A DNA stretch of 64,000 bases from NCBI GenBank assembly GCA_950295325.1, contig OX485805.1, positions 57,996,758 to 58,060,757 on the forward strand, read 5' to 3'. The notes under the pieces were generated by a model. It searched no databases and was not told the origin of the DNA. It worked only from the letters and a program-made list of their open reading frames with translations. Positions within the stretch are counted from its first letter, which is position 1. Every line of letters begins with the position of its first letter. Origin of the DNA: Polytrichum commune (lineage: Eukaryota > Streptophyta > Polytrichopsida > Polytrichales > Polytrichaceae). Made by a program: the position numbers and the translations under genes. Below, piece by piece: positions 1 through 64,000 of the stretch.

Positions 1-738
1 CACCAATTCTATTTTGTCTTGCTCCATACGAAATGTAAACAACTTGTGTAATGTCACCAAAACTACACGCCAAAGTAGCACTCTTTATCCTTCCTTTGTA
101 AAATCCTCAATGGGCATTATAGATTTACAGTGTTGCAATAATTACTGTCACTTACTAAGTGATTTTTCATCCAAATTTCAATCAATCGTGAAAACTCTGG
201 TAAATTTATTCATGAGAACTGTCATTAGAAAAGTTACCACAGCGATATAAAATACCATATGCCTCTAACGACAATATCTAGTGTGGCAATCGATATTGCT
301 TTCTTGTTCTTTGTGCCTCACATTGTGTTCTCCTTACTCCAACTTTGTTCCCAAGAATGTTCTGCAAGGAGGAGGGCGAGTGCACTAGGTATCATACAAG
401 AGAATGGAGCCATATATTAGACTTCTTTAAAAACTAATATAAAAATAAATGCGTGCATAAGAGGAAACCAATGCATGCTTAAGCAGAATTATTTATACAA
501 ATTTAACATAAATGGTCTTTTTGACCAAACTCTTCGGTGGGAAGTTGGGATTGTCTTTAATGCTTTTGCTGCAAAGGAATGTGAAGCTGTACTGATTTTA
601 TTTTTTCGACTTTTTTTCCTTGGGCCAAAAACGGTCTTGGAAGTCATTATTATTCCCAAAATCTACAGACCAAGTTAACATCCATTAGTGTGTAAAATCT
701 TAACTGAACACATGTATTTGAGTGGTACACGGCAAGGT
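1..738. other. Intergenic DNA, no gene seen
   Basis: AT-rich sequence with short open frames only (up to 78 codons) and no recognisable protein motif. I see no RNA gene or inverted-repeat element. Confidence 0.5.
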
Positions 739-746
739 TTGTAGTA

Positions 747-1362
747 AGGGGTGGAGCCAAGATTTTGACCTAGGGGGGGCTGACCTCGAGATATGGAAAT
801 ATCCAATGTATGTTTTATTTTCAAATTTCAATAGGTGGTCGAATTTGATGTTTATTGAGAGATTTGGATTCATCAAGCTGACATCCCCATAATTTTTTTG
901 ATAATGTTGTTAATGTCCAAAGCTTTGGCAATGGTCTTTTGCGATATAGATGATCACCAGATTGACCATCCAATCATCGCCAATAGACATCGCCAATAAT
1001 AAGCAGATGCCTGACTTTCCTTCAACGCCTCGTAGAAAACATTGCGAAGAAGATCCGCTATCGATTTCCCATTGCGGTTTTTTTGACCAGCCTGCTCTGC
1101 AGTCGCTAAATGACTGCAATTTTTTTTGGGTTTTACCAACTAAAATTTTAGGAATTTGGAGGCTTGTAATATACCGTTGAAAAGGTCTTGAACACACCTT
1201 TCCAATGGTGTATTACATGTCCCAAAAAATTTAACATTATAGTCGCAAAACAAATAAGAAAAAATTGTAGTCGTTTTGTCATTGTTTTCTACTACTGATG
1301 TCAGGGGGGGCTGAGCCCCCTGCCCCCCCCCCCCCCTCAGCTCCCCTTCGCTCTGCCCCTGC
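747..1362. mobile_element. hAT-like non-autonomous DNA transposon
   Basis: The ends are imperfect inverted repeats: AGGGGTGGAGCCAAG at the left, and the complement of the right end reads AGGGGCAGAGCGAAG (12 of 15 match). An 8-bp near-duplication flanks it, TTGTAGTA at 739-746 and TTGTAGTT at 1363-1370, which fits the 8-bp target duplications of the hAT superfamily. Long G runs near the left end and C runs near the right end (about 1304-1336) make the termini strongly self-complementary. No transposase is seen inside, so it is non-autonomous. The superfamily assignment is inference. Confidence 0.6.
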
Positions 1363-1566
1363 TTGTAGTTAAGAATAGATATCAAAATACATGTGTTACA
1401 ATGAGTTTGGACTATGCTATGTGCTCAAAATTTGTAAACCATTCTAAGATCAAATAGTCAACACATGGATGGCAATGCAATATCAAATGTTTATTTCGAT
1501 TGGAAGTGTCTCAATATGATTGCTTAAAGAGAAATGTACAACACAACTCACATTTCAACATTTCTA

Positions 1567-1801
1567 GGGGATTGTTAAATCGACCACACATTGGTTAAAA
1601 TGACCGTAGATGTATCGCACGGTCACATGACATGTCATAATTTGAACAATTTCTAGTTGTAAAGAAAGAGGAAACATACTCGTTAATCCCTTGTTCTTCT
1701 TCATGTGTGCAATGAGAAACCGAATTTGGACAGATTATGTGACTGTGGAATGCATTGTTATGGTCATTTTAACAAACTATGTGGTCGATTAAACAATCCC
1801 C
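1567..1801. mobile_element. 235-bp MITE with ~40-bp terminal inverted repeats
   Basis: The first ~40 bases (starting GGGGATTGTTAAATCGACC) are repeated, inverted and nearly perfect, at the end (complement starts GGGGATTGTTTAATCGACC). The interior has no coding capacity. I could not identify a clear target-site duplication, so the superfamily is unassigned. Confidence 0.8.
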
Positions 1802-2935
1802 AATTTCCAAAACTGATCATACATCACTAATTCACATGTATGGGCATATATATATGGAGTTGTATGGGCATGTATTCCAAAAGGCCAACTTCAAGCTATT
1901 GTCATCACATGTGCACTCGCCCCTTTTCTCATGTATGAAACCGTGAAGAGCAACATTCCAGTAACACATTGAGTGAGTGAGTGAGTATTAGACATAATTC
2001 TCTCTTACTTTCTAAAACTAGATTACATTCAAGTAAGAGGTTCCATAGTAAAAATAAATAAAAGGGGGCACACTACATACTTTCTAAAACTTGTTAAGGT
2101 ACAGATGTGTGTTGTTTTGGATACTTTTCTCTCTGCACCCATCTTTCATAGGATTCGTAACAAGCAATTAGTGTGAGGTGATTAGCAAAGCCAAACCGTG
2201 CCCATAGCCATGATTTGCCTCATAACATTTTGAAGCACATATGAATCTCTTGATAATTGTGTATGAAAGTGAAGATCCTCTTGCTCATTAAGTGATCATA
2301 TAGGTTCCCCCAATCATGTTGATTATTGAGCCTAGAATGGTTAATCATACTCTCATCATGTAGTCTAATCTCTTTCAAACACATGTCATTTTGGTGTCTA
2401 TTCTTGCATCCATGCCTGACCGCATACCACTCAAATATAGGTGGTCAGATTCTTGCTACTCTGTTAGCTTTCAACACGTTTACCTTATGCATTACCAACT
2501 CACATGAATGAGCAGGTATTGCAAACTTGTCAAGTAGTGTCATCACATGCATGTGCGCTCATTGGTTTCCTCCTATAAGTATGTTTGGAGAGCAGCACCG
2601 GTGCCTTGTGAGTGAATGATCAAATGAATAAAAAATAACAACTTGAATACAAGAAAAGTAGCTTTGTTGACAATGTGCAAACTTGACAAAGTTTTTGCAA
2701 GTTTTTGACATTTGACACGTAAAAACTTGCACCCGGGGAAAAATGCACGTCAATCTAGAATTTGACATGTAGTGCAAATTGTGAAGTAAAGAACCACACG
2801 TCAAAAATTGAATGACACATACTACTAGGCATGTGACATTGAGGTGACATTTTTAGAAGGAAAAAAATGTAGACATCAATTGACATTCAATTGTTGTTTT
2901 GAAAGCGTCACGTGACACTTTGGAATTGGAAGCCA
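1802..2935. other. Intergenic DNA, no gene seen
   Basis: AT-rich. A loose clustering of TGACAT/TGACAC words occurs around 2640-2930, without a regular period. No coding or RNA feature is supported. Confidence 0.45.
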
Positions 2936-3137
2936 AACGTCAAAATGGAATTTGTCAAACAAGCATACACACTGCTTGATTGTAGATTGTGCGGATGTCG
3001 GAGGAGCTGGGCAGGAGTTTAAAAGGTGGATTTGAAGTCGAACGTCAAATGGAATTCGTCAAACAAGCATACACACTGCTTGTTTGTAGATGATGGTTCG
3101 GGTGTCGGAGGAGCTGGAGAGGAGTTTAAAAGGTGGA
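2936..3137. repeat. ~100-bp tandem duplication upstream of HMA gene 1
   Basis: Copy 1 (about 2936-3030) and copy 2 (about 3041-3137) share the same order of words: CGTCAAA..TGGAATT, GTCAAACAAGCATACACACT, GTCGGAGGAGCTGG and GGAGTTTAAAAGGTGG. TTTAAAAGG is weakly TATA-like, so the duplication could have doubled a promoter-proximal segment of the downstream gene. That role is only inferred. Confidence 0.75.
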
Positions 3138-4419
3138 GTGGCGAAGTAGAATCCTGTGCAGAATAACGAACTCAGCGGACACTTCGGCCAGCGCCGATCG
3201 ACCATGTTGCTGCTCCTCGCCTGTCCCGAGGCCCCGGGCTCGGATGGAAAGGAGGGTCGAGGCGGAGGGAGGAAGGGTGGAAGCAGGGCCCGCCCTTCCA
3301 GATCGGCAAGTTTAGTGAAGTAGAGTAGACTAGCATGGTCCCCCGATAGGTGTGAGTACAAGGATTGTGGGCCAGCCCCGCAACGTTCTTTCTCCGCCCG
3401 GGCCGATCCACAATTGACCTGGTACACGGAGCTAAGTTAGACTCAAACGCAAATTAGCACCGTGGTCCGTGACCACTCACACCCTCCCACCGCCGCCGTG
3501 GTGGATCACGAGTCTGGTCACCGGATCCGCTGGTCGATCATCATGCATCGTGGTAGTAGGTCACAGCCCGGTCATAGGTTCAGCATCCTGCCTTCCTCCG
3601 AGCCCTACATTACGAGGCGCTGCTGCATGCAACAATTTCGTGTTGTGCTATATGGCCTTGAAGAAGTTCCAACGACCGACACAATACCTTCACCAGCTTG
3701 TGTGCTCACCTTGATCACCATGTTTCGTTCTTCGCGCGGCGACTGACTGACTGACTGACTTTGTGTGCATGGTACTAGTTGTCGGATCGACCGGACCTGG
3801 TCGACGAAGCTCGCGGCAAGTTGATTTGATTCTGTCTCGGTGGTCGTCGAGGTATGTCAATTAGCCCCAAAGGTGGTAGCAAATTTGTTTGCTGACCATT
3901 TTAGCAGTTGTCGCTAGTGAATCATTTTATGCTACAGTTGCTCCGAGCTTTTCTGTGTGCCGAGTACAGCCGTGGTGGTCGTCGAGGTATGGCAGTCAGG
4001 AGGAAAGTTCTTGTCTGTCTATGAAATAGGTTAAGGTTAACGTTTTGTGAAGCTCCCCAGTGTCGTCGTGTCTTCTTGTTCTGTTCTGTAGGCCCTTTAA
4101 TTTGTGGAGGATTTAGACTGGTTTTTGTGAGAATGTGGACTACGAAATTTTGGTTGTGGTATTTGCAATTGATTTTGCAATAAGCTTCGTCCTCTATAAC
4201 TATGTTGCCAATTTTCACCTCACCCTTTCTTCTTCTTTTTGGTGTTATAATCCAGGGGATACTAGGCCTACTGCATCGGTTTGTGCACAGTGCGTGACAG
4301 CGGTTCCGTCACTCTTGCCAATTTGTCGGGGACGAGCCTCTGACAGTCCCTTCGTCACTGCAGGTCGAGATTGAGTGTCAAGAGTTACTTACACCTTGAG
4401 CAAGCGAGATTCGAGGTCG
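3138..4419 (+). promoter_or_regulatory. Upstream region and probable 5' leader of HMA gene 1
   Basis: This stretch is more GC-rich than the DNA before it and precedes the start codon of HMA gene 1. It contains a (GACT)n run at about 3741-3762 and a 16-bp direct repeat TGGTCGTCGAGGTATG at 3841-3856 and 3976-3991. A good splice acceptor (ACTGCAG) ends at 4363, only 56 bases before the ATG, which suggests a leader intron, as also seems present in HMA gene 2. No convincing TATA box could be placed. Confidence 0.4.
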
Positions 4420-6880
4420 ATGGACAATCATGAGGTATTTTAAAAATCACATCCTACAGGGGAGTCATCGGGAATGTTTTTGAATGTTCCTAGGAAGATT
4501 CCTGTGGGCGACTTCAGCGGTATTCGATTGATCAGCACATGATGCATCGAGTAGCCTGCTGCTGCTGCTCCTGCTCCTCCTCTTACGAATTCCCGAAAGT
4601 CACAGATTCGAGTCCCGTCGTGCAATAAGGGCTGGAGTCCAACTCTTTGCACTCTCGTCCACGCAAGCGAGTCAGCCCACTCGTAAGAGAATCATGTCAA
4701 GGCTCCAAAGAATGTTCCTGCAAAACTTCAAACTATTTCTCAACCAAGACTCTTTGTGTGTGCACATGTGCAGGTGTTTGCCTATACAGGAGCTTTTGCT
4801 CCAGCGTGGTTGGACAGGAACGCTTGGTTCATCCCCTTGCAAGTGCCCCCCGAACAGGCCGAAAAGTTGCCGGTGAGCAAACTTGCTATATTTGACTCTT
4901 GGGGTTGTGATCTGGTGTAATTGAACTGCTTTAGGTTTTGATGTCAATCTTGTGAGGACTTCTGCTGAGATGGTGGAAATTTGGGGTTGTGCAGAGAATT
5001 GGGTTGAAGAAGATTGAGCTGAAAGTGCGAATGTGCTGCTCCAAATGCGCCGAGATAGTGATTGAAGAGATCAAAGAGGTTGGTGGTAAGTAGGACACAA
5101 TTCAGAAACACACCCCCACTACGAGCTGCTCCAGCAATTTATCAATGTTGGATTTAGAGCTCAACCTTGAACGAAATGTTGGGTGTCTTCATCTCCTTCA
5201 TCACGTGTCATTCTCAATTTCCTGAAATGAAACAGAAACCATTGTGATTCGTGGATAAGTACTTTCTTATCCGGAATCACAAAAATACAATTCTTTAAGG
5301 GATCCCTCAACAATTAAGATCTGACAGCTCCCTGATCCAAAACAACTTGCCATATACCCATCAGATTTTTGCTGCTCAAACTGCGAGTATAGATTTTATC
5401 AAGTGATGCTGAATTGCTCCTATCGCTATCACGTGAACTTACCTTTCCGGTCGATTGCCTGATGTATGTGCAGGTGTATTTGATGTCAAAGTAGATCAAG
5501 CCGGCTCCAAGGTCACGGTGATTGGGAGGCCATACCCAGCGGACGTGCTGAAGAGGGCGAAGCGAGTGGACAAGAAAGCCTATATTCTTCCTGACCCACC
5601 TCCACCACCTCCACCACCACCCCCAGCACCTCCGGCCGAGCCCGAGAAACCCAAGGAGGAGGAGAAACCCAAGGAAGAGGAGAAACCCAAAGAAGAGGAG
5701 AAGCCCCAAGAGGAGCCAGCCAAAGCAGAAGCTGCTCCTGCTGCTGCTGCTGCTGACAAGCCTGCTGAAGAAAAGGCCAAGGAGGGGGATGCTAAGCCTG
5801 TGGAAGCTGCTGAGGCGCCCAAACCCGAGGAGGCTCCCAAACCCGCTGAAGACCCTAAGCCTGCAGAGGAGCCTAAGCCCGAGGAACCCAAGCCCGTGCC
5901 CGAAGTCACAGAATCCGAGAAGAAGGTGGAGGACCCCCCTAAACCCATCACCACAGCTTCAGCAGTCAAGTACCAGCCTTACGAGTACGCGACCTATGAG
6001 TACCCGGCCTACCAGTACCCGGCTTATGAGTACCAGTACAGGCCGAGCCAATCTTACCACCCGCTTCACATGGGCTACAATGGCGACTACGTCCCATACT
6101 CGCAGGTGTCCTTTGACTCCTCATCCTTATCCTTCTGCTCTTTTGAGCTTCATTTTGGTTTTGTTGGAATGATTTCTTAGAGATGAAACGGGCCACTTAA
6201 GGTATGTAGACCTAACATTAACAATATGTATCATAGTCACATGTACGATTGGGGATTGTAAATGTATGGCAACAGTACCTAATGTTGGTAACTTGGTTTT
6301 TAAGTTATGTGCTGGTTTTAGATATGCTTAGTACCTTTTTTTTTAATTTGGTTCCCGGAAAAGAATGCCATGATCTCAAGTGGTGGGGAGAGGTGTGAGA
6401 ACTCATCCTTACAAAGCACCTCACCAGCACTTGCTGCTCCAAACTCTCCTAACAAACTGTCTCGATAGCTAGTTGTTTCTCAGATATACCTCTAAGAACT
6501 TCTAAGCTTGGCATAATACTTGAGGATTTGGTTTCTATGCCCATGTGTCCCGACATAGACATATATGTATCAAGTCGAGCACTAAATTTGATTTTCTCAA
6601 CTAGCACATAAAACCTTGATTCTTGCAACAATTAAACATGCTGTAGATATGTCAAAGAATGATGTCTCTAAGTATGTCCAAAATGAATTCAATAAGCTCG
6701 TGATCTAACATTGCACGATATCTGTCTGTGATTCCTTCGCAGATGTTCTATGACTACCCATACTTCAAGACAGCCAATGAGAAACATGTTTATGGGACGA
6801 CTGTACAACCACCTCGGCCTGCCAGCTACAGCAACCGACAACAGAAGGAGGAGGATTGGTGGGGCATCTTCCCGACTTAG
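4420..6880 (+). CDS. HMA-domain protein with Pro/Glu/Lys-rich tail (HMA gene 1)
   Basis: Five exons are predicted: 4420-4434, 4774-4872, 4995-5085, 5474-6105 and 6743-6880, giving 324 residues. All junctions are GT-AG, with phases 0, 0, 1 and 0. Exon 1 codes only MDNHE. Exon 2 codes a conserved segment (VFAYTG..PAWLDRNAW). Exons 3-4 form an HMA ferredoxin-like fold with the MxCxxC metal site (MCCSKC, residues ~50-55), ending at SKVTVIG. Next come a run of ten prolines, KPKEEE repeats, Ala/Pro/Glu-rich repeats, a Tyr-rich stretch (EYATYEYPAYQYPAYEY) and a short last exon ending DWWGIFPT. The HMA family binds and moves soft metals such as Cu, Zn or Cd. The substrate here is unknown. No signal peptide or membrane helix is seen. 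A paralogue lies ~34 kb downstream on the same strand. Confidence 0.88.
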
Positions 6881-9585
6881 ATCCATGTGTCAGCTAATTC
6901 TTCAGGCTGAATCAGTGCCGCCCATCATAATATCACGCCGGCCAACAAACAGTTTTCTCTCACCATCTCTACTCGGGACTTGATCTCATTACTATTACTC
7001 TTGAAAGTGGTTTCTACACTTGTAACATCTCCGAGACACTACTACCAGGGAGCACATTGATGAACTTCTGATGAGAAAACAAGTAGCACTATTTTGTGTA
7101 CATTAAATGATGTTAAGTCTAGACTTACTGATGAGGCAGAGAAGTTGGACCTAGCTGGAGTCACCCCCAAACTATGGAGTTTTATCACCCCCACAAGAGG
7201 TTTGTTTATGCTAATGTAATAGGTGGGTTAGGATCGGATTGGCTCTTAAGGTTTAAAAAGTCTCAAGCTGTGAGGCGCCTCCATCAGTTACATTATTACA
7301 TGCACTCGAAGACAATCAAGGGTTGTAGACTTTCAGCAAACACAAGATTAAGGACTTGTGGGCCACCAACTCACCTACTTACACACAATGTGTTAAGAGT
7401 CATGGGAGGGAAGCCCACAAAGCTCCTTGTTTTGGAGGAAGTGACCACTTTTTCCCAGATATTATTTAAGCTACTTTCATTTAATTTGAAAGCAGCAAAT
7501 GATAGATGCCAGCTTTTAGGGACGGTGTGACTGCTTCCCTTGACAGAGTGATTCCAGTGAAAAAAAAATCAGAGTCTGTTAATTTTATGCCGAAAGAGGG
7601 GACCAAGATTGAGTGAAAACCAAAGCGGGCGATTTGCCATTCTCTTCTGACTTTGTACAAACCTTTCCTTGAAGATATAAATTACCAATTTCCAAAGGCA
7701 TCTATGATATGTGGGCACCTATATCTGAGTGGCATATGGCAAGTTTTGTAGTTATTAATGTCCACCAGGGTTCAAAAAATACGTGTGTTATGATGAGATT
7801 GGAATATAATGTGCTCAAAGTATATCCATTATTCTAGGTTTGTTTGTGAACACAATTGGGAAGGCTTGTGCAATTCCTTAAAGAGAGATCATGCAATCTT
7901 CACTTCCAAGGCCAATGAATTTTTCATCTCAACCCTGATTTTGAAACAATCTGTGTGATTCATAATTGCCAACCGGAGAAGGCAATTCCCAACTCCATCC
8001 AGATGGTCAAAACATCGTCTGTGCAGTTGGAAGTGCCCACAATAATTCCACACACACCAAGTTACTGTAATGTGTTACATGGGGCAATATGCAATGTGTG
8101 TTAGTACCTTACAAGTAGAGTAGCTGATATATGGAGATTTTCTGCTCATGTTGCGAGCACATCATGGTGCATGTGCGCAAGACAAAGTCAACATGCAGTA
8201 AGTACGTGAATTTCAATTGTAACAGAGAGACATTCACACCGTATAGTTCTATTTAGACTACAAGCTTGAGTTCGGGGAAAACCATTCAATACCAATATCA
8301 AGGCATCAAAGAGTAAATGTTACCTTGAATGCATGACAACTGGACGGCAATTGGTGCCAACCTTGAAGGTTGTTGGGAAACCTTCTTCAAATTCTATCAC
8401 TTGCTCAAAAGTCATTGAGTTACTGGGCCTCACAACAAGGTTTATTGGTTACTAAATTATATTGTTGCACTAAGTCTTTCAACCAAAATGATTTTGTAAC
8501 ATGAAATGAGTACGATAAGGATATTCTACTCATGCTCTTTGCTACTCAGGTGGAATTTTCTTCATGATCCCACAGTGGAATATCTATACTGCACTTGGGA
8601 CTCAGCGACATAAATATCAATAGACTGTATCAGACTATCAATTCTAAGCAACTTAAGAAGTCGTAAACATATGATGCACACACACTGCTGATAGCAACAT
8701 CAGGTTTTTCCTTCTGTTTTTTTCATAATCCTGCACTACTCTTCAAAATTATGTAATGGTTTGAAACAGAAATTCATCAATCAGACTGATTGCACTCAGT
8801 TTCATGCAGGTGGATTGAAGAAATCAAGCCTTAGTCAAAATAGTTGCACCACACTGTATATTCCCAGGAGGTAAAAATAGCAACCTCATGATTTAGCATC
8901 ATTGAAGATCTAAAGTTTTATATAATGTCCATTTATGTGTTTCTAAATGTCTGTTTCCTATAAATGCTGGTTTGTATATATGTAAATCAAGCAAATTACT
9001 ACTTTGAGTTTAAAATTTGTTTTCCTGGCAGCTTCTGTGTATATTTTTAAGAGAAAAGTATTGTTTATCATAGATGAATACAACAAGGCACCCAAGTAAA
9101 TATTGCTTATGTCGAGCAATAACCTTACAATATATATTATGGAATGATTCGAATATTTGGGTTTGATATAATTTACTTGAAATATAAAGAACTAGGGCTA
9201 TGTTGCACCGTTCAAGACAATTTTTTTCTAAGAGAGACAAGATTCACTTTATAAGATTTCTAAGAGAGACAATTTGAAACTAGCACGAATCTTGGTTTGA
9301 ACGAATTATAAGTTTTACAAATATATCTTGAAAATCTTATGTGAACTTCAATTCTATAATGAGATATAGATGCTTCCTTTATTCTATTTGAGACTTCTTT
9401 CAATTAATTTCCTCTAGATATATTTTATTTCAAAGAATTTGCTACCACCAATATCATGATCAAACTGACATTGGCATGATTGATGATTTTGTTATATATA
9501 TAATTGTAGAGTTTGAGACAATACAAGTAAATCCCCTATATATGAGAAGTTTTATAGAGGAAAAGAAATGCATACATACTAATGA
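6881..9585. other. Intergenic DNA, no gene seen
   Basis: AT-rich, with stop codons in all frames apart from one 118-codon frame at 7174-7530 that shows no known domain or plausible composition. The 3' UTR of HMA gene 1 presumably occupies the first few hundred bases, but I see no clear polyadenylation signal. Confidence 0.45.
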
Positions 9586-10035
9586 TCGGCTAGAATACTA
9601 AACTTTTCAATGTAATGAAGTAAATGCCTCCACTACATACACAAAAAACAAATCTCAAAATAATTAAGCATTTATTACATATAAAATCTACTTTCACTTT
9701 CCAATAAGATATTTTGAGCATTTTTTCACCCATACCATGTAACTCAATGATTACATCAAGCAAACAAAACCAAGAGAGCACAATAACTTAGCCACAATCC
9801 AATAAGCAGAACTCAAGGGAGCCCATGAGCCTTCAGTTTGTAAAAACCTGGAACCCAAATGCAAATCCCAACAAGAATGGACAAGGTGGTCATTAAGGAC
9901 TATTACAATATGACAATAATGAATGAAAATGTGAATTGGATGGAACTAACACATCTATTGTCAATTTTCTCTAAACCCTAGGGCAGTTTTTGTACATCCA
10001 CCTTTACTTCAACATTCACAAGCAGCTTCCAACCG
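9586..10035 (-). repeat. Left arm of a large imperfect inverted repeat
   Basis: The complement of this stretch matches 10885-11350 along its length. Shared words include ACATGCTATGGATGAAAAA-like, CTTTGCTTG, GAGGCATTTA-like and GGTTTAGAGAAAA-like segments. Arms of ~450 bp separated by ~850 bp suggest a fold-back transposon or two inverted copies of one repeat. It has no coding capacity. Confidence 0.65.
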
Positions 10036-10764
10036 TGTCGCATGAGAAGAACATGGGACATACCCCTTAAATCCCGTGGGACACAATGTTATGGATAGGA
10101 AGTTTGTATGTCCCATGATAAAGGGGAATCATCATGGGACAAATCAAAGTGAGATGCATCAAATATGAGAATTTTTTTCATCTCACAATTGTCCCTCTCA
10201 ATCAAAGGGACAATTTCAACTTTTCAATAATGGGAATACAATAATTTAATCTCAAAATATGATGGCCCCTCCACACTTGACTCTATCTCCACCGGTTTAG
10301 GGTTTCTTCTAGACTTACCTACCATCCTTCTACATCAACATGTTTTTTGCGCCGAGACGAGGTGGTAGTCCGAGGTGGCATGAATAGCAAGAAGGTTTTT
10401 AGTTTTAAATCACTTAACATGCAACTAATACATGGTAATGCGCAACGGTCTTAGGGTGAAATTTTTACTTCCAGTGATGAGCCTAGTACCTAAGCTTCTT
10501 GGTATCCCAATTCTACCCTAACGTAGTTCCCTAATTTGAGGGCCCTATTGAAGGGGAGGCCACACACTTTCGAAACGTCAGTTCCAAAATGGAGTTTGGT
10601 GAGCAATGATACAAGAATTTTGACCTTGACATGTACCTAACTTCACAACGCTTAGTGTTAAGGTAGGTCCCTCTCTTTTTGGTTGAAACCGTTTGTTTCT
10701 AACTCCAATCAGAAGCAAAGGTTTAAGGGTGGGTTTGCATGTGTTTGCTTGTCCCGGAGGGGGG

Positions 10765-11480
10765 GGGGGGGTGGACTGTTCATACAACATGCGAAATGAT
10801 GTGAGTTAAGAAGGGGTGTTACTTAAGGCATTAGCATACACGGTATACATAAGGGAGAGGTATTATTTTTCCCTAGTTTGTACATTTAGAAAGGCTATGA
10901 AGAAATTTGAAGTAAATGTAAATGTAAAAGAGGGCGCCCTAAGGTTTAGAGAAAAAATTGACAATACATGTGTTAGTTTCATCTAGTTCATGTTTTCATC
11001 CATTGTTGTCATATGGTCGTAGTCCTCAATGATTACCTTGCCCATTTGTATTAGAGTTTGCATTTGAGTTCTAGGTTTTACATTATGAAGGCTCTTGGAG
11101 TGCTCATGGGCTTCTTTGAGTTTTTCTCTTTGGATTGTGGCTAGGATATTGTGTTCTTGTCTTTGCTTGTTTCATGAAATCATTGAGTGACATGCTATGG
11201 ATGAAAAAACATTCAATGAATTTCTCATTGGAAAGTGAAAATGAATTGTATATGTAAGAAAGGCCTATGTAAGTCATGATGTTTATTTTGTATATGTAGC
11301 GGAGGCATTTATCACGTTAGATTGAAAAGCTTAGTCTAAATACATGAGTCCATTTTCTAGCATACTGTTGGCACATATACATTTGTTCTTCTCTATAAAC
11401 TTCTCATATATAGGGGGTTTAATTTCATAATGACCCACACGCTTCATTTAGGTATCCAATGAGAGTCCACCCCTTGGGCC
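10765..11480 (+). repeat. ~0.7-kb dispersed repeat, copy 1 (includes right arm of the inverted repeat)
   Basis: The sequence aligns collinearly with 20900-21605. Shared words include GTGGACT..TTCATAC, AAGAAGGGGT, CATACATAAGGGAGA, CCTAAGGTTTAGAG, TTCATCCATTGTTGTCATAT and ACATGCTATGGATGAAAAA. Its last ~130 bp also recur at 29583-29715, and 10885-11350 recurs inverted at 9586-10035. It is probably an old transposon family. No transposase is seen. Confidence 0.7.
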
Positions 11481-11818
11481 ACTCATCCACTAGACTTTGG
11501 TGGGAAAAAGGACAAACATAGATGAAATTAGGTGGGGTAGGGTTTGTATGTGTCAACCAACCACTATTATCTTATGTATTTAGTGTACGCATGGAAGTCT
11601 AGTGGCCCATGGTCACATCACTCCACATTTTGAATGCGACTAGAATGTGGTTGTTTGGTTGCTTTTGTTATCTTCATGAGAACACATCCAACACACTATA
11701 GTCGGTTTATAGAATATAACACACTATAGAATATGACACACACTATAGAATATAACATCCAACACACTATAGTCTAGAATCTAGTGGGTCGTCAACGGAC
11801 ATGGGAACCCACCCTAAG
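11455..11818. mobile_element. Possible degenerate TIR element related to the one at 33.0 kb
   Basis: A weak inverted similarity joins the start (CCACTCATCCACTAGACTT) to the complement of the end (CGACCCACTAGATT). The same CCCANTAGATT word lies in the termini of the clearer element at 32983-33393. A short CACACTATAGAATATRACA unit repeats around 11690-11770. Boundaries are approximate. Confidence 0.35.
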
Positions 11819-12770
11819 CAAGCTTGCAACACTGTCGTCTTGGATCAGAGTTTAAAATGGGTGTTAATACCCAATAAAAGAGGGCTCAACCTTGAAACCA
11901 AGCTTCTGGAAGCTAGGCACATGGCAAGGTCAAAATTCTTTTACCTTGGCTTACTAACTTAAACTTTGATTTGAAACCGGTCTTGTCAAACGTGTGTGGC
12001 CTCCACATGAAAGAGGGGCCACACTGGGGGGTTCAACCAGGCCCAACTGGACCCCCCCCGGTGTGGTCAACCTATGAGACAAAGGTGGAGCCTGAGTTTC
12101 TAAAGGGCCTACAAACTGGGGAGCCCCCATACGCAAATGCTTTTACCCCGCTGTAATAAATTTTGAGAATCTTGTGAAGTTATGTATAGAGTCAAAGTAT
12201 AGTCACTAGGAACATTTCCCTAGTGTAAATGCCCTTAAATACAAAAGAAATATTTCAAAAGTTATAAACATTCATATGATTTTATCCTGGCAAATGACGT
12301 AATTTCTCATGCTTTTGAAGATTATTTCATATACTAATCAAAATTGGTGGCAATAGAATAATCTTGAATAGTTTATTTGAAATAACAATTGATTTCTAAA
12401 TAGAATTGAACCAAGACCAAGTCTAGAATTACGACATGTTGCATTGTCATATGGTAAGATTCTCCGATAGAAGCCTATGGTGAGATCCACTTGGTGGGGT
12501 TCCACTTCCCACAACATCCAATATATTGTAGCCATGCCACTTGCATTTCAGATGAGGAGATTATCCTCTACTCAGTTGAGATTTGGGTTTAGTTATTTAT
12601 TTATTTATTTATTGATGTCTATCATGTTCAGAGATTAAAATTAGTTATATTGTGTGTTATGACTACTTTTGCTGACTACACTACCATGATATGAAACCCA
12701 GGGTTACTATGAGATTGTTAGCAGATCCAAATTGAGGTCACAGTAGCCAACTGCCCCATAATTTTCAGAG
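11819..12770. other. Intergenic DNA, no gene seen
   Basis: AT-rich with a GC-richer patch at 11990-12140 (runs of CCCCCC/GGGG). A TTTA microsatellite lies at about 12591-12612. No coding frame is supported. Confidence 0.45.
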
Positions 12771-12918
12771 CCTACCTACACTTACTGGTGCGGGCTACCA
12801 CTGAACGGTTCCTACCAGCGCTGGTTACATCCAAGCTCTCATTGGTTGAACCAACTCTCAAAGTGGCCCCTGCTGGTAGAACCGTTCGCAGGTGGCCCAC
12901 ACCAATAAGTGTAGGTGG
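12771..12918. mobile_element. ~148-bp fold-back MITE
   Basis: Almost the whole element is an inverted repeat of ~50-bp arms. The left arm contains CCTACACTTACTGGTGCGGG..GAACGGTTC. The complement of the right arm contains CCTACACTTATTGGTGTGGG..GAACGGTTC. The loop is short. It would form a strong hairpin as DNA or RNA. Confidence 0.8.
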
Positions 12919-13262
12919 ACTATAAGCATCTTACTTATTATCAAAGTGAAATTTCTCGTGCTCATTAAATGGGCATAAAAGTCCCCTCAATTATTTGACT
13001 ATTAAATTAAGATCAATTATCATATTTTGAGCGCATAGTCTAATCTATTTTACATGCATGTCTTTCTAGTATTTGTTCTTGGAGTCACACCTACAGTAAC
13101 CACATGTCACTCAAGTGTAGGTGTGCACTTAAGATTTCAACAAAATTAGGCATGTCTATCTTACCATCATGTTCTCATTTACGGTTTTTAATAACAAAAA
13201 ACTCAAAAATATGGAAAGAAAAAGGCACGCAAAAATCCAGGACTCTGTTGCACGCCATTCTT

Positions 13263-13418
13263 CTTTTTTTCTTTTTTTTTCTTTTTTTGAGACAGAAGGC
13301 CGACAGGCCAACGCCAAAGCACAGGAGGCAGTTGACCACCTGACAAGTTTTCCGTCAAGTAGAGAGAAGATTTCACAACCGGGATTCGAACCGCCAACCT
13401 CTTCCTTGAGAGTTGCAG
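13263..13418 (-). mobile_element. tRNA-derived SINE, copy 1 (5'-truncated)
   Basis: Read on the minus strand, the element begins in a tRNA-like segment with an intact RNA polymerase III B box (GGTTCGAATCC, about 13383-13393). It continues into a body shared with the copy at 23.3 kb (CTACTTGACGGAAAACTTG, TTTGGCGTTGG, CTGTCGGCCTTCTGTCTC) and ends in an A-rich tail. A 9-bp duplication GCCATTCTT flanks it at 13254-13262 and 13419-13427. No A box is seen, so the 5' end is probably truncated. Confidence 0.85.
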
Positions 13419-13427
13419 GCCATTCTT

Positions 13428-14989
13428 GATGACACAAAACAACCTCAGTCCATGGACCCTCCAATGTCTCTTTGCATGCAAATCCATTTGAGACACAAAA
13501 AAAATGTTGATCCAGTGCCGAAAGGGGTCACACTCAATCACACGAGTCAAATATTCCAAAGCAAGCTCAAATGGGACCCAATACCTAAATTCCTCAATTC
13601 TTATTACCCCCCCCCCCCACCCACCCACCTTTTATTTTAAAGGTTGGTTCCGGTCCTAAGAAATGTTCAAAAACAAGAATCTTATCGGTCAAGTGCAACA
13701 TTTTGGACCCAAGGAGTCTACACTTGGGTCCGGGTCCAAGGAACTATGAAAAAATGCAGTGGCAACAAACACCATTTCCAGTGAAATCTTGGTGGTCCCG
13801 ATTTAAGGAAAGAAGTGTCCTCTTAGTTTGAGGAACCAATCTTCAAGCTTAGTCCAATCCTGAGTTTGAAAGTAAGGTTCATTAAGGGATATTATGGACT
13901 TTAAGATTCTTGGACCTAGACCCTAATGTAAACCCATGCTATGTTATATGTCTAGGGTCCACTGCAAAGTCTACCCAAGCTTATTGGTTGCTCTTCACCG
14001 TTATGTAGCTGGTGTAAAGTTACCCTTAAAGGTCTAATAGGCAGGTCAATGTACAACCTCAATATGATACACAATTTGCAAGTCCTCACCAACTCTAAAT
14101 CCATGTGATTCAATCATGAGTTAAAATCTTTATTTAGTGTATTACCTTATATTAAGGAGAGAATAATTATGTCATTATTTGTGACATTTGATGAAAAATA
14201 ATAATTAAGTATGTGTTACATCTTGTTTACACCAAGGGCGCCCATGATGTCTACTTGAACCTAATTCATTAATTAATCATATTAAGGTATTTAACTAGTT
14301 TAATTATTGCACCTAATGAATTAATTAATTGTGGATGGGGTCACTTTTGACATAATTACCTCATTTTGAAATTCTTATCTACTCTAGGAAATTAGTCTTT
14401 TTGATGCCATTTTCATAAATATTTCTAGTCCCATAACTCTTAATTTGGCTTCCCAGCTCTTAAAATCAATTTTATTTCATTGTCGAAGATTGGGATGTGA
14501 TTGAAGTAGTTTTGCCAACACACTTGTGTGGTTTCAAATGATGTTATTTTTGTTCCACCCAAAAATGGCAAACTACTATAAGGCAGTTAAAGTAGTGACA
14601 AAATAAGAGTTAAAGTAAACGTGTCTAATCAAACATAATAATAATTTGGACACATGTATTTGAGTGGTATGTGGTTGAATGTGAATCTAAGAATAGACTT
14701 TTTAAAAACCACGTGTTTAAAAGAGATTGGACCACATTTTAAAAACATGCTAACCATTCTAGGCTCATTCGCAAGTGTCATGTTTTCAAATTACATGGCT
14801 TCACACAATTTTGAAGAATCACCAAAATATGTCACATTGATCATTTCTTCACCATGTTGGGGGTAATATGTGATTCTTTCATCATTCTCCAAGCGGTCAG
14901 TGATCCTTTGTGGAGTATCTTCACTCTTCTAAATGTCGCCCATTTTTTATAAATACCTAAATCTAGTTACATTCCTTCATTACAATTGT
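13428..14989. other. Intergenic DNA, no gene seen
   Basis: AT-rich DNA with a C homopolymer at about 13607-13619. The TTCTAGTCCCATAA...TTGGCTTCCC words at 14425-14456 recur near 28037-28070, so part of this is a dispersed repeat. No gene or RNA is supported. Confidence 0.4.
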
Positions 14990-16350
14990 TTAGGGACGAA
15001 GATGTTGAAGAACATTTTTTACTTACCGGTCATCCTCTTGTGTCTTTACTTATAACTAGGTTATCTTTTACTGGCTCATCACGCTCTTCAATATCTTCAC
15101 CCTCATCAATCAAAGGTGATTTGGAAGATTTGTACATTGCATTCACTGTAGACGTTTCATTTCTCCCACTTGGACACATCTCCAAATCATTCCCAACACT
15201 CGTACTATCCTCCATAAATACAACATATCTCATGAGGCCACACATGTCCGAATGCACAATCTCTAAAAGCTTAGTTATTCACCTTTCCCCTTCATTGGAA
15301 AATGTTGCTCTATGTTGTTTATCCTCGATGCATGCTTTACAAACCAACAAAGATGTAGGATAATTCTTTTTGCCAAAGTTCATGCCACTCATCATGCTTT
15401 AAAGTGCATGAACATTGTTACATTCAAATGTTCATGCCAAAGATGCCAAAGCTCAAATGTACTATTTTTCTTCTTCATGATTGTACGATTGGTCATATCC
15501 ACTCCATGCGCCTCAAAAAGGTTTGTTTCATACATATCATCTTCACATAGTCTCATTGCAATCACCTCTCCATCCAGACTTCTCACAATACATTCGTGTA
15601 AGTTGAATTGCACTTTCAACCCATGCAACAAAAGTTTGCTCACCATGAGAAAAATTGCTTACAAATTAGACACAAGGATGACATATATTTATACGAATTG
15701 TTATCATTTTTTCTTTCACCCATGATAAGTTATATGTTACATAAATTTTAAATTCATGATCTACTTCCACATGGTCTCTAGATGAGCTATATATAGCATC
15801 GAAAAAGCATAGTCATCATCCTATTTAGTATTGTTAGCATTCTCTTAGTTGTTTTTCTTTGCTTTGTAGCAAAAACGCATAATAAGGCACAGTTTGCCAA
15901 AATAGTAGCACGTCTTGATATCTTAGCGTGAAGATTGATTGCTTTATTTGTCTTGACGCAACATTGTTGCGGCATCATCACCTTGGAGTTCATTCTCTGT
16001 TTTTTTGGATATCTTGTGTACCAAATATGTTATCACTTATTCCATAGTCAGCTCTTTCATTGGCATGGTCTCCAAGGCAACAATCAAGTGTTTGTATGAG
16101 GGTGGCAGATTCTTGAATAAATTCATGAAAGCATCTTCGTTTCTCACATGTACCTCCAAGCAAATAAGTAGATCCAGAAGTGTCTTGATTTTGTTGATGT
16201 GGTGCAACAAATCATCACTTTCTTGTATCTTGCACATAAAGAATTCACGACAAATGAAAAATAAATCGGATAAATTCTTCATCTCATGAATGTTACAAAA
16301 GGTCTTTCATGCCTCTGTTGGCCCTTTACAGCTCTTGATGTGCACAAGTA
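14990..16350 (-). mobile_element. Degenerate Ty1/copia retrotransposon, internally deleted
   Basis: On the minus strand, in the order of a copia polyprotein, I find three pieces. A Gag (UBN2-type) piece lies at 16282-16037 (HINKIKTLLDLLICLEV, LPPSYKHLIVALETMPM). A GAG_pre-integrase piece lies at 15646-15392 (ELWHLWHEHL), followed near 15350-15290 by CKACIEDKQHRATFSNEGER. The integrase start lies at 15257 (HSDMCGLMR). That integrase start runs straight into a segment normally found after the integrase core (VVFMED...GEDIEERDEP), so the catalytic core is deleted. Reverse transcriptase and RNase H are absent, stops and frameshifts break the frames, and no LTRs are seen. It cannot be autonomous. 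Confidence 0.75.
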
Positions 16351-16429
16351 GATAAGCTATTTTTTTCAAACTCTTTACAACTTCTTTTTTTCAAATATGT
16401 CTCTACATCCTTAATTAATTCAAATAAGT

Positions 16430-16880
16430 TCTTTTGGTCTCAAATGTACTTATACCCTTGATCCATTCAAGTCAGATCATTTTAAATTCAAATGAGCCTT
16501 CTTGTTCTCAAAAGGGCCTTACCATCTTCAAATCAAGCCCTTCTTAATTCAAATATGTACTTGTATCCCCAAATCATTCAAATCAAGCCCTTCTCAACTC
16601 AAATGTATTGTTGCACCCCCAAACCACTCAAATCATGTCCTATTCAACTCAAATGTATATTTGCATCCTTAAACTACTCAAATCATGCTCTCTTCAACTC
16701 AAATATGTCTTTGCAAATCTCAAAGCTCTCAAATCAAGCCTTCTTCAACTTTAATGTGCATTTACACACTCAAACCACTCAAATCAAGTCATCTTTAAAT
16801 CAAATGTGCGTTTTGCACCCTCAAACCGTTCGTATCAAGTATTTTTTTAAACTTAAATGACCTTCAACACCCTCAAATAT
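16430..16880. repeat. Degenerate ~60-bp minisatellite
   Basis: About six diverged tandem units share the order CTCAAATCA-GCC(T)TTCT-CAACTCAAATGT-TTGCA-CCTCAAAC. One frame stays open across it only because the unit lacks stops in that frame. That 122-codon frame is not a credible gene. Confidence 0.7.
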
Positions 16881-18028
16881 GCACAGTTTTACTCAACCGA
16901 CTCAAATCAACACTCAAATGTATCAAATATGCATTCAAGTATTTGAAACATTCAAATTAACACTTACAACTTCCAAATCTACACTTGTACACCTACAATG
17001 CTTTAAAGTCTCCAAACCTTGAACAACAACTGATGTTCCAACACATGTACCAATTCACCTCCAACACGAAGCACCCCAAACGCTCCTCCAAACACTAAAA
17101 ACACTCAAGGCCCAGTCTCTTACCAAGTAGCAATCAAATCTCTAACTCCACAACTTGCGAGAGTGGGCCCATAACCTATTGAAGCACAATAAAACTAAAG
17201 ATCAAGTACAAGCAAATGCACAACCACAAAGGCAAACGAACACTGCTTGGAGTGAAATGGTCACCTCCACTCCTTGCGTTGCCCTTTATTGCACTTTTCC
17301 TCCTTGGTTCATACAATGCATATGGGATATCTCAACTCCCACGTCCCATGACCCATATGGGTTTATTAAAACCTTTATTCATTCTTATACCTCGAACAAT
17401 CACAATCCTAGGACTACGAGCAACCTAATGCTCTATCTTCAACAAAACCTAATCTTCTAGCTTCAACACATGATTAAGGTCCACCTATAAGACCACTTAA
17501 TGAGCGGGAGAATCCTCACTTTGATAATGATTTATAAAATATTCATACGAGCTCCAAGAATTATGAAGCAAATTTGCTAATCATCTTGCACTTATTGGTT
17601 GTTCATATCCTATGAGAAGAAGTAGGTGCAGAGAGAGAAGACTTGGCAATAACACACATATTCCGCCTTAGATAAAGTCGTGGCATGATGCCCCCAAAGC
17701 TATAATATATACCCAACTATAAAACGATTGATATCAATAATATTGGGCCAAATTAGTAGACACCTTCTGCACTTTAGGAAATACTACCCCTAAATGCTCA
17801 AAGCAATTTCTTTCATTCATATATTAATTTTTTTAAATTCCTTTTTGGTTTTTAAAGATAATTCACTCCTTTTCCAAAGATGTGGGTGACTTTTTGTAGA
17901 CCACATCCATATATGTAAATGTTAAAAATAAATAAATAAATAAAACCTTTATAAGATTCATAATTCCTACCTAGACTGATTCAACTCTCAGAATTTATAA
18001 GGTTACATATCAAATTCGTCACAAAATT
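16881..18028. other. Intergenic DNA, no gene seen
   Basis: The first ~250 bp continue the loose CTCAAAT-rich composition of the preceding minisatellite. The remainder is AT-rich without a coding frame, RNA gene or clear inverted repeat. Confidence 0.4.
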
Positions 18029-18290
18029 ACACTAAATATTGTATTTAGTGTCGTATGGTGTTTTATGGCACTCCAGTAACTTTTTCTAATTACTTTTCTT
18101 TTGAATAAGCTTACGAATATTGTCATGGGTAACTGAATTTTGGATGAAACCCGTGCCAATTACTAAAACGAAGGTTGGTATATTATGCATCCTAACATTC
18201 CTGTAATTAAACATCGTCATGGATGATTGAAATATGGATGAGAAATCACTTAGTATTTACCAATATTTGCAACACTGTAAATCTTTTTTT
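18029..18290. mobile_element. Diverged copy of MITE family C
   Basis: Collinear with the clearer family-C copies at 28585-29034 and 46913-47288. Shared words include TATTTAGTGTCRTAT, TGTTTTATGGCACT-like, AATATTGTCATGG, GGATGATTGAAAT.TGGATGA, AAATCACTT and GCAACACTGTAAATC. The right end is lost. Confidence 0.6.
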
Positions 18291-18349
18291 ACCGACATTA
18301 TCATTTTTTTACCAACTAAGTCATATCAATTTCTTTGGAGCGCACACTA

Positions 18350-18577
18350 ACTACACTAAATATGATATTTAGCATCACTTACTATTCGAAGTTGCACACT
18401 CCTATGTCTTTTTACCATTAGTGCAATATTCTACCAAGTAAATATTTCAATGCTCTATAATGTCCAAACAACCAGTTCAATCTTTGTTGGTAAAAAATGA
18501 GATGTAAAACAATAATTCTAATAGCGTTGTGTAATTCCAAAGAGCAAGTGACACTAAATACCATAATTTAGTATAGT
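18350..18577. mobile_element. MITE family A, intact copy (228 bp)
   Basis: Starts ACTACACTAAATATGATATT and ends in the inverted equivalent (..ATAATTTAGTATAGT). The subterminal CACTTACT/AGTGACA words are also inverted. The interior matches 35674-36213 on both sides of a nested insertion there, including ATTTTTTACNAAGTAA-like, TGTCCAAACAA-like and GTTGGTAAAA words. Confidence 0.8.
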
Positions 18578-19154
18578 TACGTTATCTGGATATTTATTTT
18601 AATTTAAAAAAAAAAAAACCATATGACCGGTAACAAGTTATAGCAACACATAACTCCAAATGGTAACCCACACTAATTAGCGAAAACATTGTAACGGTCG
18701 GTTCTTCCCGGGCTCCTCCTATTCATGGCACGACAAAACACCCATGCTATCTTCTCTTTATTTATTTTTCTTCCTTGGCAATCATTTGTAACTGGCAAGG
18801 GCATGGCACTAACGGAATCGGCCGGGTCCATTAAAAAACTCCCCTGCCCCATTATTAGTGTGGCAACCTTTACGAAGCGTTTGGATGCATCTTCATGTCC
18901 TCAGTATAAACCGAGTATTCAATTGGTGTTGGAAAAGTGCGAGTGTTATATATAGATGTCTGGTCCCTTTCATTTTTAAATACAAATATCTTGAAAAGAT
19001 GTTCTCGCTTTCTTGCGCTTTTGAGATCTTTACACTTTCATGGACTGACCTTTACAAACCATCTTCGAGACCACCTTAAGGAATGATATATCTTGCTTTA
19101 ACTTAGAGGAACAGCGTGAAAAAAAAACCCCTAATTTTTACTTAGTAGAATAGT
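18578..19154. other. Intergenic DNA, no gene seen
   Basis: Contains an A run at 18606-18618 and a fragment like MITE family A (CATAACTCCAAATGGTAAC near 18650). One 76-codon frame (18725-18955) shows no known motif. Confidence 0.4.
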
Positions 19155-19536
19155 ATTAGGGTGGCTCCACACCGGGTCCCAAGTCCCAAGTCTCACTCGT
19201 GTTAACAAGTCTCAACTTGGGAGCCTCAAGTGACTACTAAAATATGATTAATTATCATTAAAGTTGGATTTTGATTATTTTATGCAAAAATATCACAGGA
19301 CTTGGGTTGAGAGTTGGGTCCAGCTTTTTGCTCGATAGAACTTTACAACACAAGCTCCAAACTTCATCTCCAAAAAGTGTTGCCATGTAGGTGTCCATGT
19401 CATAGTTGGGACCTACGACTTGGGACCCCATGTGAAGTGGTAAGTCCTAACTGTCCATGCTCTTCACGGTTGAGATTGCATGGGTTGACTTCAAGTGACT
19501 TTGGGACTTGGGACCATGTGTGAATTGGCCCTTAGT
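19155..19536. mobile_element. ~380-bp TIR transposon
   Basis: The left end contains GGTCCCAAGTCCCAAGTC following TTAGGGTGGCTCCACAC. The complement of the right end reads CTAAGGGCCAATTCACAC followed by GGTCCCAAGTCCCAAAGTC. The terminal inverted similarity covers ~38 bp. GACTTGGGAC words also recur inside. No transposase is seen. Confidence 0.7.
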
Positions 19537-20512
19537 CTAGATGATGTTGTAACACATTTGCTTGACAATATCAAGTGACAAGGTCAGTGACTTGACATGA
19601 ATATTTGCATGAATTTGCTAAGTTCCACTTGTCACTTATCCTAGGCATGAGATTATTTGGCCAAGAAACGGAAATAATTATGTCATTATGATTCTTTTTA
19701 AAAATAAAAATAAAAAAGAAGAAGCTCTAGTCTCAATGAAATTGGTGAGGGAGCATAGCAAGGCTTAGTAATGTTATGATTGGTTTGTCCACCAAATTAT
19801 GAAACTCAAATTTGAAGCTAGCCAAAATTAGTATCAACTAATCATGTTAAGCTATCTTAGAGTGTTAGATCAAAATCTGGCCAATCCGATTAAAACTACT
19901 TTACCCAACCTTATTATCTACCAAACAATTCAAGACATCACTCCTTGAGGAGAGGAAAATGGATTAAAAAATATAAAGAAAATATAGAAACTTTCAAGGA
20001 GCAGTTATTGCATATGAGCATATATAATACCTCTCATCCATCACGTGGATTTTTGACACATTAAAAACCTAACTATTATTTAATCTTATCCAAACATTAA
20101 TTACCCTTCTAACTAATTTGGCAAATTGATTAGGCTCAAAGACCCTGGATAAATCTAGTGAGAAACAGTTGAAATGAAGGAATCACAATTCAATGATAAG
20201 GGACTCAACACTCACTGAAAATGTGTTAAGTTTTGATGCTTGAGACTATGCTCATATGCCCCCAGGGGTGCACCTTTCATTAAAACAAAGAATCACGTGG
20301 ATACCAACATGAAATGAAAACTCCCAATATGCAAGTTTTTATTCGTAAATCAAGCAATATATCTACAAATTCAACAATAAAAATACAATTGTCAATATGT
20401 TTATATATATTTTTAAATGCATTCATATATAGTCATTAACATAAGTATGTAGATATACTTTCAAACAACAATCAATCCCTATAATATATATAATGCAAAA
20501 CCCGAGCATGCA
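19537..20512. other. Intergenic DNA, no gene seen
   Basis: AT-rich, no credible coding frame or RNA. CCCCCAGGGG at about 20260-20269 recurs at 20898-20907 near the dispersed repeat copy 2. Confidence 0.4.
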
Positions 20513-20679
20513 TTAAATTATGAAGTCGTTGAAGACCTTTTCATCCTCCGGATGTAGCTCACAAGTATCGAAGTCTACAATATATGGCATAGAAGCTAAT
20601 GCAATTTTTTTTTCTAAGTCTACCACCAAACGATCAGTAGTCCACTTGTTGTTGGTTCCTTTTCAACACCAACATAAGC
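20513..20679 (-). pseudogene. Possible last exon of a broken gene
   Basis: On the minus strand a plausible acceptor (ACATAG, AG ending at 20680) opens a frame AYVGVEKEPTTS. After a one-base shift near 20645 the sequence continues WTTDRLVVDLEKKIALASMP, then YIVDFDTCELHPEDEKVFND and a stop at 20513-20515. The composition looks like real protein, unlike the surrounding DNA. I recognise no family. The frameshift and the absence of a neighbouring exon suggest a gene fragment or transposon remnant. It could also be chance. Confidence 0.3.
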
Positions 20680-20899
20680 CTATGTATATATATATATAAA
20701 CTATAAAGTGTTGTGACACTACCAGACAAGTACAAATGTTGTATATTTTTGAAGGTCTTCCATACATGTACATAACTACTAGTTATTAATTGTGTAACAT
20801 GTGCATACGTAGTACGACAAAGTTCAAGTTATTTGTCCTATTCTGCACTCACATATACTCTTACCTGTTTATTATAGTGTAGCCCCTGAATACTATGCC

Positions 20900-21605
20900 C
20901 CCAGGGGGTGGACTTTTCATACCACGTACGAACTAACGTGAGTGTAAGAAGGGGTATTTTTTGAGGCAATAGCATACATATCATACATAAGGGAGAAGTA
21001 TTTTTCTTCTCTTCTAGTGTGTACATTTAAAATGGTTATTAAGAATTTTGAAGTAAAGGTAGATGTACAAGAGGGGGCCCTAAGGTTTAGAGGAAAATTT
21101 GACAAGAGATGTATTTGTTTCTTCCAATGCACGTTTCATCCATTGTTGTCATATGGTAATAGACCTCAATGACTACCCTTTCCATATTTGTTAGGGTTTG
21201 CATTGGGTTTTTTTGGTATTTACAAATTGGAGGCTCTTGGACCTCATAGGCTCCCTTGAGATTTGCTTCTTGGATTCTAGCTGAGTTATCTTGCTCTAGT
21301 CTTTGCCTATTTGGTGCAATTGTTGAGTTACATGCTATGGATGAAAAATTATTCAATGACTCTCTCGTTGGAATGTGAAAGTGGAGTTTATATGTAATAA
21401 GGGCCTATTTGAACCATGGTTTTTTATTTTTATATATACTAGAGGCAACTATCACATTCGATTGCAAAGCTTAGTATAGATACATGAATCATTTTCTAGC
21501 TTGCCATTAGTACGTATACATTTAGTTTTCTCCATAAAGTTCCCGTATATAGGGGTTCATTCTCATAGTGACGCACACACATCATTTAGACATCCAATGA
21601 AGAGT
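20900..21605 (+). repeat. ~0.7-kb dispersed repeat, copy 2
   Basis: Direct, collinear copy of 10765-11480, from GTGGACTTTTCATACCAC-like words to the CATTTAGACATCCAATGA end. No inverted partner is visible here, unlike copy 1. It is non-coding. Confidence 0.7.
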
Positions 21606-23323
21606 TCACCTCATGAAACTATGATGCACACTTCCATTTGGCACTAATCTTATGAGTAACTATTAAGTTGTGCATCTTACACCATAGGGAGATTGTTTGT
21701 CAATCAAAACCATAACGGAGGAACCTAATGCCAAGTACTTCAAAGGTTCACACTTGAGCACTTGTACTATGTTGTAGCAATCCATGAGGATAGCCTTTCA
21801 TGGCCAACTAGGTGTTAGGTTTGGATCATAGTGAGGTGCCTTATGTGTCATCATGACATACGTATCTTGTGCACATCTTGTAGGTGTGCAAAGATTGACT
21901 TAATTGCATGCAATAAAAAGAGGACAAGTGGAATTATTGCATGTGAGTCATGCATCTCTTGTAACTTATCTCCTTTCTCTCATTTCTCTTGTGAGGAAAT
22001 GGGGAAAAAATTCTATGTTTTATGTATATAAGAACACTCCAGGTTAGTTTAGTGGGATTTTCGATTGAGATGAAAACAATCATTCTTGTAAATATACATA
22101 TGTAAGTTTGGGATGACAATACTTGCAAATCATCCATAAGTTAGAAAAGTGATCATATTGACATAAAATACCATATGACACTATATACAATATTAGGTGT
22201 AATCGGCCATGTTGATTAAAAGTGGTTTTTATGTCTTCTCATGTAGCACCAACTGTCATCCATGTCATGTACACCATGTGCTCTAGTTGCCACCCAATGA
22301 TTGCAAGACAATTAGTGTGGGCCACGCTAAATCAATTGTCTAGTGTAGTTATGCAATTATTCCCTTCGGCCGTAAAAATTATGCCTCCGAACTTTGTCTA
22401 GAGTTGTGTGTTGCTTGTCACATTGTATGTCGCTCGATGCATACTAGTCGCTTCTTTCAACTTTGCAAAGGTCACAACCATAAAAACAAGTTCGTGATGC
22501 CAAACCTTTAAGAGTGCTTTGGACTATGAAGTTTAGGTCGGCAAGACGTCCAAAACATGTTGATTGCTTGAGCCTCGAGCCTCATTGACTATATTCTACA
22601 CCACATTCTTATGATAAGAAGGACGTTGTTTTTATTTTATGCTATTTCCACGACACTTTATTGAGAAATCAAACGGAGGTATTCTTAATCAAAGCTCCTT
22701 TTTTTTCGATGAAAAAATGCACAACGTTCAACATGTTTCTTAGTATATTCTAACCCACTTGATGGATAATTCCCCATGAAAAGCCATCGTTGATCCGGGC
22801 CTTATTGGTTAAGCAACGCATAGCGTATGGCGAGAGAGGACCCAAGCCGTTTCCATGGTGCACCGTCATCCACAATGCACATGGAGAATAGTGTACATAG
22901 CTAGTGGTACGGCATGCACACGGCGTTTTGAAGCTTATCGATGATGAACAATAGTTAAATTCAATTTTCTCATTCTCCATTTTGTTGGAGGTTTATCCAC
23001 CTTCACGACCCGATTACAAGGGTGGGCCGTTAGAGCCCATTGTTAGCTACCGTGGATAATGCTTAAGTAGGTGGTGGTAGCTAGCTAGGGTTAGTCAACT
23101 TCTCCCAAATTTCAAGCAGAATGTTGGGACTGATTTGGGGCCAGGTCTGTGGGAGGGAAGGAGGTCCATGCAAACATTGCTCTTCCCAAGCCAATCTTTA
23201 CGATTAGGTCCCCCCCCCCCCCACATGACGAAACTCGGGATTCCGGAAAGCTCATTCCGCATTGAATCACCTGCGAAAAGGGGTACCAAATTCGGGGTTA
23301 ACGTGGAGATCTCACTATGCTTT
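21606..23323. other. Intergenic DNA, no gene seen
   Basis: AT-rich to mixed composition, with a C run at about 23210-23222. No coding frame longer than ~76 codons and no recognisable element. Confidence 0.4.
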
Positions 23324-23336
23324 AACTCTTCTAATT

Positions 23337-23432
23337 TTCCTCTCTACTTGACGGAAAACTTGTCAGGTGGTGAACTGCCTCCTATGCTTTGGCGTTGGTC
23401 TGTCGGCCTTCTGTCTCAAAAAAAAAAAAAAA
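23337..23432 (+). mobile_element. tRNA-derived SINE, copy 2 (5'-truncated, with target-site duplication)
   Basis: The body matches the minus-strand SINE at 13.3 kb (CTACTTGACGGAAAACTTG, TTTGGCGTTGG, CTGTCGGCCTTCTGTCTC) and ends in a 17-base A run (23418-23434, sharing its last bases with the duplication). A perfect 13-bp duplication AACTCTTCTAATT flanks it at 23324-23336 and 23433-23445, the hallmark of target-primed reverse transcription. The tRNA-like head is missing, so it is a 5'-truncated insertion. Confidence 0.9.
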
Positions 23433-23461
23433 AACTCTTCTAATTACCCATTGTTAACGAA

Positions 23462-24560
23462 CTTAGGGCAAGGCCACTCACCCTGCATCTGCACTTTTAC
23501 ATCTGCGATGCAGATGCGGATGCAGGGAAGTGCCCCACTCAACCTGGCAAAACTCAAATGTGGATGAAGAACTTTCCAGGAGGTGCAGAACTCCCTGCAT
23601 TTCCTCGATTTACGCAGGGAGCCTGCTATCAACTAAAGACAAACAACTTTATTGATGTTTTAGAAATAATTGGTTGAGGTTTAACCAGATAGTTACAGAT
23701 GATCTGGTTTAGGTTGAGAGTTTGATCCGTGACCGGGTGAGGTTGATTACGGTGCACAGTAAAATTCATACTTACAGAAAGTGACACTCACAGATAATCC
23801 GGTTGAGGTTGAGAGTTTGATCCGTGACCGGGTGAGGTTGATTACGGTGCACAGTAAAATTCATACTTACAGAAAATGACACTCACAGATAATCCGGTTT
23901 AGGTTGAGAGTTTGATCCGTGACCGGGTGAGGTTGATTACGGTGCACAAGTCAATGTATTTACATTTTGGGGGAAACCTGTGCAGCTTTTGCAGTGCTTC
24001 GTCAAAGACGATGAGTCTTTAACCAAGCTTTCTGTCATACTCATCAGTGAGTTGTATGAGAAATCGCAATTTGTAGTATTTGTGATTAATTACGATCCTT
24101 GACATTGTAATTTCTTCTGCCACATTTTGTGCGACAAGCACTCTTTGTTGCTAATTAAGCATGGTTTAGAGTTTGATCCATGACCGGCTGAGGTTGATTA
24201 GGGTGCACAGTAGAATTCATACTTACAGAAAATGATACTTACAGATGATCCGGTTTAGGTTGAGAGTTTGATCCGTGACCGGCTGAGGTTGATTAGGGTG
24301 CACAGTGTAAATCATACTTACAGAAAATGATACTTACAGAGTTTGATCCGTGACCGGCTGAGATTGATTAGGGTGCACAGTAAAAATCATACTTAGAGAT
24401 GTTCATGCCTTCAGAAAATTACTGATCATTTTAAAAGAAATCCAAAATGATCCAGGATGATTGGGAGTTTTGCCTGGGTCTGCATCTGCATCATGGAGGG
24501 AGGCCACTTTTCAATCCTGGATGCAGATGCAGATCCATGAATGACTGGGCTTGCTCTTAG
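23462..24560. mobile_element. 1.1-kb TIR transposon with internal tandem repeats
   Basis: The ends are imperfect inverted repeats: left CTTAGGGCAAGGCCACTCAC, complement of right CTAAGAGCAAGCCCAGTCAT (15 of 20). Subterminal CTGCATCTGCA / TGCAGATGCAG words and GGCAAAACTC/GAGTTTTGCC are also inverted. Inside are two blocks of ~111-bp tandem repeats (23697-23949 and 24168-24395). No transposase is seen. I could not place a target-site duplication. Confidence 0.65.
23697..24395. repeat. ~111-bp tandem repeats in two blocks
   Basis: Units contain, in order, GATCCGTGACCGG(G/C)TGAGGTT, GATTA(C/G)GGTGCACAGT, CATACTTACAGAAA and a GATAATCCGGTT-like word. About 2.3 units lie at 23697-23949 and about two diverged units at 24168-24395, separated by ~220 bp of unique sequence. 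They sit inside the TIR element above, where such subterminal repeats could be transposase binding sites (inference). Confidence 0.8.
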
Positions 24561-25459
24561 GGTGTTTTGAAGCTAAGTTGTCAAGTGCCCACAACGCTTA
24601 CCTATGTAGGTCCTACAAGAGAGCCCGTAGGGTGTGTGTGGGTGTTGTTTGGTTCTAGTCTAACCTCGTTAATACAACACTCGTTTATACGACACCCTTG
24701 ATATTATGACACATTTTTGCGAGATCAAACTTTTAAGTCCAAAACTCCTTTTTTTTATACAACTACGGCACTTGATAATGTGACATTTAGAGTCTTTGTT
24801 GTTTCATATTAAAGAGGTAGTTAATGCTAAAATTTCTTTCATCTATGTTATGTACATCTAAAATACATTCATTTTCACTTGGGAATTATTTGGGAACTTC
24901 ACACATCATTGGGAATTTAATGATAATTAGGGTTACTAGTGTAGAATGGACATGGTTAGGGTTAGAGTGACCTCCTGCCTAGCATGTGCCTTGTACACAT
25001 GTGATATAGTATCACTAGTATCTTGATGGTAAACGTCATGCATCATTGTTGTCTAGTTTCTTATTAGAGAACTCTTTATGTTTTGGTGTTAATGAAATGA
25101 TTACTTTTCAAAAGTTAGTAGGGAATTTTAGATAAGATGATAGTTGCTAACTTGGGTAGGCAACACCAAAGATCTATGGACTCCTATTTCAATATTTTTT
25201 TAGAATATTTGTTTTTGCTTGGAGTTAGAAGTTATTATTTCAACTTTATGCCATTTGTCATATCAATGAGAATATGACACCTTGATAATACAACCTTTTT
25301 GTGTTTCCCAAACGTGTCATACTAAAGAGGGAGAACAATATGCTTTAACTCTCCTATTTACAAAATTAGGGTGTTTTAAAGCTAAGTCATCAAGTGCCCA
25401 CAACGCTTACCTATGTTGGTCATACAAGAGAACCCATAAGGTATGTGGGTGTTATTTGT
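24560..25459. repeat. ~90-bp direct repeats bounding a ~0.7-kb insert
   Basis: AGGGTGTTTTGAAGCTAAG..CAAGTGCCCACAACGCTTAC..CTACAAGAGAGCCC (24560-24652) recurs at 25369-25459 (GGGTGTTTTAAAGCTAAG..CAAGTGCCCACAACGCTTAC). The insert starts with TCTAACCTCGTTAATACAAC, which resembles pogo/Tigger-type transposon ends. The 90-bp repeats are too long for a target duplication, so a segmental duplication is also possible. Confidence 0.55.
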
Positions 25460-28400
25460 TTATTTGTCTTGATTGGATACCTATATTTGATTTGTCTGTG
25501 GGTAGGTGGGGATCAAAAATCAAACACCATAAAGACATGTGTTTGAGAGGGAAAGGATTACGTTAAGACTTTGAATTTTATTGACTACTCCACACTCAAT
25601 AGTCAACACAAATGGGAGGTCCGATCACTACAAGAATCACACAGACAAAGCACTAGTCCAAAGCCACTAAATGGTGCCTAAACACGGGGAGGTCACTTCA
25701 TTGTCAAGTTGACACCACGTGCGGACAAAGTTTGCTACCCCTATATTACATGCCATATATAATTTTAAAATTTATGATATTTTTTCTACATATACATAAC
25801 CATTGATAGTATCTTTTGCATACTTTTTTGAAATTTTTAGTCATCTTTATTTATTTTAGTAATTGTTTTAGTTCAATTTTGTGTCATTCTAGTTAGAAAT
25901 GGTATGTTTTATGAAAAAAACAAATCATCAAATTTAGTTACCACTTTTAACTATGTCATAGGTATTGTGTATATCTACTCATGAAAAAAATTTGATAAAA
26001 ATTTGACCCATTTTGGTGGTGCAACTTACCAAAAGAAGATTTTTTTTGGCCGCACGTGGTGTTCAACTTGACAATGGAGTGATCTACCCGTGTGCCTAAA
26101 TCTATCCCTCTAGTAGATCTAGGTATCATATGGTGGCCATGGAGTAGTGCTTTTGTTCATGTAAGTCTTGTAGTGATCTATGTACTTGAGGAATCAACAA
26201 ACATGCACTTTCAGTAACCATGACTAAATCAAGGGAGGTCCAATTCTCAATCCAAATTTTGTTGATTGTTCACTGTAGATTTGCTGATGATCACAAGTTT
26301 CATTGTATAAATCTATTATGGAGAAGTTGGTTGGAAAAATGAACCGCATAAGAACCACACACCTTAAAACGTGGTTATATCACATTGACACAAATCATGA
26401 GTTGATAGCGAATAGTGCTTCCTAAAATTTCTTTTGGTGTCACTAATCTCATAGTGTAAAGAAATTTATTGTCGCCTTCACTAATTTTCCACACACACTA
26501 TTAGCCCTCCCTCACTACTTGGGATGATTACTATAGTGCAAGTGACTTGTGATCCTTGTAGTGTATATACAACGAACCTTTTGCATAATCGTATAATATT
26601 AGAAAAGCTTAAGTTGATATGACATCCTTACTGCCTAGCATGAACTTAGATCTCAATTCTAGTCTTACATAGAGCCCTATTTAATTATATGTTAGGATGA
26701 TGTTAGCTTAAGCAAATGAAACTTGGAACGGTGCTACGCTTGCCCAAATTTTTAGTACAATACTTAGGAGGCTATGCTATCATGCTATGATAATCATGAA
26801 ATCCACATCCGAAGCCAACTTGTTGGATCTCATGGATTCTCACAATGAGACCGGATTACGAGAGGCCAAAGCTTCTCATCTCTTTCTCCAACTTCTAGGG
26901 TCTCTTGTCACTTGCCTGTTATGAGGAGACACCATTTCCTCATTAAAGTAGTACTATTATATTATTATTAGTATCATCATCTTTAAAGAAATATAGTTAA
27001 CCATGTTCACTGTACATAGTTGCAAATGCAAACCCTCTACACTTGTGGCTGCAATTGATTCTCTCCCAATTCACAACCACAACCATAACCATCCTCTAAG
27101 GTATGTGGCCCTAATGAGGGAACTTCTACCTCCACACGCAATCTTAGCCATAGCATTTGATCAAGAGTTGTCTCATCCGGGTTGACAATTGTGGTTCACG
27201 AAACTTGGCATTGCAATTTCATAGTTGAAGTTGGGTTGCAACTTTATAGGAGATTAGAGCGAAGAATTTTTTTTCCCTCTTTAGGCGATCACATAAGTTC
27301 TCCCAAATAGGTTAAATACTGGATCTAGAACAATGTCTACATTTTGAGCACATAGTTCAATCCCGTCATAGGGTTCTCTATGTTTTTGGTGTTTATTTTT
27401 AACAACAACTCTTGTCATAGGTAGATCGTGATAAAGCCAACACACTAAATTTTTTCACCATAAGTACGTATGAAAATTGAGAATATCCACCACCTTGACA
27501 TCATTCTCTTGTGTTGATTTTGAACCCTCATGACTGTTGTATACGGGATTCAAATAAAGCATACTTTGATGAGTTGAAATCCATTTCAATTCCTAACACT
27601 CTTTTCTATATATATATACATGTATGTATATTCATCACTCAAATCAACTGTTGGAGCACCATCTGCTTGCTCATACCACTCAAATATAGGTGTGTGCTTA
27701 AGAAGAGTGACTAAACAAGCAGCTTACCACACTTCAAGTCATAGACTCACCATTGAAATTGGCATGTGGTTGATTATCCCACTCTCTAGAGACAATAGAT
27801 TATGTCAACTCTACTCTGCCCATGTATTTGATATGAAGCACACTTTTACACTGGAATGTCCCCTCTACAACTCCATCAGAGGTAGCTTTCCTCCCCTACT
27901 TCAAAATGCAATACTAGGCAACCTTAGATATCCCCCCCCCCCCCCCGATTAGACCATGAAGTTGATATTAACCTCTACCACTACACTCCGTTAATCCCCA
28001 AGACCAGCCTTTTCGACACCACCTCGACGTACTTCTAGTCCCATAAGCCTTTTGGCTTCCCGGACTTTGAAATGAATCGTATTTGATTTCACGAGGCCCA
28101 CACCCCTTAATCACTCACTCCTCGAGGAGAGCGAGTAGTGCACATGCGCGTCCTCCTTCCCATGCCAACGACGACCTCAATCACACGGGTGCTCCCGCAA
28201 CAAAGCCTTGGACGCATGCATGGCCCCCTTAGTTTGAGGCCTCTACTACTACTACTACCTACCTAGTAAGGTAACGAAGTCGGAAGCATTCCATGGGCGG
28301 CCGGTGAGGTTAGTTACTAGGCCTACATTACATATGTACGTATATTCTTTTCATAGTTGTGGGTGAATAAGATATGTATTTGGCTTTCGAACCGATAGGC

Positions 28401-28584
28401 ATCGCGTCCCAAGGGACAAAGGGCAGGTGGACCCATGCTCCAGGCTCCTGTGGGCAGCCGCCCCATGGTAGAGTGCACGACACTGGCTGCAGCCAATGAA
28501 GAGAGAGGCCCAGGAATGCCTGCTCTTGCTTTTATCCATCATGGCTTTCCGGCATAGTATACATGAGTGCGTGCTTAATGAAGA
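25460..28584. other. Intergenic DNA, no gene seen
   Basis: About 3.1 kb of AT-rich DNA. A C run lies at about 27930-27945, and 28025-28080 resembles part of 14.4 kb. Open frames reach 110 codons (27620-27952) but end in the C run and show no motif. No RNA gene recognised. Confidence 0.4.
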
Positions 28585-29034
28585 TGCTTCATGTTTAGTG
28601 TCATATCGTGTTTTATGTCACTATGGCAACTTCTCCGATGACACTTCATAGGAATAAGTGAGCAAATGTTGTCATGGGTGATGGATGGAGTTCATCCGTT
28701 GGCGGCTGAAACCCGACCTTCTCTCGTCAGCACCTTGTGATGAAATGTTGTCATGGATGATGGACGAGTTCATCCGTTGGTGGCCGAAACCCGACCTTCT
28801 CTTGTCAGCGACTTGTAATGAAGTATTGTCATGGAGGATTGGAATTTGGATGGAAAATCGCTTGGTAAGTGATAGGAACTGCAACACTGTAAATATATTA
28901 AAAGAACTACAAGGAACGACAAATACTGTTGGGTAAAAACATTTAGTGTTGGTGACAATACTATGCCACGGTTTACAATTTAGTATTGAGCAAGACGATT
29001 AGAATTGGTGACACTAAACGTCATAGTTGGTGTA
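28585..29034. mobile_element. MITE family C, copy with internal tandem duplication
   Basis: Collinear with 46913-47288, from TTTAGTGTCATATCGTGTTT to GACACTAAACGTCATAGTTG. Internally a 79-bp unit (starting GTTGTCATGG at 28668 and 28747, each containing GTTCATCCGTTGG and GAAACCCGACCTTCTC) is present twice. The 46.9-kb copy has one. Both ends point at the TTTAGTGT-type terminus shared by several MITEs in this window. Confidence 0.75.
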
Positions 29035-29582
29035 GGATAACTTGTAAGGTACCTGCAAGTTTTCTAAGTTTGAGTCCGGTCTGTCCGGTCGTATTATTGT
29101 CCTTGGTCGGGGAGGGCTGGGGGGTAAAGTTTCGTAACACCCAAGTTAGCATGGGGAGGGTGAAAAATGCAGAGAAATGTTGAATAGTCCGGAGGTTTTT
29201 ACTTTACCTTGGGATTTCAAAGTCTATTATGGGAAGTATGTTCTTCTCTATAAGGAGAAGACTTCTTAAGACAAATTTGTTTGTAAAGGATTCGTGCACA
29301 AACCTCTAATTTATTTGGTTGGTCTCATTGTGGCAGGGGGTGGGCTCAACTAAGTCTTAGATCTTCATCCTACCCTACCATGTTAGGTAACCCTTGAACC
29401 CCCATCCAGTTTGCGAAGGTGAAGGAGGGACCAAAAATGATCTCTTAGGCGCTGAGGGGTTAGTATATATTGAGTCCCAAATAGGGAGCAAAGACTATGA
29501 GAGACCTAATTTGATTTGACAACACACGCTTTCGTTACACCCCCATGGTAGGTGACGTGAGCTGAAACCAAGGGTTAGAAAT

Positions 29583-29715
29583 CCCTTGAATACATGAGTC
29601 CATTTTCTAACCTGCCGTTAGTACGTACACACTTGTTTTTTTTCTATAATCTTCTTGTATAAAGGGTTCTTGATTTCATAGTGACCCATGCATGTCATTT
29701 AGGTTTCCGATGCAA
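29583..29715 (+). repeat. Fragment of the ~0.7-kb dispersed repeat (third copy)
   Basis: TACATGAGTCCATTTTCTA..CCATTAGTACGT-like..CATAGTGACCCA..CATTTAG matches the last part of copies 1 (11345-11470) and 2 (21480-21600). Confidence 0.6.
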
Positions 29716-29734
29716 AGTCCATCCCCTGGGCCCT

Positions 29735-30420
29735 TGAAGAGGGGGTCATAGCTTCATGGCATCCATGTCAACTCATCTAGTATAAGGAATATGCAACAAA
29801 TATTTTAATAGTAGACAGATATATCTTTCTATAAGTGGCTTGACCTCGCAAATAGCATCCAAAACCTTGAATTAGTTTAATGGCACCTGCAAGTAAAAAG
29901 AACAATTAGGAAACATGTATATATTCCTACATCCGATATGGATAAGCTTACATTCAAGATACTAATTAATTTGGTTTTATACTTCACAACTTTTATGACT
30001 CATGTCAGATTATTTGCAAGCTTTGTAAGCTTGAGTCCCAATTGTTTGCTATCATTACCGTCCATGGGAGGGGGCCATGGCTTTGGGTATAATATTCATG
30101 TTAGTTGATTTGGTATATGGAAAGTGAAAATGCAACAAACTCTAATCAAAGCATGAACTTTGCTTCTTACAGTTGGTGGACCTTGTAAATAGCACCAGAA
30201 GCTCTGGCTTACGTACTTAGTCTTATGGGATCCAACTTGTTTAGAATTTACTACAAACTATACGTTAATAGGGGATATGTTTTTACTAGAGTTCCTTCAT
30301 TCACAACTGATGAGTGTTGTTTTACACGTTATGGCTAATATGCGGTGCATAAGTTACGAGCATGTAAATTTTAGTTTTGAGTTCTGATTGTCCGTTGGTA
30401 TTATTGTCCCCTTGGGAGGC
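29735..30420. repeat. Diverged tandem units of ~340 bp
   Basis: Two diverged copies share GGGGG(T/C)CAT(A/G)GCTT..ATTCATGT-like..CAACAAA..CTTGTAAATAGCA(T)CC..G words (from about 29735 and 30068). A second motif, TAAG(T)TTTGAGT(C/T)C..TGTCCG..TATTATTGTCC, occurs at about 29065-29100, 30030-30065 and 30375-30410. These are probably remnants of one degenerate repeat array. Confidence 0.45.
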
Positions 30421-31200
30421 TACTTACCAGACTTGGAAACGGATGGAGAAAGACAACTCTAAGTAATGACGACTGGAAAATAGGTTACTAACCCTACAAT
30501 AGTTGGAGGAGGCTCATCGTCTTGGTTAAATTTTCGTTGTTGAAGCAAGGTGGCCTATCACGATCCATGTCGGACTAAAACATAGTGCATAAATTATCAT
30601 AAAAATGAATGGCCATAGAATAAAGTGGGTGGTCTCTCATGAACGGTCGTCATGATAACGTTGAGGAACTATGTACATGTTTTGGATAATTTAGGAGTTA
30701 CCACCTTGTTTGAACTCAAAGAAATTGAGCTAGGTCGGGTCCATGTGGTCAAAAGGTTCTTTATGTTTTTTAGCAATGAAATAAAACTTGATGTTTTGCA
30801 TATTACATGATTATTTCTTGACATCTATAGGTTGAAATATGTCAAACATGAATATTGCAAATTACACCTAGTATATTTTGAGAATAAATATTCAACACCT
30901 TAAAATTTTCCTAAGACTTTTGATTTTCTAAAACCTTGAAACATTAACTAACCTACAAGTTCCTATCTTTCATTGCACTACATTTTCTAATGGAATGTCA
31001 ATACACCCCAACTCATGGGTACCAAGTCTAAGTGTGTTAAGTGCAATTAAATATGCTAACAATGGATGCCATGGTGCTCATGAGGCATTTTTGTATATTA
31101 GATAATTGGATATGAGCTACATTATCATTTCATTTAGGAAAAAGTTGCCACTGAACTTACAAGTTATAGGTTTGGGGTTTGTTCGTGTCAATTGCCTAGA
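30421..31200. other. Intergenic DNA, no gene seen
   Basis: AT-rich without a credible frame, RNA gene or inverted repeat. Confidence 0.4.
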
Positions 31201-31201
31201 A

Positions 31202-31517
31202 CTACACTAAAAGGAATATTTAGTGTTTGATGCACTAAATATGAACGCTTACACTCAATGTCAACAACCCTATGAAAGTAAGTAAACTCAAACACTAAAT
31301 ATCAACTATGATAATATGTGAAAGTTACATGTTTGAAATTAGGGTTAGTAAGGATATGAAATCCATGCTTCACAGAAAGACAGGTGGCTGTAGGGAAGGT
31401 AGCGGCACATTTATGTCTAACACTAACTGTCAAGGAATTGAAAATTAGTGTTGAACAAGGTAAGGTGGTAACAACATTATATCTAATCAAACACCAAATA
31501 TCCTTTTTTAGTGTAGC
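31202..31517. mobile_element. MITE family B (~316 bp)
   Basis: Left end CTACACTAAAAGGAATATTT followed by AGTGTTTGAT. The complement of the right end is CTACACTAAAAAAGGATATT followed by TGGTGTTTGAT. The interior (CCCTATGAAAGTAA, CTCAAACACTAAAT, TAATATGTG) matches the copy at 57920-58267. Confidence 0.8.
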
Positions 31518-31744
31518 TTAGATTGATTCGAGAATGAGATATAAGCTTGCATCCAGTAACTTCCTCTTGGTAACCATTCATCTCAATACTGCTCCAACAC
31601 CAAATGAATGATACTAAATGAACTGCACGACTTGTGATCTTCAAGACTGATGACAACTGCAAAATGGGTGAAGGATTTATGATACAAGAATTGCCATCTT
31701 CGGGGGGGGGACGTCGAATTATTAAAGATTCGGCTGCATTGGAC

Positions 31745-31941
31745 AGGTGGTGCAGTGGATAGAGCCATAGGACTTTGAGGGTCAGTTAGTCAGTTGTTTA
31801 TCGGTTTTTACACTTTTTGTCAACTGGTGGAGACTCATCAACAATTTGGAGCAGGGATCACGACTCCTATCAGACAAGTACATAAATAAGTATTTCGGGT
31901 ACCTCTATATGGGGCCGGGTTCCGAAAAAAAATAAAAAATA
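31745..31941 (+). mobile_element. Second SINE-like element
   Basis: Begins with a tRNA A-box-like segment GTGGTGCAGTGGATAGAGCC and ends GGGGCCGGGTTCCG followed by an A-rich tail. It lacks similarity to the SINE at 13.3/23.3 kb. The B box is not clear and no target duplication was found, so the call is tentative. Confidence 0.5.
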
Positions 31942-32982
31942 AGTACATATAATAGACTGACCTCTACGAAAAAGGTCGCTGCCTTAAGATGTGCAGTGCT
32001 TTTAACCCCAAACTTCCCAAGCAACCATTTTATGGTTGATGGATGATGTCCGCCTTACGTTATTAACCCCAACTACCTCATTCATCCGCAATCAAAAGTA
32101 CTATTAGCATCAAGCCAATGTAGATGTCTATCCATAGACACCTAACTCGTGCAATTTAGAGATGATGAGAATGTGCGAAAAGAATATTAGAATGGGAAGT
32201 GGTCATGTTTTTGACGGGTTGGGGAGCTCATGTGAGGGTGTTCACTCCCGTCAATGCTTGCCACTCTGATGCGAGTTTTCCCTTGAACATCAATGATGTT
32301 ATTTTTGATAAAAGTGATTTTGTTTTTGTTTTTGTTTTTGTGATGTTCTTGTAAATATGTCCTTTTTGAATCATGCTCACGTCTACCATTTAGTGGACAT
32401 TCTTTGTGATTTCAGGAGCTCTTTGCAATTATGTAGCTAGGAATATGGGACTATTCACATACCCCAATTGCAAGGTGGCTAGCTCATTATGGTTTGCACA
32501 TTTTGGCTTGAGAATTTGTGTAGGTTCTCAACTGTTGGGTTAAAACCCTTCTAGTGGATCATACAAGCATTCCACTCATTTTTGGAGTGAATTTGATTGG
32601 TCAAAGGTTCTTTACTAGGGGTAAAACATGAGATTTTCATGTGCATCCCTTCCTTCATATGTGTTAATTTGAAAAATCTATATAACATTTCATTCCCCAT
32701 TCCCTCCCCTGCAAATAGCTCATTTCCCCATGCTTCAAGATCCTATATATGTATCTCACTTTAACCTCAAAACTTGTCCATGAGAATTCCACAAATCACA
32801 TTGAGTGAAACACACTCAAAATAACCCTTGGGAAGGTAAGGGGTAAACATCCATTAATAGGGCCTTGGCCGCAATTGCAAATGGTCCTATCCACCATGCT
32901 CATATCAATATTAATATGTATCATTATTTTTTTACCTATGTATCGTACCAAGTTTCAAGAGAATTTGACCACTCTACATGGC
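31942..32982. other. Intergenic DNA, no gene seen
   Basis: Contains a short (GTTTTT)n run at about 32325-32340. No coding or RNA feature is supported. Confidence 0.4.
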
Positions 32983-33393
32983 CTAATTAGGATGAGTTTC
33001 CATGTAGGCCGCTCGCCCATTAGATTCTAGAAAATAATGGGTTGGAGGTGTTCTCATGTACTTAAGTGCAAACTGCCATCCAACCACATTCTAGCAAACT
33101 AACAGAATGTGGAGGGCCGTGGACACGGGCCGCTAGACTTCCATGTGTCCATTAGAGAATCTTTAACCTACAAGTGCCGGTCACCAAAGATTTTGAAGAT
33201 TGGTTTTAAAAGAAGGAGGAGGTTTTAACGTGGAGGAGGAGGTTAGTAGGTGGGCCCGGATTTGAGGAGATGGGAATAAGTAGTGACACATATGAAACCT
33301 ACCCCACCATAATTCCTCTACATTTGGATGAGTTTGTACTTATTCACACTATAATCTAGTGGGCAAGCGACCTACATGGAAAATCACCCTTAG
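32983..33393. mobile_element. 411-bp TIR transposon
   Basis: Left end CTAATTAGGATGAGTTTCCA then TGTAGGCCGCTCGCCCATTA. The complement of the right end is CTAAGGGTGATTTTCCATGT then AGGTCGCTTGCCCACTAGAT. The ~42-bp inverted repeats are clear. CATGG occurs just outside both ends but not at exactly matching distance. A related degenerate element may lie at 11.5 kb. Confidence 0.7.
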
Positions 33394-35673
33394 CATGGAC
33401 ATTCTAGCTGGTTGCTGCGAACTTGAAAATAAACTTGGCATTTGCACAGAATGGAGATAAGGGGACCACCAGGAGACTGTCAACTTTATTAGAGCAAAGA
33501 AAAGGTGCAGTATATATGCCAAAAGTCTCAGTGTTACCTGTAGATGCCCATAACTAATTTTTGATTCAGATCCAATCTTCTCAAGTGGTTGACATACATG
33601 ATATTGTTGACAATATATATTTTTCTTTTATTTAAATCAACATATATTGTTTTCATGATTACTTCAATTTTGTTACATTAAGTCGTGCACCTCAAGTCAA
33701 TAAAGCAAGTGGACTTGCAATATCAAAGAGTTTTGATGTTGTGCTCCATGTCTACAGTGACAGAGACCGACATTATCGATCGGATCAATTGCGATTGTAG
33801 AGTTCTAGGTGTCTAACTTCCTCAGCAACGTTTGTTGAGCATGAGGAAATTTCAGATATTCGAGCCTTGTGCCCTTAAGACTAAGTTGGTGTTTGGGGGC
33901 CCACACCACGAAACAGTCAAAATACAATGATGAGATCCAATGAGATTTAAACACGTCATAGGCATGGTGGCTCGAGATTGTTCTACCGAATGACAATGAC
34001 ATGAAAACTAGACTAGTTACACCCGATCATAATCGAGCCTCTTGCTTAGAACAATCTAGAGCAAGGAGCTAGATGTATCCCCCAAGGCATGCTCATTGTT
34101 TCCTTCATCCACAAGAAAAGTTTTTGAGATTTGAGTGGGTTTGCAACCACTTAATGTTCGAAACATGTGTCACAAATTCCTCCGGCCCGATTGAGAGGAA
34201 AGAGGAAAATTTTGAAGTAAATCTTTGGATAACAACCTAGCATTACCATCGATGAATGCCACGTCTACAAAGATCACAACCCGGTGTATTGATTGTTGTA
34301 TCTGAGGTTACATTATCTATTAGTACATAATATTAGCTTAACCCTGAACCCTAAGCCTTGAACCCTAAGCCCTACTAAGAAAGTGTGGTGGTTATTGTAA
34401 ATGATTAGATGTTGTAACCAATTTACAAGTTACATAGTTCTTGTGGAACTACATGATACCTAGACTAGTAGACATGAACTCGGGGAACTTTACCGATTAT
34501 CCCATTTAGTGAGGGTTGGCTAATGATGCATGTGAGAAATTAGTGAAGGTGATATTAAATTTCTTTATGCTATGAAATTAGTGTCACCAAAGGATCTTGG
34601 TTTTTGAGAATTTCAAGTGTCATTTTTTTTTGGTTAGGTTTTGATAAGTAACAATGCTACCATATCATTTTATAATGTGTGAAGTTGTTGTTATTGTTGT
34701 TGTTGTTGTTGCACCATCGAGAATGATTATTAGAGTTACGATTTTTTTTTTTTTTTTTTTTTTTTTTTCTTCGGTGTGTGTGGAAATGTATGGTTAATGA
34801 ACATGTATTCATGAACAACATCACTTAACAAAAAAAATTCAGCCCTCACTAATTTTAAGATTTGGAAAAATGGTGCGTGTTTCGGGAATTAGTACCACAC
34901 GCACCATATGGAATAATCAGTGTAGCTAGAAAATTCATAGGGAGATCCTTAATCTTGAACCCTAAACCTTGCAAGTTCCCCTAGTTCACTTAAGAGTATC
35001 AACACAGTTACCCAATGTAAAGTAGCAATGACTTAACGATAATGGGGATTCTTAGTCACTGGCTCGACAGTACATGACTTGACACTATATCACATGCATC
35101 AAAGGGGAGATTCTTATTCTGTAGAGTATCTGGACCCTAGTATGATTGTTGACACATGTTACTAGAACTAATTAGTCACAAACTTGAAAACGAAACGTCG
35201 AGTCTCAAGAAACACTAAGAAGAAATTTGACACCCTCTGCAAGCCATCATGTTGAAAGGTCTGGGACTCTGTAGGACAGCTGTGATCACACTTGGTGACA
35301 TGGGTTTTCAGACTTTTCTTACAACACTTTGCCTTGTGAAAGTTATGACACCTCTCACTTCAAGGTAGAGTGCAAGGTATAGCTTGTCAATATTGTTGTA
35401 CATTTGGGTGATGAAGCAGAAAGGAATCTTGTCCTCCTTGGATCAGTGTGGAACAGATCCAAGCTTGGGGGCCTGAATTTTTTTTCACACAAATTGTGAC
35501 TCACATTGTGTTGCTGATGGGAAGTACATCAGTTGCAATGGGTGTTTACGGCATAGTACTTGACTTCGAAATTAGTTTAGTATGTTCTATAAAAGGAAAT
35601 TCTAGTTATCTATTTGACATGTTGTATGCAATGTAGAAAAAATACATCTTCAATCAGAAGAGTATCATAGCCT
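33394..35673. other. Intergenic DNA with telomere-like words and a T homopolymer
   Basis: No gene is seen. Degenerate telomere-type words (AACCCTGAACCCTAAGCC..GAACCCTAAGCCC) occur at 34339-34375 and a T run of 27 bases at 34742-34768. Open frames up to 65 codons show no motif. Confidence 0.4.
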
Positions 35674-36213
35674 ACTAAACTAAATGTGATATTTAGTGTC
35701 ACTTATTATTTGGATTTACACAGTGCTATATCTTTTATACTACACTCAATAGGTAGATTAGTGTTGGAAACACTAATAGTCGACGAAAACGCTAAATGTA
35801 AATTGTCTCTATAGTGTTAGAACACTAAATGTCAACTCTAACACTATTTGTACCAAGTAGTAACTTTAAATATTTACATGAACGCATTTAGTGTTAGATG
35901 ATATTTTGTAAATCTTGGAATGAAGAATTGAAGGAAGAAGAATATGAGAACCTCGTAAAAGGTATAATTTGTTCAAACCCTATTCAAACACTAATTGTAA
36001 TATCAGTTGAAAATTAGTGTTTTAGGTAACTATTGCATCTAACACTAATCTACCTATTTAGTGTAGTGATGTAATTTTTTACGAAGTAATGTTTTATGAT
36101 GTCCACACAATCAATTTAACATTTGTTGGTAAAATATGAGATATCTAGTAAATGGATATAGCATTGTATAATTCCAAATAGTAAGTGACACTAAACATTT
36201 CATCTAGTGTAGT
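35674..36213. mobile_element. MITE family A copy interrupted by another MITE
   Basis: Ends are inverted (left ACTAAACTAAATGTGATATT, complement of right ACTACACTAGATGAAATGTT, both followed by TTTAGTGTCACTTA-like sequence). Removing 35739-36067 leaves ~210 bp that align with the 228-bp intact copy at 18350-18577, which shows that the inner piece was inserted later. Confidence 0.8.
35739..36067. mobile_element. 329-bp MITE nested in the family-A element
   Basis: Left end ACTACACTCAATAGGTAGAT then TAGTGTT. The complement of the right end is ACTACACTAAATAGGTAGAT then TAGTGTT. It interrupts the 35674-36213 element. Internally it carries several AACACTAAAT words. It shares the eight terminal bases ACTACACT with families A and B but not the rest of the terminus. 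Confidence 0.8.
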
Positions 36214-37830
36214 GCTTGACTTTCAAATGGAAATCCGCACTAATTCTTCACTACATTGATTATCCAAATAAGTGTGTGTTACTACTTTGAATTATGCAAT
36301 GCAATGACATCTTACTTAAGAGTTCAAACATTACTAACGGAAGTTCAATAGGTTGTTTGGACTATTAGAACCAAAAATGACTTTGCTTGATAAAAATGTT
36401 ACATTCTCATTACATAGTTATAGCACTGCGTAACTCCGAATAGTAACATGCATTGATCAGAGTAGTGATCCATGATTACTACACTAAATGAATGTATTTA
36501 GTGTCACTTACTATTTAGTGTTGTTCATCCTAAGGAACTTTGGGTGGCGGGCATAATCTCTTCCCCATAAACTTTTCTTGCTAAAGATCAAACAAACATG
36601 AAAGATTTAGAGGATTTCCAATTGACCAATATTTGAGGGAGAAGTTGGAACAGAACAGACTACCCAGGAGGATATATGAGGAGGGAGATGGTGTCCCCTA
36701 CACCTAATTCTACTGAAAATTGTCAACTTTTGTCACCAGTGAGCTCATGAATTTCCTGCTACTTATACATCTAAAATGTTGAAGAGAACATGTTTGACAA
36801 TGAAGGTCAAATTTAGGGCCATCTGGTGTCTGATTTAGCTAGGATTTGAAGGCGAGGTTTAGATTTGACAGTGTTGAACGTTGAGCAGTTTACCATGATC
36901 TAGCTAGGTGAGCATCATGTCATGTTGCCCAAAGGACCTTGTGGAAGTATGCTGAGGTGAAATGCAGATATATTGAAGACCTCGCGTTCCATGCAGGATA
37001 ATTAATCTCAGGGATCCGACGGATAAGTGCTAATTTCCATTCCAAAGCCTCCACATTAGGCAAGGACAAGTTGGGGAATGTTAGTATCTACAGTCCTTTG
37101 ATACCACGAAGTTAGTGCAACATTGGCAACAAGTTGGACATTGGCCTGTGATTGGAACTCCAGACACTCAACTAGAGGCACTTGGCCCGGCCTAGCTATC
37201 GGAAATGAAAATATCCTGGATCCAACTTTTGAGAACATCCAAACTCGGAAAGGAAAAGAGACACCACAAAGAGATGTCGCAGCCAATGTGAGCGACTCAT
37301 CTTTAGGAAGTTGTCCTGGCACAGGAAGTGCACATGAAACTAACCCCACGCCTTGGGCACACACTCAGTTGTATCTTCCTCGGGGACCGATCGAGTGTGA
37401 CCTACCATTACATTTCCCCAATGATGGTGGTTATGTTATTTGTTAATTCCTTTCCGGCCACTGTCTGCTATGTGGAATTCGGGTGCCTCTTTACCAATGA
37501 AATTTACCACTGTTAAGAATAAAATCACAAAAAAACTTGCAACTTTTTATCAATCCATCTGCCAACCACAATAAAATAAAAAAGAATCCTGCATTTTGTT
37601 GTACTGTGGTAACAATATTCAAATACTGTGGAATGCCCATAATTTTTAGGTGGGGCAGCCGAATTGCACATGTCAGTGTAGATTATTTAGGTAATAGATT
37701 CAAAGGACTTGATGACTTACCTGGGCCCCGGTAGTTATTAGTTTTAATTGCTTCCACAAGGTTCCTTCCTTCCTGATGGATGTAGAATCTACACTTTAGG
37801 GACGCTGCCGACCCCATGAGCCTGTTGCAG
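36214..37830. other. Intergenic DNA upstream of HMA gene 2
   Basis: A partial family-A end (CTACACTAAATGAATGTATT then TAGTGTCACTTACTATTTAG) lies at about 36480-36525. The rest is unremarkable. Frames at 37056-37446 (up to 107 codons, both strands) show no domain. Confidence 0.4.
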
Positions 37831-37832
37831 CC

Positions 37833-37840
37833 TATATAAG
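37833..37840 (+). promoter_or_regulatory. TATA box of HMA gene 2
   Basis: TATATAAG sits about 590 bp before the start codon, in a C/T-rich context, so transcription would begin near 37865. A leader intron is likely: donor GTAAGTG at 38039 and an acceptor ending at 38343 or 38351, leaving ~75 bases of leader before the ATG at 38422. Confidence 0.6.
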
Positions 37841-38421
37841 CCTATCGTCTTGCCTGAGCATCCATTCATAACTCATTCGTACTCTTCCGAAGCTCACACA
37901 TCCGAACATAGCCCCAGTTTACTAGTTCTACTACCAGTTTTCTAGGACTTGGAGGGGACTGAGAGCCCCGTTGCCACCGTAGTTCAGTGTTGAAGATTGA
38001 AGATTGTCGCTTTGATTTTGTTGCTCCTGAGATTATAAGTAAGTGTAGGGTAAGCTTTGTAGTATTGACATGGTGGTGATGTTGCTCGGTGCTGTAGTGT
38101 TCAGAAATTGCAAGTCTACTTGCATCTAGAGCTGAGAGCGGGGTGTCGACTCGGTGGCGCTGCTCTGACTCTCAGTATCTCTCAAGCTTCTCCCCCTGTT
38201 TAGTTTTAGATCGACAGATGCTTAGAACTGTCGATGTTCACTAAGAACTAGACTGGCAGCTGCACCTGATTCAATTGTCGATATACTTACCTCAATTTCG
38301 CATTTTTCTTTGTGGGTGTAGGTTAAGTTACTGCTGCTTACAGATTTGCAGTCTATTGTTGCTACGAGTGAGAGCTGAAGATCATCGTCACAAAATTTGA
38401 GAACCTCTCAAACACAAAACA

Positions 38422-40078
38422 ATGAACAACCACGAGGTATTATAATGATGTTATTCTCTTGATGTAGCTTCAACTGTGCTTTACTGTCCACTGTGCAGAT
38501 TGTTTGACATCTGCTCTGTGTTCCTTGGCTTGTGCTTCTACTGAGAGGTGCATTTAGGATAGGCTACCATATTAAGTTCTTAGAACTACAGAAGTGAGAG
38601 ACAACTTCGTTGAAATATACCTTCAGTGCATGAAGTGTTGCCAAATTCTGCTCTAAATTGCTGTGCTTGTTCGAGTCTGCAGGTGTTCGCTTACACGGGC
38701 GGCCCTGCCCCGCCATGGCTGGACAGGAATGCTTGGTATGTGCCAGTACAAGTTGCACCAGAACACCTGGAGAAAATGCCAGTAAGTTTAAGGCCTTCCA
38801 AGTTTCCTTTCAAATTTTACTTCAGAGCTTCAGCTTCTTCTCTTCTTAATTGTCGAAATGTGGGCGATGATCTGTTCCTTACTATATATATGTATATATC
38901 TGATTCACCTGTGGGCCTCTATGTTACAGAGGATTGGATTGAAGAAAATTGTGCTGAAGGTGACCATGTGCTGCACAAAATGCGCAGAGATAGTGGCCGA
39001 AGCGATCAAAGAAGTTGGTGGTAAGTGCAGCAGTTACACACAGTCACTTGCTTAGATTTCCAAGCTTCAATTTGTGACCAAATGCAAGTAGAGTTCAAAC
39101 ATGATGGGTTTAGGATTACACTCCAACCCAGTCTACCATTTTCGCAATGTGATAGACATAGCCTGTCGTCTCCAGCGATCTGCCTGCAAATTTGCTTCCG
39201 ATCGATTCACCATGATGCATGTGACCTTTGTTGTTGACTGCGGTCCCATTGCTGATGCATGTGCAGGGGTTTTCAAGGTGGATGTCGACTACACTGCCTC
39301 CAAGGTGACTGTCATTGGCATGAGGCCAAACGCACAAGAGGTCCTGAAGAAGGCAAAGAAAGTGGACAGGAAAGCGCAAATCCTGCCTGAGCCTCCTGCT
39401 CCACCTCCTCCCCCACCGGCACCCCCTGTCGAAGCTCCCCCTCCACCGGCACCAGAAGCCGAGGCACCCCCTGCCGCTGAAGCCCCGCCTGCTGCCGAAG
39501 CCCCGCCTGCGGCTGAAGCCCCGCCTGCTGACGGTCCACCACCAAACGAACCTCCGCCTGCCGAAGCGCCCCCAGCTGCCGATGCGCCACCAGCTGCGGA
39601 AGCACCACCAGCTGCGGAAGCACCACCAGCTGAAGCTCCACCCGCTGCTGAAGCAGCACCCGCTGCCGAAGCAGCACCCGCTGCCGAAGCAGCACCCGCT
39701 GCCGAAGCAGCTCCTGCTGCTGAAGCTCCACCGGCCGAAGCCCCAGCTGCCGAAGCTCCACCCGCTGCAGAGGCAGCCCCAGCCGCAGAGGCTCCAGCAG
39801 CCGAAGCAGCTCCGCCTGCTGAGGCACCTCCTGCGGTCGTAGAGGAGGCTGCACCTGCAGTGACAGTGTCAGCAGTCCAGTTCCCATCTTACCAGGGCGA
39901 GACGAACCAGTATGAGCCTTACCAGTACCGGCCGAGCCAATCTTACAACCCGCTAATCTGGTATGGCCACGGGAACTATGGGTATGGGCCGAGCTACTAC
40001 GGCGAGTCGAACTACTTCCCGCAACAAACCTCGTACTCGAACCCCAACTACCTCAAGCATGTGAAGATCGCGTATTAA
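38422..40078 (+). CDS. HMA-domain protein with Ala/Pro/Glu-rich tail (HMA gene 2)
   Basis: Four exons are predicted: 38422-38436, 38683-38781, 38930-39020 and 39267-40078, giving 338 residues. The first three exons have exactly the lengths (15, 99 and 91 bases) and phases of HMA gene 1. Exon 1 codes MNNHE and exon 2 codes VFAYTGG..PPWLDRNAW. The HMA fold carries the MxCxxC site MCCTKC (residues ~50-55) and ends SKVTVIG. After a proline cluster, the tail is a long array of EAPPAAEAPPA-like units (about 39440-39840), then a Tyr/Gln/Ser-rich end (YEPYQYRPSQSYNP). Gene 1 has a separate last exon. Here the frame simply ends KHVKIAY. Family knowledge suggests metal binding. No transmembrane segment or signal peptide is seen, and the partner and localisation are unknown. 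Confidence 0.88.
39440..39840 (+). repeat. In-frame Ala/Pro/Glu-coding repeats in HMA gene 2
   Basis: Short units of 12-18 bases coding EAPPA, AEAPPA and AEAAPA are repeated about 25 times within exon 4. They are GC-rich and prone to slippage, so repeat number probably varies between individuals. Confidence 0.8.
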
Positions 40079-42679
40079 ATTACAGTGAGTGATATTATAA
40101 TATAAGCCCGGCTGGTTAATCCTGCGGCAGACATTCATTCAATGAGGCGCGGATCAGTCAGACCAAGCACGACTTGACGATCTGCTTCTGATTCTCGATG
40201 GTTTAATTGGTTGTGGTGGCCACGGGAGGGAGGATGATCACCGTCACCAGTCGCGTGAGTAAGTGATCTCTAATTACCAGATTCGACTGAGTCATCTTCT
40301 GCTGAATCAATCTCCAAGTTTGGAGGATTAGCGGTTTTGTATGAAACATGTTACATTGAGATCGATGGATGATGATTATGGTGATGCTCGCGTTAGTTTG
40401 AGGATATGGTCAGGCGGCCTCCAACATGTGCATATCTTTTTCGTCATGTTGGAAGAGCAAGCTTTTCAAGAGCTCTGTTGCGATTAGGCATATTTAATGG
40501 AGATTTGAGTACCGCATCTTGAAGTCGTAGGTAGTCAGTGCCATGAGAAGGTTCGTTAGCTAGGTAGTAGTTACAGTAGCTCAGTGGGACTTTGATCATA
40601 GGGTCTTCTTATCAGAGACCTTATTAAAACAGAGCTCCCTTACAGTCCTTAGAGGACTTCATATTGTTGTTTGTGTATGGTAGACCTAGCTGCTTCTGGT
40701 TCAGGGCCTGTATATCCAACTTGATTAGCTTGATCCGGTCATGAATTATAGCTCTAATTATCTGAAGCTGCTTCTGAGCTTGCACATAGTTACAGTTATA
40801 AAGTCAGAAGAAATTTAAGTACTATACCTGTCATTGAGCTTCCTCTTGCCCTTGAACCAGACTTGATTCGATTCTTGTGGGAGTCTACACATTTTTGAAT
40901 TCGTGCAATTCAATCATTGAGTGAGGCTTGTTTCAGTCTATCTGGTCAGTTGATTAAAGGGCACTAGGATGTGGCCATGGCAACCATAGAACTGTAAACT
41001 AGGTTACATGGAGCATTTGGAAACGACAGCAATTCATCTGGAATTGCTTCATTAAGTATGGTATAAGCAAGGACTTATAGACACTTCAAACAGGCAAATT
41101 TCTGGTTAGGGGTCAGGGTTCAGGGTTGCAAGATGGCCCGTTTAGATGTAGTTTGAGGAGCATGTGCACCTCATTCTCTGTAGGAGACACAGGAAGAGAG
41201 TCATTATAGTAGTTAGCATAAGTTCAGAAATGGGCCAGGTTGCAAATTAAGCATGTAACTAGCCTCCCACTGCCGCTGCTGAGTGTTCATCTCAGGTTTT
41301 CGGGTGGCTTAGTCCTTGGCAATGAAATTATGCATTCAGGTCTCAAAAGTTTGTAAGCAACAGCTGTTGGTTTCTGTCAAGCATCACAGCAAAGGAATTG
41401 AGATCGATTGCTGGAAATCTAGACCTTCCCTATACTCCCAAACAGCTTGTCACTCAAAAGATTCATTAAAGAGTGTCACTAATCTTAATCCATATGTACA
41501 GCAAAAAGCTGCAAAATTAACCTTGAATATGCAACTTAATAAGTTGATCCTAAACCATAAACCCCTGCCATCTCAGCAGTGCACTAAAGAGCTTTGGGAT
41601 GTGTGGAATAGAATGTAGAATCGTTCTTCAGAAGGCCCCACTGCCACTTCATATGCCTCCAATCACAGCTATTGGCTATGGCCATGGACAAAGTCGCAGA
41701 AGAAGTTGCATGTTGCTTTGCAGGCAGAAGCCATGTCAAACACACTCGTCCATTGTTTGCTATGAAAGGTAACTCAGTTCGAGGCCAGGAGATTAGCCTT
41801 GCACATAACTTCCGGCTTTGGGCAATGGGAGTGGCAAATCGAGCTGGGTCACAAAAGTTGCACATGAGTGTGGATGCAAGCTGGTTACGTCCTATGTGGA
41901 ATATCAAAGCCGTGTTGACCACCATCTAAAATTGTGAACACTAGATTGTTTGCGTCTCGAGCATTAGCCAACACTCAATTCATTGCACTGGAATGCATGA
42001 TTGAATATTCTTCGTGCTCACGTAACCTTGATGACAAAGTTGCCAGAGTGGAACTACATGGGAGCACACGACATCATACTGTATGGCCCACCACACTCTA
42101 GGGTTTTGCAGAGGACTGGGTCATCAGCTACCTTAGAAACTTCAATCTTTTCAAGGCAGTTTTAGCGTGACAATCGGATAGAGATAACTGATGCACTGGT
42201 TCCAAGTACGACCTCTCCACGATTCACCAACATCCACAAGCTCTTGTCACTTACCTTGACGTTTCATGCTCCTGAATTGTTGAGTGTTGTCATCTCTTAA
42301 GGTAAAAGTAAGGCTCACACGTAGCCTCCAAGAAGCCACAAGTCAAAGTCCCTCAAAGTTAATAACTTGGGTAATGGTCACTTGAAAGTTGATGGCTTTG
42401 GAAGAAAATTGCATGTAACTCACATGTAATGATTTTTGCAACAGTCTTAAGTCGGGCTTATTATATTATTATCACATCCATGTTTTATTTATGTAAGGTT
42501 TTACATTGTGACCTTTGGAAAGCTTTCTGGTCCTTTGAAAAAGTAAGTAGAACATGTTTTTGAAAAGCCTGACAGCAATGTTTCTTCAAGGAGGGTTTGA
42601 TCATATGTACATATGGTTTGGTTGCCTTTTGATTTTCTATTGTGTGGTATACATACTCCTTCCTATCTCTTAGCTATTA
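40079..42679. other. Intergenic DNA, no gene seen
   Basis: Includes the presumed 3' UTR of HMA gene 2. Frames of up to 113 codons (41584-41925 region, both strands) lack any motif. No clear repeats or RNA genes. Confidence 0.4.
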
Positions 42680-43428
42680 CAGTCCACCCTCGATAAATGT
42701 TACACTTATAAATGTTAACTCATTATATTTGTTAACAAAATCGTACTCCCCTCATATTGCTAACTAGAATGTTAACTATATCACTGTATTCGTTAATTTG
42801 AGACTTTCTCTTGTCTCAAATTAATATATAGACCACAACAACATGGTCTAATGTTTGGGTCGTCCTACCTAAACCATCTTGATATGAGTTCTTAATTGCG
42901 TTCTTGATATGAACACCCGCTTCAAAGTATTTGCATCTTACAACATTCTCCAATATCTGTGTGATTTTATCCGTGTTCTTATATTTGTAACTATCTCAAA
43001 ATGCCAAAAAAGTCCCAAATTAACAAATGTAGTGATCTATGTTAAATGTTAACAATAATTTACTCCCCTCTTTGTTAATTTGCCACTTATAAATGTTAAC
43101 CTACGAAATACATCCAATATTGTGTGATGACATCCATTACATTGACTCACAACCTTTCAAAGTGGCAAAAGCCACCAAATTTGACTTTTGTGATCAAATT
43201 ATTCATCTGGACTATATTGATTCTTATTTTGTTTCATAAAAATAAAAGATTGATTTGATACACATATTTTATATATGATAATTTTTCAAAACTATCCCTC
43301 CATAATTGTAATGAATTTATATTTGTTAAGCATTCAAAAAGCTCCCTTTATAACTGTTACAATGTTAACTCACTATAAATGTTAGGAAAATTTTACTCCA
43401 AAGCCTAACATTTATAGAGGGTAGACTG
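42680..43428. mobile_element. 749-bp pogo/Tc1-mariner-like non-autonomous transposon
   Basis: Left end CAGTCCACCCTCGATAAATG then TTA. The complement of the right end is CAGTCTACCCTCTATAAATG then TTA. The element is flanked on both sides by TA (42678-42679 and 43429-43430), the target duplication of the Tc1/mariner/pogo superfamily, and the CAGT terminus is typical of pogo-like elements. Many internal TAAATGTTAAC words. No transposase is present. A fragment of its interior (CGTTAA..TTGAGACTTTCTC..GTCTCAAATTAATATAT) recurs at 59430-59470. Confidence 0.85.
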
Positions 43429-43430
43429 TA

Positions 43431-46400
43431 CTTTGCATATATAACCCTGCAGAGGGGGAGGGTGGACCAGGGGAGGAGAGTGAAAATGATGATACTATGG
43501 TAGAGCCTGAGAATGATTTACTATAGTTAATTAATTTGACCACTAAATCGGGATTAGAGGCCCCAAATTAATCTAGACTTGATCATGAATCTAAATTGGG
43601 GTGAATCAATAACCAATTTATAGGGCCATGTGTTTATTGTAATTACCCCTTGGTTTGTTTTAGGAAACCAAACCACTGCTCTTAGTTGCAAGATGACTCA
43701 TAAAATTCAATAGCCCAATAGTCCAACAAACCCAAGAATGCTATGTGTCAATACTATGCAAGAGTTCTAAGGATATGAAAATAATTTGCATGATGTCCTT
43801 GGATAGGATTTGAAGTGGGCAAAAAACGTGGGAGACCATGAAGAAATTCCTCAATTTGCACAGTAACTTCAAGCTCGGTTATAATTCTCTTTTATACCAT
43901 GAAGGATGGGTCCATAGTGCACAATCCACACATGATACAACGTCATTATCTTAATTACCAATGGAACTCCTTACCAAGCTTTGATTTTCTGTCACAACAA
44001 ATTTTGTTGTCCCATTATGTGGGTCATCTCAAGGTCTCTCGCTTCCCCATGGTCCTTGGCTCAAAAATTGCTTCACGACATGTCAGTCACAAATGGTGCT
44101 TTATAATTTGTCTTCCTAGCCATGTAACCTGCCCCGAATAAGTGCCTCCCTTTTGAACTTCTTTTGAGTTATGTGCCATGCATGGATCATTTTGTCCACG
44201 CCCCAAATTGATCGTGGCTTGTTGCCAAGAAGCTTTCATATAAATTTCCCAAATTATTTTTGTACTAAACTCCATGGCTTTGTCCAAAAATAATGGTTTG
44301 GTATTCCAAAATAGTCACGAAGTGTCATTTGCATTGCTTTCCCAGACAACAAAAGACATTAGTACACCTTTGGTAGGTATACAAACATTTGCATAGACTT
44401 TTGAGCAATTGTTCCTAATTCAATCTCATCTTCTTGGTGTTGGGTTTCTGCTCAACCTCTCATAGAGCATTGTGCACAGAAAGGGACAACAATTGAATGA
44501 ACTGTGCATATAAGTTAGTATAATTTAGGGTTCCCATTGATGTGAAGGTCATTGCATACTCTCATAGGCATTACAAGACCTGTTTTATCAAAGTCATGTG
44601 AATTTTCCTTAAGCTTAATGCACGTATGAAATTACTGCCGACCTTGCAAGTTGATGGTCATGGTTTCAATCACAAGTCATATAAGTTAAGACTTGCCATG
44701 CAGAACATTATTTAATCAGAGCTAATATTCCATATCTGAGCGTGTGCAGACAGGTAATTTAGATAAACTGCTTAAAGAGCTGACTTTGATAAGTTCTAAG
44801 ACTTGTCTTTACTTCACATTTGTGTCAGATTATCCACTTTGATGTGGCCAGGATCATCATGTTGGATTTCACCTGAACAATGTAAGCTCTGTACTACTGC
44901 ATTGGTAATTGCATTCTGAGTGGTCCAGATTTCAAAGAAATTTGATCAGCTGCACTTGTTAACATACCTAAAAAGGCATGATTTGTCATGAGTTGACAAT
45001 ATGGAGTCTGAACACCTGAAGGATTTCCACTCAGCACTAGAACTTTGTCCTCTTAGTGCATATCAAATATTAGGCAATATTTAAATATTCTTATAATAAA
45101 TACCTGACATTTGAAACAAATGATTGTAATGGCTTGTCTTGCTGCTGTGATCCTTAAATTTCTCCAATTTGCCATCTTCTGGGAATGATGTGAATCTCTC
45201 ATAACTTCAATACAAAATTGGGTCAAAAGTCGTATTGCAGGGATCCCAACTCTCAAATCACCAAATAATTAAGATGCTGGAGAATCTGGTGTAAGACTTG
45301 ACCCTCAGACCAGAATCTCAACAGTTACTTAATTAAAGGCACCCTAACCATTGCAATTTTTTCTGAAGACAACAAGTTCCAGGGCGCATGCACAGGGTGT
45401 CATGTTATAAAAATGTATGAAAGCATCAATCTCTAAAGTCTCACTTGAAGGATATCAATCTCAAGAGTGACAAATCTTACATTTGTCATGATGGCTATAA
45501 CTTTCTTCACAGGAGCAACGTTGCAAGGCTCTTGATTTGTCACCAAGTCACTAATCAAGGGGCATTTCAACAAGCTCTTTTGAGTTGATCGAAGATTTTG
45601 GCAAAGTTGCACACCCTTTGAGGTAACACGGAGGGGAGATCTCATCTTGGAATAACTTGAAAACAGGAGCCCTTCAGTTAGAATCCAAACATATGCATCC
45701 AAAACCCTACAGGTCTGCGCGCCGACCAAGAATAATATTGCAGTGCATTGTCCCTCCACATCATTATTTTAGTGGCTTGAAATTTATCTTTTGTCACCCC
45801 AAGTTCTGGTAGGTCCCATACATATTGTACGACATTAGAAATGCCAAATCCCATGCAAAATTGGCAAGCTTCACATGTAGAGAGACAATGTCCTTGCAAA
45901 AGGACAAGCACCCCTGGTTGTTTTTGTTCATTTGATAAGAATGAAATTCTCTTTCCAGAAACCATCGAATGTCATGTGCTCTTGAAATTGTGCATTCGGG
46001 ATCAGTTGCAATATTGAGAGGGAAGCAAATCTGACAGGAAAGTTTCTGAAAATTTCGTTACAGCACAGTTAGGGGCCTTTCTCTTCAACTGAGCTTCAAA
46101 GAGAAGTTCAAGGTTGCCATGCCATCAATTGATTATGCGAGCTGCCATGATTGTGCATTCACTGAGTGGCCATCACAAATGTTTTTGGTTCACACAGATG
46201 CGAGCTATCAACATTGGATATGTTTGTATACAAACAGTGTTGAACTAAGCACCTGGTTTTTGAGCTCAAGGTCACTATGTTCCCACCCTTAGCTTGTACA
46301 TAACTTTATTCAGATGGCTTGCCAAGTAGCTGCGGCAAACCCTGCCAACCCGGTCATCTTCCACATTCAAACTAATTATGATTATTATGTGGGAATCATT

Positions 46401-46912
46401 CCCACTAATAAGGGGCCCCATTGAACAATTTGTAACATCTGAATAACATTATGCTACCAAGGTTGGTCTAGTATCGTCTCTTTTTATAACCATTTGGTTA
46501 TCTATAGTGAGGAATTCAAATTTTTTGTTACCTGTAGGGTATGGGTATTTGACAATGTTTTTTGTTTCGATACCGTTTGGATCTATATACCATGCAAGGA
46601 CCTTCATACCTAGGCAAAATCATCCTAGTATCAATATGCTTTAGAATGGTATTGACCCAAATAACAATTCGGATATGCACATATTCTCCCACCTTGACAT
46701 ACCCACCAAATATCATTATTGATTGGTATTACAATTTTGATACCCTGGGCAAGTTATTTGATACCATCATTGATGTTTGATTATTGATACCCATACAATG
46801 TTGGGTTTTACCCTACACTTAGTCCAAAATTTTCCTCCAAAGTTATACCATTCCAATTGCTTACCACAATTTGCAACTTCAAGCTTTTCTTCACGTAGAT
46901 TGAATGGTAAAT
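43431..46912. other. Intergenic DNA, no gene seen
   Basis: About 3.5 kb of AT-rich DNA with frames of at most ~108 codons and no recognisable domain, RNA gene or clear terminal inverted repeat. Confidence 0.4.
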
Positions 46913-47288
46913 TATATATAATATTTAGTGTCATATTGTATTTAATGTCACTATGGTAACTTTTTGGATGACACTTCTTATGAATAAGTGAACAAATATT
47001 GTCGTGGATGATGGATGAGTTCATCCATTGGCCAAAAGCCCTACCCTTCTGTTGTCATAGACTTGTGAGGAAATATTGTCATAGATGATTGAAATTTGGA
47101 TGAAAAATCACTTGGTAAGTGACAATAATTACAACACTGTAAATCTATAATCTCCCACAAATTTTACAAGGAATGACGGATGATGTTGGGTTAACATTTA
47201 GTGTTGGTGACACTACACCACGGCTTACAATTAGTAATGAGCAAGACAATTAGAATTGGTGATACTAAATATCATATTTAGTAGAGTT
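46913..47288. mobile_element. MITE family C, best copy
   Basis: Left end TATATAATATTTAGTGTCAT. The right end ATACTAAATATCATATTTAG is its inverted counterpart in part. The interior matches 28585-29034 (ATGAATAAGTGAACAAATAT-like, GATGAGTTCATCC, TTTGGATG.AAAATC, AACACTGTAAAT, AACATTTAGTGTTGGTGACA). It has no coding capacity. Confidence 0.75.
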
Positions 47289-49262
47289 TAACAGCCTTAT
47301 GATGCAGGGAGATACAGTTGCTTAAATCGAGCTCAAACAAGTTGCAAGTCTTGTCACAGTTCCCTTTTTAAGAACATCAACCAAGTCTAAGATTAATGGT
47401 CAACATCTCACCTTGCAAACTTAGATCTAATTGCTTAGTAGTAGTAATCGAGGTTGCGAGTTGAACCAAATTATGTGTGTCACCAGAAATCCTGGAGCAG
47501 ACACAGTGAATGGTTCTGCTTGTAAGAATCGATTCTGTGCAAGTGCTCGAAGAACAGTTACAAAGCAAGCCACTGTAATGGCTCTCTGCAAATATAGAAA
47601 TAAATTTGTGATGAACAGATGGAAACCCTGTCTATCAAAGGTATTCAACCCAAATTTCAAGCTGAATTTGAAAACATGAGCGCTCATTGAAACTCTGCTT
47701 TTTAATTTCTGAGTTAACTTCTAGTTAGTTTGCAGGTGAGATTTCCAATTGGTCAAATAGCACAAGTGTCTTTTAAAAAAAATCTGGCCTCAGAGTATCT
47801 TTCTATATGAACAGGTCCCTTTTATCTCCACTGGACCTGGAGTTTCTGGTGGACGGATCCATGTTGAGCTCAATGTGGAAAGAAAACTCTGAACCATTTA
47901 AACTTCATTCTGTGAGATTCTGTATCAATCTGTCATACCCATTGTTATTTGGATTTGAAGTTTTCATTTGTCCCTGACATACAAACTGCATATCTTATGG
48001 TTACATTTTCAAATACTGTAGAGTGATGTAGCTAATTTCCACATTGGATTGAGTATGGTCTTGACCAATATGGATACAACACATGGCAAAATGCTTTTAT
48101 AAATTATTAGTTTGTGTTGAACTAGACAACACCCTACAATATCATGGCACATATGTTTTATTTAAGTATATCTAGACATATTTTCAAAATATGGATTTTT
48201 TTGTTGTTTCAATTCTATCATAGGATTCTATAATACACTTCTAATGTACCTAAATATTAAAGAAGATGTGTGAATTCTTAGTGATCATTACTTGAACTTT
48301 ATGTTATTAAAATATGATTGAGAATTTTTAAGAAAAAATTATGCTATATATATATATGTTGACTAGTGAGAACACAATCAAAACAACTCCTATAATATCA
48401 TGATTATCAACTCCACATATTCTATCAAAGGATCTTACCATACAATCTTTTCGTAGGATCCTATGATGGAATTCAGCATGTTATGATTACGGACTTGGAT
48501 TTAGTCCAACTTTATTTAAATATGTGTTACATGGAAGACATCATCTTGAATTGAAAGTCCCACAAATTTCAAGTGAGTTATTTTGAGAGGTTGTTGTTTT
48601 GAATGAACTCCCACTCTTATAGTTATCCTAAAATTCGATTGAAGTTTTGGTTGGGAGTTGGTTGCTTTGCATACAAGATTTTCCATGTTTTGTAAGGCTT
48701 TTATACATGCTTGGAGTCGGTGTGGAGGCCTAAATAAAAACATTCTATATTGGCTCTTGGAAGTCAAACTCAATTTAGCAGCTCTAGTTGCCATGTCAAA
48801 ATGAATTTGGTCCTGATGTAGATTGTTTTCCGTTAAAACCTCCACACCAACTCCAAACATGCATCAAATGATTCAACGTCAATCGGTTAATTCTCAAACT
48901 CAGCTGGTTCATGTGTAACTAGCAGCCGGTTCCTCCCAGACATAGCCTCCAACGGTTCTCAATAGCAACACTATATTCGGTAATTGGAGACTTTTTGTTG
49001 ATTATGAGACTATATAAGGATGCGCATTTCAAAATTGGACCAGTAATGACGACTAAAAATCCCATATGTATAATGGTATGCTACTATTATTATACATAAA
49101 GGCATGGAAGTGAACAAAAATGTGAGGCATACATGAAAATAGTTGTGTATGAAATGACAACTCGTTATGAATGGAAGGGAAGGTGCGAAGAATGAATGGA
49201 AGTTTAATGAATTAATTGGGATTGAAATACAATTATAATGGAAATACCATCAATGTCTTGAG
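47289..49262. other. Intergenic DNA, no gene seen
   Basis: AT-rich with short frames only (up to 114 codons at 48516-48860, no motif). It is the last AT-rich stretch before the GC-rich island. Confidence 0.4.
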
Positions 49263-49305
49263 TAACTTGGAATAACTAGTGTGACATCGATGCTATTCCA
49301 AGTTA
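49263..49305. repeat. Hairpin at the left edge of the GC-rich island
   Basis: AACTTGGAATA (49266-49276) and its complement TATTCCAAGTT (49293-49303) form a perfect 11-bp stem around a 16-base loop. Base composition changes from AT-rich to strongly GC-rich directly after it. Confidence 0.6.
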
Positions 49306-50024
49306 TTTTCATACCCACCAACGATCGGACTCGGAAGATGCGGCCTTGAGGGCGTGCCTATCCAAGGAGGACGTGGAGGAGGGCCGGGCACCAAGCGAGC
49401 GGGTAGCCACCTGCGAAACAACGTCACAGGAAGATAAGAATAGGAATGGAGTGGGAAAAATAATGAGGGCGGTTTGGGATGGGCGCTCGTAAAGAGAACG
49501 GCACGCACACGGAAGACAAGCAAAACAAAAGCGGCAAAGGGGTTTAGGGTTGAGGAGGGCACCTTGGCTGTGGGGACGTCCATGCGGGGAACGGTAGGAA
49601 CGAGGGGGGCGTCGACGGGAGCATCCGGAGCCGATGGAACTATTGCACTGTTGGATGGCGGGGGGGAGTCGAGGCGTGGAGGAACGGAGTCGGCGGGGGA
49701 GGTGTGGCAACGGGGGCCTTCCATGCGGAGACGCCGGCTCGGCCCACGACGAGCGACGGCGTCGTCCCTCGAGGGTGAGAGGTGTCCCAAACGAACGAGC
49801 GTCCGTTTCTCCTTGGAGAGGGGGGAGGGCGACGGGGCGTACGCGCGGGGGACAAGTGCTGGGGGCGGGCTGTTGACGACGCCGTCGTCGATGCCGACGT
49901 CGCGGGAGTAATTCCACGGCCGAGGCCGCGTCGACCGCCGAGAAGTGGTAGAGGGATGGCATTTGGAAGTCCGTGACGTCGCGAGAAGGGGATGCCGGGG
50001 GCGAGAGGGGACGGGAAGGGCCAT
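49293..50024 (-). CDS. Pro/Arg/Ser-rich open region, uncertain gene
   Basis: A 243-codon frame in GC-rich DNA on the minus strand. Codons ~1-150 are rich in Pro, Ser and Arg (for example PPPSNSAIVPSAPDAPVDAP) and the end is hydrophobic and unconvincing. The other two minus frames are also open for long stretches, so openness alone proves little. It lies 144 bp beyond the 3' end of the FCP1-like frame and could be an extra exon, a separate disordered protein, or non-coding. No family recognised. Confidence 0.25.
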   Translation of the reverse strand: MALPVPSRPRHPLLATSRTSKCHPSTTSRRSTRPRPWNYSRDVGIDDGVVNSPPPALVPRAYAPSPSPLSKEKRTLVRLGHLSPSRDDAVARRGPSRRLRMEGPRCHTSPADSVPPRLDSPPPSNSAIVPSAPDAPVDAPLVPTVPRMDVPTAKVPSSTLNPFAAFVLLVFRVRAVLFTSAHPKPPSLFFPLHSYSYLPVTLFRRWLPARLVPGPPPRPPWIGTPSRPHLPSPIVGGYENNLE

Positions 50025-50167
50025 CGACTACAGGGGCGTCGCATATGGGGGCAGACTATGGGCAAGAACAAGAACAAGAACAACAAAAAACAAAAACAGA
50101 CATCCAAAAACAGAGCAAACATTAGATATGTGAACCACATGATAACAAGCAAACACATGGAGGCATT

Positions 50168-50933
50168 TCAAATCAATTTATTGAGTTTGGCGAGCCTCAT
50201 GATGCTCTTATATACATTATCGCGGGGGCTTAGCGCCGCATTGCCGAAGGGGTTGGACCTAACAAAAAATGGGATGCTACCGGCGTGGAGCACGAGCCTT
50301 CTAAGGTAGGGGGCTAGCCTATCGACCAAAAATGTGTCTTGCCTATCGCCGGTCCAAGTGTCCGGGAAGATGACGTTGCCCGGGGGGTTCAAGACGCTCT
50401 TGGTGGGGCTGTCGTCGATGAGGAGGGTGTTTTCAGGAGTCGGCCACCACCCGTGGGGCGTCCCATGCAGACGGGGGACGCCTTGCCAGAGTCTTGAACG
50501 GAGGACCTTGAGGAACTGTTGTCCTCCGCCTCGACCGCCAAACTTGGGCACCGGTCGGCCTTTCTCGTCGAGCAGCTCGTCGCAGTCCTCTTGGCCGAGG
50601 ACGAGGCAAGGGCTCGGGAGATCACGGAATAAGAAGTGGACGATGGGCTCCGTGTTGTCCATGACCATGGAGCTCCACACAACGACGTGGGCGAACTCGA
50701 CCACCTCGCGAAGGAAATCCCACAGGCCGGGACGGGCTCGGACAGCCTTGCGGTTAATGAGGGTGTCGAGCTCGCCGTCGTAGTCCCTTTCGTCGGGGTG
50801 ACGGAAGGGACGCGTGGGGACCCTTGGGATGTGTTGGGTGTGACACAACACCCCGTTGAGGTCAAAAACGAGGAACGGTTTGTTCTGGGTTCGAGGTCCA
50901 CTGGTCGAGGGGTTGCGACCTATCTCCGGGGGG
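50168..50933 (-). CDS. FCP1/NIF-type HAD phosphatase domain (partial gene)
   Basis: A plausible acceptor (ATCACAG, minus strand, AG ending at 50934) opens an exon that runs to a stop at 50168-50170. Near its start is HAD motif I, KPFLVFDLNGVL, as in the plant FCP1-like branch: the nucleophile Asp is kept but the second Asp of the classical DxDxT is Asn. Motif II is VVVWSSM. The late motif NTLLIDDSPTKSVLNPPGN with the DD pair matches plant NIF/FCP1-like proteins. These enzymes dephosphorylate Ser/Thr in proteins. With DxN the activity is uncertain. Upstream exon(s) could not be placed, and the space up to 51.5 kb is filled with palindromes. It lies downstream of, and on the same strand as, the ParB/methylase-like gene, but whether they share a transcript is unknown. 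Confidence 0.75.
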
Positions 50934-51072
50934 TCCTGTGATGAACAACGCGACTAGTTTAATTCTATGATCCAATAAAGAAATTGTTGCGTTGAAAATA
51001 AAGACGATGCATTATGGGAAAAGAGGAGGAAGTGAGGAGGGTGCAAGGAGAATGTTCAGAGGGGCACAATTG

Positions 51073-51586
51073 CGAACGACCATTCGTGAATGAAGGCTGC
51101 GGGGCGGTGCGCATCATTTACGAACGCGCGTTCGTGAGCGCGGATGCATGCATATACGAACGCTCGTTCGCGAAGGATATCAAGACGGGGTCGCATAGTT
51201 TTACGAACGAGCGTTCGTGAGTGAGGTGTGCATGCAAAGAATGCAAGGACGCACAAGAGCACAGACAACACAAGACGCGAGAATATGCAATAAGTTGAGG
51301 GGATGCGAGCAGAGATCGTCTGCTCATATATTAATTCGGTGAATATGTACATTTGTCTCGCGTGATAATCTATCACAATTTCCTAAGGAAAAAATGCAGT
51401 GTCCTACAAAATTGATCGGCCCAAGCGATCACGTAGAAAAATGCTCGCGCGGGCAACGTGATGTCGATGGAGTTGAAGCGCCAAGAACACAACGCGGGGG
51501 GTTAGTGATATTACGAACGCGCGTTCGTAAAACATTTGGCATTCTCAGAGATGAGTTACCTCTTTGATTAACGAACGCGCGTTCGT
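51073..51586. repeat. Palindrome cluster, 3' of the ParB/methylase-like gene
   Basis: Perfect 16-bp copies of ACGAACGNNCGTTCGT lie at 51120-51135 (centre CG), 51203-51218 (AG), 51513-51528 (CG) and 51571-51586 (CG). A one-mismatch copy is at 51156-51171 (CT) and a degraded copy at about 51073-51088. The last site overlaps the end of the 3' exon of the large gene. Confidence 0.95.
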
Positions 51587-52963
51587 AATATCCATTGGGG
51601 AAGCAGCCTCTGGATCCATGACCTCCGCTGGACGCTCCTCCTGAGACGACTGGGTCTGTTGGATGAGCTCCACGTCGTCGTCCCCGCCCAGGTCGAGTCT
51701 CTCCATGCGGACATCCTCCATGTGCGCGGACGGATGTCCTTCCTGGTCAGAGCTCTCCACGACCATCCCACGCGAGCCTGCCGAGTCATTGGGGCTCCCC
51801 TGCGTTTCCTCCACAATGACCATGTCAGTGTGTTGCGCAGTGTCATCGCCCCGCCTATCTAGAACCCTTGGGACGACGGTGAAAGAGGCCGTGTCGGTGT
51901 CTGTGGGCAATCCTACCCTTGAAGGGGGAGGGGTGAGGACTCCCGGACCTGAAGATTCACGAACGCGCGTTCGTAAATCTTCGTCCTCCCTTAGCGCCGC
52001 CGTGATTGCATCGTGGGAGGTTGAGGCGGCCGCCGTCACTTCCGGGGGCAATGGACTTCCCGCCGGCGTTGGGTGTGGCGCTGTTTGGTGGGAAGGCCCT
52101 CCTTGGTACATGACTGGAGGTGGGGGCTGTGAGGGGTATCCTCCAGGGGGGAAGGGGTAAGGTTGCTGGACCGGCGCAGAGAGGCTCTGCATGTTTCTGA
52201 GCATCTCGAAGATGGCGTCGGTTTTGGCCGCTGAATCCCTCAGCTGCTCTTGCAGCCTGGCCAGATGCTTCGCGCTCTCCTCCTGTGCTGCAGCCATCTC
52301 CTCCTTCATCTTCGCCTCCAGCTTGGCGTTGAGCTCAGCGACGGTGAGTGCCTCCTCCTTCACCCGCTTGTTCTTGTCGTAGTCCACGCCAAGCTCGGCC
52401 ATGATGTCCATGTCCCCCTCGTCCTCGTCCGAGACCTCGATGATTGCTCCCGGCGGCAACTCCACGTATGGAGTCTTCTTCATCCTCCTCCTCGTGTTGC
52501 GGAAGAGGTCCAAAGATGGCCACGAGCGTTGGTCGAGGATGTCCAGGGTTTCCATCTTCGGAACCACGGCGGGCCTTGGAGACTGTGACGTCGAGCATCC
52601 GCCTGGCGTTCCGAAAGGCTCTGCAAGAGATGTTCTCGCCGGGAGGACATCCAGGGTTGTCCCCGCGGACGACCCGGTGTAACCACCCGGTGTCCCTTGA
52701 GGGTCGGGAAGATCCGTCGTTGGCGGCAAGATCCGAAGTGGGGGTACGTCGAAGGACTGCAGAATGGCGTCCACGTTGGCGGAGGGGGTGGGCTCGTCGT
52801 CCTCAGAATCGTGGAATGGTATGCCCTCGTCGGCGGGCATACTGAAGTCCATCCTGGGGACAGAGATGTCCTTGAGGTCCATCGTCGACGCCTTCGCACG
52901 GTGGATCTTGAAGTCTTCTTCGTCGATAGCGTCAATAGATGTGTTGACTACGAGACCCATCAT
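51545..52963 (-). CDS. Exon 3: acidic, disordered tail with coiled coil
   Basis: 472 codons plus stop, beginning MMGLVVNTSIDAIDEEDF after acceptor CTCACAG. It is rich in Pro, Asp, Glu, Ser and Thr and likely disordered. About 190-260 residues into the exon a charged heptad-like stretch (ALTVAELNAKLEAKMKEEMA, HLARLQEQLRDSAAKTDAIF) predicts a coiled coil, which suggests oligomerisation. Then come Pro/Gly/Tyr-rich (PYPFPPGGYPSQPPPPVMYQ) and acidic segments. Two copies of the 16-bp palindrome fall in the frame. One at 51959-51974 is translated LRTRVRE. One at 51571-51586 makes TNARS in the last 13 residues. A donor-like GTAACT at about 51554 leaves open that the exon ends just before the stop. 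No known family. Confidence 0.6.
   Translation of the reverse strand: MMGLVVNTSIDAIDEEDFKIHRAKASTMDLKDISVPRMDFSMPADEGIPFHDSEDDEPTPSANVDAILQSFDVPPLRILPPTTDLPDPQGTPGGYTGSSAGTTLDVLPARTSLAEPFGTPGGCSTSQSPRPAVVPKMETLDILDQRSWPSLDLFRNTRRRMKKTPYVELPPGAIIEVSDEDEGDMDIMAELGVDYDKNKRVKEEALTVAELNAKLEAKMKEEMAAAQEESAKHLARLQEQLRDSAAKTDAIFEMLRNMQSLSAPVQQPYPFPPGGYPSQPPPPVMYQGGPSHQTAPHPTPAGSPLPPEVTAAASTSHDAITAALREDEDLRTRVRESSGPGVLTPPPSRVGLPTDTDTASFTVVPRVLDRRGDDTAQHTDMVIVEETQGSPNDSAGSRGMVVESSDQEGHPSAHMEDVRMERLDLGGDDDVELIQQTQSSQEERPAEVMDPEAASPMDITNARSLIKEVTHL
51959..51974. repeat. Palindrome inside the coding sequence of exon 3
   Basis: Perfect ACGAACGCGCGTTCGT, in frame and without disrupting the reading frame, giving the basic heptapeptide LRTRVRE in an otherwise acidic tail. 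Confidence 0.95.
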
Positions 52964-52994
52964 CTGTGAGAAGAGAGCAATAAGGTCAGAAAAT

Positions 52995-53163
52995 ACGAAC
53001 GCACGTTCGTAAACATCAAAGCGTAGCGTGCAACGAGTTTCAAGCATTACATTACGAAGGGGTTATGTTTACGAACGAGCGTTCGTAAACATGAATGCGT
53101 CACGTGCAGAGACTCTGAAACAATACATTGAGAAGTTGATTAACTTTACGAACGAGCGTTCGT
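52995..53163. repeat. Three palindromes in intron 2 of the ParB/methylase-like gene
   Basis: Within the 222-bp intron 52964-53185, perfect copies lie at 52995-53010 (centre CA), 53071-53086 (AG) and 53148-53163 (AG). They make up over a fifth of the intron. Confidence 0.95.
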
Positions 53164-53185
53164 AAATGGAGTCTGGACAACTTAC

Positions 53186-54504
53186 CATGGCCGCATACAT
53201 GAATTTGGAGCCTCCACATATGTTGTATACCGTCTCTCCACTTATAACAAGACTCTGCAATACAGAGACGTAGAACTCCATCCTGAGTTCCATGGCGGGG
53301 AAGACGGTGTAGAGGGTCTCTTGCAGCAGATCCTTGGGAGGGGGATGCGGGATGCTGTAGATTTTCTTGAACGTGTTGTTTGCCTTGATAGGCGGTCGCC
53401 CATCCCTTAGCTCATTGTACGTCAAGAAAATCAGGCTGACCGCTCCCACCTGCTTGTTGCCCCTGGCCTCGTTGATGGCCACAATCCCCTCTGTCTTCGC
53501 TGGCACGTACGTGCTGTGGAAGATGTTGTACTCGAATTTGATCTTCTGCTCGTACAGCTCTGTGACCACAGACAGCTTCTCTTGTTCGACTATCCACAGC
53601 CAAACGTGTGGCTCCCTCATGGCCGGCGATTTGAACTCCATGAACTTGGCCATGAAAGGGTTGTAGAAGGGAATGTCCTTCCCCCCCTGCCTTGACGCAC
53701 CCGGGATCCCCCTGAAATCGATGAGGGCAAAAGGGCAACCCCGTCGATCCTCCCTCACCTTGGCCCTGCTGATGGTGTCGTCCCACTTGGAAAATGTGAC
53801 CCTCTCCACGCCGGAGGTGATCACGCAAAACCTTGCCACTCCTTCGAATGTGGCGTTCCTTTTCCTCTCCAAAAATTTTAAGTACAGCATAACCTCATGG
53901 GGATCCGTGTCGGTTTCCTTTTGTTCCCCTTCAACTTCAAAACCGAGGCGTGCTCCTTGACCAGACTGCGCATGGAGGCTCCGTTGATGTTGTAGTCAAC
54001 CTTTAACATTTGCCATTGCGGCCAGATGATGTCGCCGTCGACTTCAAAGATTCTGTACTCTGGTACGAGTACGCTGAACTCTCTCATGGCTGTAGTCTTC
54101 AGCTTCCGGTGGTCACACCACTCTTTGATAGAGTACGTGCCGGGCTTGTGCTTTGGCCTCTTCAAAAAGATCTTGGGATAGGGAAGGGTTCTTCCCACGG
54201 TGTTCCCAAGAACATGAATCGCACACCTCTTCAGCTCTGACTCCGTCAATCCCTGGAGGTGTCTAAAGAACTCCCTCAGTAGTGGGGGCGCTTCACCGGT
54301 TTTTTCCGTGCTGTACTTCTCCTCCGTGTCGGGGTTGACCAAATCGCCCGAGCTGTGTGCATCAAAAAACTGGGTCCACAAATCCCATGTGTCCCTGTTG
54401 CAGCAGATCAGTCTGAGCTCACCCTTCAGCTCAAGCACAGACTTTGTGGTGGTGGACTTCATATCGATGGAAGAGAATTTGTCTACCATCGCGTCGCAAA
54501 ATGC
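53186..54504 (-). CDS. Exon 2: methyltransferase-like domain, with a frameshift
   Basis: Starts AFCDAMVDKFSS after acceptor TTTTGTGCAG and ends GGSKFMYAAM at donor GTAAGTTG. The first ~180 residues are a predicted globular region (WDLWTQFFDAHSSG, ELKRCAIHVLGNTVGRTLPY). Near 53945 the reading frame shifts. After it the sense frame reads EVEGEQKETDTDPHEVMLYL and continues to the donor. In the second half, CPFALIDFRGIP (about 53737-53702) sits where beta-class DNA amino-methylases have motif IV (DPPW/Y), and SGETVYNICGGSKFMYAA (about 53245-53189) where they have motif I (DPFxGxG). The catalytic DPP(W/Y) is replaced by DFRG, so catalysis is doubtful. The fold call is inference from motif order. 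Confidence 0.55.
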
Positions 54505-54538
54505 CTGCACAAAACAAGATGTCAGTATTGCACATAAT

Positions 54539-54612
54539 ACGAACGCACGTTCGTAAAGCACGTCAGTAATTGATGTTTTCGTGAGTCCAACACTTTACGA
54601 ACGTTCGTTCGT
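54539..54612. repeat. Two palindromes in intron 1 of the ParB/methylase-like gene
   Basis: Within the 116-bp intron 54505-54620, perfect copies of ACGAACGNNCGTTCGT lie at 54539-54554 (centre CA) and 54597-54612 (TT). The second starts within ten bases of the splice donor on the minus strand. Confidence 0.95.
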
Positions 54613-54620
54613 AAACTCAC

Positions 54621-55913
54621 CTTCCATTGAGGAGACTGGTTCTTGGCGTTCTCCCTCTCCTTTGGTGGGCATCCGTGTGCCACCCAGACGTCTCTCGCAG
54701 CCACTATGTTAGCCGCCCACGAAGCCTCGAACGCCTTGATTTTGTTCCCCGAGTTCAGGAAGGTTGAAATCTTGCGCAGCTTGTCCCAATCGTCCGACCA
54801 GACCAAGAACGCCTTCCAGTACCGCAGGTCAGCCTTCAGCTCGTGCTGGAAGTTGTCGTCCTTGAGGATCTGTTGCGACGCCTCCAAGCTATGCTGACCA
54901 TCTATAATCCAGAATTCTCCATTCTGGATTCGCGGTCAATCCATCTCTGTCGGTCGGGATGTCAGCCCCTTGGGCATGACGCAGACCGTCTGCCTATCCC
55001 ACTTTACGTTGTTCATGAGGTTGTTGATCTGCCACTTCACCCCACCGCTCTCGCGAGACCTTACCACCCACTTGTTGGGGGACTTTTCGCACTTGAAGCA
55101 GTCCACGTTGAACGTGAAGTGGCGCCCCATGGGCCAGCAATCCTTTGAGTAATTATTGAAATCTCGTAGGATCTTTGTTGCCTTCACTGCATTTGGATTC
55201 TCACCCTTCTTTAAAGGGGTTGGCATCAGGGGAGGAGAGCTCACCTCAGCGCCCTCTGTTACCCCAGACCTCTCCATTTCGTCCCGGGACCTCTTCGATG
55301 GCGTGGAATGTCGGCTGGGACCCTCCGTCACCCTACTCGCGGAAGGCACCGGCCTGGGTACACTTCTCAATCCTCCTGCCCCGGATGCTGATGGTTTTCG
55401 TGGGCTCTTCTTCTTCTTGTTGGCTTCGGCGACCGCGCTATTGTACTTGGAGATATTCAAGGAAAGCGCGGCCAACTTCCTTGCTGTCCAGTACAAGCTC
55501 AGGGCGTACTTCGTGAACAGGTCCTTCAGGAAGTGTTTGGCATCAGCCACTACGTTATTTTCTGCGTATGTGTAGGAGAAACTATGTCTCCTGTACTCTA
55601 ACAGGAGGTTAATGTGATCCTTCTTATTTTTCATGTCTAAAATCACATAATCTCCTTGTGCCTCAATTGATTCTACTTCCCAAGTCTTCATCTGCACCCA
55701 TTGCTCTGGCCGGTCCGGCGTTATTTCCAGCTCGTAGGTGAAGCGAAGACAGAAAAGACCGTCTGATGTCTTCTCTGGCAGTGCCGTCCATTCCCCAATG
55801 AAGTCCTCCTTCGGGACATAATTATCGTTTCCGTTGGGGTCGGACACTGACTCTGGTAGCTGATCTATCTGCACTGCGAACATCTCAATGGCGCTCCTGC
55901 TCGGTCTAGCCAT
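54621..55913 (-). CDS. Exon 1: N-terminal region and ParB-like DGQH domain, with an in-frame TGA
   Basis: 431 codons starting MARPSRSAIEMF and ending SPQWK at donor GTGAGT. Residues ~1-170 look globular (EFIGEWTALPE-like, WVQMKTWEVESIEA). Residues ~175-235 are Lys/Arg/Ser/Pro-rich (NKKKKSPRKPSASG, SKRSRDEMERSG) and could hold a nuclear localisation signal. After VKWDRQTVCVMPKGL comes GEFWIIDGQHSLEASQQ (~residues 332-348). The DGQH followed by a helix with small residues is the signature of ParB-like nuclease/sulfiredoxin-fold domains. Codon 326 is TGA, in the sequence GAT TGA CCG. A single C-to-T change from CGA, as expected at a methylated CpG, would explain it. The start at 55913 directly follows CTCTGCAG, so an upstream non-coding exon is possible. 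Confidence 0.6.
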
Positions 55914-55946
55914 CTGCAGAGCACATAAACATTTAGTATTGTGTTT

Positions 55947-56472
55947 ACGAACGAGCGTTCGTAATTGACAAGCAAATCATATATACTAATCAATGAACGC
56001 TGACTATGGGTACCCGTGAGGAGTTTTAATTATGTCTTCGCTGATTTCATTTACGAACGATCGTTTGTAAAGAATGTGGTTGCTAAGGTGTATTTGACAC
56101 AAGTTTACGAACGTGCGTTCGTATTGTTTGTAAACAAGTCCACCAGTTGTCCAGTGTTATCTAATTTCCACGAGGGTTGTTCGAATTTCCATGAGCATCT
56201 TCTAAATAGGTGAATTAATACTTTAGTTCTTAATTACGAACAATTACCATTAAGGGTTTGGAATATTATTATAGTTTGTGATTACGAACGTTCGTTCGTA
56301 TTTTTGTATGTTTCATTTGGATTTGAGGATTTGAGGATGTACAGGGTATAGACGAATATACGAACGTGCGTTCGTAAAAATGGAGGGTGAGGTGCGTATT
56401 TACGAACGCACGTTCGTATATGTTTGTGGGGTAAGGCATGTTTTCACGCCACATTTACGAACGAACGTTCGT
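55947..56472. repeat. Palindrome cluster, 5' of the ParB/methylase-like gene
   Basis: Perfect copies of ACGAACGNNCGTTCGT lie at 55947-55962 (centre AG), 56107-56122 (TG), 56284-56299 (TT), 56360-56375 (TG), 56402-56417 (CA) and 56457-56472 (AA). One copy with a single mismatch is at 56053-56068 (AT). Most are extended by TT or TTT on the left and AA or AAA on the right. They end abruptly at 56472. Confidence 0.95.
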
Positions 56473-57009
56473 AAATGTGGTCATCTGGGATTAGGAAATG
56501 GTATATTTATTTATATACATATACCCGTATGTATATGTATAGGTATATGTACATATACATATATATGTTGTTATGAATGTTGCGATCTGGCATTGTTCAT
56601 GATCCTGCAACTCGTGATCAGATTGATGAAACACAAGTGAAAAATGGAATCAGAACAAAATTGCGAGTCAGTGATTGATAGTTCAGAATGAAGAGGAAAG
56701 TGTTATTTCATACAAAACATGCCATACCTCATAATGCAGAAAACAAATCACAAGGAATTCATCAAACAACAATTTCAGATTGTGAAGGACTGATTTGTAA
56801 AGGAAACCTGTACTCACATTGAATTGTTGCACAGAAAACCTCCTGCCTCCTACTGAGAAATCCAGAAATCCTCACAAATGCACACCAAATTGTCTTTCAA
56901 AAGCGCTGAATTCGCTTTCAATTGCAATTTCACTTTGTCACACTCTCAAGCCTTCACAACTTTTATGCAAATCCTACACAAACCCTGATGTACACAACTC
57001 ACAACCTTC
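56473..57009. other. AT-rich intergenic DNA after the palindrome island
   Basis: A TATA/TATG alternating tract at about 56507-56570, then ordinary sequence. No palindromes of the island type and no gene. Confidence 0.45.
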
Positions 57010-57290
57010 AGAAATCTCAAGCTTTCTGAAACTCTCAAGCTCTCAAGCTTTCCTACTCTCAAGCTCTCAAGCTTTCTGAAACTCTCAAGCTCTCAAGCTT
57101 TCCTACTCTCAAGCTCTCAACCTTTCTGAAACTCTCAAGCTCTCAACCTTTCTAAAACTCTCCACTTCTCAATCTTTCTAAAACTCAAGCTCTCAAGCTT
57201 TCTAAAACTCTAAACCTCTCAAGCTTTCTATAACTCTCAACCTCTCAACCTTTCCTACTCTCAACCTTTCCTATTCTCAAGGTTCTGACA
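57010..57290. repeat. CTCTCAAGCTTTC minisatellite
   Basis: Tandem units combining CTCTCAAG(C/T)TTTC, CTGAAA or CTACTCTCAAG, with a longer ~50-bp higher-order period in the first half. Degenerate at the right end. Confidence 0.85.
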
Positions 57291-57477
57291 ACACAACAAA
57301 ACAACATACACAATGACGCTCTAAAATTGGCAAGGGCTTCGCCGCACCTAAGAGCTCCTCTCCCCCTCTGCTCCAAATGACAAATGAGGAGGAGAGAGAG
57401 GGGCGCGGGGAGGTAGTCGGCGCCGCTAGGGTTTCCAAGCGGCAGCCACGTGGCTAGTGGCCACTGGCTAGGGCTGG

Positions 57478-57670
57478 GATGGGGGAGGGGGATGGGGATG
57501 GGGATGGGGATGGGGATGGGGATGGGGATGGAGGGAATGGGGAGGGAATGGGGAGGGGATGGGATGGGGATGGGATGGGATGGGGGGGATGGGGGGGATG
57601 GGATGGGGAGGGGAGGGGATGGGATGAGGATGGGATGGGAGAGGGGGAGGGGGAGGGGATGGGGATGAGG
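57478..57670 (+). repeat. (GGGGAT)n-type G-rich tract
   Basis: About 190 bases almost free of C on the plus strand, starting with seven GGGGAT units and degenerating into GGGGA and GGGAT variants. Dozens of G runs of three or more make it a strong G-quadruplex candidate. The long open frames across it are composition artefacts. Confidence 0.9.
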
Positions 57671-57919
57671 GGATACCATGGGGACATGGAGGGATGAGGG
57701 TTCAGGAAAAATGAAATAGGAGATGGGAGGAGCTTAGTTTAGGGACATAAATTTAACTTTCCGTATCCCCTTAGTACCTCGACATATGGATTCCTTGTAA
57801 ACATATATAAATGACTCAATTTGAATTGTGGAGAGGGGCTATCTGATTCTCCACAAGAGGTGGATGAAAATTCAATTTTCAATACGATGTCATTAATTTA
57901 ATGAGGTGTTAGCTTGAAC

Positions 57920-58267
57920 CACCCTTAATATGATATTTAGTGTTAGATACTCTAAATACAAACGCATAGTACACTAAATATCACTAACCCTATGAAAGTA
58001 ACTACTATTCATTGTGAACTCAAACACTTAATTTCAACTATAATGGTAATATGTGGATGTCGCATGCACAAATTTTGTGTAAGGAAATTAATATGAAAAA
58101 AACAATTAACAATGATAAAAGCATAAAGGACATGGTAGTAGGAAATGTGGTGGCCCATTTAATATGTCCAACACTAATTATCAAATAATTGAAATTTAGT
58201 GTTGACCATGATAGTGTAACAACACTATATTATACAATCAAACACTAAATATCATATTTAGTGTAGT
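57920..58267. mobile_element. MITE family B, second copy (~348 bp)
   Basis: Left end CACCCTTAATATGATATTTA then GTGTTAGAT. The complement of the right end is ACTACACTAAATATGATATT then TAGTGTTTGAT. The interior matches 31202-31517 (CTAACCCTATGAAAGTAA, AACTCAAACACTTAAT, GGTAATATGTGGA, TCCAACACTAAT). Confidence 0.8.
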
Positions 58268-59951
58268 GTATTATAGCCATGTGGTCGCATGTTTTGCTAG
58301 TAGTATCAATAATTGATAGTATGAGCTTCCCATAAATTAAGTTAGTGCGATATGGATTATTTAGGAGTCGATATTGTTTGTGTATATAATGCATTGAAGT
58401 AACGATCTAAACCCTAAGCCCGCAAACCACATAGACAACTTTCACAAACTCTATACCCTAACCCCAAACCCTAAACCCTACATCTTTTTATCTTACCAAC
58501 CTTTCTTATATATGGCCATGTTGTGGTCTATGCGCATCATGTCAAAATGGTCTACGAATGTTGGTTCGATTGGAACTTGCCTTATTTGGGTCATAGCAAC
58601 TATAATAATCTAGACTCATGCCAATAATTGTCATTTTGATATAAAACATTGGTTTAGGGGGTGAAGAATGAATTTTGAAATGCTAGCCCTTTCACCTTAA
58701 TAGTTTTGAGTGCAATTTGATCACAAAATACACACTTAGTCTTATTATAACATGAATGGTTTAAGACTTCAACTTAAATCAACAGTTTAAGCTATGGTCA
58801 TGCACATACTTCTTGTTGCAAATAATACAAATATATAATTGTAAGTGCATACTATTGTATGCACCATTCCAAATTAGTTATCCATTTCCACACCATGGTG
58901 GACCTAAAGTGAATTTCCAATAGGACGTCAAGTCATTTAATTAGGTGTCAACTTGAACTAACGATCGAATACTAGTGCATTAAACTTTAATTTTCACCAA
59001 TGATGAATTGCAACAATGAGTCATATTAATATGGGGCGATGTTTGGTGAGCCTCCAGTTCCAAATGTCCTCAATCTACCTAACACAAGCCACTATGGATT
59101 AAGCGACTTTTTATTGGTATTCATGCACTTGGTGACCATATTACAAGCATTTTTTTATGTGAATCATATGATACCTACAATTTTAGGGGATTCCACAATA
59201 TGTTCTTAGCCACTCTTACCTCATTGTGTGTGTGAATATATATATCACTTAGACCTTCATCAATTCACTTGGACTTCACACCTTAGTCGCAAATAATTTA
59301 ATACTCAATGTTAACCCATCAACCCATATATATATAATATAATAACCCATATATAAAATAGTAAAATATAAATTATACACATATATACACATATATACAC
59401 ATATATATATACATATATAACACTATATTCGTTAAATTGAGACTTTCTCTAGTCTCAAATTAATATATGGATCAAACAACATGAAGATGCCTGAAACTAT
59501 ATTGTCAACAATCTCAAATATATTAAATGTTCTAATATCCCACACCTATGATGTGCGGACATAAGCACATATGGTAGAGCACTCAACACCAACTTCATCA
59601 ACAAAAACACATTGGGTAGAGCACTCCAAACAAGTTTCACCCAAAAATATATATATAATGATTTCTATTATTAGCATGCTCCATAGAATATAGACATTGC
59701 AACATACAAAGTGCATGTAATAAATGCATATTTTTTCAATGGACAATTTAGTCCCAAACTTAATAAAAAAATGAACTTCACATTTGTATTGAAATATAGT
59801 AAATGGATATTCATCCAACTCCAAAACAATATAGTATTCGTAAGTTCTACCCAAACTCTGCCCCAATTTTGAAGAGCACACATATGAGTAATATATGTTC
59901 GTAGAATTACTGTTTACACTATAATCATGCTAACACAATCCTACCAACTTC
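58268..59951. other. Intergenic DNA with telomere-like and AT-microsatellite patches
   Basis: AAACCCTAAACCCTA-type sequence at 58449-58476 resembles the plant telomere repeat. A TATACACA/TATATA microsatellite lies at about 59325-59420. A fragment of the pogo-like element interior lies at 59430-59470. No gene is seen. Confidence 0.5.
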
Positions 59952-61436
59952 TCATTCAACGTGGGTTGCTTCTTCTGCGATCCGAGCAAGGTTGTCTTTT
60001 GCAAAAGTTATGTACTTTTGAGGGATGGACACTGATCCACTATGATTTTTCCGTGGTTTCCATGCTATGAATATGGAATCTGTATCTACCCAAGATGGAC
60101 CGTGCTCAGAATCCACCTTCCACCGAAAGTTAGGGTTTGTATCCCAGCCTGTATAATGCCGAATCACATCTTCATTCCTTGCCGTCGGTCGGTAGTACTC
60201 CACTTGTATTTGTCGAAAATGAGGGCTGGAAGTTACAAAATTGGGTTTGGACAAAGCTCTTGCCACCCACACTGGCTTCACATATGTCTCGTCTCCAGGA
60301 CGCAAAATGAGCATATATCCTTCATGACAATCCACTGCAATGCGGAAAGATGGTGGCGGACGACTACTAGCAGGCCCCACGTAATGGTCGTCCACATCAA
60401 ACTCCTCTCGAACCTCTCCATTTCCCAAAAGACTAGCCTCTGAAGCTTGTACATCGACTCGTGTTTGTGGCCAAAATCCATGCCTCAAAGTATGAGGGCT
60501 ATCTTGGTGGAGGTCTACCAAGGCGGCACGAACACGTGTCCAATAATGTATCCAACTCCCATAACGATGCCAACATGATCCGCCAACATCCGCTATCTTC
60601 AAACTCTCCCAATATTGTATGAAGCCTGATATACCTTTCAAAATATCCTCCAAATTCTTCATGGCTATTGGCTTACAAGGGCTAGGCTCCCCATCCGGTA
60701 ACATGGTCTTCCCATCCGCATCCACGCGCCACACAAGAAGACCCTCCGGCGGGCTCCAGTCTTGTGTCGTGCACAACAACTTGTATTGCATAGCCGGGAC
60801 ACCATCGTCACGCATGTAGAACCGGAATTGTTGTGCCTTCGTATGCCCGATCAATCGGTGAGCTCCACTTCGAATATAAGGTTCTATAAATGCCTTGAAG
60901 TCTGGCACCTCCTCAATCATATGGGGGGTGACGGGAACGTTCTCCAAATCCATGTACGACTTCATCAATAATGGGATTGTAGGAAAATCCTCCTCCCGCA
61001 ACTTCATGCTCCACCGCCCAAAAGATGCATCAATATCATCGTGCGTGTGGCCTACCAATAGGAAGGACACAAAAACCTCCTTGAAAATGCCTTTCGCAAC
61101 CAACAACGACCAATATGCAAATACATATCTGTTTTTATTGTCCTTGGCACAATTGTCCAATTGGACACGCAAAGTTGGAGGCAACTTCTTGGCAATCACG
61201 GGTTCATTGGGTGGCTCGGGCAACGAATGCAAGCATACATCTTTTCCATCCAACACCGCTTCATATAAAGGTGTTGAACCCGTGTTCTCAAATAACAATC
61301 CTGAAGAATAGGCTGGTGGTTTCTCTAAATCACGTAAAAGCCTTGCAAATGATCCTATCGTGTGGTTTGAATCCGCTGGATACAAATCAAGAGCATAATG
61401 AGCAAACTTGACATCACCGTGTCCATGTGCAATCAT
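59952..61436 (-). pseudogene. DUF7869-like transposon protein, C-terminal part
   Basis: 494 codons. It contains PPTLRVQLDNCAKDNKNRYV (second conserved Asp), SFLLVGHTHDDIDASFGRWS (the HTHDDID signature) and a long C-terminal region with Trp/Arg-rich blocks. This matches my knowledge of DUF7869 proteins, which sit in plant, algal and oomycete mobile elements and appear to have an RNase H-like DDE fold (the fold is inference). The first ATG overlaps the stop of the upstream frame by four bases (GAATGA), in the -1 frame. The sequence continues the same protein, so the break is a frameshift rather than a gene boundary. Confidence 0.65.
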
Positions 61437-62572
61437 TCTTGCAATGCCAACCCAACGTGATTAGCATCTATGTATGAATAAACCATTATGAAGGAATCCA
61501 TGTTCTCCAGTACATCACGGAATAAAAAACCACAACATTTAGGGTATGTCATGACATTGTTTCGAAGTTCACCTGTAACCGATACAGGCAACTTAAAAAA
61601 CCCATCCGTGGCCTTGATTCGATTTGCAAAACATGGGGAGGCTGTTTTGGCATGGTCCATTTTGTCATGGATGACCATAAGAACCTCCAAGGGCCTGGAG
61701 ATGGACAAAGCTCTATTTGTGTAGTAATCATTACGGTGTGCCTCTTGCATGTTTACGTGCTTGAAATAGTTCAATTGATGCGCTGCATATGACTCGGTAC
61801 CCATCGTGTGTGCATCCCGGAGGCGCTTCAACTTCTCGCAATTAGAGCACCTGGCAAATTTGTCCCCTCGTATTTTTGTAATGTATTCGCTAAAGTTTTG
61901 TTTCTTGATTGCACTTAATTTTGACAATGAAATTGGCTCCAACCCAATCTTCTCGCCAACTGCATTAACGTCCAACAATATGTCTTTCCATTTTGTGCCT
62001 GTGGGAAGAACTTTCTCCACAACCTTTTCACCGGTTGTGAGTGTGCGTGTTTTGTGCGGCATTGCATCAACAAGGGGGACAATGATGGTTGCTAGAGTTG
62101 CCGTTGCTTGCCTTGTTGCTTCCCTAGGTTTCTTTAAACCCACGTTCCCATGGTGACGGGACCGGCGGCCTTCCTTGGCATAAGCAGCTTGTCTATAGAA
62201 GTCCGCCTTCGACACACCGTGAATGGTGTACCATGCCTTATAACACACGTCTATGCTTTCAATGGTGATTACCTTGCGACCCGTCCCATTCACATGTATT
62301 GCCCTATGGACATCAAGTTTTTTTGTGGATCTTAGACGAAAATCTCCAAGCCACATTTCTTCACGGATGGCCTTCAATTTATCCCTTGGAAACAATTGGC
62401 AACAACAATGCACACAACAATCCTTTGTGGCAACTTCTCTTATGGACTCCTCCCCAAGCAGCCTTTGACGTTTACAATCAGTTGCAGATGGAGAAGGACG
62501 TGCCACAGTATCGTACTTTCTTTGACCCATGCGTGGCCGCATGTTTGATTGCATTTCCTTTTCGAGTTGCAT
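61433..62572 (-). pseudogene. DUF7869-like transposon protein, central part
   Basis: 379 codons. Features in order are a Cys cluster (CCVHCCCQLF, ~residues 52-61), a conserved KVITIESIDVCYKAWYTIHG block, CSNCEKLKRLRDA (likely zinc-binding, ~240-252), and VMVIHDKMDHAKTASP-like sequence (~300) that corresponds to the DGMDQSK motif carrying the first catalytic Asp in this family. It ends GLALQE at the -1 frameshift into the C-terminal part. Upstream, a TGA and one sense codon separate it in frame from the N-terminal part. Confidence 0.65.
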
Positions 62573-62575
62573 GTG

Positions 62576-63076
62576 TCATTGCTCATGTTCACGCAAGCTA
62601 ACTCCATCAGTCGTGACATTCCTCAATGGCCACCTGCGGAGGGAGAACCTATGAGTGGGATCCACCTCAGAAGGAACGAGTGACTCCAATATGACAATCC
62701 CAACGTCCTCGGTGCCAAGCGGATTTTGATCAATGCAATCTTGTGGATGGGTGTTACGACAAATACCCTCCGCCACAACAACCCCATTGTCATTAAGAAG
62801 TAACACATCCAAATTCACCCATGAAGCTCTTGAAAGCCCGGCACACTCTGGAATGGGACAGTCCGGTACGGAACGCGAAGGTATATCGAAATGCTCTTCA
62901 TCTGAACTCTCATCCATAGTAGCCTCCCCGACAATGTCTAGCTCTTCCTCAGATGTAGATGGCCAAGTGGCCATGTCTTCTCCAGACGAATACCCTCTTC
63001 CAGTATACCCATCCATTTTGCCTACACACATGAACATGGAACCTTGTAAAGAATTGACAAAAGCTATAGGGTCCAA
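62576..63076 (-). pseudogene. DUF7869-like transposon protein, N-terminal part
   Basis: 166 codons. An acidic, Ser/Glu-rich start (SSGEDMATWPSTSEEELD) is followed by a compact region NLDVLLLNDNGVVVAEGICR..LGTEDVGIVILESLVPS. It ends REHEQ at TGA (62576-62578). The frame continues after the stop, and CGA would restore Arg by one C-to-T reversal at a CpG. The true start may be the Met at 63016, because GTGTGTAG just before it resembles a splice acceptor. Confidence 0.5.
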
Positions 63077-63200
63077 TAGAAAAACACAGAAACCTTATCA
63101 TAACACATGTTGTATGAATATTATATCGATGGGTTCCAAAAAAATGGAGCGCACAACAGTTTATTCAGGATCCGTCTATGCACATCCCCATTGTGTGCAT

Positions 63201-63712
63201 GAGGGTGGGTTTGGGTCGAGCAACCCAAACCTCGTGATAGGATGGGCCTGCTAATCCAGGCCCAACCCGTGACAGGGGTGGGTTTGGGTCGCTCGACCCA
63301 AACCTCGTGACAGGATGGGCCTGCTAATCCAGGCCCAACCCCTGACAGGGGTGGGTTTGGGTCGCTCGCCCCAAACCTCACAATGGAGGTGTGTTTGGGT
63401 TGTGCGACCCAAACCTCATGACAGGATGGGCCTGGCAATCCAGGCCCAGCGCGTGATAGCGGTGGGTTTGGGTCGCTCGACCCAAACCTCATAATGGAGG
63501 TGGGTTTGGGTCGAGCGACCCAAACCTCGTGACAGGATGGGCCTGCTAATCCAGGCCCAACCCGTGACAGGGGTGGGTTTGGGTCGCTCGACCCAAACCT
63601 CACAATGGAGGTGTGTTTGGGTCGAGCGACCCAAACCTCGTTACAGGATGGGCCTGCTAATCCAGGCCCAGCCCGTGAGAGGGGGTGGGTTTGGGTCGAG
63701 CGACCCAAATGT
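63201..63712. repeat. Array of nine 22-bp palindromes with an alternating second hairpin
   Basis: Arms GTTTGGGTCG and CGACCCAAAC flank a two-base centre (AG or CT). Copies lie at 63209-63230, 63282-63303, 63355-63376, 63393-63414, 63466-63487, 63504-63525, 63577-63598, 63615-63636 and 63689-63710, some with one or two mismatches. Spacing alternates between ~73 and ~38 bases. Longer spacers carry a second hairpin, GGGCCTGCTAATCCAGGCCC. The array lies ~130 bp upstream of the DUF7869-like gene, where transposon subterminal repeats are usually found. Confidence 0.95.
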
Positions 63713-64000
63713 CGCGCACCTCTCCATGAGGAGTGGCCGAAACACCATGGGCACAAGAGGGACCCCGGAGTGACACCCGGGACTTGTGGCGCCGTTGGTG
63801 AGAGGGCCCAAGTGATCCTAGTGTGGGTGAGGGCCCCGGGCGTTGGGAACGCCTCCCACCCACAAAGACTAGGAGGCATGAGGGTGAGGCCATGAGCTAT
63901 GCGTAGCTCATGGCGTGGTGATTCTAGAATGCTCAAGAACACCTCAATCCGAGGTGTGAGCTAGGAGTTATGGCCATTTGAGTGGGGTGCTGTCCCGGGA
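63713..64000. other. GC-rich DNA at the window edge
   Basis: Several short inverted repeats (GAGCTATGCGTAGCTC at 63894-63909, CACCTC..GAGGTG around 63941-63957). It may be the continuing end of the element with the palindrome array. It is cut by the window end and no gene is seen. Confidence 0.4.

Follow-up and report, generated by a model that had tools for sequence, protein, structure and literature searches.

ParB-parS systems use 16-bp inverted-repeat sites with a single conserved palindrome. In CACTA and hAT elements, subterminal repeats bind the transposase; the ends of CACTA elements begin with CACTA and their target duplication is 3 bp, and in En/Spm a transposon-encoded protein, TnpA, has short repeated subterminal sites and also affects methylation. 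In the VANDAL transposons of Arabidopsis, VANC proteins give sequence-specific anti-silencing according to the accessible portions of two papers (PMC5735166, PMC10398659), and those of the former give the motif of VANC21 as the nine-base YAGTATTAY (PMC5735166). Here, a system of palindromes in the genome of Polytrichum commune is described and compared with these systems. Searches of the open-access literature found no paper on DUF7869 and, among the papers listed, nothing relevant to the palindrome idea and none on Spm/TnpA demethylation.

Results

The window, which is the whole 64,000-nucleotide stretch of DNA analysed here, was rescanned for ACGAACGNNCGTTCGT. Sixteen exact copies were found between 51120 and 56472 and three near copies in the same span (Table 1), confirming the count of an earlier, sequence-only reading for 51.07-56.47 kb. 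Its claim that no copy occurs elsewhere in the 64 kb holds for exact copies in positions 1-48966, where there are none, and fails at 49791, where a copy with one mismatch lies outside the span. At two mismatches or fewer, 20 matches stand against a mean of 0.05 in dinucleotide-preserving shuffles of the window, in agreement with the statement that chance would essentially never produce them. The two central bases vary (CG, AG, CA, TT, TG, AA). At the 12 exact sites common by position to the window copy and the related copy D, the arms are identical at 168/168 positions, being exact by selection of the sites, the centres at 19/24 and the flanks at 134/224, and the description of invariant arms, variable centres and unshared flanks was thus borne out. 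The window also contains six copies of another 16-bp palindrome built in the same way, TGGGTCGNNCGACCCA; the adjoining 10 kb (L012) hold a further two.

Table 1. Positions of the features of elements 1 and 2 in the window
Feature	Position	Strand	Basis or remark
Element 1, ACGAACG-family copy	48967..59316	.	left end intact, its boundary common to five other copies (A-E)
Element 1 left terminal inverted repeat, AACACTATATTCG	48967..48979	+	same end in copies A-E
NIF/FCP1-like (HAD) phosphatase ORF, left unit	50168..50953	-	Pfam NIF E=2.9e-15
Palindromes 51072 (2 mismatches), 51120, 51156 (1 mismatch), 51203	51072..51218	.	motif scan
Palindromes 51513, 51571	51513..51586	.	motif scan
Exon e3, ParB-like gene, low-complexity, coiled-coil-like by eye	51545..52963	-	3' limit approximate; in-frame palindrome 51959
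Palindrome within exon e3, read as LRTRVRE	51959..51974	.	motif scan and reading frame
Intron 2, 222 bp	52964..53185	-	GT-AG; three palindromes
Intron 2 palindromes 52995, 53071, 53148	52995..53163	.	motif scan
Exon e2, ParB-like gene	53186..54504	-	C-terminal GGSKFMYAA stretch; frame broken in window copy
Intron 1, 116 bp	54505..54620	-	GT-AG; two palindromes
Intron 1 palindromes 54539, 54597	54539..54612	.	motif scan
Exon e1, ParB-like gene	54621..55913	-	DGQHS motif; frame broken near 54936 in window copy
Promoter-side array 55947, 56053 (1 mismatch), 56107, 56284, 56360, 56402, 56457	55947..56472	.	
Element 2 end (AACACTATATTCG), TGGGTCG-family element	59419..59431	+	orientation opposite to element 1
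DUF7869 ORF, putative transposase, element 2	59955..61460	-	Pfam DUF7869 E=2.7e-42
TGGGTCGNNCGACCCA, six copies	63285..63707	.	upstream of element 2 DUF7869 ORF

The palindrome system is not unique to the window, nor is it a microrepeat. In the genome, exact copies of the ACGAACG palindrome number 5602, with 4 for a reversed-pattern control, and those of the TGGGTCG palindrome 10055 (control 1), while the ACGGACG palindrome has 1394 copies (control 1) and the pattern CACGGGYG 1254 (control 0). Among the matches listed, all on C1, a neighbour lies within 1.5 kb at 100/100 sites for ACGAACG and likewise at 100/100 for TGGGTCG. The genome-wide count that the sequence-only reading had proposed therefore found clustering, among the matches listed, in place of even scatter, and an ordinary microrepeat was rejected on this ground together with the counts against reversed controls.

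The palindromes mark a DNA transposon of about 16 kb that is high in copy number and was apparently active in recent times, with terminal repeats AACACTATATTCG and two divergent gene units. The complete copies D and E terminate in the reverse complement of AACACTATATTCG, and target duplications of 4 bp (ATTG, CACT) were read from the flanks of both complete copies. The similarity of element 1 to copy D is traceable to the limit in Table 1; its right end was not found up to the start of element 2. A CACTA element was considered, since the end contains CACTATATTCG, and was rejected on the 4-bp duplications and an inverted repeat that begins AACACTA. The phosphatase ORF of the left unit has a homologue in the TGGGTCG family (L038, E=1.1e-13), and also, by tblastn, in L040.

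All these sites are those of a single transposon family, and nearly all are non-coding and away from the ends. In copy D, 23/24 sites lie outside coding exons when an approximately delimited coding sequence occupies 47.5% of the element (binomial 4e-6); the site at 2953 also lies within a long open frame, and if this is coding the figure becomes 2/24 coding sites (about 5e-5, calculated by hand). No site in D is near an end, the outermost lying 2.8 and 3.9 kb inside the element.

Splice sites of the ParB-like gene were read in three families (window, L038, L039), and in all three introns 1 and 2 carry the motif of their own family, with 33-54% identity between families in exons e1 and e2. In a fourth family (L040), sites come after the match to e1 and after an ORF whose alignment to the final part of e2 is weak. 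In both families whose third exon was read, it carries the family's own motif in frame (LRTRVRE vs FGS[TG]DPNP). That e3 is equivalent in the ACGAACG and TGGGTCG families is judged from its place immediately behind intron 2, as no match to it in L038 came from tblastn. By position, the link that the sequence-only reading made to a ParB/methylase-like gene is real, but the gene has no curated-family match above cut-off: no Pfam family reached it for the ParB-like exons, and in the scan of 16 ORF pieces only DUF7869 and NIF did so. Weaker matches comprise a PHROG ParB family (E=0.022 over 36 residues, in L039 only) and DUF6551 (E=0.23, L039). No credible solved structure was matched (best E 0.062 for e1 and 0.0043 for e2, the latter a tandem cytochrome construct without any single passing stretch), single-sequence structure models of the window proteins were uninformative (pLDDT 31 and 33), and among 123 stretches of viral contigs that matched a pattern, none was a relative of the ParB-like protein.

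Other DUF7869 families in the same genome have the arms ACGGACG, TGGGTCG, ACGGGTG and ACGGGCG in a shared layout of a 7-bp arm, two free bases and a 7-bp arm. Twenty DUF7869 pieces were picked by hand, spanning frame lengths and not as a random sample, from 150 scored among 1491 candidates. One palindrome is repeated 5 to 15 times upstream in 11/20 (6-bp arms; 3 to 15 exact 16-mers) and twice in one (L034), and a repeated palindrome is absent from the remaining eight, which are the more divergent ones. All repeated palindromes centre on two free bases, and none recurred in 200 Markov-resampled pieces. Some arrays are tandem, with a spacing of 78 bp in L031 and 97 bp in L026. The table of motifs by loci is diagonal except for single ACGAACG sites in L026, L027 and L039. 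On the DUF7869 tree of 22 rows, from which L023 was left out with fewer than 200 residues aligned, six palindrome labels require 5 changes, which is the minimum and was reached by 0/200 shuffles; L034 was labelled ACGGGCG on its two copies, and its group is weakly supported (63/46). The related families have other arms, the same geometry and homologous introns, and both arms change together. In all, more than 18,000 exact sites in one genome share one fixed geometry and fall into five or more arm sequences.

The four CpGs of each copy, described earlier as undecayed, are retained in the arms, but of 41 copies with a single mismatch 25 differ by C>T or G>A, and CpGs adjoining the sites are no better kept than those of other upstream DNA. 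With the sites masked, CpG observed/expected in their vicinity fell below that of the remaining upstream DNA in 10/12 pieces, so that no trace of former local hypomethylation is visible. The CpGs kept in the arms therefore speak for selection on these arms, or for copying in recent times, and not for local sparing. The whole element, motifs masked, has a CpG value of 0.87 against 0.47 in window positions 1-48966, which is not counted as support because CpG follows coding content.

Discussion

The sequence-only reading had offered two origins for the palindromes: selection on the arms, for binding or for recombination, or the multiplication of a tiny palindromic element. The binding-site part of the former is supported, since the arms are kept while centres and flanks drift, and since the sites accompany one transposon family while other families have other arms in the same geometry and the same introns. 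A moderately probable explanation, in our judgement, is that each family has in its palindromes the sites of its own DNA-binding protein, a dimer encoded by the element, which acts on the DNA of that family against silencing. Such a protein, presumably a homodimer reading both arms, would bind the promoters and introns of own-family copies and maintain their expression and mobility in the face of host silencing, by anti-silencing or self-activation, of which anti-silencing is the outcome we would expect. The reader would be encoded by the element and would most likely be the ParB-like protein of the left unit, otherwise the DUF7869 protein; with palindrome type following the DUF7869 tree, both are candidates. 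The masked-CpG result counts against the anti-silencing reading, and the eight divergent DUF7869 pieces without a motif count against this best explanation, as do the ParB-like exons, in which neither the Pfam nor the structure comparison brought out a DNA-binding domain. So do the X/Y copies, in which palindromes and the DUF7869 gene are present and no left unit is recognisable in the roughly 7.6 kb upstream that was read, short of the left end.

The same X/Y copies would suit a fairly unlikely alternative, in which the palindromes are dispersed sites of the DUF7869 transposase that serve transposition itself, through synapsis or family recognition. It is further favoured by the motif type tracking the DUF7869 tree exactly and by a derivative (L017, 10 kb read) that keeps 33 sites and the right-end sequence with coding sequence only as fragments. 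The sites are nevertheless not subterminal, as their distances from the ends of D show, and they occupy introns and the promoter sides of both units, including the introns of a gene that is not the transposase. A bolder version of the element-encoded reader, which we hold to be unlikely, would have a partition-type ParB-like protein with a methylase-like partner domain, its dimer loading on parS-like palindromes and spreading along the 16-kb element to shield it from host methylation, with at least five mutually exclusive codes keeping the families from cross-activation.

Promoter-side and intronic positions would also be expected if host transcription factors or insulator proteins bound the sites and were exploited for element expression; this is very unlikely, since five arms of one geometry, each private to one clade, would need five parallel host recruitments, and the strong clustering of the sites also speaks against it. 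RNA hairpins controlling splicing or small RNA could form where palindromes with 7-13 bp arms are transcribed, and an RNA stem likewise predicts two-sided changes. Single changes at one-mismatch sites, on the other hand, show no bias in RNA-wobble direction (20 sense, 17 antisense, 4 other), so that G-U-preserving changes on the sense strand are not in excess; arrays also lie upstream of both units, and a two-base centre makes a tight loop, which together render hairpins highly improbable. As to the multiplied element, a neutral palindromic micro-element or recombination site spreading by itself could account for the tandem arrays in L031 and L026. This is scarcely credible, given the unrelated flanks in the window copy, arms that differ by family, and site positions relative to exons that are kept between families at 33-54% identity in e1 and e2.

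If the element-encoded reader is real, an unrelated transposon in another genome follows the VANDAL logic, and anti-silencing would evolve repeatedly; every family would, so to speak, sign its DNA with a private code for its own protein. Since the palindromes are clean and two-armed, with fixed geometry and at least five arms, the co-evolution of protein and DNA code is directly testable, and five presumed cognate pairs with the same introns in one species form an available test set. Palindrome readers could, in addition, be put to use as programmable tools for the epigenome.

Of the known systems, ParB-parS is similar in its 16-bp inverted-repeat sites, and the protein here has a ParB-like DGQH stretch. 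ParB-parS differs from the present system, in which the centre of two bases is free, five family-specific arm sequences take the place of one conserved palindrome, the setting is a eukaryotic transposon and the ParB homology is marginal. En/Spm likewise has an element protein with short repeated sites, but these are subterminal there and internal here, and termini and target duplication differ. Sola2, in the available part of its description (PMC3627910), resembles the element in short terminal inverted repeats, accessory genes in some elements and a 4-bp target duplication, as found in 2/2 complete copies here; the duplication is AT-rich there, and CACT is not of that type. The likeness to Sola is set by description, DUF7869 being the sole Pfam label of the putative transposase.

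From VANDAL the transposon differs in being of DUF7869 type with a 4-bp target duplication, and no Mutator-type transposase or VANC homologue was found in the 16 ORF pieces scanned with Pfam. The sites differ from the VANC motifs, as far as the accessible text describes these, in being 16-bp 7-2-7 dyads with arms extending to at most 28 bp in all; VANC is there described as binding its motif and removing methylation, which its putative counterpart here may also do. By analogy, the site logic nonetheless matches that of VANC21/VANC6 in the portions consulted of PMC5735166: within one family a short motif is dense in non-coding DNA, introns and promoters included, and it is scarce elsewhere (confinement here being judged among the matches listed for two motifs), related families have different motifs, and the arrays are partly tandem.

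Results

The palindrome ACGAACGNNCGTTCGT (7-bp arm, two free bases, arm; families are named here by arm) has 16 exact copies in the window, at 51120-56472, and three near copies within the span of this island, so that our recount reproduces the 16 perfect and three nearly perfect copies noticed from the sequence alone. The accompanying claim that no copy lies elsewhere in the 64 kb holds for exact copies in 1-48966, where there are none, but not for near copies, one of which is found at 49791. Shuffled window sequence yields practically no matches, and the 408-Mb genome holds 5602 exact copies versus four for a reversed-pattern control. Among the matches listed, all 100 genomic places are on C1, each with another copy at most 1.5 kb away.

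A genome protein search with window exon 53072-53995 as query, in which 128 of 1123 candidates were scored, gave about 20 matches of identical score among the 128. Comparison of fetched copies yielded two elements that are complete, D with 16,147 bp and E with 16,094 bp; they are 99% identical, start with AACACTATATTCGGTATTTGGAGAC, finish with the reverse complement of AACACTATATTCGTTAATCGGAGAC and have 4-bp target duplications (ATTG and CACT), while for the other copies the fetched DNA reached the left end only. The element consists of two divergent units. The left unit comprises exon e1 with a ParB-like DGQHS stretch, exon e2 with a C-terminal GGSKFMYAA stretch which on our own reading, not a library match, resembles a methylase, a low-complexity exon e3 and a NIF/FCP1-like phosphatase ORF; the right unit codes for a DUF7869 protein, taken to be the transposase. 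Two inverted matches to the element terminal sequence (2 and 3 mismatches), ~250 bp apart at window 42782-43034, are perhaps a small non-autonomous relative, although weak against chance. A repeat lies at the right edge of the window (63710-64000); the neighbouring 10 kb (L012) contain parts of it twice, and L001, L003 and L004 contain them at ~96% identity. It looks like a further mobile element that sits inside these transposons.

Positions of element ends, introns, palindromes and neighbouring repeats
Feature	Sequence	Position	Remark
Element 1 (ACGAACG family), left start	window	48967	
Element 2 (different family), beginning	window	59419	opposite orientation
Intron 1	window	54505-54620	two palindromes; proper GT-AG
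Intron 2	window	52964-53185	three palindromes; proper GT-AG
In-frame palindrome	window	51959-51974	
In-frame palindromes	L038	5421, 5490	
Own-family palindromes in homologous introns	L038	2652, 2700, 4174	further near copies
Own-family palindromes in homologous introns	L039	2799, 1303	further near copies
Adjacent simple-sequence tracts	window	57015-57290, 57480-57690	CTCAAGCTTTC-type and GGGGAT-type repeats
Plant-like telomere-type repeats	window	close to 58.45 kb	

The 24 exact sites of D lie at 2845-7849 and 11219-12272 of its 16,147 bp, in the left-unit introns, on the left-unit promoter side and upstream of the DUF7869 gene, and the closest 2.8 kb to either end are without any site. The coding sequence, whose limits are approximate, occupies 47.5% of the element yet contains one of the 24 sites (binomial 4e-6); including a site close to the end of e3 raises this to two. 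The window copy aligns to D at 82% identity, with 12 of its 16 sites exact, two one arm base off and two missing. At these 12 sites identity is 168/168 in the arms (exact by selection of the sites), 19/24 in the centres and 134/224 in the flanks.

Related families carry different palindromes. X and Y, copies of another DUF7869 family, have no ACGAACG sites and repeat ACGGGTGNNCACCCGT upstream of the DUF7869 gene and in its intron, and the palindrome of element 2 is TGGGTCGNNCGACCCA. Twenty upstream pieces of DUF7869 genes, picked for spread of frame lengths, were scored on 6-bp arms, with exact 16-mers counted separately. One palindrome is repeated 5 to 15 times in 11 of them (3 to 15 exact 16-mers) and occurs in two copies in L034; the remaining eight (L018-L025), whose DUF7869 proteins form a divergent group with 23-34% identity to X, have no repeated palindrome in 3.6 kb upstream. 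No palindrome recurred in any of 200 Markov-resampled pieces. Every repeated palindrome has two free central bases; the arms are ACGGACG in four pieces, ACGAACG in three, TGGGTCG in two, ACGGGCG in two (including L034) and ACGGGTG in one, and positions 3 and 7 are G in all five. Genome counts against the reversed control are 10055 to 1 for TGGGTCG, 1394 to 1 for ACGGACG and 1254 to 0 for CACGGGYG. Tabulated by locus, the five motifs fall on the diagonal except for one fully symmetric ACGAACG site apiece in L026, L027 and L039, which belong to the sister family ACGGACG; these sites are possibly relics of a code switch. On a DUF7869 tree of 22 rows six palindrome labels require five changes, the minimum, which none of 200 shuffles reached, with the caveats that support for the ACGGGCG pair is weak and that near-copies cluster such labels regardless.

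Left units were compared in L038 (TGGGTCG), L039 (ACGGACG) and L040 (ACGGGTG), where e1 relatives show 33%, 42% and 24% identity and e2 relatives 34-39%, 54% and 26%, respectively. In L038 and L039 the family's own palindrome is found inside introns at protein positions matching those of the ACGAACG family, after PQWK/PKWE/PKWQ and after the YAAM/YAAL stretch. L040 has a site (5682) after the e1 match and another (4210) after an ORF aligning weakly with the e2 end. Intron 1 of L038 (2594-2730) consists of three tandem units; each contains the palindrome, in one case with a mismatch, and behind it a 3' splice site resembling GTTGCAG. The exon past intron 2 holds the own-family motif in frame in both families read, and the peptides, LRTRVRE in the ACGAACG family versus FGSTDPNP/FGSGDPNP in the TGGGTCG family, are unrelated. 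Since the same places hold each family's own palindrome while the peptides differ, each family seems, judged from sequence, to keep the DNA of the motif and not the peptide.

Discussion

The sequence-only reading held that the four CpGs of each copy had not decayed. The sites are indeed retained, yet of 41 sites with one mismatch 25 carry C>T or G>A, a decay that resembles deamination. Selection or recent copying therefore accounts for their retention better than a lack of methylation does. With the sites masked, CpG counts close to them are above those of the remaining upstream DNA in just 2 of 12 pieces.

The reader of the palindromes would be a dimer of related proteins with diverged specificity, because the two-armed geometry is fixed and the arms change together. 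Both the ParB-like left-unit protein and the DUF7869 protein qualify. Against this reading stand the CpG result above and the profile searches of the element proteins, which found no domain of known DNA-binding fold; single-sequence structure models of window proteins gave nothing usable. The left-unit protein is favoured by analogy: in the VANC system, described in PMC5735166 and PMC10398659, it is likewise a second gene, distinct from the transposase gene, that carries sites within its introns. The DUF7869 protein stays a candidate, since X and Y have sites although the ~7.6 kb upstream that was read, which stops short of the left end, shows no recognisable left unit. Locus L017 (C1:638001-648000) has 33 ACGAACG palindromes, mostly in arrays at ~33-110 bp spacing. 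It also has one terminal repeat, that of the right end, a piece of the phosphatase ORF at the edge of the locus and a short piece of DUF7869, and the 10 kb read give no match to e1, e2 or e3. This apparent deletion derivative fits a parasite of a reader acting in trans, without demonstrating one.

These palindromes make up a site system of transposons that is real, strong and specific to each family. No match to the kind of transposon, the palindromic geometry or the number of parallel codes appeared in the literature searched. The likeness to the VANDALs of Arabidopsis is one of logic, and by this analogy the logic of a family-specific site system is already known from them.
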